Of a stretch of 64,000 bases of DNA, positions 1 to 64,000 are shown in pieces (position 1 is the stretch's first letter; each line of letters begins with the position of its first letter). The stretch is taken from NCBI GenBank assembly GCA_914767715.1, contig OU612074.1:14494062-14558061 (forward strand), read 5' to 3'. A model generated the notes under the pieces. The model was given only the letters and a program-made list of their open reading frames with translations, did not search any database and had not been told where the DNA came from. The translations under genes were made by a program, and so were the position numbers. Origin of the DNA: Membranipora membranacea (Eukaryota > Bryozoa > Gymnolaemata > Cheilostomatida > Membraniporidae).

Positions 1-379
1 TACTCAAGTCCTGTGCTCAACCTGAACCTGAAAATTACGGGGCTCTTGATCTCTTTTTAAGTATGGCTTTTGTTTTTGCCACTTTCTAACTAGAGTTTTG
101 CCCTCACCTTTCAGATCAGGTTGGTGTTTAACTCATTATTTTTGTCAAAAATTTTCCATTGAGGGATGCAACATACCTAAAATACCGTATTGGTTTAGGT
201 TTATTTAGTTTAAGTCCTCGGGATATATCTGCACTGCAGTTTTCAGAATACCTTTGGCTAATCTTATTCAAAGAGAATTCTTGTTCAATACGATGTAGGC
301 GTTTTTTACAGGGTCCATTGACTTCGAGCGACAGTAGTGCTCAATTATCAGGCGCGGATCATTGATGCTTGATCACACT

Positions 380-511
380 TAGTTTAAGCGCTTAAACGGT
401 GTCGGGATAGCGGGTAGGAGTATTTCATTATCGACCACTTTCCCAACCAAAAGTGGTTGATAAAGAAATGCTACTACTGGCTATCTCGACACCCTTTAAG
501 CGCTTACACTA
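380..511. repeat. Hairpin MITE, about 130 bp
   Basis: The two ends are inverted copies of each other: TAGTTTAAGCGCTTAAAC on the left, and its complement with a few mismatches on the right. The inner parts also pair (GGTGTCGGGATAGC with GCTATCTCGACACC; ACCACTTT with AAAGTGGT in the loop region). The whole stretch could fold into one hairpin. No coding potential. A non-autonomous DNA element is the simplest reading; no second copy was seen in the window. Confidence 0.6.
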
Positions 512-592
512 GGTAAAACTAATTTACCATTAATTCTCCTCTTTTATCCGCGTAAGACAATAAATGTTTATAGACATTTTGTATTGTTGTAG

Positions 593-3500
593 ACAAGATT
601 TGGCGTGTAAGCTTCAGTCAATGTACAATTTATTCATCAGCAAAATTCAGCAGTAAGTATAAGATGTAATAATGTACAATAACATATAATGATATATTAT
701 AATATAACATAATATAATACAATAATCTACAACAATATATGTAAGATAAGCCTGCAGTATTTGCCCATTTTGAAGGTGACCTCCGATACCACACAATAAT
801 AGCGGATTGCCGTAAAATCCGGGTACCTGATTGCAGAAGTAAATCTCATGACTCTTGCAAGCATCTTTCAAGTGTTTCACAACAGTTGAATTACATTACA
901 CTTTTGCAGTGTTACACAGTGGAACAGGAAGCATGCAACTTATGAGAATGTAATTCACCATTATTATTTTTATAATTTTCGTTTCTTCGATATAGGTGGG
1001 AATGTCATCCAATCACTTTTTTGATGAGATGTTAGCCATCAGTAGCCCGGCAGCTTTCCATTTGTGTAGAAAGTCAATATTTGCTGACCCCGTGTCACAT
1101 AACGAGTTACAAACTTTCTCTATCAAATTTGGTCTTCTGCATCACTCCCTACTTGATCAAGCCATCTTAGGTCCGCATTAATATATATTTATATTATATA
1201 TGTATATATATTATAATACATAATATATATTTTATATTATGTATATATAATATATATTTTATATTTTTCGGGCAGCCTGATGCCTACTACCTTCTATAGT
1301 CATACTGCACATTTCCTGATATCCTCCTGATTATCTCTCCTGTTGACATGTCCATACAACTCTATTCAATCCTTGTATGTTGAATGTAAACCAAGTTTGC
1401 ACAGTTTGCCTGCATTGGGAATAGCTTCCCCAGTTATCAGTGGAAGGAAAGCAAAACCGAATGCAGGCAACCTGGATCAAACTAGATAATCTATGTTAAA
1501 TGTAATATATGTTCTATTATGTTCACCTACCAATGTATCAACACAAATGAGGCTGTGTGAAAAAAGAAGGAATGTAATTAAATAAATTTTTAAAAAAAAC
1601 AGTTAATCATAGAATGCTGTCCCACCAAATTTCTGAGACAGCTGAAGTAAATCACTGCACAAATGATGATGAATGTAGTGTTTCATATATATTATATTAT
1701 ATATATATATATATATAATTTATGTATTGTAGACACAAGTGGTTCTGTGTCGGTGATGATGACACATATATAGTAATACCTAATCTGGTGAAGACGTTAC
1801 GTCAGTATGATGCTACTCAGAGATGGTATATTGGTAAAAATAGTCTTCCTCATAAATACAGAGTGCAGGAACACACTAATGGAACGGTATGTGATTTATT
1901 TAATTGATTATTTATTTATCCACTTAAATCACTGATAATTAAACACTATTTTATTTGGCAGACAACATCATCCTGGTCAGATGTTTCCATAATGTGTTAA
2001 AGAATTTAACAACAAAAGTTGGGGGGAAAGAGAAAAAATGATGTTTGGTGTTTGGAGAATTGATTGGTATACCATATTATAATGTCTTCACAAGAAGACA
2101 GAGACTAACCGGTTCATCATATTCAAGGAAATATGCGTATAAGACCATATGGTACATCAAGTTTTCAGGCCTTTGTTTACAGTAGTGAGGAAATATATCT
2201 TTTCACAGTCAAATTTATGGAAACAAAAATATTTTGTGATCAGGATCATGACTGACCTGTAGAATACCCTATAAGAGTATATGTTATCTAGTGTATACTT
2301 AAGCTAATGTGTGAGTGACTTTTCAATAGTTAGAAGTAAGTTTCAGTTTAGTGAGTTGATGTTAGCTAGCTTAAATGGTAGCAATTTCAAGAATGACCGA
2401 AAATGGTGATATTTTCCTCGTACAAGCACTTTACTCCTATGAGGTACAAAAAGTATGTATGTATGAAGCTTCGTTTCGACCTACCATATTATTTTGGATG
2501 TAGAAATAGCCCAAAACCATGTAGACTTACATTCACACAACTATTCTTTTACTTGTTTTAAGACTCTCTTTCAGTTACATTATAACAGCTACGTGTATCA
2601 GCAGACCAATCATATCCATAATAAACAATTCCCTGATATCATTTTTGTTTCCCTTTCTCATTTCACACTTAAACATTTAATTTTATTTTGTAGACTTTGT
2701 CATATTGGTTTGCTACTGGCGGAGCACTAATATGTTTCAGTAAAGCCATGATCCAGTCTATGCTTCCTCTTTGTGGGTATGTAAATAGTACATAAATAGT
2801 ACATAAATAAATAATACACAGATAGTACATAAATAATACATAAAAAAACCAAAAAATAACCAAGCAACATCAAGGTTTCTCACTCGGTATCACAATAATA
2901 CATAAATAGAAAATACATTTATACATAATCATGCATATATTGTAGCTAATTTTTTTTTTTTTTAATACTTTATTGGCATAATTATCATTCTCAAGAATGT
3001 TTTACAATATTAGCCATGAAAAGAAAAAGAAAAAAAATACATTAATAGTAGATTGACAGGAAAACTATTATCATGTTATCTGTGAAAAATAATGTTTGGA
3101 ATATTGAACACCAGTAGTTAAGCTCTTTGTCCATCAGAATTATGAAATGTTGACTCAGACATAAACACAGGACAGTCTATACAAGTTTATGGCAAGGATC
3201 TTTCCCAACAGAATTCACAATGGAAATGTGTACAAGATATGCAGGCAGTCGTTTGCCCTTAATCGAAGAGCAGACAACTCCTGTATGTTGCTTGAAATTA
3301 CTAACCGTATATGGCCCCAAACTCCCTGATATAACTGAATAATACACAATTATGTGTTGTACTGCATCAAGGAAAATTCTCTTTTTAGTTATCAGATCTG
3401 TGTGTTCTTTGATTACAGGTCAGGAGGTTTTATAAAAAGAGCTGAGGAAATCAGAAACCCTGACGATACAACTATTGGATACGTCTGTAGTAAGTACTAT

Positions 3501-5565
3501 AGCTTAGCAAACGTTCATGACAGTATAATTTATCAAAGAAGAACTACCTCTGTCATACCCAAGAACTCACAGGAAGAGAAGCTCAACATTTTTCACATTA
3601 TTATTATTATCATGTTTTTATTGAGGTTTTCATATGTATAAGTATGTCATAAACAAAGGAAAATAACAACTTTTTGACCTCATAAACAAAACAAAAAAGA
3701 AAGAAATATATTTATAGATATAGACAGAAATGATAATCAGTTGGGAGAAAAGTTTTTACTGTATGTGATTTAGATTATTACGCTTTACTAAATGAAATGA
3801 ATTGGTTTAAAAATCTTGTTTTACCTGCTTGAAATAGCTGGCTTTTAGGCTTGCTAAACTAGACTAAAAAGTTTGCGTTTCTTTTTGATACTTTGTTTGG
3901 CAATCTAAATCATTTTGAGGAAGATGTTTTACATTTAGTGCCAAAGGAAAAAAGAAAAAAAAAGAAACTAAATTAGTGAAAGAAGATATTAAATACTCTT
4001 CATTTGAAATGTGAACAAGGTTTGAGATTCGAATAAAGAGAGTATGTAAATGAGAGCTTGCCAGAAATATCGCTTTTTCAAAAATGAGCGAGAAGGCAAA
4101 CTTCGCCTCCTGCGTATACTTTACTTATCTAGGGTAAATATGTTTTTATGATTTCATAATGAGTTAATATGATATGATTCATATTCTTTATGGGACATTA
4201 TTTGTCAGTGATCTTCTTCCCTTCATGATTCCGTCATGCTCCTTGGGGATATTATGTCGTCATGAAGGCTCAATGAAGCCCCCCACCCCGTTCTACCCCA
4301 ATCTGTTTATTTTCTATAAGGAGTCCTGACTGATAAAAGTCATGTTTCTTTCTCTACAGATTATCTGCTAGGAGTGAATTTAACCACAATACCAGAGTTT
4401 CACTCTCACCTGGAGCCGATGTGGCAAATCAACCCTTCAGATTTTCATAAACAGGTTAGTTTGATTCGGCTTGAGATGTGTATTCCTGATAAATCTTAAA
4501 ACCATCTTCTTATCACTGATGCAGTGTCTATTTTAGGAGATGTATATTATATGTAAATTGTATTAATACTATATGTATGCAAAAAGAATATATATAAATA
4601 ACTAGTCTGAGCCCCCAGACTCTTTCCCCCCCCCAATGCATCGGCCCCACGATCGGGGCAGATGTTTATCATATGAGTATCATATTTCTTTATTTAATTA
4701 GGTGGTCAACACATAAAAAAGTATATAAAATTCAATATATGTGCAGTTAGACCCAGCATTAATAATTCTAATTCTAATACTACTGTCTGTATCCAGGTAA
4801 CTATTAGCTGGGGAAAGGTAAAAGAAGATGTTGTCCAGATGTCCAATACTCTACTCATAAGAGATGAAATAGAAAAATTCCCAGTAGAAAAAGACCCAAC
4901 AAGGTAAGACTCAGAGTTATCCTCACATGGATATGATTTACAATGGCTTACATCTTAACCGCCCTTTTTCATAAGTGTTATGATCTCATTGGTCAAAACA
5001 AGATTCGGTAAAGATGCACTGTCTCTAGTCCTAGGTAGTATTGACAATGAACTGATATGTCTTCATGGATGCGTTTAGGAAACTTTTGCTATCTGGATTT
5101 GTATGAAGAATGCATTAAAGCCAGTGGCGTATGTTTAATTGGCGTCTATGAAGAAACTGCCATAAAATTTAGAGTCTGACAAACATGTTGAAATGAGATT
5201 GAATTAGTATTGATTAGGCGTGTTTGTTTTCAGTTTATTTGATTTGTAATAACAGAACCGGATGTGGGCACATGCAGCTGTATGTCACCTTACCATTAAG
5301 GCAGTTTTGAATGATCCAAACACATTAGAACATGTTTATAACCCAATGGCGTCTGCGATGTTCCCATCCAGATGTGTCAGTCTTGCCGAATCGGTCGGAA
5401 ATTCACGAATGCACTGAGTAAAGATCTCAATGATTTGTATGATTTTGTAGGGTGTTGAGTATACATTGCTACTTATATCCTCAATCAGATGAATGCCATA
5501 ATATAAAAGCAAAGATGGAGCAGCAGACAATACCACCTAGTCAAGGCAGCAGTCATGCTACATAA
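593..5565 (+). CDS. fng-like: F1: Fringe-like beta-1,3-GlcNAc-transferase, 5' exons missing
   Basis: Seven exons can be joined: 593-652, 1733-1886, 2694-2776, 3419-3489, 4360-4454, 4797-4903 and 5451-5565 (stop TAA). All have AG acceptors and GT donors, and every phase matches those of F2. Family markers in order: a QDLACK segment, the metal-binding acidic motif KWFCVGDDDTYIV, YIGKNSLPH, WFATGGALICFS (Fringe WFATGGAG), RNPDDTTIGYV (the PDD segment proposed to hold the catalytic base in Fringe enzymes), EFHSHLE, then DPTR and the C-terminal IHCYLYP block. Fringe enzymes add GlcNAc to O-fucose on Notch EGF repeats in the Golgi. The membrane anchor and the next two short exons were not found in 1-592 and probably lie left of the window. 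Exons 2 and 6 are 6 and 9 nt longer than in F2 and F4, both in frame. It looks functional and is the most diverged intact copy. Confidence 0.85.
1179..1265. repeat. AT-rich low-complexity tract
   Basis: Imperfect TA/TATATT repeat in an F1 intron. A second short TA tract at 1690-1722 abuts the acceptor of the DDD exon. Confidence 0.6.
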
Positions 5566-6046
5566 AGTGATGGAAGTAGTATACTTGGAGCCTGCCTGTC
5601 TTGACAAGATTTGTTGGGGGGATGAAAACACCAAGCCCCAACAAGCTTGTCAAGACAGAATGATCTGAGTCTTCCTGATATATTTCATATATAATAACTT
5701 TTCTCAAATAATTACTGGTGAAGGGGAGACAATCTTCTACACGACATCTCTTAGTCATTCAATAGCACAGCCATATTTTTTCCGTTTTGCCTGATTTACA
5801 TTTTTTCGCAACGCACAACATTATAATCCTTTTTTGTGGGTACTATAACAATCCCTTAATAGTTTGTGTCTACCCCACAAGTTTTTCTGCAACATTTAAT
5901 TTCCCTTGCTGGTGCTGATCGATTGCTCTTGGTTGGTCAAAAAGAGGGGTGGGAGGAATAATGATAAAAGCCTTCACACCAACTAATGGTTTTTTCATGA
6001 GAGAATTTTATTTACTCACTCATGCCAGCATGGGTAGTGTAAAGCA

Positions 6047-6052
6047 AATAAA
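6047..6052 (+). promoter_or_regulatory. Possible polyadenylation signal of F1
   Basis: AATAAA lies 482 bp after the F1 stop codon. A second AATAAA-like site occurs near 6113. The AT-rich context makes chance occurrence likely. Confidence 0.3.
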
Positions 6053-6190
6053 ATATAATACTGTCAAATGCTCAATTTTCATGCTGCTCTGTTGAGGCAA
6101 GATAAAAAGGGCAATAAATAATAATATCTTATTTTTTTCACATTATTGGCTTATTTTTTACATCGGTGAGAATCATGGACTTTTGATTTT

Positions 6191-6237
<47 letters not shown>

Positions 6238-6370
6238 GTAAAAATCGATTGCCCTCGCTCATTCTCACCAAGTTTCCCTAAATCATGAGGAAGGCCTGGA
6301 ATGGCCATAACTTGTAGCCTTTGTTATCAATAGTGATAATGAAATTCTGTAATAAAAATGATATTCGATC

Positions 6371-6552
6371 AGGGGTACCTTCAATTAGAAACAGCCAAAA
6401 TGAGTGAACGATACCAGCTATGCTCTCGCTTTCAAATCACTCGGTCATTGTTGAAGCTATATACATTCCGAGTGAGCGATAATTTTGAGCGATGCAATGG
6501 TGATAACTTGCTTAAGTAAAGCATAGCTCTTTCTAATTGAAAGACCCCCCAG
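6371..6552. repeat. MITE, CTTTCAATTAGAA family, copy 1
   Basis: Inverted ends: a left TTCAATTAGAAACAGCC pairs with a right TCTAATTGAAAGACCCCCC. The interior repeats GAGTGAGCGA/GAGCGATG motifs and shares long stretches with the element at 10264-10446. Confidence 0.65.
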
Positions 6553-8398
6553 GCTGATCAATGAATATAACATTTCTGATCATACTGAATTATTAGACCA
6601 AATAATTTTTACATCTGTTTGGGTTTCAAGTTCTGAATGACTTGATGTTTAAGTCAGGCACCTAAATATCTTCAGATTCACTAAGTGACAGTACACAAGT
6701 ATCCGTTTTAAAGCTGGACGCTCAACAACAATGTAAGGTCACAGCCATTGATATGATTTTATTGATCAGTGGTAAAAATACACAGTATGGCTTTCTGTGG
6801 AGAAATTATTTCAGTATAAAACTTTATGTCAGGATCTAAATAAAGCTATTCATCTGGCAGCTTTTACTTCTTACATTGATTGACACCCTAGTAACAACCT
6901 TCAAAATCTCAGGCAAGTTGCTTGACAAAAGTTTACAAGGGTCAGCTATAATAGATTCTCAACCTGTGGACCAATCAAAGATGAGAAATACGGTCCAGCA
7001 ACCATACATAAATAGCAATATGCTTGTTCAGGGTCAGATATGTTCCCCTCATCCATATAATATATATCAGTGGTTGTAGCTTCATTGCTGTGGTTGCGGT
7101 TTTATATTGAGAGCTCTCGTCGAATTAGGGGTAAAATGATGATTATCAACAAGGTCAACATCCAAGTGTGACATCAAGACCAATTTGAATGAATTGAATA
7201 ATTGGAGATAAGTTAAAGGTAAACGACTTTCTGCCTGCAGGATAGTGACATAGACTATATTACTGCAGTTCAGCAATGGTGGCTCTGCCCTCCGACAAGA
7301 GAGGCCATTCCTGGAGTTTAAGTTAATAATCAATATTTACAAATGTAGTTTCCATTGTTTTCCCTATTTAGTTTCACAGACTATAGGTGAATTAATTCAA
7401 GACCTATGCTGCAGAGACAAACATGTACCTCAACAGTCTGCGCCTGCTCAGAATGGGTTAGGATTCGATGTCTTTGTTATGATATCTAGACCAAGATAAT
7501 ATAGATATTTATAACTTAAGATTAGGACCTGAAAATACCATGCAGTGTAAGCTTCTAAAATAAAATTGCATAGGTTCGGACATGTAATAGACAGTTGGGG
7601 ATGCGGTCCATATACTATTAATCTTCAATTATTTTATATCCAGAAATGATTATATACCAACAAAGTTTGTCATTACCAATAGTAATGGGCAAAAAGTCCT
7701 TAAATTGATTTAGAAAATTTACTGTTCCAAGAAAAAAAACCCGCAAAAAAAAAGTGGCTGGGTCATGAAAATAGGGCTTAGATTGTCTTGATGTCAGTCA
7801 TGCCAAGGCTTAGCCTATTTTCTTGAAATAAGCCTTTAAATGATATTTATCAAAAGAGCATCTGCGAAGTAAATGCCCTACTATTCTTAGATACACCAGA
7901 GGATGTTACCTCACCCTAGGTTAGTGTTCTTATAACTATTCAAACCCCCGTCTGGAAATTGGGTATATAAACGCCATACCTCCAATGGAAGATCAGTTTG
8001 AGTTGGTTAGCTGATCTAACCTTATCTTACAAAGAAGCAGTTTCTCACTTGGGTTATGCTTAGTTGCTGTTTGCATCAAGCTCTGTCAGGAGGTAAGTAC
8101 CAATTATGCACAACTTTTTTTATACCTAAAAATGAAGATCTCAATGCAAGGCAAATTTACCATTTTGTTCACAATATTCTGAGTTTTATTTCTGCTGTCT
8201 TATAGTTTTAATTCTCCCTCTATTGTTACTCCCACTTCTACAAAATTTTTTTGAATTTTATCTGCAGGGTATAAACGTAACCCCCCATCCTCGCATGGTA
8301 CACCATCTCATGGTACTCAGCCTACTCTAGTCTGTGGTCCTGGAGAGACTCTGAGTAGACGTGGAGGGATCTGTGTTCCATGTATATATATATTATCA

Positions 8399-8600
8399 GG
8401 TTAGCCTAGTGGTTATTGGGTTGGATCATCGATCTGGCGACCGGGGTTTGATTCCCGTGCATGTCCACTGGTGATACCTGAGAAGCCGAGTTCGGTAGGG
8501 TGTTCCAATGAGTACCAGCGCGTCATGCGATGTAGGTACTCATTGGTCAGGTCAGTGTTCACCGCTTAGAAGTACCCATAGCGGTATTTAAAAATCACTC
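8399..8600 (+). mobile_element. tRNA-headed SINE
   Basis: The head resembles a tRNA promoter: an A-box-like TTAGCCTAGTGG and a B-box-like GGGTTTGATTCCC about 40 bp apart. A non-tRNA body of about 130 bp follows, containing GTACTCATTGGTCAGGTCAG and ending in an ATTATTATTA tail. The D and anticodon stems do not form a clean tRNA, so a SINE fits better than a tRNA gene. Confidence 0.6.
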
Positions 8601-10263
8601 ATTATTATTATATATATCTTATTGATTCAACAAATGCCTCTTTTTACAGGCAAAAGGAGATACCAGTGAAACAGAAATGAAGTATTTACAGACAGAAAAA
8701 ATGAATTCTGTTGGTTTTTTTGTTTTTTGTTGTTGAGAATATGCAGTTTATAGTGCCAGCGAGTTGATTGTATTGTGAGGAAGGTTTAGTTGAGTTGGGT
8801 GTAGTATTATTATTCCTAGATTTATTTTGTGATGTGTCCACTTTGTATTCCAGGTAACTAAATTGAATATAAACACAATAATGTCGGCCTTTTACCCAAT
8901 CAATGATTTCTCCATCTACACTGATCTGATCTAATCATAATGAACATAATGACACAAAAAATACATAAACATGCAAGAAATGCACAAGCATCATTTTTGT
9001 ATGATGAATAAATGTGCCTCATGCACCCAAATTGAGAAAAAGACGCAAAGAGCCCTTGCAATTATTTTGATAAATGAATGAGACTCTCTTGCGAAAAATT
9101 TTGCATAGCTGGATTAAACATGAGAGTCTCAACCTCTGAATATGATACGTCAGCATTATGGTTGGCTGAGAAATAAGGTGAAAAAGCTCACAGACCTTAA
9201 TTTTTTTAGATGTATTATACATATTGGATAATATTTGCCTACTTACCCACAAAGAGGCAGCATTCTCTGAATCATGGCTCTACTGAAACATACAACGGCT
9301 TTGTCAGTAGCAAACCAGTACTGAAAACTCTATGAAATAAAAGTAAAGTCTTTTCTGAGTCAAGAAAAATTCTTATCCTTAATTATATATGATGATGTTT
9401 ATCATGATTTTAATGGTTCAGTAATTTTTGAGAATTTCTTATGACAAAAATCAAATTATCTTCATTTTAAGATGTACTGGTCACTAATGTGTCACATCTT
9501 GAACTTTGCCTACTAAGTTCATTTTTTATAGTTTGCATTTCAAAATGTTGATTAGGAGAATGAGAAATGATGGAGGCTGTGGTATATATAGCCCATACGA
9601 TGATATGAAGATTGGCTTTTGGATTAAGAGAAACTAGCAAACTTTTGGTTTATTTACGTTGTGAAAAACAGTATGTAAACACTTCATGATTTTGGTGAAG
9701 TAGATTATTATGTACATACTTGGCCATAGCTGTAACCAGTTACTTTATAAGGAAGGCTATTTTTACCAATATACCATCTCTGATCATAATCGTACTGACG
9801 CAACGCTTTCAAAAGATTAGGAGTAATCAAATATGTATCATCATCCCCAGCACAGAACCATTTATACCTACAACATATTTTACATACAACTTATGCTCAT
9901 ACAGGGTAGGCTAGTGCAGCTAAGAACCAGATGGGACCTTGAAGAACTCTGCGAGCATTTTAAAATGCCAAGGTCAGCTTAACCGGTTACCTGGCTCAAG
10001 GTAAAGAGAACAATCTGTTATTCACTTCCATTTTTATTAGTTTCCTCTCTATTTTACCTAACTAGTTGTCAGACATTTATTATTGCAGACAATTGTCAGA
10101 CAATTATCTGCCAGACAGTTAGCAGCATAAACATATTTATATGTTTATGGTTAGCAGTCTCATTTCCTGACATGACCATAGAATAACAACAAGATCCTAA
10201 GAACTGAGTTGAAAGTAGCGAGGTAAAAAATAGCTGCATACAAAAACTCTCTCAACGCAAACA

Positions 10264-10446
10264 GGGAGTCTTTCAATTAGAAGCAGCCAAAATTGCTCAG
10301 TCATTGCTGGAACTATATACATTCTGAGTGAGCAATTCGGGAACGAATTTGTCTTATTGAATCTCCAAGCGAGTGATCATTTTGAGCGATGTGATAGTGA
10401 TAAATTGCATTAATAAAGATTCGCTTTTTCTAATTGAAAGACCCCC
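10264..10446. repeat. MITE, CTTTCAATTAGAA family, copy 2
   Basis: Terminal inverted repeats GAGTCTTTCAATTAGAAG and TTTCTAATTGAAAGACCCCC bound a 183-bp element. The interior matches copy 1 (TATATACATTC.GAGTGAGC, TTTTGAGCGATG). It lies directly beside the F3 exon 10469-10528. Confidence 0.7.
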
Positions 10447-11284
10447 TGGCTAATCTAAGCATACCTACTTCTTTATCTTGCCGATCATTAGATTGTACGT
10501 TGCCTGGAACTTACACGCCAAATCTTGTCTGTAATGAGGACAGTTCTGTAGCAGATATCTTACAGAAAACGCAGAGGTGAAATGATTGTAAATATGAAAT
10601 GAAACATGGAAATATGGGCCTCGATTTATAACTAAGGCCTCCAGTGGAACAATCAGATTATCAAATACATGCAATTAAATATAGTATATATATATATATA
10701 TACATATACATATGATTAATAAATTAGAGAGAAAATGACCTGCTAAATAAATAAACTCTAACAATTGACTGGCATACTTGTCAATTGGTTATAATTATTG
10801 GTTAAACTATCTGGAATTCCTTTCTGATTTTAGGGTGTTCCAAGGTGTAGGTTGGTGTGTGGGCATCCTCTTTATAAGACACAGATATCTTTTTATAGAA
10901 TTCCCAAATAGATACTTAATATGCTGGCTCCAGGTGTGATTTGTGAGTTTTCATTTCCTGCACATCACATTCCTGATCTTATATTGGCACCCCACTTATC
11001 TTATCTCAATGTTCATGACACAGATATAATCCCTCTTCCAATAAGTGGTACTGGAGGATCTTTACCTGCTATGGGACGCTGGGCATTCGGTATTTATGAA
11101 TCTATCAGCACCTGTCAAAATATTTTATAGCTCAGTGATCCTGTCTAATAAAACCTATTTAGAAATGATAGGTGTCAATTTTTTATTCAGGGCCTGCGAA
11201 GGCGGCCAAATTGTTAATTAATCATGCAATAGTTTGAATTCAAAGTAATGTAAATGGATAAAGGCCTCTGTGTTCAGGACTGGG

Positions 11285-11346
11285 TTGCTCCGGGGGGGGG
11301 GGGGGGGCCGTCGGACAGGGGGCAAAGTCTGGGGGCTCAGACTAGG
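11285..11346. repeat. GGGGGCTCAGACTA repeat with poly-G
   Basis: A run of about 16 G is followed by GGACAGGGGGCAAAGTCTG and GGGGGCTCAGACTA. Nearly the same string occurs at 26448-26506, and the reverse complement of its end at 4604-4632. This is a dispersed repeat end; the full element was not delimited. Confidence 0.5.
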
Positions 11347-11802
11347 TTGCTCCCATGGTGATCACCCATAAGGCCACTGGATAAAAGGCCGCTTCCTATA
11401 AGGCCACTGGATAAAAGGCCACTGCCCATAAGGTAACTGGATAAAAAGCCTGCAACTTACCAAGACGTTAACTGAGTAAGGAGAGGAGAGAAACACACAT
11501 ACTAACCTACAAGCTGTGAGTATTTACTGTCCACAGCACCAGTCAGAATGTATGTCTACAAATAGATATAATATTACATTTATAATAATAACAATATAAT
11601 AATAATATTGCTTTATAACATTGTTTCAAAAACAAGGCGCTGTACAAAAAAGAATGATGAAATCGATAGGATAAAGTTGTAGTTTAAATAAAAAGTCACC
11701 ACTACTTGGATAAAACAGTGTTAACATGATACACCACATTTGAACGAAGGATATAATAGACATACATGCACCATTAAAACACACCACCTACTAAAACTAT
11801 GA

Positions 11803-12277
11803 TCCAGATCCAGGTCCAGGTCCAGGTCCAGGTCCAGGTCCAGGTCCAGGTCCAGGTCCAGGTCCAGGTCCAGGTCCAGGTCCAGGTCCAGGTCCAGGTC
11901 CAGGTCCAGGTCCAGGTCCAGGTCCAGGTCCAGGTCCAGGTCCAGGTCCAGGTCCAGGTCCAGGTCCAGGTCCAGGTCCAGGTCCAGGTCCAGGTCCAGG
12001 TCCAGGTCCAGGTCCAGGTCCAGGTCCAGGTCCAGGTCCAGGTCCAGGTCCAGGTCCAGGTCCAGGTCCAGGTCCAGGTCCAGGTCCAGGTCCAGGTCCA
12101 GGTCCAGGTCCAGGTCCAGGTCCAGGTCCAGGTCCAGGTCCAGGTCCAGGTCCAGGTCCAGGTCCAGGTCCAGGTCCAGGTCCAGGTCCAGGTCCAGGTC
12201 CAGGTCCAGGTCCAGGTCAAGGTCAAGGTCAAGATCAATATCAATATCAATATCAAGATCAAGGTCAAGATCAAGAT
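11803..12277. repeat. CCAGGT hexanucleotide satellite
   Basis: About 67 uninterrupted CCAGGT units run from roughly 11812 to 12217. They grade into CAAGGT, CAAGAT and CAATAT variants up to 12277. The array sits in the intron after the broken first exon of F3. Because the period is six, several frames on both strands stay open (QV, DL and TW dipeptides); these are not genes. Confidence 0.95.
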
Positions 12278-13250
12278 AATAACTACGGGAAACAGCCAAT
12301 GGGTTAGCTGTTGTTGGTGGGAGGGAGCCAATGCCACTTGCCAGGTCACTGAATGTACCTGTAACCACCAACCATACAGATCTGAACATGCACACCAGCT
12401 ACCCTGTAGGAGTAAAATATTTGCGGCAGAAAAAATTGACCATCACGGCAATGAAGACAAAACTAGTAATCCTTTAGTTTTGGAGCTAGGATCACACGCA
12501 ATTTGATATGAGACTTGGGTGTGATGTGACTTCAATTTGAATTAAATTTCAGTTTATCTCTTTTAATATCATGGATTCCTAAATTGAGAAATGGCACAAG
12601 ACAACGAACACAGAAATCAGCACCAAATTCAAACCAGAATTCCAGAGTTTGAAAAAGGTAAATTGTTGTTTATCATATACAGAGCATTCTGGTGGAACAA
12701 CAATCAGACATGAGTGCGGATTATACTCCTAGAGTGATCTCGAATGAAGTGTAGAGCCAGCCGATATCTTTGAAACACAACATGTTGAGCATAATTGTAC
12801 TGCAGTTGTGTTGTATCGGCTATATAACAGAAAACAGATAGCATAGACAGACAGATAGATGACACCTAGTGTCTTGAAAATTTTTTTATGATATTAATAC
12901 TTACAGATTGCTTTGCTTGAGGTATCCATGTATCCAGTAAGATTTTTAGTCTGGGTTCATGCAATTTTTTTGGTAGTTTTGATAGATAGCAGTATTTCTT
13001 CTATGTAAATATTATAGCTGCTGTCTGTCTGTTCAGATACCGACTAGTTTCCAGAGGCAGCTCGTGAATATGTATAATCCTGAAACTCTTTCAATGTCTG
13101 AAACTGGTTGACCATGCCATTCACCGTGCTGCCAGCACCTAGATTAGAAGCAGCACCATGAGAGATGAGGTAACTGTGCCTCACATGAGGGTAGCAGATA
13201 ATTACTGGACTGCTATGCAAGAGAAGAAAACAATCTTCTTCACATGGCTG

Positions 13251-16200
13251 CTGGTCTGCATCTTGCTGCTAGTTCTGATAGCCAGTTCACTGAAGCAGTG
13301 CATAGAAAATCTCAACCCTTACTCACTAATGAATCAATAGTAAATCAGTGCAGGGGGGGGGGAGGTTGGTCTAGCTTTCTTCTCCCTAACACAAACTTGC
13401 AAATATAAGGAAGTTTTAGAAACTGCCACGATTAAAACACCTAAAATTAAGCCTTTGATTGATGATACAGTTTGTCTGAGTATGCACTCTCTCTATACTG
13501 GTGTTCTTAGGGGATATCAGTAGAAGGCGAGCAACCTACTAAATTAAATCAGGATTTAACTTGATTCTGGTGGTAATGGGTGTGCGGGGGGGGGGGGCCC
13601 TGCGGATGAAAAGAAATATTTACGTTTTTGCTGAGAAATGATTTTTTATTGGTCAGATGGTATTTTTTATTATCAGCAGTCTGCAAGAATGCGAATTGAA
13701 TTTGTATATCGGGTTGGTACAAAAAATTGCTATCAATAACATTAAGTAAAATCTTAGAAAATGATTCCGAAGTGCTTTATTTCAATTGAACAATCTAATA
13801 TACAAGACTGATGACTGCGGAGAGTGTCTTTGGCACAGTTTGAGTTAAACAGACAATTCAATTTTCAACAGGCAATATATGTGGACAGGCCTAGACTTTT
13901 AATTGTAGTGTAATGACATCCGACAGATGCTGGAAATAACCTGGAGGGAGCTCAGAAATAGACTGACATTGGAAAATTGGAAGAACATTGGAAAACTTAG
14001 TCAGGCATTGGAAAACTTGGACGGACTTTGGACATAAATGGACGGACTTCGAACATAAATGGACTGATATTGCACAAATCTGAACTGATATTGGACAAAC
14101 AGCATGAAACTATGGACAGGAACAGGCATGAAAATTTGCCGACTGTTGCCCGGCAGACGAACATGGACAGACAAGATCTTAAGATGTACGGGTATTGACA
14201 TCATTTACTTGTCTGCTACGCACCTCAGTTAGCAAGGAATAGCTATGGATAATTGTCAAGTTGATCTAAATGACAATTAATAGCATTTGTGAAAAACCGG
14301 TAATGATGAAGTACCAACCATGATCCATGAAAGTCAACAAAGCTGCGAAAAATATCAGGCAAAGGTTTGTGGTCAAAAGTACGAAGTTGTCCTCTCTTAA
14401 CTTTTATCACTAAATCAATTTAAGTATAAACTTGATTTGTTTGTGTTTTAGCAAATTCAGGAGTAAAGGGTTAAAGTAAATTATGAGCATTCAATAAAGA
14501 ACACTTACATCCATCAATCATCCACTCCAAGTCTTTTGAAATGCAAGTGACAATAGGTCGATGTTCAGCATCAAAATAGTTTTCGGTGGGGTTACATAAA
14601 CATGGTAACCTAAAGATTGTGATTTCCCATTTAAACAAGGTCTGATGAATAGGTCAGGTTGGAGGGTGGCTGGCTACGGCTGGCAATGGTATAGGTTATG
14701 TACCCCACACAAGTGACCTGCAATTTAATGGGCCCGTTGAATATAGGGCAATCAAATAAAATGTAGTGGATAAATGATAATTTTGAATTTTAACTTACCC
14801 AACTATCAGAAAGGTTTCAATCAACTTGCAGTCAGCCCATTATTTTCAGATGCAGTCTATCGATATTGCCTGTTTATCCATCTTTTCTCTTTGGCAGTAC
14901 AATACAGGCACAGTACTGTCCAATCGTCAACAATGTCAATTAATATGGTTTGGTGATATTGTGTGCATGTCCAGTCTAATCTCGAAGTTTTTGAGGCTGC
15001 CAACTCAACATTAAGATTTAATGGTGAATATTGCACTCTCTTTATTATGTTTTTTTATTATTTTGTTTATGGGCGATAAAATATGCTTTGGTACGGATAC
15101 ACTTGATAAAGTTTCAGAGTTCTCGGAAATCCATATCCTCATGTTGTGTCTCTAGCTCATTTGATGCTCCAAAAGTGCCAATTCGGCAGTGTTTAACTTG
15201 TAGCCTCAGCCCTAAGAGCAAGATTGCAAATCCAGTTGTACCCATCACCACAAATGACAGCTAGGAACCGAGGCTGAGTGCAAACAAGATATGCTGATCA
15301 TGCTGTTGTCAGATCATAGTGCCGAAAAAAGTGTTTCTATTCAAACCATATTAAACCTTTGGAATAGCAATAATTGTAAGAATCAACAACAAAGTAAACC
15401 GCGGCATTGTGCCTAGTCTAATATTATCAAACTATACGCTTGCCAATTATGTAAAAAAAATACCTAAACTGCGATTCTCGTTTATGGCTTCCAAAAAATC
15501 TATCATGCTGCTGCAAAAGTAATTAAAAACCCAATTTAGCACTCACAAATTTCTAATCTGAACTCTCGCTGAACTTCTGCCTCCAAATATGGACCAAAAT
15601 TAATCGGCTTTACAGGTCAACCTGCACCTAACACAACAGGATTTTGGTCATTTTTTACCACTTAGTATTCAAAACATCAAAACATAAAAGATCAAGTGAA
15701 CGTCATCTGGCTCTATCGATTCAGTTATGTGTAGAAAACCATAGAGTCAAGATGTGAAAACCAATATTAACTAGGAATACACCAGAGGTATGTCAATTTC
15801 AACTTTTAATTCTGATTTAAACTCTAATTTTTCAATGGTATACATAATTTGAAGCTTATTGTTTTATAACTACATTGTAAATGAATATTCTTGGAAAAAC
15901 CATTTCAATTTCGTATTCGATAATTTGATCATAATTTGATTAGTGTTACTCATGTTTTTTAAACAATTACAGGTTTCACGACTTTAAATGGAATATCAAA
16001 TATTATGGATAACAGACAAACTAAAGAAATCGTAGTTCAGTGAACTTTGTCTAGATAATTCTATTTATAAGAGTTCTACACCTAACCCAAACGGCTAAAG
16101 TTCATAGATAACTTTATAATAAAGTCTCCCTCCACCTAACAAAGGCTGTGTTTGCCAGTTGTTTATGCTAACTAACACTCAATTGCATATTTATTTGCAT

Positions 16201-16393
16201 TTGCTAGGCCTAAGCTAGTGAAACAACTATTCATTCATACCAAACCTTATTGTTCAATGCTTTATTAAAAAATAAATTATTGAAAGGGGCAGTGAGTTTT
16301 TATTGACTGGTTCATTGTGAAGCACCATCAATAGTTACTGGGAATATTCATTGTCCAATGTTTCAGCTCGTGAACTATAAGACAAGCGGCAGG
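13251..16393. other. Intergenic: no gene recognised
   Basis: Separates the F3 remnant from first exon A. It holds poly-G runs near 13352 and 13585, and at 13950-14130 a run of irregular short repeats around GGACGGACTTTGGACATAAA and CATTGGAAAACTT. No splice-compatible conserved exon was seen. Confidence 0.5.
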
Positions 16394-16771
16394 ATGCAAG
16401 TCATCAACCTTATAAAAAAGCTCGTAATCTTCTCGATAGCACTGCTGGTCGTGCTTGTCATGTTTATCAGTTATCGTCATTTGAGACGCATCAACCTTCC
16501 TGACGCTGCTCCTACTCTTAGCAGTGTCGTTCATCTCGGCGCTGACCTTAAAGTGAATGAAATTATCAACAAGTTTCAAAAGTTGGAACAGTTTCAGGAT
16601 TACAAATACTCACGACCTACTTTGGATAACCAGTCGGGCTCAAAGCAGACAGAGGACAACTCTGACATTTACATCGAGGATATACTGATAACTATAAAAT
16701 CTACTAAAGAGTTTCATGAATCTAAACTCAAATACTTACTTGACACGTGGATCCCTCAAGCAAGGCAAACA
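16394..16771 (+). CDS. First exon A: Fringe-like membrane-anchor exon, candidate alternative start of F2
   Basis: Open from the ATG at 16394 (an in-frame ATG also at 16358) to a GTAAGT donor at 16772. It encodes a short basic cytoplasmic tail, a hydrophobic anchor (LVIFSIALLVVLVMFI), a stem of about 60 residues, and the start of the Fringe catalytic domain (IKSTKEFHESKL, then LLDTWIPQA; vertebrate Fringe has KTT.KFH..RL and LLDTWIS). This is the expected type II Golgi membrane layout. The donor is phase 0, which fits the F2 exon at 24274. No catalytic exons follow before first exon B, so it is either an alternative first exon of F2 or the surviving front of a lost copy. The reading frame has no lesions. 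Confidence 0.7.
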
Positions 16772-16989
16772 GTAAGTACCAATATTATTAATTTATATAA
16801 TGTGCTTTTTATCATTTTTACAGACTTTTGCGACATCTTAGTATTCAGTGCAAACTCCAAGATAACAGAGAAGACCTTTTGTTAAAGTAGAGGTATAGTG
16901 ATGTAAATTTGCTTCAATGGATTCCAAAATGCAAATATGTTTCCCATACGGTGATATTTTCTTAGATTGATTAAAGGTTGATTAAAAAT

Positions 16990-17222
16990 CGAATGTCGTA
17001 TCACACACCACGTCCCAAAACATGGGCGGCGAAATATTATTTTGCTTATTGGCAAGGCGCAATGTCTGCGCCAGGTCGCTCTCCGTTTACAGGCAGGTCG
17101 GAGCACACCTGGGGGGCCAACCAAACCCCAGTAGTGGAAAGACTGCAGTGGGATTTGAACCCACGACCTTCATCACCTACGTGTTGGAGGACCGGCCACC
17201 AACTGAGCTACCTCCTACTCCT
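16990..17222 (-). mobile_element. tRNA-headed SINE
   Basis: Read on the minus strand it opens with GGTAGCTCAGTTGGTGGC (A box) and then GTGGGTTCAAATCCCAC (B box with paired T-stem). A body of about 150 bp follows, rich in CGACCTG and GGAGAGCGACC motifs. The tRNA-like head is well preserved, but the appended body and lack of a clean acceptor stem point to a SINE. Confidence 0.65.
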
Positions 17223-18869
17223 TAGATGCCTCTACTAGTTATCTTTGAGGTAGAACAAGTTCAATGAGCACACATTTCCCTAGCTGGCAGCAGTAGTTTA
17301 AGATTCACAAAACCATCAGTAATATCATCAGACATTTATGCTATATTCTCTGTGATTGAGGCGACCCTGAAAACTTTTGTAGAGAATAATAGTCCTTGGT
17401 TATTGACCTAATGCAACTGGCGTGGAGAAGAAGGGGTGTTATAAGTTGGCATATCACACAATCTTGCAAACAGTGGTGATAAATATTGAAAATGTTAAAC
17501 ACCCAAAGCAACGATCAGTCCGACGTGAGTTGTTAGTGGAAGCCAACTCCGAGCAATCACAGCTGTGGGTCAGGGGAAAGGGGTGGAGCCCCTGCCGTCT
17601 ATGCAAACAGTGGCATTACTAAGTAATAAAATAAGGAAATCTACTAATCATTTAATTTTTTTGCTGGTAATGTTTCTGCAAAGGATTTGGGATTGAAATA
17701 TGAGGTCTTGAAATAACCCTTGACCCAACTTTCATTAGTGGACTCGACAACTGTTCATGAACTCGGACAGAGATCATGATTACAGCAATTCATTTTTAAA
17801 AAAATGATTTGTGCTGGATACTACAGAGCTAAGTTTGTATAGTAGTTTAGACTCATTGGAAAAATTGCTACCTCATCATACTTTTTGCTGCCAATCCCAG
17901 TTGTAAGTCACCTAAGCTAGATGCTGAAACCTCTTAACAAACCTGATTGAGATCAGTAATTTAATCTTAAATCTTAATTGCAGTCATGAGTAAATTGTAG
18001 AGTTAAGAGCCTTTAAACTAAGAAAGGCTGCAATGAAGACGAAAAATTGACTAAGTACTTTTCAAGTTAGTATTTCAGGCAGGATATAGTAATATAATAA
18101 CTTCAGATTAAGCCTCACATACTACCATTGTTAGCATAGGTCAATTCCATTCATAGAATTCATAGAATTATGAGGGACTTCCTCATCCGTCAAGCCGCTT
18201 AAAATATTCATAAAATATAAGGACATGACCTAAGCTTTGTTTGGATTTCATATCCAATCTGCAAATACTGCTGTCAAATTCCCATATGCCACATGTCATA
18301 TATGATGGATATGAAGAAGTTGTATTCCCTGATAAAGGAGAATTGCTCTTTACTACAACATGCGCAAGCAACAAGCGACTGTTTTGTAGCCCTGTGTTGT
18401 TGACAGTGACTAGCAAGGAAATATTGTTTTTAGATTATTCATTGAGTCAGCTTAATCTGAAAAAATGGGGTGCAATAAAGTGCCCTCACCAGTAATGTGG
18501 TTGATCATCAATTATTTAATGAATTTGTAAGGGCTTGTACAGTACATATCAATACATACCTCTTAGATATGCAGGGGGGGGGGGGGCGACAATCTATATA
18601 TCGATACAGTGTTTTTACCCAGACGTTCTATAAATTTTTTTCGGTGAAAAAACAGTACACAAGCACTCCGGAACTAACTGCCTGACTAACTGACTATATA
18701 ATGCTTTTATTTGGCTCGGGTAGCCTTTAATCATGATGCAAATAGTGAAATCATCTCCAGATAAACAAAAAAAGCTTGTCGTGGCACTTCTGAATAAATT
18801 TATTGGTAGTTTGACAGAAGGGCATTTTAATTTCAATGAGAAGTTTTTTGAAAGCATATTATCACTATC

Positions 18870-19030
18870 ACATTGCTCAAAACTATTGCTCACTCGGTCT
18901 TTGAATTAATCATGATCATTCCAATTTTCTTACTCAAAATGTTCCATCGATAAGTGAGCAGGTCTCGCTCACACACTAAGGGAACGATCGATAGTGATTT
19001 TGGCAGTTTTCTAATTGAAAGATCCCCCTG
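18870..19030. repeat. MITE, CTTTCAATTAGAA family, partial copy 3
   Basis: The right end (TTTTCTAATTGAAAGATCCCC) and the internal CATTGCTCAAAAC and TTGCTCACTCGG stretches match the elements at 6371 and 10264 in a rearranged order. The left terminus is not clear. Confidence 0.45.
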
Positions 19031-19796
19031 GATCCTTTGCCTCGTTCTCTGTGTCTCTGTGTATTGATTCCTGGTGTGGCAATCCACATTTGAAGCTACA
19101 TTACTAAGTATGAATATTTAAAAAGATCATTCAAAAAGGAAAAGTGTAACTGTGAACAACCCTATATATCCCATTTAAATTACACTTTATCAAGATTGCG
19201 ATTATTAGATACTCTTGAGAGAACCTAAAAGTCAACATTTTTTATTTCTGAGGAATCTAAATTCATCTTGTCATTGTCCTGTCCTGCAATTCAAATTGAC
19301 AATTGACCCGTGCTATTCTTGACCTCACGATGTTTGGTCTACTCTGAAAATGGTAGAAAATGTTATATACTGATGGACCTTGATAAATGCCCTTAGAATG
19401 GCTCACACTACCCAAGATGCCCTCAGGTTGACTCAGACGCCCCAAATATCGTACTATCTTGAGAGAAGACTGCTTTTTCTGACATTTTGTGCATTTGTAT
19501 CAACAATACTATTTTCTTACCATTTTATTGCATGCAAGGTGACTTCACGATTTTCGCAAGCAGAGTTTTTGTACCGGCAACATTTTTCTTAGAAGTTAGT
19601 GATATCAATACAATCAATCAATTTCAATCAAACATGCCACCTGCCATAAGGCTGGTAGCGCTAGTAGCGGCTGATTAAGTGGATGATTATTTATAATTTA
19701 CGGTTGGCTACTGGTGGGATTTCCTCATTCTCCCGAAAACACTGTGAAGTGATCACAGAGCTTCAATATTCACTAGTCTTCAGGACAATCAGGAAC

Positions 19797-20171
19797 ATGA
19801 TGCAGCCAGCAAGCATGAAGAAGATCGTTTTGATTGCTATAGTAACCCTCGTTGGGCTGATCGTCTTTTTCTGCTTTCCTCTCTCACAGCACAATTATCA
19901 GGATTCTCGTAACTTTGTTCCTGAAAAGATCGGTAGCATTCATTTCAGCGCTGCTCTTACAGTGAATAACACTTTTAACGGGTTAAAAATGTTACGCAAA
20001 CAAACATATTCAAACCCTTCTCTCAACAACCGGTCATTCTCCCAGCAAGCAGACAACAGCTCTAACATTAACATAGAGGATATACTAATATCCATCAAAT
20101 CTACTAAAAAATTTCATGATTCGAAGCTCAAAATCTTACTTGATACATGGATACCTCAAGCGAATCAATCG
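19797..20171 (+). CDS. First exon B: Fringe-like membrane-anchor exon, candidate alternative start of F2
   Basis: ATG at 19797 (a second at 19815) and open to a phase-0 GTAAGT donor at 20172. Layout: short basic tail ending in MKK, hydrophobic anchor (IVLIAIVTLVGLIVFFCF), a stem with SFSQQADNSSNI shared with first exon C, then IKSTKKFHDSKLKILLDTW of the catalytic domain. The bases before the start (CTAGTCTTCAGGACA) resemble those before first exon C (CTAGTCATCAGGACA), so the two probably share a promoter ancestry. No further Fringe exon follows before 22834. Confidence 0.72.
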
Positions 20172-22833
20172 GTAAGTTTAATTATGATATTATTGCTTTT
20201 CCCAAGAATCTAGGTGTTATCTAGATGAGTGATATGATTAATCTGAAATACAATCAATAGAACAGGCAGAAGAATTAATCCAACTCAGCCACCTTCAATA
20301 CATTGCGTTACTAAGTTATTTGCAGAGTATGACGTTCTCTTTCCACAATCATTTGAGATAGTTGTATGAGGATCCGCATGCCTCTTATCTTGCTGTTCTG
20401 ACGAGTAGATGTTGACCTACAGTACAACCTATAAGAAGACGTAGTACTCTTACTCCAATCATCGCTCTAGCTTTGCTATTTTTTGTTGTGATTTTTTGTG
20501 CTCCTTTGCGTTTATCGTGATTGGTAGTGTTGGAAAACTCAGTGGTCAAAGTCGGGGTTTTCCCCAAAGGCTTCTTGAAGAAGGGGGGGGGGGGGGGGAG
20601 TTCTCTTCAAGTCATAACATCCCCACAATAATTTATTCACTGTGTATTTTGCAACACATGTCACCAGTGTTATTCTGGAAATCAATCCAAGGTGTGTGGT
20701 TGAGCACTTATTTGGTGATCTGGCACCTTTTATGTCATGCATTGATTGGGGTCCCAAAATCCGCCTTCAAGAACTTGTTTGACTAAAGTTTACAAGGCTA
20801 CATATATATATATATAAATATATATATATATATGTATATCAGTGGTCTACACCATCAGGTTGCTGCTATGCGGCTAATTCTTTTGTTTATGCTGAGCAGC
20901 CGTTTATTTGACATTCAAATATAGAAAAAAGACTAAAAAACTGTTGATTGCTACTAAAATTTGACATAAAAAATTTGAAATGGTTTTGGCTGTCTTTGGG
21001 GCTTGGCTTTTGTTGGTCTAAAACTAGTGGCTATACATGCGTTAGAAGTGCTACTATTAAAAATGGATGAGAAGCATCGCTTGCTCTTCTGGAATCTACC
21101 TATCTATCTATCTACTAAAAACAGTGTCACATACTATATAAGATGCCATTGCTGCAATGATATACAAATATAGCAGTAAAGTAGGAATATTTAAAGAGAT
21201 CATTGAACCAGGAAAAGTGTAGCTCTACTAGGAACAACTATAATACATCTCATTAAATTATAATCTATCAAGATTGTGGTTATTATATTGTTGATTGATA
21301 CTGGTGAGAAAATCTAATCGTAAAGATTATTTAATTTCCGGAGAATCTCAAATAATCATCTGATTTTGCCGTGTCTTGTGATTGTGTGTCCTTATGATTT
21401 CTGGCCAGTAAATGTAAAATATTAGAGCTCACTTTGATCATGCCACACATGCAATATAGCTGTATACCCATTTATTGCATCCCCATATAAGCGGTCAGCA
21501 CCAGGATCTAAAATGTAGAAAGGCAATTCATTGGAAAGTTTTAGATGTTTTGATTGGTAATTATGTTGCATGTGAATTATCTAAATCCAAAATTATTCCC
21601 AACATTTGTAATACTTGATGCAAAATTTCAAAGAATTCACACTATTTCAAATTGATGCAATAGTGACACCAGAAATAATCTGGAACCTAGAAGGACTACC
21701 AGTGGGTGATGGAAATAATTGACATTATTGAATCAATAGGTTTGCAGGAAACCAGAATTTCCAGGGCTGTCAAAACAAGATTTCAATCAACCAACAAGAT
21801 CAGTTTTCTTCAAATGACTGGACACTAAAAGCCAGAATCGTGATTTTGTAGTTAAGAGTATAATTGTGTATTGTATAATGATAATCGTGGTAATCACCTT
21901 CGCTGCCCCATCCCATCTCCCTATATTTCTACTGGTAGGAGCACTTCAGTATATTGTCTTTAACAAATTTCACAAGTGGATTTGGAACCAAAGGGCCACA
22001 CAGCTTGTACAGCATAGCCTACAAAACCTCATCAGAAAATCTGTCAATGTAGGTCTCCAAAATTTATATTTTACACTTCAAGCTTCATAGCCATGACAAG
22101 ATGATGAAAGATAATCTTTCTCAAAATTGGTCTCTCAGGATTTGATGACGATCATAAGGTTGTGTCATAATCAAAGTTTCACAATGGCTAGTATCCAGCT
22201 CCAGTCAAAAGTGGTTGGTAAGGAAGAAATACTGAATTTTTTAGTATAATAACTAAATGAATTAACTAATCACAGCCACAGAGCTATTTAGGAAATATGT
22301 AGGGTGGCTGATTACCAGACCCGATAAAATACAATAAGGCAAGTTCAAGGCTTCGCATATTTGCTATTTGAAGCAGGTCGATTGCCATTATCTTGAAGGC
22401 TAACCCTACACCTCGTATCATTGGAATCGATGCAATTGCTTTGAATGTTACTCCGGTGCTTTAAAATCTTCCTCTGAAATAGTTGCCAGTGAAACATTTG
22501 GTAGTGTTCATAAAACTTGCCACTGCTCTAGTTTGGCCACAATACAAAAATTGGTTATGTTACAAATATTGATCATTTCTTATCATCTATCATCTATCAT
22601 CTTATCATTTGTAGGGCAATGATGCATTAATTACCCTCAAATATTCAGCCTTGTGTCTTGTTCATAAATGTGTTACTGCTCTTGTCTGGTTGCAATAAGT
22701 AAATTGGATATGATACAAAAAGTGATAATTGGTTATCATCCTTTTATTTAGGGTAATAATATAATAATTACACTCAAATAATCAGCCTTGTGCAGCCATA
22801 TAGATATTACTAGTCATCAGGACATGCAGCAAC
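20172..22833. other. Between first exons B and C: no gene recognised
   Basis: Holds a poly-G run at about 20583-20599, a TA microsatellite at 20801-20835 and otherwise unrecognised AT-rich sequence. No catalytic Fringe exon was found. Confidence 0.5.
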
Positions 22834-25800
22834 ATGATGAGAATGAAGGAGAAAGTTGTTTTGTTTGCTTTAGCGATCTGCATCGGACTGTTAGTCTATA
22901 TCTGCTTTTCTTCCTCTCAGCGCAGCTACCTGGTTCCGCTTGGCTCTGTTCCTGATATAATTGGTTGCTTTAATTCCAGCACGGAAATTACATTGAATGG
23001 CACATTTGACCAGTTTCCGATGTTAAAAGAGAAACTGTCATATTTACACCCTTCTCTCGACAACCAGTCATTCTCCCGGCAAGCAGACAACAGCTCTAAC
23101 ATACATATAAAGGATATACTGTTATCTATCAAAACTACTAAAAGATTCCATGAATCAAGACTTAAAATCTTAATTGATACATGGATACCTCAAGCAAATC
23201 GATCTGTAAGTATTATATGATTGCTTTTGTCAAGAAGTAGGAGTTATCAGCAACTTTAGTGACCACCGGGTTGAGACCGGACATCCGAGGTCTGTGGTGG
23301 ACCATGCCAGTCAGCGTAGGTGGCAAAAACTCCCGAGAGCAGAGATTAATATAGATGTAGAATCGCTTTTCCAATCCATCGTTCTAGCTTTTCTCTTTTC
23401 TGGTTAGGATACTATAATAGTGTGAACACTCATTGTTCAGTAAATAATTTGATTATGAGTCCACACATTGCTAGTCTACACCATCACATTGCTGCTGCAT
23501 GTCCTTCTTGTATATGACACCAGTATTATTTGTATCTTGTCGCAATGCCTCAATTATTTAATAATATCACAGAGTAAGAATATACAGAGGGGACAATTCA
23601 ATGATAGTTATAGTGCCTGTGGTTTTCATTCACATATTCTTATAGCCTATGTATCCTAGCAAAAAAATGGCTATAATATGGTGTATAGCTTGAAGGTTGG
23701 AAATTCCAGTAAAGTTGGAAATCAGTCATCTTAGATTTTGGGAAAAATTTCACACCCCCACTTCTACTCAATAGTATAAAACTCAGCTTTTAAACTTTTA
23801 ACTTGGATTTTGCCCCTAAGATCCCCGACACATGAGAGGATACATACAAAAAAAACTCAATTTTTCTTGCAAACCTTAAACTGTATTAACAATAAAAAAA
23901 TCAGATAGATGTCATTGCTGTCATGGCAGAAAGAAAAATGTGTTGTGAAAATAAAAGTAAGAATAATTTTGAGATCGAGAGACTAAAATGGAGTCGATTG
24001 TTCAGATACGCAAGGCTGATTTGACTCTCAATGAGTGCGTGCAAATTTAAGATGTGCTTCCCTCAGTTTGACACAAGTGAGAATGCCTCTGATATATGGC
24101 ATTTTCCACAGAATTTGACTACTTAACAACCACAGCATCGGTTTTTCATTACCTCAATAATGATAGATTGGGCATTGTACTTGTACATTCCCCATTCCAG
24201 CCAGTGTTGAAACCAGGAAGCAAGATTTTAAGAGATATTAATTTAAAGCTTAGTTTTCTCTCTCTATTTTTAGACGTACATTCTGACTGATGCTGTTGAC
24301 AGTAAATATTCACAGCTCCTAGGTAAGTATCTTTCTCATCCTGATTTTTCACTTTATGTTATTTTGGATCTTCTGAACTAACAATTTGCGAGCATGACTA
24401 CAAGCTGTCAACAAAGAATCTGCCAACACATTGTTGACAAATTGTCTTCCAGCGTAACTAATTGTGGCAGCACTTGAATTCTTAAAAAGTGAGGTGATTT
24501 ATTCTCAACCTGTTTCACTACAAACATCGTTTAGTTTTCAATATGACCCACAACAGCTTTGATAACTTTCAGTATCAGTTAGTTGAAAGAGTACGTTGGC
24601 TGAAAGTAAGCAACAATAAACGATTACGCCTTATAAAGCAGTACACATATAGAGAACAAATTAGTACAAAATTATTTTCGAACAAATATTGCCTCAGCTT
24701 TTTTCGAAAATGTTATAGTCTACAAAACATAACCACCACACCCTTGGAGAGTTAAACTAGTCACTCACCGCATTCCTTATTTGACAGGCGCTGACAAGTT
24801 GATAAATACTGGATGTCCGGCATCACACGACAGGTGAGATCGATATACACCGTGAACTCCTAGCTTTCTTAATGATTATCCTCGGAACAGAAGCATCTAC
24901 TAGTCAGGTAGCTGATGCTGCTGCCGCTTAACAAAATTTTACAGAGAAACAGTACTTGAGTTAAAGTTTTGAGTTATAAGTTGTTGGGTGTGTTATAAAT
25001 CGTCTCCTCTTTAGAAATGATGCCCTAGTGAAGGCGTGAAGTGAGGAGTTTTCTCTGTTGTACAAGCTCTTGTATAAGGTCTCCTTAAAATATTTCTGAA
25101 AACAGTCAATTATACCGTGGTGAATTTCAGTCTTTACCGTGATGATAAAATAATTATGTCAAAGTTCAAACGTTATTTGGCTTGTAAACCCGAGTCCACT
25201 TAATGCACACATTATTATCACACAAAAATTCTAGTGTTTTCCCTGGTTTCGGTTTGTACAAGCTTCAAAGCTTTGCGCTGCCACAATATTGCATAAATAC
25301 AGCCCGACTATGAATCTGTCTGCTATAAAACCTCTTTTGATTAACATTCAGTGAATGATGTGATGCACTGCTTTTCCAAGTCCAAATACCCATAGCACTA
25401 ATGCTTGACCCTATAGCCCTATTAATTACCCATACCCCCCTGGTATCACTTAGTTTATCAATGCTACAGGAACATATTATTTCATAGAGATATGCAGTAC
25501 TTTGTGAGTCTCAGCTACTGTAAATACCTGCCCTATGAATAAATGATGAATTGCCTGACAGTGCTATACCAGGAATGTCTGTTTGACAAATGTTTTGAAC
25601 TTGAATTTCAAAATTTTCACATGCACACACTCATGAGTAACACTGGAGCTAACTCCTATTGATCAGTGTTTGTGTTACAGTCACCCTTTCACCCTTCAGT
25701 ATGTCTCAGTTCAGAAGTATTTACCGATATTTCTCCTTGGCGTTCTGTGACATTATTTTGATACACATATTTTCTTTTTGTAGGAGAGATCTGGCGTGTA

Positions 25801-28800
25801 AGTTCCAAGCGATGTACGATTTATCTATCAGTAATATAAAGAGGTACGTACTGTAAGATCAGCCTGTAGTAACAATGGTAAAATATACTGGTTTAGAGGT
25901 TAATAAATGAAACTCATATATAACAGTTTATTACTCAATCTGAGCATTAATTATGTCAAATGTTCAACAAGTTTCTTTCAATGTTAATATTAATCTTGGT
26001 ACCCTTGCCCAAACCACCCGCTGCCTAATGGATAGAAAAAACCCTTCCTCCCTTCCCTTCATCTTGATAGGCCCGCTTCAAAAACTCAAACTAGACAACT
26101 TAGAATGATAGTGTGTTTCTGCTCTTCCATATTTATGACTATCCGGTCATTCGGTGTTCAAATATTTCTTTAGTGCTCACATATATAAAACCTCTGCATT
26201 TCTTTACCCATATCCAGTCTCTGTTTCATTAACTGCTCTGTATGGATTGAAAATCAACTTTTTTTCCAGATTGTTCAAACCCTAATTCAATATCTTCATG
26301 GTAAAATCACCTGCCAACTATCACTCATAGTAGAACTATTGATTTGGCTGCAGTTTGAATTTTCCTCATTAATAGTTCATACTAATCAGTTTTCTTGCAA
26401 GAGGTTCGACAGGTTTATTACCATAAATTCTTAAGTGTGGTAACCATGGGGGGCCGTTGGACAGGGGGCAAAGTCTGGGGGCTCAGACTATGCCACTAGT
26501 TGACCTTGATCTTAACCGAAGACCTCTGCACCGATTTATGGTGTGGTGTTGATCATCGCAGCAAGACCCTTTGTATTGCACTAGCCTATCTGTATAGCAA
26601 GAAAACCTTCCCATAATGTTACATATAATGTATGTGTTTTAGGTATAAATGGTTCTGTGCGGGTGATGATGATACATATATAGTTATTCCTAATCTTGTG
26701 AATACGTTGCGTCAGTATGATTACAATCAGACATGGTATATTGGTAAAAATAGTCTTCCTCACAGGCTGGAGCGGAAAGCACATGGCAAGGTAGGAGAGC
26801 TTCATTAATCTACTGTACTGACATTTTGAAACCAACCTTCACAGTTGTCCTCACTCTTTCTTGGTTGACTATGATTTGGCATTATTAGAAGGATCTAGGT
26901 CTAGCAAGACAAACATGTCTGACAGGTCAGCATGGTGATAAAATTAGTTAGGAGCTTCCTGAAAACATGTCGCAATGCTTACATTAAAATATGTGTGGGT
27001 AATACTAATTCTTCATGGATAACTATAAAGGGTAAACTGCCCAGTCTGCCAGTTTTAATTCATCATCTCATTATTTTTCATCCCAATTACTAATGGCATA
27101 CATGTCATGTAGCGCCCTCATTTTGTCTACTGGAAACTTGTGCCAATGCTTATAGGGTCATTGTTGGAGAAGAAGCAACTCAAAATTCAAGCCAATTGAA
27201 GCAAACCCATTTCACCTCTGAACCTGTTTGCAAGCTGAAAATATAATGCTATAGTGTTTACGAAAGGAATAAACAACCACTGTTCATATAAAAGTAATAT
27301 TATGCGATGAACAAAAAACCTAAGTTTGCTCGCATGAGGACATTATTGAATGATATAAACAATCTCGATTTGTGAATTGTGGTCATTTCTGGTGAAAGCT
27401 TAGCAGCCTGGTCAGTGTTCTAGGCAAATCAGGGCTAGGCTTACTGCTATACGGAGACTGGATCATCATTTAAATGTAAATCTGTAGCAGGGGAGATAAC
27501 ATACTCTAGACCCTTTTAGAAACTGGGCTTTCTCACTTAGAAATCGGTTATATCATTCAATGATGTCCTTGAGCAAATAACTTGAATTTTTTTTCGTTGT
27601 TTTGAGAATGCTTTGGTATGAACATTGGTGGTTTTCTGCTTTCCCAAATACTTTAATATAGTGTCTCATTGAAATCAACATTCGAATAAACAATAGTAAA
27701 GAAAAATTATATTGAAGCTTCCTATAAATTGACATAATACTTTTCACTTTTTGTAACACTTTTATCGGCAGTGATTTCACTTGTCACTATTTCTTTAAAT
27801 TCTCAAGTCACACTGCTCTGTTCATCCCGCAATATATGCCATACTGTTAAAAGTTTGAATTTCTACTTAGTTCATTGAACAACAGAATATCATTTTGTTT
27901 TATAGAAAGTTGAGTTCTGGTTTGCGACTGGAGGAGCTCTTGTATGTTTCAGTAGAAGGATGATCCAGGCAATGCAGCCTCTATGTGGGTATGTACGGTC
28001 ATATAATGATAAGCTGTACTGTCCTCTTATGTATGTTATACCAGATCGATGGGTTTCACCTACTCTCTGTCTATCACTATGAGGGGTGAACATTCTTGGA
28101 GAGTGAGATTTACAGCTGATCATGCAAAAATGAGAGCTAATCATGCTAATGTGAATACTTTCATTGACAAGTCCCATGCATGTAAAGTTGGCTGGGCTTC
28201 ATTCATACTGCCCACTCAACATGGGGGTTCGAAAACATGTAAGCCTCCCCTTGGGAATGAGAAAGTGTCCCAGCTGCTGAACCATTTGTTCATGTTATTT
28301 AGGGAATTGGGTATTGTTATTGAGAACTGGACATCACACTGTGACATCACAATGTGTTCTTGTTGACAACCCTGTACAGTTGCAACACACAAGCATAACA
28401 TATCATAGAAAGATTTTATGTGCAGAAGTGAGATGTTGATAGGACCATCTGGTAACACAGTATGACTAGCCCGAATATCTGGTGTCAACCTATGCAATAT
28501 GAGTACTTGTGATGTATGCTCGGACTAGACAATAATTGTGTCTCTATTCAGCATCGTAACAACACCCTACATCCATGAGAAGACAACTACTTTGAATAAC
28601 AATATTATTATCAAAAACACATTTAGCATTCTATGGGTGATAATAAAAGTTTGGTGGTCTGATGGCCAGGTCCCTAAAATATCTTTAGAGTATAGAATAT
28701 GCATTGTTATAATGTTCAATAGATTCTTGGTAGCATATGTCAGCTTAGGAGATAACAAGGAACTTTGTTTCAGCTTTTTATTTTAGAGCTGTGAAGGCAT

Positions 28801-31167
28801 GTTAATTTTTGGAAACCTTGTGAGCTTATTTCTTCTCAATTGATCTGAATTATCTTACTGTATTGTGAGGATGATAAACGTTGGGAACCTCTTCAATTGT
28901 TTGTTTTTTATAGTATTCATGGTGAGTAGTCATTACACAACATCTGTATATGTTGCTAGTTTGCAAAATCTATTTTCACAGATCAGGAGGTTTTATAAAA
29001 CGAGCTGAAGAGGTAACTGAACCTGATGACACGGCTATAGGATATATCTGCAGTGAGTACTACAGAGAGTAGTCATCGCAGTTAGTTATGACCTCTCCAG
29101 CTTGTGTTATGTACATTGCTGTATATCAAAATGCCGTTTTAATCCTGACTAGAAATGACCCATTGTGCAAAAAGATTGTAATGGCAGGTTTCTTTAGAAA
29201 AAATTTCACCCAATTTGCCTACTGTCTGAGGATCTTATATTCCACTGATGAGCTGGTACCCATTGCTGGCACAGGCAAATGAGTTCATCATTTTATTGTC
29301 TTTTGGTAGTAACCTCCCTTGACCATTTACATATGTCACAACTAGTCTTGTCATGTTGCTACCTTTTTTGCTATGTTCTAAAATTGGATTGTGTAGTAGC
29401 AATGATGCTGTCTTTACAGTCCGCATTCAAGGTTTTTCGTTGATAATTGGATCGATTTTGATTATTAAGATTGATTTACACTCAGCAGGATTTTCTTATC
29501 AATTCCATGTTGTTTTATCTTTTAACAAACAATTCAAGTGAGCACTAATATTAAACTGACCACTGCAAGCTGCTAAATCTATCCCAATTTTGAGATTCAA
29601 AATATTAACAAAATTGCTACAGTTAACAACGAACAACCTGGTATGCAGACTTCAAGTCAATGATAAAACCAATGCTACTGCACAACGTCAACAGGAATTA
29701 AATACCTCAATTCCTCAATGCTAAAGCTCCATATCTGTTTGTCATATCCTGTCTAGGTTCAATAATAAGTCTATCATAGACTTATTATTGAAACCTGTAC
29801 AATGTATGATGTGTTCAAAGAATCTGTGCTATACTTATTCATTGTGTCATCTCTTTCTGTACAGATTATCTGCTAGGAGTCAATCTTACAGTGATACCAG
29901 AGTTTCACTCCCATCTGGAAGCCATGTTTCTAATCGATCCTGCAGATTATCATAAACAGGTCAGTATCTGTAACAAATAGAATAAAATGATATAAAATAA
30001 ATTAAACTAAACTAAACTAAACTAAACTGAACTGAACTAAAATAAAATAAAATATGATAAAATAAAATAAAATGAAATAAAATGAAGTGGAATAAAATAA
30101 AAAAAATTAAATTAAAATGAAATAAAATAAAATAAAATAAAATTATTTTAAATAAAATAAAATAAATCACTGTACAAACCTAAAGTGATTGAAAATTGTG
30201 TATTCTCAGATGACAACTGTGAGATATTACAAGGCTGCTTCGATTGCACAGATTGGGATGTGTTGATCGATGCCAATGACAATATCAATCAGCAAGTTGA
30301 AGTTCTTACTGGATATATTAATTACTGAACCGAACCGAACCTCATTAACAAAAAAGCTATATCAGAACAGCAGACCTTGGGTTAATGGATACGATACATT
30401 TCTAAAGAGCTTATCAAATCTAAAAAACAATACGCTCAGAAAATGGAAAACAATTATCAAAAAACCCAGCCAAAGCTCTGCGTGATGTTAAGAAAATGGG
30501 TTTCAGTAGTTTCGTTGAATCCTGTTTTTTCTATTGTTTACTAGTCATGTTTACCAATTTATATGATAGAGACATCAAGTCAATCCGTAAAGTATACAAA
30601 ACTGCAAGCAGCTATGGCCTAGAGAACTGTGGTTTTGACTGCATTGTCAAAGATAGAATGAACTCCTTCATTAGCCACATACAGAAAGATGAACACCATC
30701 CTTTCCACTCATTCTTGACTAAACTCCGATCTGGAAGGCTGCAATCATACCAACATCAAGCAGCAATCAGTAGTGACAGCTTTATACGGCATTTTATAAA
30801 TGTCTGCAATAATTCCAGTAAACGCTAATACAATGTTTTATTTTAGTTTGTATCATTGCTATTTTTTTATTCAATTACTTTTTATCATTTGAATCTTTTA
30901 GTTTTTTAGTCATCAGCGGCAAATCCATATATCATTTCACTATATTATGTATGTATGTACATGTATATGTGTGACAACGAATTAAACCAAAAAAAAACCA
31001 AACCAAAAACAAACATTTTTAATGAATATCTGCTGTTTTCGTTCAGGTCACTGTGAGCTACAGTGCTGTTACTGGTCGGTATCCCAATACATTACTCATA
31101 AGGGATGAAATAGAAAAGTTCACCAGAGAGCAAGATCCTACAAGGTATAGTTGTCAACTCTGTTCAC

Positions 31168-31199
<32 letters not shown>

Positions 31200-31591
31200 A
31201 TATCTCATTTACAGGGCTTACATTGCTACAAATATACAGAGCATGCCAATGTGCTCTACTGAGTTGGTGCTGTCACTAAAACTATCACCTACGATTTAGG
31301 GAGCTTTGTCTTCTTTTCTAGGTTGATACATGGTAGGCTGAATCAACCAACATCTTCTTCATCATGGCATGCAGAGTTAGTTTTTCGTAAAAGCATGCAT
31401 CTCTAAAATTTACAATGAGAATTTTGCTGCTATTTTAAAAATCTCCCCACCTTACTTTGATGTTTATTCGTTGCAGGTTATTCAGTTTACACTGTTTCTT
31501 ATATCCCAAATCTGAAGAATGCAGGAAATTCAAAGCGCAGCTGGAGAAACCGTCGGTACCACCTAGTCAGAATGGTGTGAAGGTAGCATAG
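22834..31591 (+). CDS. fng-like: F2: complete Fringe-like beta-1,3-GlcNAc-transferase
   Basis: Ten exons: 22834-23205, 24274-24322, 24788-24833, 25784-25843, 26643-26790, 27906-27988, 28982-29052, 29865-29959, 31047-31144 and 31477-31591 (TAG). They sum to 1137 nt, 378 residues, the usual Fringe size. In order: type II anchor VVLFALAICIGLLVYICF, stem, IKTTKRFHESRLKILIDTW, TYILTDAVD, NTGCPASHDR, DLACKFQAMYD, KWFCAGDDDTYIVIPNL (acidic metal/UDP-sugar motif), WFATGGALVCFS, EPDDTAIGYI, IPEFHSHLE, DPTR and LHCFLYP. All junction phases agree. The likely role is GlcNAc transfer to O-fucose on EGF repeats in the Golgi lumen. First exons A and B lie upstream and are splice-compatible. The 29960-31046 intron carries an AAATA repeat and a LINE remnant. 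Donor specificity cannot be read from the sequence; other GT31 activities remain possible. Confidence 0.88.
26448..26506. repeat. GGGGGCTCAGACTA repeat, second copy
   Basis: GGACAGGGGGCAAAGTCTG followed by GGGGGCTCAGACTA, matching 11310-11345 almost base for base. It lies in the F2 intron before the DDD exon. Confidence 0.5.
29756..29795. repeat. 40-bp near-perfect palindrome
   Basis: TCAATAATAAGTCTA and its complement meet at a TCA/TGA centre. The flanking CCTGTCTAGGTT matches the arm sequence of the large fold-back element at 51.6-54.4 kb, so this may be a minimal derivative of it. It lies in an F2 intron. Confidence 0.6.
30000..30170. repeat. AAATA/AACTA microsatellite
   Basis: Pentanucleotide tract in the F2 intron. 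The inverted equivalent (TTTTA units) is at 58436-58490 in the matching F4 intron, so it predates the F2/F4 duplication. Confidence 0.8.
30190..31015 (+). mobile_element. LINE remnant, internally deleted
   Basis: The first part reads, with stops, like the linker between the endonuclease and reverse transcriptase of CR1/L2-type LINEs (a DWDVL motif, then a spaced YIN, then an altered PWV-type segment). It then jumps to a C-terminal tail with an RMNSFISHI and a HPFHSFL..LRSGR pattern, typical of the end of such ORF2 proteins. The reverse transcriptase core is missing. It ends in a CA/A-rich tail near 31010. It is absent from the matching F4 intron (58253-58500). Confidence 0.6.
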
Positions 31592-31999
31592 AGTGACGAT
31601 ACGGTCAATCTTGTCTTCATGAAAATAAGTTTTCAATGTCAAATACACATATCTGCTTATTCATGTCCTATCAGAAAGTCTTATCCGATTAAAACTGCTA
31701 AATTAATTGGATCGAAGTTGTTGACTTTCAAAACAATACATGTCTTGATGGAACTGTATATTTCAGTCAGTGGAATAATTTTTTTAGCAGATCAGCCTTA
31801 TTGACAGATTCATTCATCAGGCAAGGGTTTTGGGGTAAGAAATTGGCTTTTCAAGCATCGCTCATTTAAAATGCTCACCTAATTTTTGTCACAAAATAAT
31901 GAATCAATATATTGTGTATATAGTGTACATGTTAAGACTTGTTTGTAGACATACTTTCTTGTCAAAATCAGAAGATCACCTCTAAATGTAATTCAATTC

Positions 32000-32005
32000 A
32001 ATAAA
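32000..32005 (+). promoter_or_regulatory. Possible polyadenylation signal of F2
   Basis: AATAAA lies 409 bp after the F2 stop. The inverted equivalent (TTTATT, 57370-57375) is conserved downstream of F4, in matching surrounding sequence. Confidence 0.45.
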
Positions 32006-32219
32006 CTGTTTAGAGTCAACAGCTATTCATTACTTGAGTAAATCAAACTTTTTTTATATTCGACATAAAAAATTACATTTGAATAAAATATAATAAATAT
32101 GGCATGGTTCACTGGATAAATATACAGCTGGTTATAAACAAAATACATTTCTTATATGATATAAATATGCACTTTGCAAATTGAATGTCTTATACTGGTT
32201 AACCTGTTCGACGAGATTA

Positions 32220-34126
32220 TTGTACCATCTGTAAAGTTTCTTTTTGCCAGTCAGCGGATAAGATTGAAATTGATTTTATTGTTTGTGACTGAGTTGGCAG
32301 AACAAAAAGAAACCCGATCGCGATGATTTCTATTTCGCTTACGAAATGATATTCCGGATGTTTGTACAGCCAAGATTAATTGAGGTGTCATTGGCATAAT
32401 ATTTCAACAGAGAAAGCATCAAATCTATATCAAATTTCATGAGCAGCAACATAGTAAACCATTTTCTCAAATTGAAATAGACACTTTACAAATTAGATAA
32501 TATCTGCAATAGATTAACCACGAATTGTTTTACCATGTCATCATACTTTTCAATAAACCTCTGGTATTGATTAATTATCTCTAATGGATTTTGAAGCTTG
32601 TTGATCTGAAGTGATAAATGTGATACACAAATGTGGTCAATTCTCATCTTTAACAGGTTTCCACAGCTAACAAGATGTTGATTTCGCCCTGCTTTGCACT
32701 ATAATAAATATAGTAAGGGAATACATGTAAAATAAATTGTCTGTAAACTAAAAAAATTATGTTTTTTTCTTTCTTAACTGATTTTCCCTGCGTATTTATT
32801 TCACAACCATTATTTCTAGTGACAATAATAAATGAGCATATGATGATAATATTCACAAATCCGTTGTTGTTATACTTATTTATGAGCGGTATTTTGGTTA
32901 TTGATCTTCTTCAACAATAACGGTCAACATTTTCATCAAAAACTACTGGAAAGTCATCCTCATCTTCTCACTATGTTATACCTAGAAGCTAGACAATTTA
33001 TTATCAGCTTTGGATGTGCGGCTAATCAAATTCAATCAGAAGTTATTCTTAATTTGAATAGTGCTTGAATACACTGGAGAAAGGTAGAAAATGATTTGTA
33101 TTATTTTGAGTTTCACCGATTGCAGTTTTAATTCCTTGCGTGTAATATCACTGGCATGAAATGTAGTGAAATTACAGTAACAATCATTCCTCTGATTTGC
33201 AACAGTGCTCTGATATCATAATGGCTATACTTCACATTGCGACTTAGAAGCAGAAACCCGGAAACAGCATTGCTATATATATAAATATGGTTGCCGGAAC
33301 ACATTTCTCATCTTTGATCTGTCCACAAGTTCAGTAATGCACAGCCAACGACTAGCACAACTCAACAAATAGCCACGCTGAGTATTTTACCACTCATCCA
33401 TAACTTCATATCAATGTCAAACAATATTTATCTAGAAATTTGTTCAAATAAGGGAGCAAAATGGAGCAAATCTATCCATCTCACATTAAAATAATGTGAT
33501 CAATTAAACATGTGATATTCCCCTTACTATCAAGCTTTGACTGCTTTGCTATGGTGGATTGAAGTAGTTAAATCTGCCCTGCTGTGTTTATTGCTAAAGA
33601 TAAAATTGATAATATATAATAGATGAAGTGCAATAGAGTGAGAGAAAAGCAAAATATATTGAATCATAAAACGTAAATAGTTGCAATAGAAATATGTAAA
33701 AAGCAAAGGGACAGTCTGATAGCCTGCAGCTAGAGTGTAGACAGCCCAACTGTGAAGCACGAACGTCAAGTACAAGACACACCGGCAATGTTGCCTAGGA
33801 CGAGTGCCCCCACCAGCTGAAATCACCACTGCCCCCACAGACAGGAAGCTAGGCTCACGGGCACGCAAGTCTGAGAGCCCATCTCCACTCCCTTTAGGTA
33901 CTTGTTTTACAGTGACACGTCAGTGCACAACAAGGACCTCTCACCCCGATTGTTGTTGGCTTTTTTAACTTTAGTGTTGTAAAAAGTTTTGCATTTTAGA
34001 TTCATTAGGAACTCAGTTGAGTATGTTTTTAAATAGAGTTTTAGAGTAAAAAATTCAAAAAGCATTTGGATTGGCATATTTCCTAAAGTTTAAAAAAATG
34101 ATGTGACATGTTTTCTCGGTTTTTGT
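32220..34126. other. Intergenic: no gene recognised
   Basis: Begins where the F2/F4 inverted homology ends (near 32215). AT-rich up to about 33700, then a more GC-rich stretch (33720-33960) of unknown nature, which may belong to the LINE fragment beside it. Confidence 0.4.
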
Positions 34127-34640
34127 TCAGAATAACACGTATGCACGCTTTTTGAAGAATAAAAACTCTTTTAAGATCTGTGTCGGTGGCATGGCGCCAG
34201 AATTCAATTCCGTAAAGTAAATGTGGGTAGTAAAAGGGCGAGCTGCCCTCATCATTGTTAAAATTAGGTTGAGTTTTCGGCAGATGTCTCTGAGATGATT
34301 CTTAAAAGTTAAATTAGAGTCAAGTATGATGCCTAAAAATTTTGTATAGTTTTTAATTACTAGTGTTTTACACCTGAGATCAATTCTATATTCTGTCAAA
34401 TCAATTTGTTTTTTTTGCGATTTAAAAATAATTTGGAGTGTTTTCGAATAATTTAGAGTGAGCCTGTTGGCTATGCACCAAGTTTCAACTTTTAAAATTT
34501 CTTGTTTGAATAGGTTTTGGATGGCTGAGAAAAAAACTGTAAAATGTGAATTTCAAGCAATGACATTTGACTGACCTGGCCGAAATCCAGATGAACACAC
34601 AAGAGATAAATCTTGTGGGTGGGTGGTAATAATTTCAGGA
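34127..34640 (-). mobile_element. LINE reverse-transcriptase fragment
   Basis: The minus strand encodes YTKFLGIILDSNLTFKNH and a downstream ICRKLN segment. This is the conserved region just after the reverse transcriptase palm in non-LTR elements (pattern FLG..ID..L.W..HI). The sequence upstream on this strand (up to about 34640) is consistent with decayed RT. No intact ORF. Confidence 0.6.
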
Positions 34641-34884
34641 AGTGTGTTCAAAATAAAGGATTTTTGGTCTAGATCTTTGGAAAAGGAGTGTTGAATAAAA
34701 CACCCCTAGTAACCATCCTTGACAACACGAAATTACTGAAGAAAAATGTATCAGAATGGACATTCATTGCAGTTTAACCCACCCCAACGCTGATGATGGA
34801 GCGTTGGGCCTACTCCAACACCAAAAACTCATACCCCAACATCATTGGGGACCGTTGGGGCTCCCCAACACACACTCATCAGGC

Positions 34885-34960
34885 TATTCAAATGCATTTG
34901 TGTTTTGAAGCAATGTCCGCCTCACAATGGTTGAAAGGAATAATTTTCTGGAGAGGTATA
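34885..34960 (+). pseudogene. Fragment of lectin-gene last exon
   Basis: The stretch holding TGTCCGCCTCACAATGGTTG followed by AAGGAATAA matches the last exon of L3 (50940-51000). It has lost several bases, breaking the frame, and then runs into unrelated repeat sequence. A dead fragment. Confidence 0.6.
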
Positions 34961-34994
34961 CACCTGAGGGTGCCTGGGGCCCAAACAACCAATC

Positions 34995-35095
34995 TTGTAA
35001 GATCCCCCAGTAAGAATGGAATCCAATGTGGCACCAAACAGCAGTGAATAACTAGCATGCTAACCGATTGTGCCATCGTACAATGACCTTGGGGA
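34995..35095 (-). repeat. tRNA-like repeat in the duplicated block
   Basis: The minus strand has an A-box-like TGGCACAATCGGTTAGCATG. The same sequence recurs at 41270-41345 at the corresponding edge of the second duplication unit. No clear B box; probably a SINE remnant. Confidence 0.4.
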
Positions 35096-35622
35096 CAATA
35101 CTGGTTTCCAGCAGTTAAGACAGATGCACCATGTAATAGTGCGCATACCACTGCACAACAGAACGGCCTTCAGCTAGAAACAAGTCGTTGTAACGAGTTG
35201 AAGACCTGTTTGTTAGGTTTAATTCGGAAGAACCATTTGGACTCAAGTCGGCTGCTATGATGTTGACAAAAATGTAATTACCTGGAGTAAGGAGACAGTT
35301 TTTAGATCACAGACAGTTTATTTACGAACACAATGAAAAATTTATAGTTCACCTTAAATATAACATGGTATCAACACAAAACAAGTTTCGGAAAAGACAC
35401 AGAAAATAGCACAACTGATATAGTGTACGTTAGGTTTAATTTAGAAAAAAGACACCATAGCTTCAAGTCTCCTGCTATGGTAGTGACAAAATATGTATTC
35501 AATGCAAACATCAGAAGAGAATGTTAAGCTTAGGAAATGATCAGTGATCAGTTAAACCATTAATAAATATAGTCCTTTACTACACTCTTGCAATAATTGT
35601 TAGTTTTATATGAAAACTCACA

Positions 35623-37523
35623 TTAAACATGTACTTCAAGTTCCATTATATTGAGAAAGTTATTTCCTTTAACCATTGTGAGGCGGACATAGCGGCCAAT
35701 CATTGCATCGAAACACAGATGCATTCTGATAGCTGGCTGAGTTCCAGGTGAATAGGAGCAGGCAGACTTGGTACCTCGATCGCCAAAACCTTCCTCGTCA
35801 TCATCTACTGATACGCTGATCAGAACATTTTTCAGTCTTTGGCAGATTTCTGTGTGGTAAAGATTTATACAAGTGCAGAAGATGCTAATGCCAAAAAACA
35901 AAGATCCTTAATCCTCTTGTTTCACTAAATAGATAGTGACCAAGTTATTTTCTGATATACCCTATAGGAGTTTAATTTAGCTAGAGTTTAATTTCGCTAT
36001 CTTGACCTGGTACTTAATTTCACTAGTTCTAAATCTCGCTAGTAGGCTTACTAGTGAAAATTAAAAAACAATATCCAAGCTGGGATTCGAACTATGGGCA
36101 GAAATCTCCATCTGTATGCTAAGCAGACACTTAGACCACTACACTACGCAGGCTTGCATGATTAAGCACGGTGTATTCCTGTATAATTATACATTGTTTA
36201 TGAAACTATGGTGAGTGAGTTTAATTTAAGATACACTAAATTTCGCAACCTAGGCAACAACACGAAAAGCAATCCTAAATGCCGCGAAAACTAAACTCCT
36301 ATAGGGTAAGAATACGCAGTCGTGATTTGTGTATCACTTGAATAACATTGAAGCTAGATCTCGACAATTGCAGTTGTGGTGTTAAGTTGATTCCGATCTC
36401 AATTGCAAAAAGCCTTATACTTCGTCAAATTCTCAAAATGATCAATTGCTCTACATAAGATTGCACAGAGAAATCTAATCAAGTGAAAAGAAGCTGAAAA
36501 ACTACGGTGGGTAAACAAGACACCGTTATTTTAACATGCTTATGTATGAGTTTGGTTTCTCTTGCAGACCCTCAATCCTACTGTAAATTTACAATCACAA
36601 AGCTCAGATTAAGGTCAGTTTATCGAGAGAACGTAACTTACCAACAAGATAGAGACATCTGTTCCATATCTTCACACCTTTTATGCCGTCTTCTTTGGCC
36701 AGGCTGATCTGAAGCCAGGGTGATGACTCTGACGCTGTGTGAGCAACACGGTCATGATTGTCGTACACTCCATCAATAGCCTTGTGAGCAGAAGACTGAG
36801 AACTGTACTTAGTTGACATACTTGTATTAACACCAATATCTGTCGAAATATCATAAAATGAGATACAAATATGACTCGGACACTGTGTGAGCAGACTGGT
36901 CATGATTGTCGTACACTCCATCAATAGCCTTGAGAGCAGAACACCAAAAACAGTGATCACAATACTGAGTTGACATTCTTGTATTAACACCATCATCTAA
37001 CAATACATTATACAACAAGTATATGAGATAATAAATAATGAAAACCCTTACTGATTACTGTACTATAAACTCTCCTTCAACAAAATATTTAAAAAATACC
37101 TCTAAATTGTACGCAATTTTTGAATTCATTATTGCAGATAGATTCATAAATCAGAGAATACTCCATATTTGATAGAAGATAGGAAAACAAACCTAGCTGT
37201 AAAATCTGAGTTTCCATCGCAGGCTTTGAAATTGCATAAACCCTTGTGCCAAATTCATTGAGAGATATACTTTGATAGAGAGAGCATCTTTTATCTGCAG
37301 AAGTATCAAAGACGAAGGCTTTGCAGTCCTTAGGCTGATTGAGACATTCCATACCACATTGTGCCTCTGATTTGGCTTCAGTGAGTAGTCTGACAGAGAG
37401 ATGTGGGGTGTCAATTGAGACAACCTCGAAAGTTACACCTGCATTGATCAGAATGTTTTGTCCAAGATTCAAAAACAGAGTTAAAATGAAGAGTGTCTGC
37501 AGGGAGCAGGACAAAGTCCACAT
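35623..37523 (-). CDS. L1: secreted PAN plus F-type-lectin-like protein
   Basis: Three exons: 37523-37193, 36839-36642 and 35849-35623. They total 756 nt, 251 residues plus stop, and all phases fit (1, 1). Residues 1-25 form a signal peptide (LQTLFILTLFLNLG). Residues about 30-110 are a PAN/apple-like domain with a C-x3-C-x6-C-x12-C spacing (AQCGMECLNQPKDCKAF). The rest resembles the fucolectin/tachylectin-4 domain: AHKAIDGVYD, AHTASESSPWLQI, IKGVKIWNR, then IGRYVRLTMV and a terminal LNIMELEV strand. The usual R-x-D-x4-R fucose site is not evident after NR, so ligand specificity is uncertain. A secreted carbohydrate- or ligand-binding role is inferred. A truncated spare of exon 2 lies at 36996-36850. 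Intron 2 carries a MITE. Confidence 0.75.
35960..36306. mobile_element. TA-target MITE containing a tRNA-like segment
   Basis: Terminal inverted repeats CCCTATAGGAGTTTAATTT and AAACTAAACTCCTATAGGG, flanked by TA on both sides. The other duplication unit has the empty site near 42208 (TTTTCTGATA then GAGTACACAG), which proves insertion after duplication. The interior at 36070-36155 is tRNA-like on the minus strand. Confidence 0.85.
36070..36155 (-). repeat. tRNA-like sequence inside the MITE
   Basis: The minus strand shows an A-box-like GCGTAGTGTAGTGGTCTAAG and a B-box-like ATAGTTCGAATCCCAG about 45 bp later, as in a tRNA or SINE head. The acceptor stem is weak. It could be a captured tRNA pseudogene. 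Confidence 0.5.
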
Positions 37524-39244
37524 CTCGTCAGCTGTGCAAGCTTCTTGGAAATGAAAATAGACCACATTTGCGTGCCACCTTGATCAACTCAGTTCAACAA
37601 GCATCAAAATAACAAAGAATTAATCCGTACAAGAGTTTTCTTCAAAAATCATGTTGAGATGTTAAAACAATTCATGCTGAATGTATTGCACATGTTATCT
37701 CTTTTTTGAGTGTCACTTTTAACTCATGAAAAGTGTCTACTATGTTGTGGCTCAAAGCCATCTTTATTCATGAAATCCGTTATAGAGATGAAATGAAAGG
37801 CCTCTCTGTTAAAATAGTATGCCAATGTCATCTCGATCAAATTTGTCTGTACAAACATCCATAATGCCAATGTGAAATGAGCCTTTTTTAATCAAGGGTT
37901 CTTTTCACTCAGCCATCTCAGTTATTAGCATATTAGCTATTAGAATATTAAATCGATTTTAATCTATTTCTCATGACATTTATTTGAATGTATAAGAATA
38001 GCCCGGAAGACACTGAAAGCTTTTTTTCAGTGTATCACATGGTGGGCAACAACCTCAGCATGATTGGCAGCGGACTGATAAAATTTGATACGATGTGATC
38101 TCTTTATTATTGTGTCGAACCCTGTTAAAATAGGTATATAAGTAAAACAACATGGTTCATGTGCATTGGATAGCAAAAGAATTTGCACTTAAAAGACGAG
38201 CAAACAATAATGCAGCGTATGAATAGCGTTTGTAATCGTATTATGTATGTATTATTCTTCTATGTTTTCAATAAACTCACAATTTTTTAATGCCTGGATG
38301 GCAAAGACCATCAAGATATATGTTGTTATGACTCAGTATTAAATTATGTGCCTGCGATGATATTAGGTTAGATAAGCTTCTGTGGCAATAATTAATTTGT
38401 AGATAAAATACGACATGACAGAGCTGTGAAGATATTATTGCTATTTACCTATGATAGCAACAGACATGAGTTATTGTCATTTGAAGGCAAACCTTAGCAG
38501 TGATGCATATAACAAGAGCTTATCCGGAATATATATGAAAAAAAAAAGCTCAGATAGGGAATTATGTTACTTACACTTGTGTGAATGAAAATAGAGTGGA
38601 TTTTGTTGAATAAATCATCATAATAGGAAGGTAGACAGTATAAGCCTTGAGATGTTGAAATGTATAAATACTTTTGTTTACAACCAAATTTATCCCGTAA
38701 CAAACGTTTTGCACACAGTGCAAGAAATATAAACCAAGAACTGCAAATGAAAAAAAGAAAAGAAGTGTAGGAGAAAACTATTTCAACAAGCTTGGTTTTC
38801 TATACGTGAATATCATGCAGGGAAGGGGTGTAACATTACAATAGCTTTATATATATAATAAACTACAAACTGAGAGCAAATTGGCGCAGGCATTGCAGCC
38901 TCACCCTTAAGGCACACACAATTTCACCGCCACGATGTGGTGAGTGACTAAGCATTGGGATTTTAATCCACATTTTAACCAGCATAAATAAATTACACAA
39001 ATTTAACTTTATGATGTAGGATACCATGGTCACAAGAGTTAGTATAAAATGCTCCATATCTATCAACCAAGCTTCTCAGCTTGCAAAATATAAAGCCACA
39101 TGTTCATAGTGATTCAGGCCGGGCCATTTGCGGCGAAAGGAAATCAAAAAAGAAATTTAAGTTCTTTTACAGCTACAGACTACAATTTTTTTAATTAAAA
39201 TTCAGCAATGATGTAGAGTGATTGCATTCTTTTTCAACTCCTCA
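37524..39244. other. L1 5' flank
   Basis: No gene recognised. Most of it is repeated at 43414-45413 upstream of L2, so it probably includes the shared promoter; no TATA box could be assigned with confidence. Confidence 0.4.
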
Positions 39245-39343
39245 GACAGGGTCTTATCAATATCCAAAGATCCTGAACTCGTAGAGAGCTATGCCACCTT
39301 CACCGACTACCACAAGACTAACCCTGACATAGCTTCTGGCTAG
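39245..39343 (+). CDS. Possible conserved exon, copy 1
   Basis: After a CTTTTTCAACTCCTCAG acceptor-like string, the frame reads DRVLSISKDPEL and TDYHKTNPDIA to a TAG at 39341. The copy at 45414-45515 keeps the frame, with changes that are synonymous or conservative (V/I, F/I). I do not recognise the family. It could be an exon of an older gene carried along in the duplication. Confidence 0.3.
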   Translation, partial: DRVLSISKDPELVESYATFTDYHKTNPDIASG

Positions 39344-39751
39344 ATGTTTTGATGCCACAACTCTCTATTTAAATTTTTGACTTGTGGCACTGCTGGGCAA
39401 AGCCCAGCTGTGTCATCAGTGGTTTAAGGATATTTTCAGGTATGTTCTTTATTTGTTTGATTGCTCTCGGGACCAAACAAAAGTCCTGCAAGGGTGAGAA
39501 ATGTGTTGAAATCATATTGATTACACTAGCTTACTATAATACAAGTTATGTATCCAAACACATTAATTCTTAAGATTGATTGTTGGGAAGATAAAGCCTT
39601 TCATTTCATGCTTTAATCTAATTTCATGAAACGAGATGGATATATTTATCACTTCTCCAATTGAAAGATGTTATTGAAGAAAACACATGTATTGATTAAT
39701 TATCTGTCTGCAATGTGATCAAGGTAACTCAATTTTGACATTTTGACTCTG

Positions 39752-40205
39752 TATTTTGATCTTGGTCAAAACATTGTGATCACAGCAGATGTAACTTTTG
39801 AAGTTGTCTCCTTTGACACAACCGATCCTTATGTCAGACTTCTCACCAAAGCCAGAGTCAAGGTGTGGTATGGAATGTCTCAATCACGCTAAGAACTGCA
39901 AGCCTTTGTCTTTGCTCCTTCTGCAGATGCTAGATGTTGTCCCTATAAAAGTATATCTCTCAATGAGTTTGGCACTGAAGTTTATGCTGTTTCTAAGCAT
40001 ACAATGGAAACTCAGAAACTAGAACTAGGTGTGTCTCCATAACTTCTATCAAAAGGAACAGAAGCTTATCCTCTGCTTTACGAATCTATCTACCATTTTA
40101 TGAATTCAAGTTTATAGCATGAGAGATTTAATTATAGTTATTAACGAGGTCTTGGTTATTTATTTCTCATTTACTTGTTATAATATGTTGATAGATGATG
40201 GTGTT
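39752..40205 (+). pseudogene. L4: broken PAN/lectin copy interrupted by a tRNA-like repeat
   Basis: The first-exon remnant (about 39752-40027) encodes DLGQNIVITADVTFEVVSFD and, after two frameshifts, SISLNEFGTEVYAVSK and a GTGTGT donor at the usual place. At 40193 the second exon begins (acceptor TAG, then DDGVKGSMP), but after about ten codons it runs into the tRNA-like element at 40205. It cannot be translated. Confidence 0.75.
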
Positions 40206-40320
40206 AAAGGGAGTATGCCACAGCCGGGACTTGATCCCCTGCCTCCCGCGTCAATGTCTTTTGAAGTCATTGTGTGCAAGTGCGCTAACCATGCTAACCA
40301 TTCAGTCACGCCACTTTATT
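40205..40320 (-). mobile_element. tRNA-headed SINE-like insert in L4
   Basis: The minus strand has an A-box-like TGGTTAGCATGGTTAGCGC and a B-box-like GGGATCAAGTCCCGGC with a paired T-stem. The spacing of about 50 bp with a long variable region could suggest a serine-type tRNA, but the acceptor stem does not close. It truncates the L4 second exon. Confidence 0.5.
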
Positions 40321-41097
40321 ATATTTCTTTGATTCAAAACGGTATCTGTTTTCGCGTCAAGAAATGTCATTTGGTACAAGCGAAAGTTGACTTAAATGCT
40401 AATAAGATGTATCGATCAAGCTTAAAACTGGTGTCAAATTGATATATGGAAAAATAGCGAGTGTGAGGGTAAGATCAAATACAGAAAATATTCATCAGTT
40501 TTAGGAATAGGAATATAATTAAACACACCAAAGACTGAAGTCTGATACCACCAAAGGAGCGTTTTTTCTAAACCTGATTTTAAATGCAGCAACCATATGT
40601 GATGAGTTTCAAAAACGATTAAAATAATGTCGGGTATTGATGCTATACTTTTGCAATAGTTCTATAACCTTGCTCTAGGCTTTATCAAGATACATTCTTT
40701 TTCTGTTGGTCCAGTGATGTCATGTTGACAAGGAAGCATCAAATGATTGAAATTGCCAGTTAAAGTAATTACAGCCTAGCGTGTCATTTGTTTCATAAAT
40801 TTTTCATTAAAATAACACAAATGAATATTTATGGTTCATATCGATCCTTTTGTTAACACAAGGAGGTTTCTGTCTCAAAAATTTCACTTCAACTAACTAT
40901 TTTTTTAATCACATTTTCTTTAACCCTTAAACCCCTTACCAGTACTTACTTCATTAGTATAGTTATTGCAATACACAGTGTGTCTTTTATCATCGGTCGA
41001 TCATCTGACAGGAAATGAAAATACTGGGCAAACCACATCATGAGTGTACGAGCCGAAGACTGCTCTTCATTATTAAGATTAAAGTTCAGCTAGAAAG

Positions 41098-41272
41098 ATG
41101 TGGAGTTCTTATTTCTTGCTGTTGAAAATTCGTATTTGTTTTCTTCACTTATGTTTAGGCCATCAAATTCAGATCAGGGCCAATATTTCTTTTGGTGTGG
41201 TCTCCATTGACAAGCCAGATTCATCAGTGAGGGCTATTTCTCAAGAAAAATCTGCAGCTCAGTGAGGATTGG
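41098..41272 (+). pseudogene. Truncated first exon of an L3-like gene
   Basis: The start ATG, signal peptide and first part of the PAN domain (QIRANISFGVVSID) match L3 (48312-48480). At 41263 a TGA replaces the L3 TGT codon, and homology ends within ten bases, where duplication unit 2 begins. About 400 bp upstream also match the L3 5' flank. A dead fragment cut by the duplication breakpoint. Confidence 0.8.
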
Positions 41273-41872
41273 ATCCAATGTGGCACCAAACAGTAGTGAA
41301 TAACTAGCATGCTAACCGATTGTGCCAGCTCACAATGACCTTGGGGGCAATACTGGTTTCCAGCAGTTAAGACAGATGCACCATGCAATAGTGCGCATAC
41401 CACTGCACAACAGAACGGCCTTCAGCTCGAAACAAGTCCTTGTAACGAGTTGAAGACCTGTTTGTTAGGTTTAATTCGGAAGAACCATTTGGACTCAAGT
41501 CGGCTGCTATGATGTTGACAAAAATGTAATTACCTGGAGTAAGGAGACAGTTTTTAGATCACAGACAGTGTATTTACGAACACAATGAAGAATTCATAGT
41601 TCACCTTAAATATAATATGGTATCAACACAAAACAAATTACGGAAAAGACACAGAAAATAGCACAACTGATATAGTGTACGTTAGGTTTAATTTAAAAAA
41701 AGAACCACAGCTTCAAGTCTGCTGCTATGGTAGTGACAAAATATGTATTCAATGCAAACATCAGAAGAGAATGTTAAGCTGAGGAAATGATCAGTGATCA
41801 GTTAAATCATTAATAAATATAATCCTTTACTACACTCGTGCAATAATTGTTAGTATTATATGATAACTCACA

Positions 41873-43413
41873 TTAAACATGTACTTCAAGTTCCATTATA
41901 TTGAGAAAGTTATCCCCTTCAACCATTGTGAGGCGGACATAGCGGCCAATCATTGCATCGAAACACAGATGCATTCTGATAGCTGGCTGAGTGCCAGGTG
42001 AATAGGAGCAGGCAGACTTGGTACCTCGATCGCCAAAACCTTCCTCGTCATCATCTACTGATACGCTGATCAGAACATTATTCAGTCTTTGGCAGATTTC
42101 TGTGTGGTAAAGATTTATACAAGTGCAGAAGATGCTAATGCCAAAAAACAAAGATCCTTAATCCTCTTGTTTCACTACATAGATAGTGCCCAAGTTATTT
42201 TCTGATATGAGAGTACACAGTTGTGATTTGTGCATCACTTGAATAACATTGAAGCTAGATCTCAAGAATTACAGTTGTAGTGTTAAGTTGATTCCAAACT
42301 CAATTGCAAAAAACCTAATACGTCGTCAAATTCTCAAAATGATCAATTGCTCTACATATGATTGCACAGAGAAATCTAATCAAGTGAAAAGAAGCTGAAA
42401 AACTATGGTGGGTAAGCAAACCGTTATTTTAACATGATTACGTATGAGTTTGGTTTCTCTTGCAGACCCTCAATCCTACTGTAAATTTACAATCACAAAG
42501 CTCAGATTAAGGTCAGTTTATCGAGAGAACGTAACTTACCAACAAAAGAGAGACATCTGTTCCATATCTTCACACCTTTTATGCCGTCTTCTTTGGCCAG
42601 GATGATCTGAAGCCAGGGTGATGCCTCTGACGCTGTGTGAACAACATTGTCATGATCGTCGTACACTCCATCAATAGCCTTGTGAGCAGAAGACTGAGAA
42701 CTGTACTCAGTTGACATACTTGTATTGACACCAATATCTGTCGAAATGAGATAAAAATATGACTCAAACACTGTGTGAGCAGACTGGTCATGATTGTCGT
42801 ACACTCCATCAATAGCCTTGAGAGCATAACTCCAAGAACAGTGATCACAATACTGAGTTGACATTCTTGTATTAACACCATCATCTAACAATATATTATA
42901 CAACAAGTATATGAGATAATGATAATGATAATGAAAACCCTTACTGATTACTGTATTATAAACTCTCCTTCAACAAAACATTTAAAAATACCTCGAAATT
43001 GTACGCAATTTTTGGATTCATATTGCAGATAGATTCATAAATCAGAGAATACCCATATTTGATGGAAGATAGGAAAACAAACCTAGCTGTAAAATCTGAG
43101 TTTCCATCGCAGGCTTTGAAATTGCATAAACCCTTGTGCCAAATTCATTGAGAGATATACTTTGATAGAGAGAGCATCTTTTATCTGCAGAAGTATCAAA
43201 GACGAAGGCTTTGCAGTCCTTAGGCTGATTGAGACATTCTATACCACATTGTGCCTCTGATTTGGCTTCAGTGACTAGTCTGACAGAGGGATGTGGGGTG
43301 TCAATTGAGACAACCTCAAAAGTTACACCTGCATTGATCAGAATGTTTTGTCCAAGATTCAAAAACAGAGTTAAAATGAAGAGTGTCTGCAGGGAGAAGG
43401 ACAAAGTCCACAT
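41873..43413 (-). CDS. L2: secreted PAN plus F-type-lectin-like protein
   Basis: Near twin of L1: exons 43413-43083, 42737-42540 and 42099-41873 give 251 residues with the same signal peptide, PAN cysteines and lectin-like blocks (HTASEASPWLQI, GVKIWNR, IGRYVRLTMVEG). Its spare half-exon at 42884 upstream is in frame with exon 2 through SYFYLIST, because about 9 bp containing the L1 stop are missing. A longer exon 42884-42540 is therefore possible, which would add about 49 residues and a duplicated half lectin domain. Which acceptor is used (42884 or 42737) cannot be decided here. Differences from L1 are few and mostly conservative, suggesting recent duplication. Confidence 0.75.
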
Positions 43414-45413
43414 CTCGTCAGCTGTGCAAGCTTCTTGGAAATGAAAATACACATTTGCGAGCCACCTTGATCAATTCAGTTCAACAAGCATCAAAATAAC
43501 GAAGAATTAATCAGTAGAAGAGTTTTCTTAAAAAAGCATGTTGACGTGTTAAAACGATTCATGGTCTGTACAAACATCCATAATGCCATTTCCAAAGTGA
43601 AATGAGCCTTTTCAAATCAAGGGTTCTTTTCACTCAGCCATCTCAGTTACGGAATATTAAATCGATTTTAATCTATTTCTCATGACATTTATTTGAATGT
43701 ATAAAAATGGTCCAGAAGACACTGAAAGCTTTTTTTCAGTGTATCACACAATGGGCAACAACCTCAGCATGATGGGCAGCGGACTGATGAAATTCGTTAT
43801 GATGTGATCACTTTATTATTGTGTTGACACTGTTAAAATAGGTATATAAGTAAAACAACATGGTTCATGTGCATGAGATAGCAAAATAATTTGCATTTAA
43901 AAAACACGCAAACAATAATGCAGCGTAAAACAATATGTGCTGCGTTTAAATTGCATTTGTAATCGACATCAAAATGTGTATTTTCTATGTTTTCAATTAA
44001 AATTCACAATTTTGATGCCTGGATAGACAATACGAAAATATGATGTTATCAATCAGTATTGAATTATGTGCCTGCACTAAAATAAGGTTGGAGCAAAGCT
44101 ATTGTGGAATTAATTAATTTGTAGATAAAATACTACATGACAGAGCTGTGAAAATATTCTTTCTATTTATCTATTATAAAAACAGTCATGGGTTATTGTC
44201 ATTTGAAGGCAATCCTAAGCTGTAATGCATATTACATAGCCATTGAATTGTACTATTCTTAGAATAGCATTTTCAAATCACCATTCTCCAATCAGGGAGC
44301 TGTATTTTCCAATAGACATTCTCACAATTTTCATTTGACATCGAGCACAGTCCCTAGTAGCTTTTTGGAGTTTGCGCAATGTTTGATTATTAAAAAAATC
44401 AATTTTCTGTGAGCAACAATTTGTATAAACCAGTGTCATTTTCTTTTATTTGGTTGTTATTTCGTACATAACAACTTTTATTTATGCCTGTCTTGATAAT
44501 ATAAAACAATTAAACACTGTTAAACAAATCCATAAATCAATGAATATTTTATTAGAGACTGCACTATATCCGGAAGAATGCATCTTGTTGTAACAGTTTC
44601 AGTCAGGTGACTGTCACGTGATCATACAGTAAATATGGCACCCTCTACTAGGGACAGCCAATCACATATCATTTCACATAGCAAATCACATAGACATCTA
44701 TAAACTTGAATTATTACAGGATTGAGGAGTTCATAAAATCAAGTAAGTATTCCTTAATTGAGTGATTACTCTTTATAAGGCTATGAGTGAGCTGCTGTTC
44801 CAGGATTGAGTTCAGTGTACAGAGCTTATCTAGAAGTAAGTATGAAAAACAATGCACAGATAAAGAATTATATTTCCTATATTGTGTGAGTAGATTTTGT
44901 TGAATAAATCATCATAATAGGAAGGTAGACAGTATAAGCCTTGAGATGTTGAAATGTATAAATACTAAAATTTATCCCGTAAATAAACATTCTGCACACA
45001 GTGCAAGAAATATAAGCCAAAAACTGCAAATGAAAAAAAGAAAAGAAGTGTAGGAGAAAACTATTCAACAAGCTTGATTTTAATCCGTGGATATCATGCG
45101 GGGAAGGGGTGTAACATTACAATAGCTTTATATATAACATAAATAAGTGACACAATTTTAACTTTACGATACAGGATACCAAGGTCACGAGAGTTAGTAT
45201 AAATTGATCCATATCTATCAACCGAGCTTCTCAGTTGGCAAAATATAAAACCACATGTTCATAGTGATTCAGGCCGAGCCATTTGTGGTGAAAGGAAATC
45301 AAAAAAGAAATTGAAGTTCTTTTACAGCTACAGACTACAGTTTTTTTAATTAAAATTCAGCAATGATGTTCAAATCATCGACACAAGAGATTGCATTCTT
45401 TTTCAAATTTTCA
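43414..45413. other. L2 5' flank
   Basis: Counterpart of 37524-39244 with an extra unrelated stretch at about 44240-44830. No gene recognised. Confidence 0.4.
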
Positions 45414-45515
45414 GACAGGGTCTTATCAATATCCAAAGATCCTGAACTCATAGAGAGCTATGCTACCATCACCGACTACCACAAGACAAACCCTGACATA
45501 GCAGCAGTTCTGTAA
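45414..45515 (+). CDS. Possible conserved exon, copy 2
   Basis: Same frame as 39245-39343 (DRVLSISKDPELIESYA, then YHKTNPDIA) ending at a TAA at 45513. Sequence after the stop (ATTCGAGCATCTGCC) differs from copy 1, which is cut by another repeat. Function unknown. Confidence 0.3.
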   Translation, partial: DRVLSISKDPELIESYATITDYHKTNPDIAAVL

Positions 45516-45639
45516 CATTCGAGCATCTGCCAGCGGCGTCCGATATCTCCCTCACGATATCCGCATTCACTCTCAGTGATGCCGGTAAGAAGTGATTGGT
45601 TGTTGTTAACAGTTATGTGCATATCTCTTCTCTCACCAG

Positions 45640-45810
45640 CTGAATAACATCAAAAATTATGTTATTATATTTTATAGTATTATTACATTATATTATATTA
45701 TTGAATTTTATAACATTATATGATATTATTATATCATATTATTACATTATGTTAATATATTGTATCATTATATTATATCATCATATTATATTATATATGA
45801 TGAGTCTCCC
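45640..45810. repeat. TTATATTA low-complexity tract
   Basis: About 170 bp of imperfect ATTATATTATATCAT units. Confidence 0.7.
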
Positions 45811-46093
45811 GCTCAAATCCTGATTGGAAAACATTTTCGATTTGCAAAGATCTATAATTTATGAAGAAAGTATTTTGCCCATGTCAATTATCAAGCGCCC
45901 AAAACCTATACTAGAGAATTTATTCAACTATTCATCTAACACAATTCAATCTCCAAAATAACCTAATACATATTGAAAGGTCTGCTATCCATTCCCCTGA
46001 AGTTTTGTGGCTTTTATTCTTGCAGTATTTCTAGTGTGCATTGTATTACGCATCCCTTGTTTGCAACCAAGCAAAAGTGTATGTAGAAACTTT

Positions 46094-47118
46094 CTAAAAT
46101 CCCCTACTTAAATTTGAACGCATACAGACATAAGACGCAAAGACATAATGCTGTAGCTTGCATTCATACCATCTCATATAATAATGTACCGAGCACACAA
46201 CATGCTCACTCTGCAGATCAAATTCCAGCCACATCTCCTCCAAAATATATGATGATATATAAACCTGTGACTTCTCAAAGTCACTTTTGTAATCGTATGA
46301 GTCCATCCATTGACCATCTGTGATCACACTAATGTGAGCATAACCTTCCTTCTGCATTAAGGGGGATGTCACAGATTTATCTGAAATATAAAATAGGCTT
46401 AGGGTATGAGCTGTCCAGATGCAAAGAATTTCATTATGATTCCCTTGTCAGGCTTGACCTATTGCATGTCTTGTATGCATGAGAGCACTGAAAGACTACA
46501 ACGATTTATCCACTAAACTAACTAACTAACTGAACCAAATTTTGAGTACATTCAAAATTTTGGTATTTTTAATTTACGAACTACAAACAGATGTCATGAG
46601 CCATCAAGGCAGACTTCACCCCTTGAGAACAGACTTAGAACAGACATGGAGAGGCAAGATAAGAGGGTGGAAGCAACATTGTACCTATCAACCTCATATG
46701 AGCATTATGAGAATGAGAATCATCCACAGTTACTTAAGTATTTGATCAGCTTATGAGATTTTTTGCGAATATTTTTTTTTTCAAATTATTATTCTGCTCT
46801 TTAATAAACATTTCTAAGAACTCAATTAGTGCCAGATATCTGCTGAAGAATTGAGTGTAAACATCCATATCTTTGTCCTGGTGTGTGGAATTTATCAATG
46901 TCACACAACCCTCAAAGAAATCACAATGCTTAGTGACTGGATTGAACTTATATCCAACACACAAAGTAAAGGAAGTGCAGTGAGTTGCGCAGTCTAGCAT
47001 TGTCCGGGCTGTCATTTCATGGAGCGGTGCAGTATCATTCTCCTAGCAGCTTCTGTAGTCCTCCTCTGCTTTGAATATCATATTCATGGCCGCTGTGCAG
47101 AGTACATCTGTCCAAAAA
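46094..47118 (-). CDS. Partial gene: PAN-like exon followed by a lectin-like exon
   Basis: Two segments on the minus strand. At about 47015-46870 the frame reads ARTMLDCATHCTSFTLCVGY and KHCDFFEGCVTL, the cysteine pattern of a PAN/apple domain. A TTTATATTTCAG acceptor leads into 46380-46094 (SVITDGQWMDSYDY, EEMWLEFDLQ, VVCSVHYYMRW), which resembles a galactose-binding-like/F5-8C-type fold (DG, W..FDL). It differs from L1-L3. Upstream on the same strand NMIFKAEEDY is followed by a TAG at about 47045-47043, so the gene is either broken or has an exon boundary there. No full model could be built. Confidence 0.45.
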
Positions 47119-47220
47119 AACAAATAGAGTCTAAAATAAGTGTGTAAAATCTCAGAGTGAGGCAAGCATATATATCTTAAGAATTAATGTGTTTGGATAC
47201 ATTACTTGTATTATAGTGAG

Positions 47221-47297
47221 CATATGTTGAGGTTGACCAATCAGGTGCCTTTAAAATCTAGTTGAGATTCAACCTGATTTGTCAACCTCAACATATG
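47221..47297. repeat. 77-bp hairpin MITE
   Basis: CATATGTTGAGGTTGACCAA at the left pairs with TTGTCAACCTCAACATATG at the right. The interior is only about 30 bp. Confidence 0.7.
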
Positions 47298-47873
47298 TCA
47301 TCACTAATGGTGGATGGCTGGAGAAGAAGATATTCCTTACATTTTGAGAGCTCATATAACTCCATTCAAAGCAACTGGCTAGATGTTTTGATTCCACAAC
47401 TCTCTATTTAAATTTTTGACTGGTGGCTATGCTGGGCAAAGCCCAGCTGTGGCAGCAGTGGTTTAAACAGATTAGTAAAACAACCCGAGAGAGAAGAAAT
47501 GACTGCATTGTACAATCTTCGGTGACAAATTATAACAATGTCAGCAATAAGGATCTGTTATAAATATAATAATAAATTTATCTAAATCTAAAACATAAAG
47601 GTCCGAGTTCCAAGTCAATTCTTCGATACATAATGTATGTTTGAGCGTTGTCAGGGTTGTATAATTGTGCGCTGAGGTGCAACTTATGCAGCACCAATTC
47701 AATACATTCTTTTTCTGTTGGTCGAGTGTTGTCATGTTGACTAGGAAACATCAAATGATTGAAATGGCCAGTTAAAGTATTACATCCTAGAGTATCATTT
47801 GTTTCATAAATTTTTCATTAAAATAACACAAATGATTATTTTATGGTTCATATCGATGTTATAATTATGATGT

Positions 47874-48182
47874 CAATAACTATCCTAATGAAGTAAGTAC
47901 TGGCAAGGGGTTTAAGGGTTAAAGAAAATGTGATTAAAAAAATAATTAGTTGAAGTGAAATTTTTGAGACAGAAACCTCCTTGTGTTAACAAAAGGATCG
48001 ATATGAACCATAAATATTCATTTGTGTTATTTTAATGAATACTTATGGTTCATATCGATCCTTTTGTTAACACAAAGAGGTTTTTGTCTCAAAAATTTCA
48101 CTTCAACTAATTATTTTTTTAATCACATTTTCTTTAACCCTTAAACCCCTTGCCAGTACTTACTTCATTAGGATAGTTATTG
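47874..48182. repeat. Inverted duplication upstream of L3
   Basis: Two arms of about 150 bp, each carrying ACTTCAACTAATTATTTTTT and TTAACCCTTAAACCCC, in opposite orientation. The matching flank upstream of the truncated copy (40840-40985) has only one arm. The right arm ends 130 bp before the L3 start codon. Confidence 0.8.
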
Positions 48183-48311
48183 CAATACACAATGTGTCTA
48201 TTATCATCGGTCGATCATCTGACAGGAAATGAAAATGCTGGGCAAACCACATCATGAGTGTACGAGCCGAAGACTGCTCTTCATTATTAAGATTAAAGTT
48301 CAGCTAGCAAG

Positions 48312-51029
48312 ATGTGGAGTTCTTATTTCTTGCTGTTGAAAATTCCTATTTGTTTTCTTCACTTATGTTTAGGCCATCAAATTCAGATCAGGGCCAATAT
48401 TTCTTTTGGTGTGGTCTCCATTGACCAGCCAGATTCATCAGTGAGGGCTATTTCTCAAGCAAAATCTGCAGCTCAGTGTGGATTGGAGTGTATAATTGGA
48501 GCTGAGGAGTGCAAAGGTTACACCTATATTGCTTCCGCAAATCATAGCTGCTATCTTTATCAAAGCATACCGCTAACTGATGAAGTAGGGACTGAAGTCT
48601 TTGTCATCTCTACACCTAAATCTGCTACCCAGAGAAAGCAACTAGGTTTGTGTCTGTTACAATATTGACATTATTGGAAAATACATTTATTATTATTTAA
48701 CAATATTATATCTATATATTGATTAATTTTTTAACTGCAAGATTTTACTTTCAAGCGCCATAATCTATGTGAAAAAATAAGTGCAACGGAACAGAATAGG
48801 TTACCTGAGCTTAAACCGGAAAGCTATCACCTTCCAGCTCTAAACTTTATTGAAACAATACTTTTTGAAATGTTTGGTATATCTATGCCTTCTTTTCAGA
48901 CCTCAGTCTGTTGTGTTTCTTTAAATCGGTAGGAATAGTAGCAGATTATCAGAATTAGAATTAAGTTTCGCAATAAACATTGTGCACTTTGTTGAATAAG
49001 AATGCCTAAAAAACACCGCAACAATCATCATCATCTCAGCTTTATTATTGTACTGGTATGAATACCATCTGCTGGATTTACACTGATTGTTAGGTTGTCA
49101 ACAGAGCATGTGAAGTTAAAGTTGCGTGTTTTATATTCTTCAAGAACTCGTGACCTAAACAAATCACAATAATGTTGAAATGGTGTTAACATGGTGCAAG
49201 ATAAAAAAGACATCATGTATAAAAGTTTTGTCAGAGATAACTAAAATTAACATTTTAAAGAGCAACCAAGGTTTCAAACAACTTCTCATTGATGGCCATT
49301 GATTAATAGCAGATTGCACCTTCTGCATGAGGAAAAAGACAAAATATAATTCGGATGATTATTCAGCCAGAATTCTTGTGAAACATTTCTTACATCAGGT
49401 ACTCAAACTCAGCTAAAAGAGAATACCACATAGCAGTTTCCTGTTCCTGTTATTGTTTAGCCTGTGCTCTATAATTATTACAGCAAAGTCTTGGAACCTC
49501 CCCTAAACTGAAGTGTTACCCAGCTTAGAGTCAGCAACTACTTTGAGTTTTGCATCGCGTAATGCACAAAGCTGATGCTGCCCAGCACATTATTTGCTAC
49601 CCATTAATGCATTGCTGCGAAACCTTGGTTGCCCTTTAAGTTACGATAATATGATGATCAATTATTTAAGCTGACCCATGCGATGATGGTTATTAAAGGT
49701 CCAAACACTTATAAAAAAAGAGAAAACATTTCACACACACTAACAATTAATGAGCCGATCAGAGAATTAGATAACGGAAAATCCAAGCATTAACAGGGCT
49801 TGGCGAGTGATGAGACTTGAGATGATGGCAGCCAACCTGAGAAAAAATACATTGCTATATAAAATACATTATATTGCTGTCAAAAATTTAACTTTCACCA
49901 ATTGTCATATAAATGATGCAATGACTTCCATTGTCTAAAAGCTTAATTTTATAGCAATACAAGCAAGACATTATTCATTGAAATAGAGTTAACATGTATG
50001 TATATTATATATATTATGTATATGCACTTACATGACTCCATAAAAGCTGATCATGGAGAAAAGTTTATACTCGGTAGAACATTTGCCACAGAGAATGTAA
50101 TAGTGGCCTTATTGGCATGGCTGTATCCTCTATGCTTACATAAAAATACTCATTATCATGAGTCGTGCTCAAAATAGAAGAAAAGGAAAGTTGCGGTGCA
50201 TTTCAGCTTGTTAAAGCTATCCATATTTAATTATAGGCTATGATGGTAAATCTAAATGTGTGTTAAAGTCTTATTTTACATGGTCATAGTCATTGCATCA
50301 ATATCTAATAATTATAATATAATATGATAATATAATAAGATGTGAATTAATGTCTGGATTCAACACTCAATAAACTTTTTCCTTTTATAATTATAGATAC
50401 TGGCACTGAGGCAGTCTTGTCAACAGATTATGGCGGTAACGGACATGCCTACAAGGCAGTAGATGGAGTGTATAATTATGGTTCAGGTAGTGCCCACACA
50501 GAACATGAGGTATCACCCTGGGTTCAGATTAACCTGTTACAAGATGAGATCATCAGAGGTGTTAAGATATGGAACAGATGTGGACCTAACCCAGGTATGA
50601 CAAGTTCATTTCAGTTTGTAATTACTATTATTATTATTATTATTGGCTTTGTCACAGCAAAAGGTGATGTTTTTACTAATCATTGACCTAGTTCTATTCG
50701 GCTGGGATTGATCGGACCTCTTATGTCTTCTGAATTAGTGTGTATCTTCACACAAAAACTCCATGACTGTTTTCTGTCTAATACTCACTACAAAATATGT
50801 GCACTCTAAAAAAGATGCAAATTTAGGACTATCGATATCGTGCAAAGATTTATAGCCACTAGCAGTCGCTCATTTATGTATTCTACATCTGTTTAACCTT
50901 TCACCTGGCACTCAACCTGCTATCAGAATGCATCTGTGTTATGAAGGAATGATTGGGCGCTATGTCCGCCTCACAATGGTTGAAGGGAATAATTACCTTA
51001 ATATACTGGAGCTTGAAGTGCATGTTTAA
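48312..51029 (+). CDS. L3: diverged secreted PAN plus F-type-lectin-like protein
   Basis: Exon 1 (48312-48645, phase 1 donor) encodes a signal peptide (LLKIPICFLHLCLG) and a PAN-like domain (AQCGLECIIGAEECKGYTYI, HSCYLYQS). Exon 2 (50397-50594) has exactly the 198 nt of the L1 and L2 exon 2, with AYKAVDGVYNYG, AHTEHEVSPWVQI and RGVKIWNR. The last exon ends at TAA 51027-51029 with SPGTQPAIRMHLC, IGRYVRLTMVEG and ILELEVHV. Its 5' boundary is uncertain: an acceptor at 50862 keeps the frame, but the first 60-70 bp found in L1 and L2 (QRL to GFGD) are not recognisable, so the protein would be shorter by about 21 residues. It is probably expressed but could be decaying at exon 3. Confidence 0.65.
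49255..49639 (-). mobile_element. TTAA-flanked MITE, copy 1
   Basis: TTAA on each side, with inverted ends AGAGCAACCAAGGTTTC and GAAACCTTGGTTGCCCTT. The internal sequence is the reverse of the two copies at 62987-63752. TTAA target sites are typical of piggyBac-type elements; no transposase is present. It lies in L3 intron 1. Confidence 0.8.
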
Positions 51030-51600
51030 ATGTGATAGGTGTCCAACATTAGACAATTTTGAGACGACTATCGATAACAGGTAGATTGTTGTAATCTTTA
51101 TGACAGCCCAAAGAGTTGAAAAATGGATAAACAGTTACCAAGGTCATTATGTGACTGTTTTTGTGTCTGCAATATATACCTTGAGCATTGAAGATATTCA
51201 GGCAAAGGTACTGGTTGGCTTATATTTTCACTACATAAGAGAACATGATTCAATTATTATCAAGGAAACTACCGTTAACACGTGTTTCTTATTCTTATTT
51301 TAATCACATTGAATTAAAATGAATCTGTGTTATTCAAGTGTTAGCTTGTTCAAGGAGTTAGAGTTCCTCTCAGTCTTTGGTTTGTTTTAGTACATTATTC
51401 TTTATTTGATATCATTTCCAACGTTGGCTGTGTTTTACCATAAACGCCCGAACTGTTTTGTAAGCAGATATTCATTCATAAATTATACATATATTATAAT
51501 TGAATATACCTTAATTTGTATAATAGTCATTGGATAAGAATGTTTTACAGAATACCAAAAATAAATTGAAAGAAAAAACTGATGCCAGAATTTTCACTAC

Positions 51601-54422
51601 CTGAACAAAAACTTGATCCGATGACGTTGTGTCATTTTAGGAAGGAAATGAGGCAAAAAACGCTGTTTTTGTCAATGCAGATGGAGGGGTCAAATTAATT
51701 GCAAAAAATTTCAAAACATGTGGAATGTATACTTAGAGATTGCATTCATCATAAAAATTGATTTTTCTCTGATATATGACTAGTCTAAATTGACTTTTTA
51801 CGTCATGCCATACAACGCATTTTTTATGTGAAGCCGTGAAAATATGTGAAATTTCAACAGATCATAGGCTTTGAATCAAAATTAATTATGATTTTCTCTT
51901 AGAGTACTCTTCAGATGTCATACACATCGACTTTTAAAAGCTTGCAATGACAGTAGACTCTCGAATACGGCTAATATTTTCGCCGCCTTTGCAGAAAGCC
52001 AAACATGCTGTCCAAATAACCATTATTGTGGCCAAACAAAGTTTTTTTGAAAGTTCTCACATACGAAGCCGCTTTCATTAACCATGGTGCACACAAGAAA
52101 TGCCAACACAATTTTTCATTGCATCTTCATTATTCTTGCATGTAACATAAAAGAATGCAAAAGTCCCTAAAAAGACCTCAAAAGTCCCTAAAAATAGCTG
52201 ATTTTTGGCATTCTTTTGCGTTAAATTCAAAAAGAATGAAGATGTAATGAAAAATTATGTTGGCATTTCCTGTGTGCACCATGGTTAATGAATGCGGCTT
52301 CGTATGTGAGAACTTTCAAAAAAACTTTGTTTGGCCACAATAATGGTTATTTGGATAGCATGTTTGGCGTTATGCAAAGGTGGCGAGAATATTAGCCGTA
52401 TTCGAGAGTCTACTGTCATTGCAAAATGCAAGCTAATTCTTTGAAAGTCAATGTGTATGACATTTGAAGAGTACTCTAAAAGAAAATCATAATTAATTTT
52501 GATTCGAGCCTATGATCTGTTGTGAATTAATGATTGAAATTTCACAAATTTTCAGTGCTTCACATAAAAAATGCGTTGTATGGTGTGACGTAAAAAGTCA
52601 ATTTAGATCATAGCCTTAATAATAAACCTAGACTGTACACTGTATGGAGCATTAGCATTGAGGCAGTGAGGCACTTAATTATGGTGACGCGACGTCACGG
52701 GAGGGTGTAGAAACAGTGATTTTTACCCATAGCTATCATTGATTTACCTGTCCCAGCTCTGGTTAAATGTTGATAACTCAATGGGCTTCAATCGGAATTT
52801 AAGTTTGAAATTTGCAATTAATTCAGCAGCTTCTGGTGATCAATTTGATAGTCTGTTTAGCTTTGTAGCGTAAATATTATCAAAAAAGCAAGCTATTGAA
52901 AACTGTGCATGGACTCAAAACTATAACTTTTTTTGCAGTTTCAACCTTGATTTTCAGTTTATTGCCTAATCAATTTTAATGGGATTTCAAGTTTGAAAAT
53001 TGCAATAGACTCAGCAGCTTATGGGGCTCGTTTTGAAGGTCTGTTCAGCGTTAGGTATAACCGGGGAGTTTAGGACTTTCCTCCTTGTTATAATCGAACA
53101 AGCAAGAACAATACCTAGCAGGCAAAGGAAAGTATAGTCATTGTATCACAGTTACATACTGGTGGTTCAGAAGATCCGCTCTGGCCTGGCTTATCCATTG
53201 TGAAAAAATAGATAGTGCTTAGCTTGATGTGTGTTACAACTGCTGTGTACTCAGAAATCTAGAAATCTGTTGCTATATTGCTGACTCCAGCAGACCCAAT
53301 AAACATAATAGTATTTCAAAAGTTCATAAGAAAGTGTTTCGTGGTAGGAATTGATGTATTATGATTTCCTAAATTACTGGATTTAGCTGTTGCTTGTTTT
53401 ATCAGGCTGCTAATATAAGGTAAGAACGAGGAGAATGCTGCCGGGGCAGGAGGTCTCGCTTTACTTTTGACCCATCGAAGTGACCATTATATTAGCTACA
53501 CAGAATATCGTCTACTATGAACTTCAATTTTAATTGAAGCTTTGTGAGGTCCGGCCTTGACTTGTTTACTTCCAACTGTTGGTCACATTTCAATAATGGT
53601 GGTGGATATTTTGTCTAAGGTCATGACATTTCTTATTGTGTATGCCTGGCTCAAAATGAGCAAAAAAGCATTCAAAAAAAGCAAGGATGAAATTAGTCAT
53701 TTCTTTGGTAATTGTGTATTCACCAAGTAAATTCAATTGCTTGCTTCCTCAGTTATTCCAAGGAAGAAAGTCCTGAACTTCATGGTTATACTTGAGCTAC
53801 AAGGCAGAACAGAGCATCAAAATGATCTCCACAAGCTACCGAATCTATTGCAATTTTTAAACTCAAAATCCCATCGAAGTTGATACGGAAATGAACTTTA
53901 AAACAGGGCTGAAACTGCAAAAAAAATTATAGCTTCGAGTCTAAGCACCGTTTTCAATAGCTTGCTTTTTTGATAATATTTGAGCTACAAAGCTAAACAG
54001 ACTATTAAAATGATCACCAGAAACTGCTGAATCCATTGCAATTTTCCAACTTAAATTCCGATCGAAGCCAATCGAGTTATCAACATTTAACCAGAGCTGG
54101 GACAGGTAAATCAATGATAGCCATCAGTAAAAATCACTGCTTCTTCACCCTCCAGTGACGTCGCGTCACCATAATTAAGTGCCTCACTTCAGCTATATAC
54201 AGTGTCCTGTCTAGGTTTATTATTAAGTCTATGATTTAGACTAGTCGTATATCAAAGAAAATCAAATTTTACGAGGAACGCAATCTCTAAGTATACATTC
54301 CACCTGATTTGAAATCTTTTGCAATTAATTTGACTGCTCAATCTGCATTGACAAAAAGACCGTTTTCTGCCTCATTTTCTCCCTATAATGACACAACGTC
54401 ATCGAATCAAGTTTTTGTTCAG
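51601..54422. mobile_element. Large fold-back element with nested palindrome
   Basis: The left arm starts GAACAAAAACTTGATCCGAT and the right arm ends with its complement. The arms match at about 80-90% by eye through GACGTTGTGTCATT, TGTATACTTAGAGATTGC, TTAATAATAAACCTAGAC, GCGACGTCAC and CAAAAAAGCAAGCTATTGAA, leaving a loop at about 53105-53735. The left arm is interrupted by the 824-bp palindrome at 51784-52607. No transposase or other ORF of note. Each arm is about 0.7 kb once the insert is removed. Confidence 0.85.
51784..52607. mobile_element. 824-bp palindromic element nested in a fold-back arm
   Basis: Ends TCTAAATTGACTTTTTACG and its exact complement; the arms pair almost along their full length (ATGCGTTGTATGG, AGAGTACTCTTC, CGTATTCGAGAGTCTAC, CTTCGTATGTGAGAAC, CCATGGTTAATGAA), with a short centre near 52190. 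The uninterrupted site is visible in the opposite arm at about 54225-54245, which shows this is a later insertion. Confidence 0.88.
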
Positions 54423-54696
54423 CTCTTCATTTTCAGTAGCTCGGCGGCTTTCCAACGGTATATGATATGTTAATATTCGGATTGATCTTTGACATTACCT
54501 TAACAAATAACATACTGACAGAAAGCTGGAATAAAGTGAAAAAAAGTGGGCAGATTTAGTACTCAAAACACCCTGTTCCTCCTCCACATAATCAGCTCGT
54601 ACACAAAGCTAGATCATTCTCCACTTTATCTTTTATTTATTCTTCCAATGCATAAATTGATGAGAAAATAATTTATTTGAAAGCTTCCGGCAGATC

Positions 54697-54870
54697 AATG
54701 ATGATGATGATTCAAACATCGCATGCCACACTGTGCCTTGACTTTGGTGACCAGTCTGACAGAAGGATCTAGTTCGTCTATGGAGACAACTTCAAAAGAT
54801 ACACCCGCATTGATCAGAATGTTTTGACCAAGTAGGACAAAATCCACATCTTGCTAGCTGTGCAAGGTTG
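54697..54870 (-). pseudogene. L5: fragment of a lectin-gene first exon
   Basis: The minus strand reads GQNILINAGVSFEVVSIDEL and then KAQCGMRCLNHH, close to L1 and L2. It lacks part of the signal peptide and runs into an ATC-repeat with a stop after the second PAN cysteine. The sequence beyond, to about 55258, resembles the L1/L2 5' flank. Confidence 0.75.
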
Positions 54871-55131
54871 TTAGAGATGAGGATCGACCACATTTGTGCA
54901 CCACCTTGATCTCTTCAGATCGACAAGCTTCTCAATCCATTAGAGATAATTAATCAATACAAGAGTTTTATTCACAAAGTATGTTGACATGGTAAAACAA
55001 TTCATGGTCAATGTATTGCAGATGTTATCTAATTTGTAAAGTGCGAATTTCAATTTGAGACAAGATTTTACTATGTCATTGCTCATGAAATTTGATGTAG
55101 ATTTGAGCCCTTCTCAGTTGATACAGTAAGT

Positions 55132-55258
55132 CAATGACAACTCAATCAATCTTGGCTGTACAAACATCCGGAATGCCATTTCAAAAGTGAAATCGCCCTA
55201 CTCAGTCACAGACAATAAAATCAATTTCATCTATTCCACTGGCTGGCAAAATAAACTT
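55132..55258. repeat. 127-bp direct repeat, left copy
   Basis: Begins CAATGACAACTCAATCAATC and ends CAAAATAAACTT. The right copy is 56907-57033. Both abut the fold-back element exactly. Confidence 0.85.
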
Positions 55259-56906
55259 GTACCGTGGCCTATAACTGCCAGAGCATGAAGTGAAAACATA
55301 CATTGACCCGCTACAAATTGAGACATTTTCCCGCCGCAAATCAGTTTTTACAAAATGACCCGCCGCAAATTGAGACATTTACCCGCCGCAAATCAATTTC
55401 TGTAAAATACCCCGCCACAAATCAGTTTTTGCAAAATACCCCGCCGTAAATTCAGAGATTTAACCGCCACAAATTGTTTACTGCAAAATTTCCCGCCACA
55501 AATCGGTTTTTGCAAAATACCCTACCGCAATTTCAGAGATTTACCCGCCACAAATTGTTTACTGCAAAATACCCCGCCACAAATCGATTTTTGCAAAATA
55601 CCCTGCCGCAAATTCAGAGATTTACCCGCCACAAATTGTTTACTGCAAAATACCCCGCCACAAATCTGTTTTTTACAAAATACCCTGCCGCAAATTCAGA
55701 GATTTACCCTCCACAAATTGTTTACTGCAAAATACCCCGCCACAACTCGGGTTTTGCGAAATACCCTGCCGCAAATTCAGAGATTTACCCGCCACAAATT
55801 GTTTACTGCAAAATACCCCGCCACAAATCGGTTTTTGCAAAATACCCTGCCGCAAATTCAGAGATTTACCCGCCACAAATTGTTTACTGCAAAATACCCC
55901 GCCACAAATCGGTTTTTGCAAAATACCCTGCCGCCAATTCAGAGATTTACCCGCCACAAATTGTTTACTGCAACATACCCCGCCACAAATCGCTTTTTGC
56001 AAAATACCCTGCCGCAAATTCAGAGATTTATCTGCCACAAATCAAGTTTTACAAAATAACCCGCTGCAAACTCAGACATACTCCTTCATTCATTCATTGA
56101 CCTGCTGCAAATAAGATTTTTTACAAAATGAACTGCTACAAATTCAGGCATTGACCTGCTGCAAATTCAGGCATTGACCTGCTACAAATCAGTTTTTTCA
56201 AAAAGACCTGCTACAAATCAGTTTTTGCAAAAAGACCTGCTACAAATTCAGGCATTGACCTGCTACAATTCAGTTTTTGCAAAATGACCTGCTGCAAATT
56301 TGCTGATTTACCTGTGGCGAATTTGCTGATTTACCTGTGGCAAATTTGCTGATTAACCTGCGGCAAATGGAGGAAAGACTATTTGTTTTAACCGATGTAT
56401 TACCAATATGTAAATAGGCAACAGGCAAGAGATTGTCTTGGAGTTTTGCCATATTGCTGTACTGGATTTGTACTGAAATGGATTTGCGGCGGGTAAATGT
56501 CTCAATTTGCGGCGGGTCATTTTGTAAAAAATGGATTTGCGGCGGGTAAATGTCTCAATTTGCGGCGGGTCATTTTGTAAAAACGGATTTGCGGCGGGTA
56601 AATGTCTCGATTTGCAGCAAGGTATTTTGCTAAAACTGATTTGCAGCAGGTGAACGTCCGAATTTGCAGCAGGGTATTTTGCTAGAACTGATTTGCGGCA
56701 GGTGAATGTCTGAATTTGCAGCAGGGTATTTTGCTAGAACTGATTTGCAGCAGGTCAATCTCTGAATTTGCGGCGGGGTATTTAGCAAAAACCGATTTGT
56801 GGCGGGATATTTTGCAGAAATGGATTTGCGGCGGGTAAATGTCTCAATTTGTAGCGGGTCAATGTGTGTTTTCACTTTATGCTCTGGCAGTTAAAGGGCA
56901 CGGTAC
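55259..56906. mobile_element. Fold-back element made of 81-bp tandem repeats
   Basis: Terminal inverted repeats of about 60 bp (left AACTGCCAGAGCATGAAGTG; right is its complement with one change). The left half repeats an 81-bp unit, itself three 27-bp subunits built around CCGCCACAAATNNNTTTTTG, with copies starting near 55546, 55627, 55708, 55789, 55870 and 55951. The right half (56470-56860) holds the same subunits inverted (GGATTTGCGGCGGGTAAATG). Long ORFs arise only because 27 and 81 are multiples of three. Confidence 0.85.
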
Positions 56907-57033
56907 CAATGACAACTCAATCAATCTTGGCTGTACAAACATCTGGAATGCCATTTCAAAAGTGAAATCGGCCTACTCAATCACAGACAATAAAATCAAT
57001 TTAATCTATTCCACTGACTGGCAAAATAAACTT
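56907..57033. repeat. 127-bp direct repeat, right copy
   Basis: Same length and nearly the same bases as 55132-55258 (a handful of substitutions). It begins at the first base after the element's right end. Confidence 0.85.
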
Positions 57034-57369
57034 TACAAATTGTTCAAAAAACCTAGTCCAACAGGTTAACCAGTATAATATATTCAATTGACAAAGTGCA
57101 TATTTTTAACATATGAGAAATATATTTTGTTTATAACCAGCTCTATATCTATCCAATAAACCATACCATATTTATAATATTCTATGCATATGTAATTTTC
57201 TATGTCGAATATAAAAAAAAGTGGGATTTACTCAAAAAATGAACAGCTGTTGCATTTATAACTGTACATTTTTGTTTTGAATATAAAATAATCAGGCACA
57301 CAAATATATATGTAAATGTACATTTTTCTGCCCATAAATATGCTTACCATAGCTATTGATTATGAACAG

Positions 57370-57375
57370 TTTATT
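57370..57375 (-). promoter_or_regulatory. Possible polyadenylation signal of F4
   Basis: AATAAA on the minus strand 406 bp beyond the F4 stop, in sequence homologous to the F2 signal at 32000-32005. Confidence 0.45.
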
Positions 57376-57780
57376 GAATTGAATTAAATTTAGAGGTGAT
57401 CTTCTGATTTTGGCAAGAAAATATGTCTACAAAAAAGTCTTAATATGTACACTGTAATATATTGATTTGATATTGACAAAATTTAGGTAAGCATTATGAA
57501 TGAGCGATGCTTTTTGAGCCAATTTCTGACCCCAAACCCTTGCCTGAATGGATCTTTCAATTAGGCTTATCTACTCCAAAATTATTCCACTGACATAATA
57601 TATTAAGGCATTAAGGCATGAATGGTCTTTGAGGTCTTCAGCTCTGGTTCGATCAATTTTGGCAGTTAGTCACCAGGTAAGACGTTGGGATTGGCTTAGT
57701 GCAAACATGAACTAGCAGAGATATAAATTTTATATTGTAAAATTATTTTTAAGAAAGGCAAGATTGACCGTATCGTCACT

Positions 57781-60700
57781 CTATGCTACCTTCACACCAT
57801 TCTGACTAGGTGGTACAGACGGTTTCTCAAGCTGTGCTTTAAATTTTCTGCATTCCTCAGATTTGGGATATAAGTAACAGTGTAAACTGAATAACCTGAA
57901 ATGGACAAACATCAAAGTAAGGTGGGGAGATGATTGAATTTGCAGCAAGGTTCTGATTGCGTATCTCGGATATGCATGCATTTACAAACACTAAATTTGT
58001 GTGCCAATATGTCAAAACTTGTAGATAAAGGCCTCCATTTAACAACCTAGAAAACAGTGGAACACATTGACTTGGTATAAATATATGTATATATATGTAG
58101 CATCGTAAGCCCTGGGAATGTAATATACCAATTTGAGGACAGAGTTGACTATACCTTGTAGGATCTTGCTCTCTGGTGAACTTTTCTATTTCATCTCTTA
58201 TGAGTAATGTGTTGGGATACCGACCAGTAACTGCACTGTAGCTCACAGTGACCTGAATGAAAACAGCAGATATTCATTGACAATGTTTGTCGTTCAATCG
58301 ACTTTTTGAACAATTGTAAAATCTTTGCAACGGATTTACCAATCAACTGCTACCTAAACTGCTATCTAAATAATTTTTTATCATAAAAACAGTTCACAGT
58401 TCATGGTACTTTATTATATTATATTAAATAATATTTTTCTTTTATTTTATTTTATTTTATTCTATTTTATTCTTTTTTATTCTTTTTTATTGTTACTGAC
58501 CTGCTTTTGATAGTCCGAAGGATTGATAAGAAACATGGCCTCCAGATGAGAGTGGAATTCTGGTATCACAGTCAGATTTACTCCAAGTAGGTAATCTGTA
58601 AATGAAGATATGACGGATAATCAGTATAGTATAGATTCACCGAAAACATCCTACATTGTACAGGTTCAACAAATTTATTTGAGTATGAATAAAGCATGCA
58701 AACTATAAATTATACTTAACAAAATGTAAACAATATCATAGTTCCACTACCAGTAGGGTTTCTGTCAGGAGATTACCTCATTGAAGGATGGGGAGGGGGC
58801 TGAACAGATTTGACCATGAATTTATATTATGCTATCATTTGAGTAGATCATAATCTATGGTCTGGCGGTCAGACCTATTGTGATCAAAACGAATCCAGGG
58901 CTGCGAGATGGGCGTCCTATGCTGACCCACATTATAGGAGCCAGATTTACAAAAATTAACCCAGCATTTAATAAATGTCTTATTTGCCAGCAGGCTACAC
59001 CAACTCATCTGTATAATGGATAAAGCTAAAACTGCGGACAAATGGATCAAACTTGATCAATATGATCAATGGTTCAGTTCTAGTCAGGAAGAAACATAAT
59101 TGTGATTCAAGCTGGTAAGGCCATAACTACTGGCAGAGCTACATTCTTGAAGACTTACTGCAGACATATCCTATAGTCGTGTCATCAGGTTCAGCTACCT
59201 CTTCAGCTCGTTTAATAAAACCCCCTGATCTGTGAATAAAGATTTTGCAAATTAGCAGCTAATACAGATATTGAGTAATAACTGATCCTCATAAATTTTA
59301 AATGAGACAAACAACTGAAGGAGTGCCAAGCGTTGATCCTTATGATAAAGCATGTATGTATGTACCTTTTATTCTCTCAAAGGGGTGATTGAGAAATAAA
59401 AAGCTGGTTTGCGTGCTGTAAAAGTTGTTAATAAAAATGCTGATGTCTAAAACTGTTATGATTGCATTAAAACGTAATACAAATTGCAATACAAAAATGT
59501 AGAAAAGGTAGGAAATAAATTAAGAGAGTGATTTATTAAAAATACTAATAGCCTGAGATCTAAAACAGTCACTACGAAGGTTAGTGCGGTAGCGTAGAGA
59601 AATAAAACAACCAAATAGTAGCGTGTCAACGGAGAGTAGAGGGTTAGATGTGCTGGGGGTCACCATTCTGAGCGATTCGGTTTTAATTGGTGTTTGACTG
59701 TGTCTGCTAGTTGTGGGAGGGGAGCTTTGGACAGCTTCTCGGCGCACTTCGTGATTTTGTCCAGATCTTAGCGTTCTTGGGCGGAGATATGGTGGTATAT
59801 GGCTAGTAGATTGTGCACTAATCCGCTGACAATGAATTTTAATAGCATATGATAGCTTATCTGACATTCTTATAAAATGTAGTTTTTTCACTAAATGCAG
59901 CTTCTTACGAGCTTTCTTGACGACGTTTCTGGTGTTTTTGAGGAATTTTACTTTGTTTGTTATTGTGGTTCCTAGATATTTATATTCCTCGTCTTGTTTG
60001 ATGACAACACCACTGACAGAGAACTCTTCAGGACTGGGATTGTCCCTCGCATTAGATAGGATGAGTTCTTTGGTCTGCTCTTATTCAAAATGAGAAGGTT
60101 ATAATTGCACCATCGGTACAGAGTTGTCATCTCATGCTGCATAGTTGAAGGTTGGTTTTGGGCTAGTTTTTTTAAGAAATGATAAGTTGTCAGCATACTT
60201 ATACAGAAGCATATTGTTCCTGGATGGCGCTAGTTGATCTAGATATATTGAGAACAGAACAGGGGAGATGACGCCGCCCTGTAGGCTTCCTGTTGATGTT
60301 GTAGCTGATGAAGATGTGTTGAGGCTGGTACAAACTTTCTGCTGGCGGTTGATGATAAAGTTGAAGGTCCAGCTAGCCAGATTTGGGTAAAAGGATTTTT
60401 GTTTGAGCTTTTCTGTTAGTATTGCAGTGCATATCGTGTTGAACGCTGATGTAAAGTCAATGAGCATACCCCTTACATAGTTGGTAGCATTAGCGTCAAG
60501 GTATTCTGAGATTGTGTCAAGTGCCCGCTTTATTTAGGTCAACATTTTTTTTGACTTAATTTTAATTTGTAAATTACTGCGGTGGCACAAAACAAGTTCA
60601 AAATGGTTCGACAGCTTGGGCAATGCCTCGGACTTGATCAGAGACACTCATGTATGAGTCGGAGACTTTTCAAAGAACTATTTACATTAGCTCATATTAT

Positions 60701-62825
60701 TGCATGATTAGCTGAGAAATTGTCTGAAAATTTTAACACCTCAATAGCGATAGACAGAGAGAGTAGGTAAATCTTATCGATCTTAGCATACATATAGGTA
60801 CAGTACAGTTTATGAGTGAATGACCGCACATACCCACATAGAGGCAGCATTGCCTGGATCATTGCTCTACTGAAACATACAAGAGCTCCTCCAGTTGCAA
60901 ACCAGAACCCAACTTTCTATAAAATAAAAGTATATACTGTTGTTGAATGAAATTAGACTTTTAGGATATAGCATGTTGTCCGCAATCACTTTTCAACACT
61001 GCCGTTTGACTTGAGAATTTCAATGAACAAATGAAAAAGTGAACAAGTGAAGTTACTGCCAATGAAAGTATTTATAAATAAGTTTTTAGGTTTGGAGGTG
61101 AATTGAGTTTGATCCATTCAGCTTGATTTTGGAGTTGCTTCTCCTTCGGCGATTACCCTTTAGAATTGGCATAAGTTTCTAATAGACAAAATGAGGGTGC
61201 TACATGACTTGTCCCATTACTAAGGAGGATTATGGCAGAGATACGGGGTCAGCAAATAATAATTTTCTGTCAGTTTTGATGTCTTTTTTTTGGTTGCTTA
61301 TCTTCCGTAGCCCAGCAGTTTTCACAAAACCCGATATCTTCTGACCCTGTGGCTATACCTAAATCACATATTTTAATGTGAGAAATGAAAACTACTAGTT
61401 TTGCAACAACATCTTCAGGAAGATTGGATTTAATTTGAACACAACTCTGACATATCAAGGGTGTTTGTTTCTGCCTAGATCTAGACTTAGCGAGGCAAAT
61501 CATTAGGAATATGTAAAATCGTAGCTTTGACTGATGGATTGTGAATAATAAATTTAGTAAACCAAGAAAAAGTGATGAAAATTGTAAGGGTTTGTTTCTA
61601 ACTTCAATCAATTTGTCAAGTATAATAAATAAACAAAGCTCTCCTACCTTGCCGTGTGCTTCACGCTCCAGCCTGTGAGGAAGACTATTTTTACCAATAT
61701 ACCAGGTCTGATTGTAATCATACTGACGCAACGTATTCACAAGATTAGGTATAACTATATATGTATCATCATCACCCGCACAGAACCATTTATACCTACA
61801 ACACATATATCATGTATATTTTTATTGTATGATTACGTATATGTAATATCATGGAAAGTTTTCTTGCCATTCAGTTAGTGCAACAAAAAAGAAGTTCCGA
61901 CCGCAGAAGGTCTACACCACACCATCATTCAGATCAGTGGTGTTTAGTTAGGATCAAAGTCAACTGGTGGTTCGATTACCATCCTTCACAACACAGAATT
62001 TATGGTAATGAACCTGTCGGACCTTGCTATTAAACTGTTTGCGATAAAAATCGATTAGTATGAACTTTGACTGATGACAAATCAAGCTTTAGCCAATTCA
62101 ATAGTACTGCCGTAAGTGATATTGAGCCCTTAAAACATGCCAGGTATTATTGCAGGTTTTGAAAAAGAAAATTTGGGATGTTCAATTGATATGGGTCAGT
62201 TGATAAAAATAACAGGGAATCTGTAGTCAGTCACAAATGTGGGAAGAGTAGAAACAGACCAGCTTTTTTGGTGGTCTAGTTTTGGATTAAAAGTTTCTGA
62301 ATTAGGCCGTTTTGAGTGAAAAGTCTATAAATTGCATAAAGATTTTATTCCTAGATTGATTTCAATAATAAAAGAAACTTGTTGAATGTTCCCAATGTCA
62401 TGTACCAAGGTGAATGTATAGGAAATGTTTTTGTAGTGGCGACTCGATAACCCATGTCGCTAAAGGGCTGGAGCTGCAGTTGCTGGTGGCAGCATCCTCT
62501 TACAATGAGTTAAACCATTCAGGAGGGCTCATTTATCTGCATATACAATGCGGTTGTACTTAAAGAAAACTTCAATTATTATTAGTCCTGATAACACAGT
62601 TTATGTGATCAGTCAAGGTCAGAACAAATTTAGGCATCTGATGGGAATTGAACCCACGTAACAGACACCCTTACCCCTGAGTCACACTAGCTGAACCTTG
62701 TGTCATTCAAGATCCTTAAACCAGTGTAATACAAGTTTAGTACAGGCTGATCTGATGGTACCTACCTCTTTATATTACTGATAGATAAATCATACATTGC
62801 TTGGAACTTACACGCCAGGTCTCTC
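57781..62825 (-). CDS. fng-like: F4: Fringe-like beta-1,3-GlcNAc-transferase, 5' exons off window
   Basis: Seven exons on the minus strand: 62825-62766, 61795-61648, 60916-60834, 59229-59159, 58595-58501, 58252-58155 and 57895-57781 (stop TAG). Each has exactly the length of its F2 counterpart (60, 148, 83, 71, 95, 98, 115 nt), the same phases and a near-identical protein: DLACKFQAMYD, KWFCAGDDDTYIVIPNL, WFATGGALVCFS, EPDDTTIGYV, IPEFHSHLE, LHCYLYP. No frame lesion was seen. The preceding CPASHDR exon should lie just beyond 64000, given the F2 intron length plus the MITE pair at 62987-63752. It converges on F2. Recent inverted duplication is the simplest origin; an intact catalytic core suggests function. 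Confidence 0.85.
58436..58490. repeat. TTTTA microsatellite in F4 intron
   Basis: Inverted counterpart of the AAATA tract at 30000-30170 in F2, but much shorter. Confidence 0.75.
59500..60540 (-). mobile_element. LINE fragment with reverse-transcriptase core
   Basis: The minus strand encodes LIDFTSAFNTI (RT motif A), SLQGGVISPVLFSIYLDQL (motif B) and YKYADNLSFL (motif C, with D to N in the usual YADD), then, after frame breaks, YLGTTITNK-type sequence and a C-terminal RYRTNLRSDCFRSQAI. Domain order is that of a non-LTR retrotransposon ORF2. The altered YADD and frame breaks show it is dead. It sits in the F4 intron between the PDD and WFATGG exons and is absent from the F2 intron. Confidence 0.75.
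62640..62700 (-). repeat. tRNA-like repeat
   Basis: The minus strand has CTAGTGTGACTCAGGGGTAA and, 25 bp later, GTGGGTTCAATTCCCAT with a paired T-stem. It is too short (about 60 bp) for a normal tRNA; a SINE head or tRNA fragment. Confidence 0.4.
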
Positions 62826-62986
62826 CTGTGTAAAGAAAATGTATGATATAATGTGAAAATTGTGCCCTTATTTAGCATTTAACGGTCTGCAGACCAGCTA
62901 GAAAACCTGACCTAGTTCTGTGCTCAACTGTTGGTGAGGAAGTAAAGCTGCCGATGCTAAAAAGGAGCCGAAATTAGACCTCAAAG

Positions 62987-63371
62987 TTAAAGGGCAACCA
63001 AGGTTTCGCAGCAATGCATTAATGGGTAGCAAATAATGTGCTGGGCAGCATCAGCTTTGTGCATTACGCGATGCAAAACTCAAAGTAGTTGCTGACTCTA
63101 AGCTGGGTAACACTTCAGTTTAGGGGAGGTTCCAAGACTTTGCTGTAATAATTATAGAGCACAGGCTAAATAATAACAGGAACAGGAAACTGCTATGTGG
63201 TATTCTCTTTTAGCTGAGTTTGAGTACCTGATTGAAGAAATGTTTCACAAGAATTCTGGCTGAATAATCATCCGAATTATATTTGGTCTTTTTCCCGATG
63301 CAGAAGGTGCAATCTGCTATTAATCAATGGCCATCAATGAGAAGTTGTTTGAAACCTTGGTTGCCCTTTAA
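62987..63371 (+). mobile_element. TTAA-flanked MITE, copy 2
   Basis: TTAA followed by AGGGCAACCAAGGTTTCGC, ending AACCTTGGTTGCCCTTTAA. Internal sequence (GGGTAGCAAATAATGTGCTG) is shared with copies 1 and 3. In the F4 intron. Confidence 0.8.
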
Positions 63372-63752
63372 AGGGTATCCAAGGTTTCGCAGCAATGCAT
63401 AAATGGGTAGCAAATAATGTGCTGGGCAGCATCGGCTTTGTGCATTACGCGATGCAAAACTCAAAGTAGTTGCTGACTCTAAGCTGGGTAACACTTCGGT
63501 TTAGGGGAGGTTCCAAGACTTTGCTGTAATAATTATAGAGCACAGGCTAAATAATAACAGGAACAGGAAACTGCTATGTGGTATTCTCTTTTAGCTGAGT
63601 TTGAGTACCTGATGGAAGAAATGTTTCACAAGAATTCTGGCTGAATAATCATCCGAATTATATTTTGTCTTATTCCCCATGCAGAAGGTGCAATCTGCTA
63701 TTAACCAATGGCCATCAATGAGAAGTTGTTTGAAACCTTGGTTGCCCTTTAA
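63368..63752 (+). mobile_element. TTAA-flanked MITE, copy 3, abutting copy 2
   Basis: Begins at the TTAA that closes copy 2, so the two share one target site. It has the same orientation and length (385 bp) and differs by only a few bases. Confidence 0.8.
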
Positions 63753-64000
63753 CGACTTGTTTTGTTATGGGTTCTATAACTAGTCCATCTGTAGTAACCA
63801 TTACTAAAGTATGGGACACTCTGAATGGTAGAAGGGTGACTGTAGCGTAAACTCTGATCGATAGGAGTTTGTGCCGGTGTCTTATGAAAGTTTTGAGATT
63901 CAGTTTGAAATCATTTGTTAAACAGAGATTCCTGATATGGCACTGGCAGGGCGTCAATCATTTAATCATAGGACAGGTATTTACAGAAGCAGACAATGCC

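Follow-up and report, generated by a model that had tools for sequence, protein, structure and literature searches.

On chromosome 10 (C10) of the bryozoan Membranipora membranacea, the gene we call F2 is probably a single Fringe gene whose three first exons are tandem duplicates used as alternatives, each of which would be spliced in phase 0 to exon 2 at 24274. Fringe is a sugar-adding enzyme that tunes Notch signalling. The choice of Notch ligand is set by Fringe, and the effect should depend on the position of Fringe along the secretory path. We propose that each first exon supplies a start codon, a short tail, a signal anchor, a stem and about 36 catalytic residues, that any of the three could be spliced in phase 0 to the common exon 2, and that one catalytic cassette would in this way be displayed on three N-termini. 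Coordinates are given within the window, which is the whole 64,000-nucleotide stretch of contig OU612074.1 that was analysed, unless another prefix is shown.

Three first exons and one catalytic cassette

First exons A (16394..16771, 126 codons), B (19797..20171, 125 codons) and C (22834..23205, 124 codons) lie on the plus strand, and the initial annotation, which had described three intact first exons beginning at 16394, 19797 and 22834 with a start, an anchor, a stem, a common end and a GTAAGT donor, proved exact in its coordinates. In all three the reading frame is uninterrupted from the ATG and runs through an anchor and a stem into the edge of the catalytic domain; A reads as tail, anchor, stem and first part of the catalytic domain. 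The exons end in LLDTWIPQA (A and B) or LIDTWIPQA (C), with GTAAGT next in phase 0. Pairwise identity is 46% for A/B, 36% for A/C and 55% for B/C, with E values of 5e-25 to 6e-40 that are far beyond chance. A predicted signal anchor was found in each, with a best 19-residue hydropathy window of 2.67, 2.96 and 2.79 for A, B and C starting at residues 7-10, and the exons carry one, four and five N-glycosylation sequons, respectively. RHLR and RR sit C-terminal to the anchor in A and are absent from A', its counterpart in a second array described below. The stems and anchors of A, B and C have diverged while their frames remain unbroken, as had been noted at the outset, unlike the first exon of the neighbouring F3, which has stops and a frameshift.

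The F2 cassette (24274-31591, plus strand) consists in our gene model of nine exons: exon 2 (24274..24322), exon 3 (24788..24833), exon 4 (25784..25843), exon 5 (26643..26790), exon 6 (27906..27988), exon 7 (28982..29052), exon 8 (29865..29959), exon 9 (31047..31144) and exon 10 (31477..31591, stop included). All have AG acceptors and GT donors, and the cassette is intact through its terminal stop. Conceptual joining of A, B or C to the nine exons yields a complete protein of 380, 379 or 378 amino acids, respectively. The C form matched the Pfam Fringe profile PF02434 (GT31) at 6.7e-72 and 242.3 bits (cut-off 21) over profile positions 2-250 of 250, and matched the solved manic fringe enzyme with an E of 2.9e-53. 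Exon 5 contains the sequence GDDDTY, which aligns with the DDD of manic fringe chain 2j0a and which we take to be the DDD metal-binding motif. The Pfam match in the C form begins at residue 89 of the 124 in the first exon, and the manic fringe alignment begins at residue 90. Each first exon is therefore predicted to open the catalytic domain as well, with about 36 of its residues, and the catalytic edge, which is strongly constrained, would swap together with the anchor and stem. The earlier description of the first exon as tail, anchor and stem only, with catalysis unaltered by the swap, has to be abandoned on this point, since about 36 residues at the end of exon 1 belong to the catalytic domain.

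A single catalytic set from 24274, with none among A, B and C, had been claimed, and a relic search agreed with this. Neither strand of 15001-24270 yielded a catalytic relic by tblastn with three catalytic queries (best E 0.67), and exons 2 and 3 used as single-exon queries in the same interval gave no match at E 0.5. As a control within F2, the F1 and Bugula queries, which run from exon 4 on, recovered seven exons each with E values of 5e-22 to 0.004.

F2 is part of a Fringe cluster of about 117 kb, which was delimited by a Pfam search of the genome and an exon-by-exon search of 143.9 kb of joined sequence. From left to right the order is F0 (+), F1 (+), F3 (-), F2 (+), F4 (-), F5 (-) and F6 (+). 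F0, F1, F6, the copy on chromosome 8 (C8) and the dead F3 have a single first exon each. Exons 4-10 of F1 (about 591..5565, plus strand) are all open, and its single first exon is outside the window at L012:652-1002. F3 (about 9240..13268, minus strand) is a pseudogene and the mirror of F6, with a single broken first exon; its exons 7-10 were sought in 5561-9240 without a convincing match (best E 0.076). No tRNA genes were found within the window.

The Pfam-model search covered a genome copy of 339,339,785 bases in 18 contigs and returned 23 matches, with 20 in the cluster, two on C8 and a single weak one on C4 (E 9.5e-5), which at 30% identity to exon 5 seems to be an enzyme more distantly placed in the superfamily. 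With the cassette as query, all 39 matches in the genome fell in the cluster or the chromosome 8 gene (45 of 45 first-look candidates scored), and the same was true of the 12 matches to exon B (13 of 13 candidates scored). It had been asked whether catalytic exons for A and B exist elsewhere in the genome. Because the Pfam, cassette and exon-B searches, apart from the weak C4 match, all led back to the cluster or the C8 gene, they revealed no orphan cassette that might be assigned to A and B.

Among proteins, MFNG of Bugula neritina was the nearest named protein among the 39 matches listed and the nearest bryozoan protein in the best 120 of 302 matches. Searches of 5.8 billion proteins, one listing the best 120 of 302 matches, another scoring the 7,994 candidates with the greatest word overlap and a third giving 39 matches, yielded no spliced product of M. 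membranacea. The sole database match identical to the genome, P0121, is the F1 first exon continuing into its intron, and since the frame reads on in this way we regard P0121 as genomic or unspliced.

A mirrored array and selection on the first exons

Each of the pairs F3-F2 and F5-F6 sets a single-first-exon gene head to head against an array gene, and the two pairs are the arms of an inverted duplication. F5, on the minus strand, carries A'-B'-C' followed by a full and intact cassette, with its last exon 37 kb beyond that of F2. A' (L014:8962-9339, minus strand) is 86% identical to A at the amino acid level and B' (L014:5550-5933, minus strand) is 79% identical to B. C' (about L014:3587-3916, minus strand) retains its ATG and frame, but a stop interrupts the frame early and the 3' end is gone, including the donor. 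In a tree of nine first exons, built from their DNA by maximum likelihood, the two arrays pair exon by exon, with support of 100/100 for A/A', 98/96 for B/B' and 91/91 for C/C', the last of which falls short of the 95 mark. This pairing indicates that the array predates the inverted duplication. In the same tree the closer neighbour of B and C is the F6/F3 exon and not A (87/87, which is not strong), a hint that the array may have acquired exons from the neighbouring gene.

The recurrence of the array as a diverged mirror copy makes assembly misorder very unlikely, and this objection, which had been named as one that could undo the initial reading, is answered by the same A-B-C order in the second array. 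A wider version, in which assembly misplaced or collapsed the catalytic exons belonging to A and B, might be favored by the richness of the region in near-identical repeats. Besides the diverged mirror copy, it is opposed by the absence of an orphan cassette for A or B in the searches above, by the identity of F4 as a partial F5 duplicate on the other strand, and by the quality of the assembly, tzMemMemb1.1, which combines HiFi and Hi-C data and has a contig N50 of 7.0 Mb over 339,374,674 bases in 21 scaffolds (PMC10290214). We give such an artefact next to no weight.

The mirror arm also bears on whether distant first exons are used. C', the first exon nearest to the F5 cassette, is dead while the cassette beside it is intact, and if F5 is expressed it must therefore be served by B' or A', which lie 3.6 kb and 7.0 kb upstream of F5 exon 2. 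Of the indirect evidence that remote first exons would splice to the cassette, we consider this the strongest, and by extension A, B and C would each splice to 24274.

Comparison between the arms gave a dN/dS of 0.25 (0.14-0.44) for A/A', 0.26 (0.14-0.46) for B/B' and 0.08 (0.04-0.14) for the F2/F5 cassettes. For the dead-exon control C/C' the ratio is 0.96 (0.55-1.79), and C' has two stops in frame among its aligned codons; the dead control F6/F3 gave 0.54, with a wide interval of 0.20-1.78 and one in-frame stop. Counts of synonymous and nonsynonymous changes, which were rounded, differed from those of C/C' by Fisher's test (A, p 0.006; B, p 0.012), and purifying selection on A/A' and B/B' since the duplication is supported by these codon comparisons. 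Split by branch, the changes in C/C' number 10 synonymous and 17 nonsynonymous for C, and 3 and 31, respectively, for the dead C' (12 ambiguous, p 0.011). A parsimony split assigned 3 synonymous and 6 nonsynonymous changes to A, 4 and 9 to A', 7 and 14 to B, and 13 and 8 to B', with 18 ambiguous sites for A/A' and 13 for B/B', so that too few are resolved and the split is weaker than the pairwise ratios. Local non-coding sequence, in an alignment of 3,699 bases, has diverged by 9.1% substitutions and by 0.0081 frame-shifting gaps per base; at these rates frame, ATG and donor would all survive by chance with a probability of about 0.007 in A and about 0.009 in B.

These results weigh on the suggestion that A and B are leftovers of tandem duplication whose catalytic exons were deleted, that C alone is used, and that A and B are open by chance or because they are recent. 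Tandem or inverted duplication and decay are indeed frequent locally (F3, C' and F4), and no product of an array transcript was among the proteins searched. However, A, A', B and B' have the ratios given above, retain ATG and donor and contain no frameshift or stop, whereas the true relic C' shows stops, a lost donor and a dN/dS near one, and in F5 it is the proximal exon that has died. We judge the leftover explanation improbable. The initial proposal that A, B and C are alternative first exons for one enzyme is instead strengthened by the mirror array, the tree pairing, the purifying selection and the failure of the genome searches to find another cassette, and it stands as probable for the N-terminal choice, with the catalytic edge now included in the swap.

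Synonymous and nonsynonymous changes among the first exons, a comparison that had been called for, also separate parts of the exon. For B/C within the arm, dN/dS is 1.07 (0.61-2.04) in the stem and 0.18 (0.06-0.51) in the catalytic edge, from which we infer that the edge is constrained while anchor and stem are drifting or diversifying; with a stem ratio of about 1, part of the B/C divergence appears to be relaxed or diversifying. Over the 39 codons of the catalytic edge there is one nonsynonymous change each in A/A' and B/B', although synonymous changes too are few, at 2 and 4. This bears on a further possibility, that A and B are made by donor read-through as separate short, non-catalytic membrane proteins that act as decoys or Golgi partners. 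The frames do continue beyond the donor, to 16885 in A and to 20213 in B. Yet the part of the exon that is most conserved, within the limits of those few synonymous changes, is the edge by which the catalytic fold is completed, and all five living exons of both arrays retain the phase-0 GTAAGT donor, so we hold this possibility to be very improbable.

Identity between the arms is higher in the A-B intergenic sequence (92.1%) than in exon A (89.4%) or exon B (85.3%). A tract at 17030-19280, in which 11 of 15 steps of 150 bases reach at least 94% and the remaining steps 90-93%, is probably a conversion tract between A and B, and the B' stem contains a C-like patch in the alignment. Because of both, dates of divergence are unsafe and exon dS is not a clean clock. 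The dN/dS ratios should be less affected by conversion, since the sites compared lie in the same exon, though living paralogs could donate functional changes.

Choice of first exon and of terminal cassette

Two arrangements could present alternative first exons to one cassette, separate transcription starts or a shared untranslated leader, and we compared them by scoring splice acceptors upstream of the first exons. In A, A' and F1 a TTTCAG precedes the ATG by 27-38 bases, with scores of 5.0, 3.7 and 6.5, respectively, and the same TTTCAG scores -2.9 in F6. Within about 130 bases upstream, the score is -0.3 for B and -1.7 at best for B', and C scores 4.3 at -82. For reference, 32 of 34 cassette acceptors score at least 2.9, the 34 including two damaged F6 sites, and AG sites with a score of at least 4 occur at a chance rate of 3.6 per kb. 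No good splice acceptor was found within about 130 bases before B or B', and those of A, A' and C are borderline. Because B and B' lack a good acceptor while the cassette acceptors score well, separate transcription starts appear likelier than a shared leader exon, and each first exon may have its own promoter.

If A, B and C were instead picked by mutually exclusive splicing from one upstream promoter with a shared untranslated exon, as in Dscam1, an acceptor would be expected before each alternative exon, which is not the case for B and B'. The TTTCAG sites before A, A' and F1 favor this arrangement with modest scores, but the values in F6, B, B' and C compare poorly with those of the cassette, and AG sites scoring 4 or more are to be expected by chance at the rate given above. 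We therefore think mutually exclusive splicing unlikely.

The mirror arm holds a further cassette. F4 (57781..62825, minus strand) is a partial tandem duplicate of the F5 cassette with exons 4-10 only, without exons 1-3, and the copy starts in the middle of F5 intron 3 and continues some 1 kb beyond exon 10 (F5, C10:14568617 to 14562012). In the 6.1 kb upstream of F4 we found no homologues of exons 1-3 and no anchor (ATG frames of at least 35 residues, best hydropathy 1.58). F4 exons 4-10 are open, and F4/F5 dN/dS is 0.09 (0.02-0.20). Since the F4/F5 split, F4 has acquired 6 synonymous and 1 nonsynonymous changes and F5 9 and 3, with 2 ambiguous, so that the apparent conservation of F4 depends on 7 assigned changes. 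Exons differ at 21 of 670 positions versus 242 of 4,663 in non-coding sequence (p 0.008; p 0.02 for the F4 branch alone). F4 may be a second terminal cassette for A'/B' with exons 2-3, or a young copy that has not yet decayed. We put forward only tentatively, as a doubtful possibility, that in the mirror arm A'/B' and exons 2-3 are joined to F5 exons 4-10 or, skipping those, to F4 exons 4-10. Together with three first exons on one cassette in the other arm, this would make a small combinatorial Fringe set of N-terminal and catalytic modules, suited to adjusting Notch according to cell or zooid type.

Known variable-first-exon genes and the meaning of the array

The layout of F2 is best read as that of a multiple-variable-first-exon gene of the GCNT2 or UGT1 kind: it has similar tandem first exons in the same phase and a single downstream constant set, and its first exons are maintained by selection with birth and death (A/A' and B/B' constrained, C' dead). 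In the F5 arm the constant set is likewise single, but the extra F4 exons 4-10 come after it. In human, mouse and rat, GCNT2 (IGnT) has three similar tandem variable first exons; each encodes a transmembrane segment, all are served by one constant set, and the copy number depends on the lineage (PMC1885805). GCNT2 belongs to another enzyme family, and its constant exons number two, compared with nine in F2. UGT1 also has tandem variable first exons, one constant set and exon birth and death (PMC1885805); its variable exons encode the acceptor-recognition domain, whereas those of F2 encode mainly anchor and stem, with about 36 catalytic residues. Arrayed 5' cassettes precede constant exons in chelicerate sDscam, where promoters were tested with reporters at both cassettes of one gene (PMC4835542), and clustered protocadherins have arrayed 5' cassettes ahead of constant exons, as in F2. 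Unlike F2, clustered protocadherins and sDscam are adhesion receptors with bigger arrays and ectodomain diversity. Human B4GALNT2 has alternative first exons, 1S and 1L, that alter the cytoplasmic tail, and the long form gains a post-Golgi location (PMC9959560). Both forms share an identical anchor and luminal domain, unlike the forms of F2, and the consulted portion of that account describes no tandem array of homologous exons.

LFNG, MFNG and RFNG, fly fng and Bugula MFNG are of the same enzyme family as F2 and have the same domain. In the portions of the open-licence literature consulted, no first-exon array of a Fringe gene was found described. To our knowledge, no earlier Fringe gene has multiple variable first exons.

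In bryozoan colonies a single genome gives rise to several zooid types, and we found little in the literature on the Notch machinery of bryozoans; a study of lophotrochozoan Notch genes names Fringe and bryozoans once each, in the introduction (PMC8166818). The mirror array with its one dead exon offers a clean natural test of first-exon function. We suggest that M. membranacea probably makes the same Fringe enzyme with different membrane anchors and stems, and that exchanging the N-terminus may affect secretion, timing or Golgi residence in what is predicted to be a Notch-modifying GlcNAc transferase. With anchor and stem exchanged on one catalytic unit, selection and the cell could tune location and secretion largely apart from catalysis.

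Apparent exchange between arms and among first exons

The Fringe gene F2 and its mirrored copy F5 lie in the two arms of an inverted duplication, and each carries an array of three first exons (A, B and C in F2; A', B' and the dead C' in F5). When the non-coding DNA between A and B (17030-19280) was compared with the mirror arm, identity ranged from 90 to 99% per 150-base step, far above that of most of the arm; this stretch is likely a gene-conversion tract. The mid-stem of B' (L014:5550-5933) is 76% identical to C vs 69% to B, as if the first exons were swapping patches.

A partial and a possibly decaying Fringe copy

F4, on the reverse strand (57781-62825), conserves Fringe exons 4-10 and lacks exons 1-3; this copy is a tandem duplicate of part of F5. 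One of its introns holds an RVT_1 reverse-transcriptase fragment (60132-60533, reverse strand; match 4.9e-9). F6, the single-first-exon copy past F5, is open in frame. However, where AG would be expected, the acceptor before its exon 2 (L015:4017-4065) ends in TG and the one before exon 4 (L015:5225-5284) in AT, so F6 may be a recent pseudogene.

Repeats and neighboring frames

Tandem copies at 35008-37676 and 41260-43563, which are 94-96% identical in two blocks, have a PAN match as well as F5/8 type C (discoidin) matches under the Pfam cut-off, and an additional F5/8-like frame lies at 50351-50686. A 381-385 base unit (62987-63752 and 49254-49642; ~97% identity) recurs in the F5 arm at C10:14565216-14565600 and is a mobile or satellite unit. 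The F3 pseudogene contains, in one of its introns, 71 repeats of the hexamer TCCAGG at 99% identity (11803-12230); the long six-frame ORFs at this place appear to be artefacts of the hexamer array.

The exon 1 boundary in relatives

In four first-exon-like frames from assemblies of relatives (P0122-P0125), IPQA is followed three residues later by VS, which is like read-through into GTAAGT-type donors. The exon 1 boundary thus seems to have been retained in relatives.
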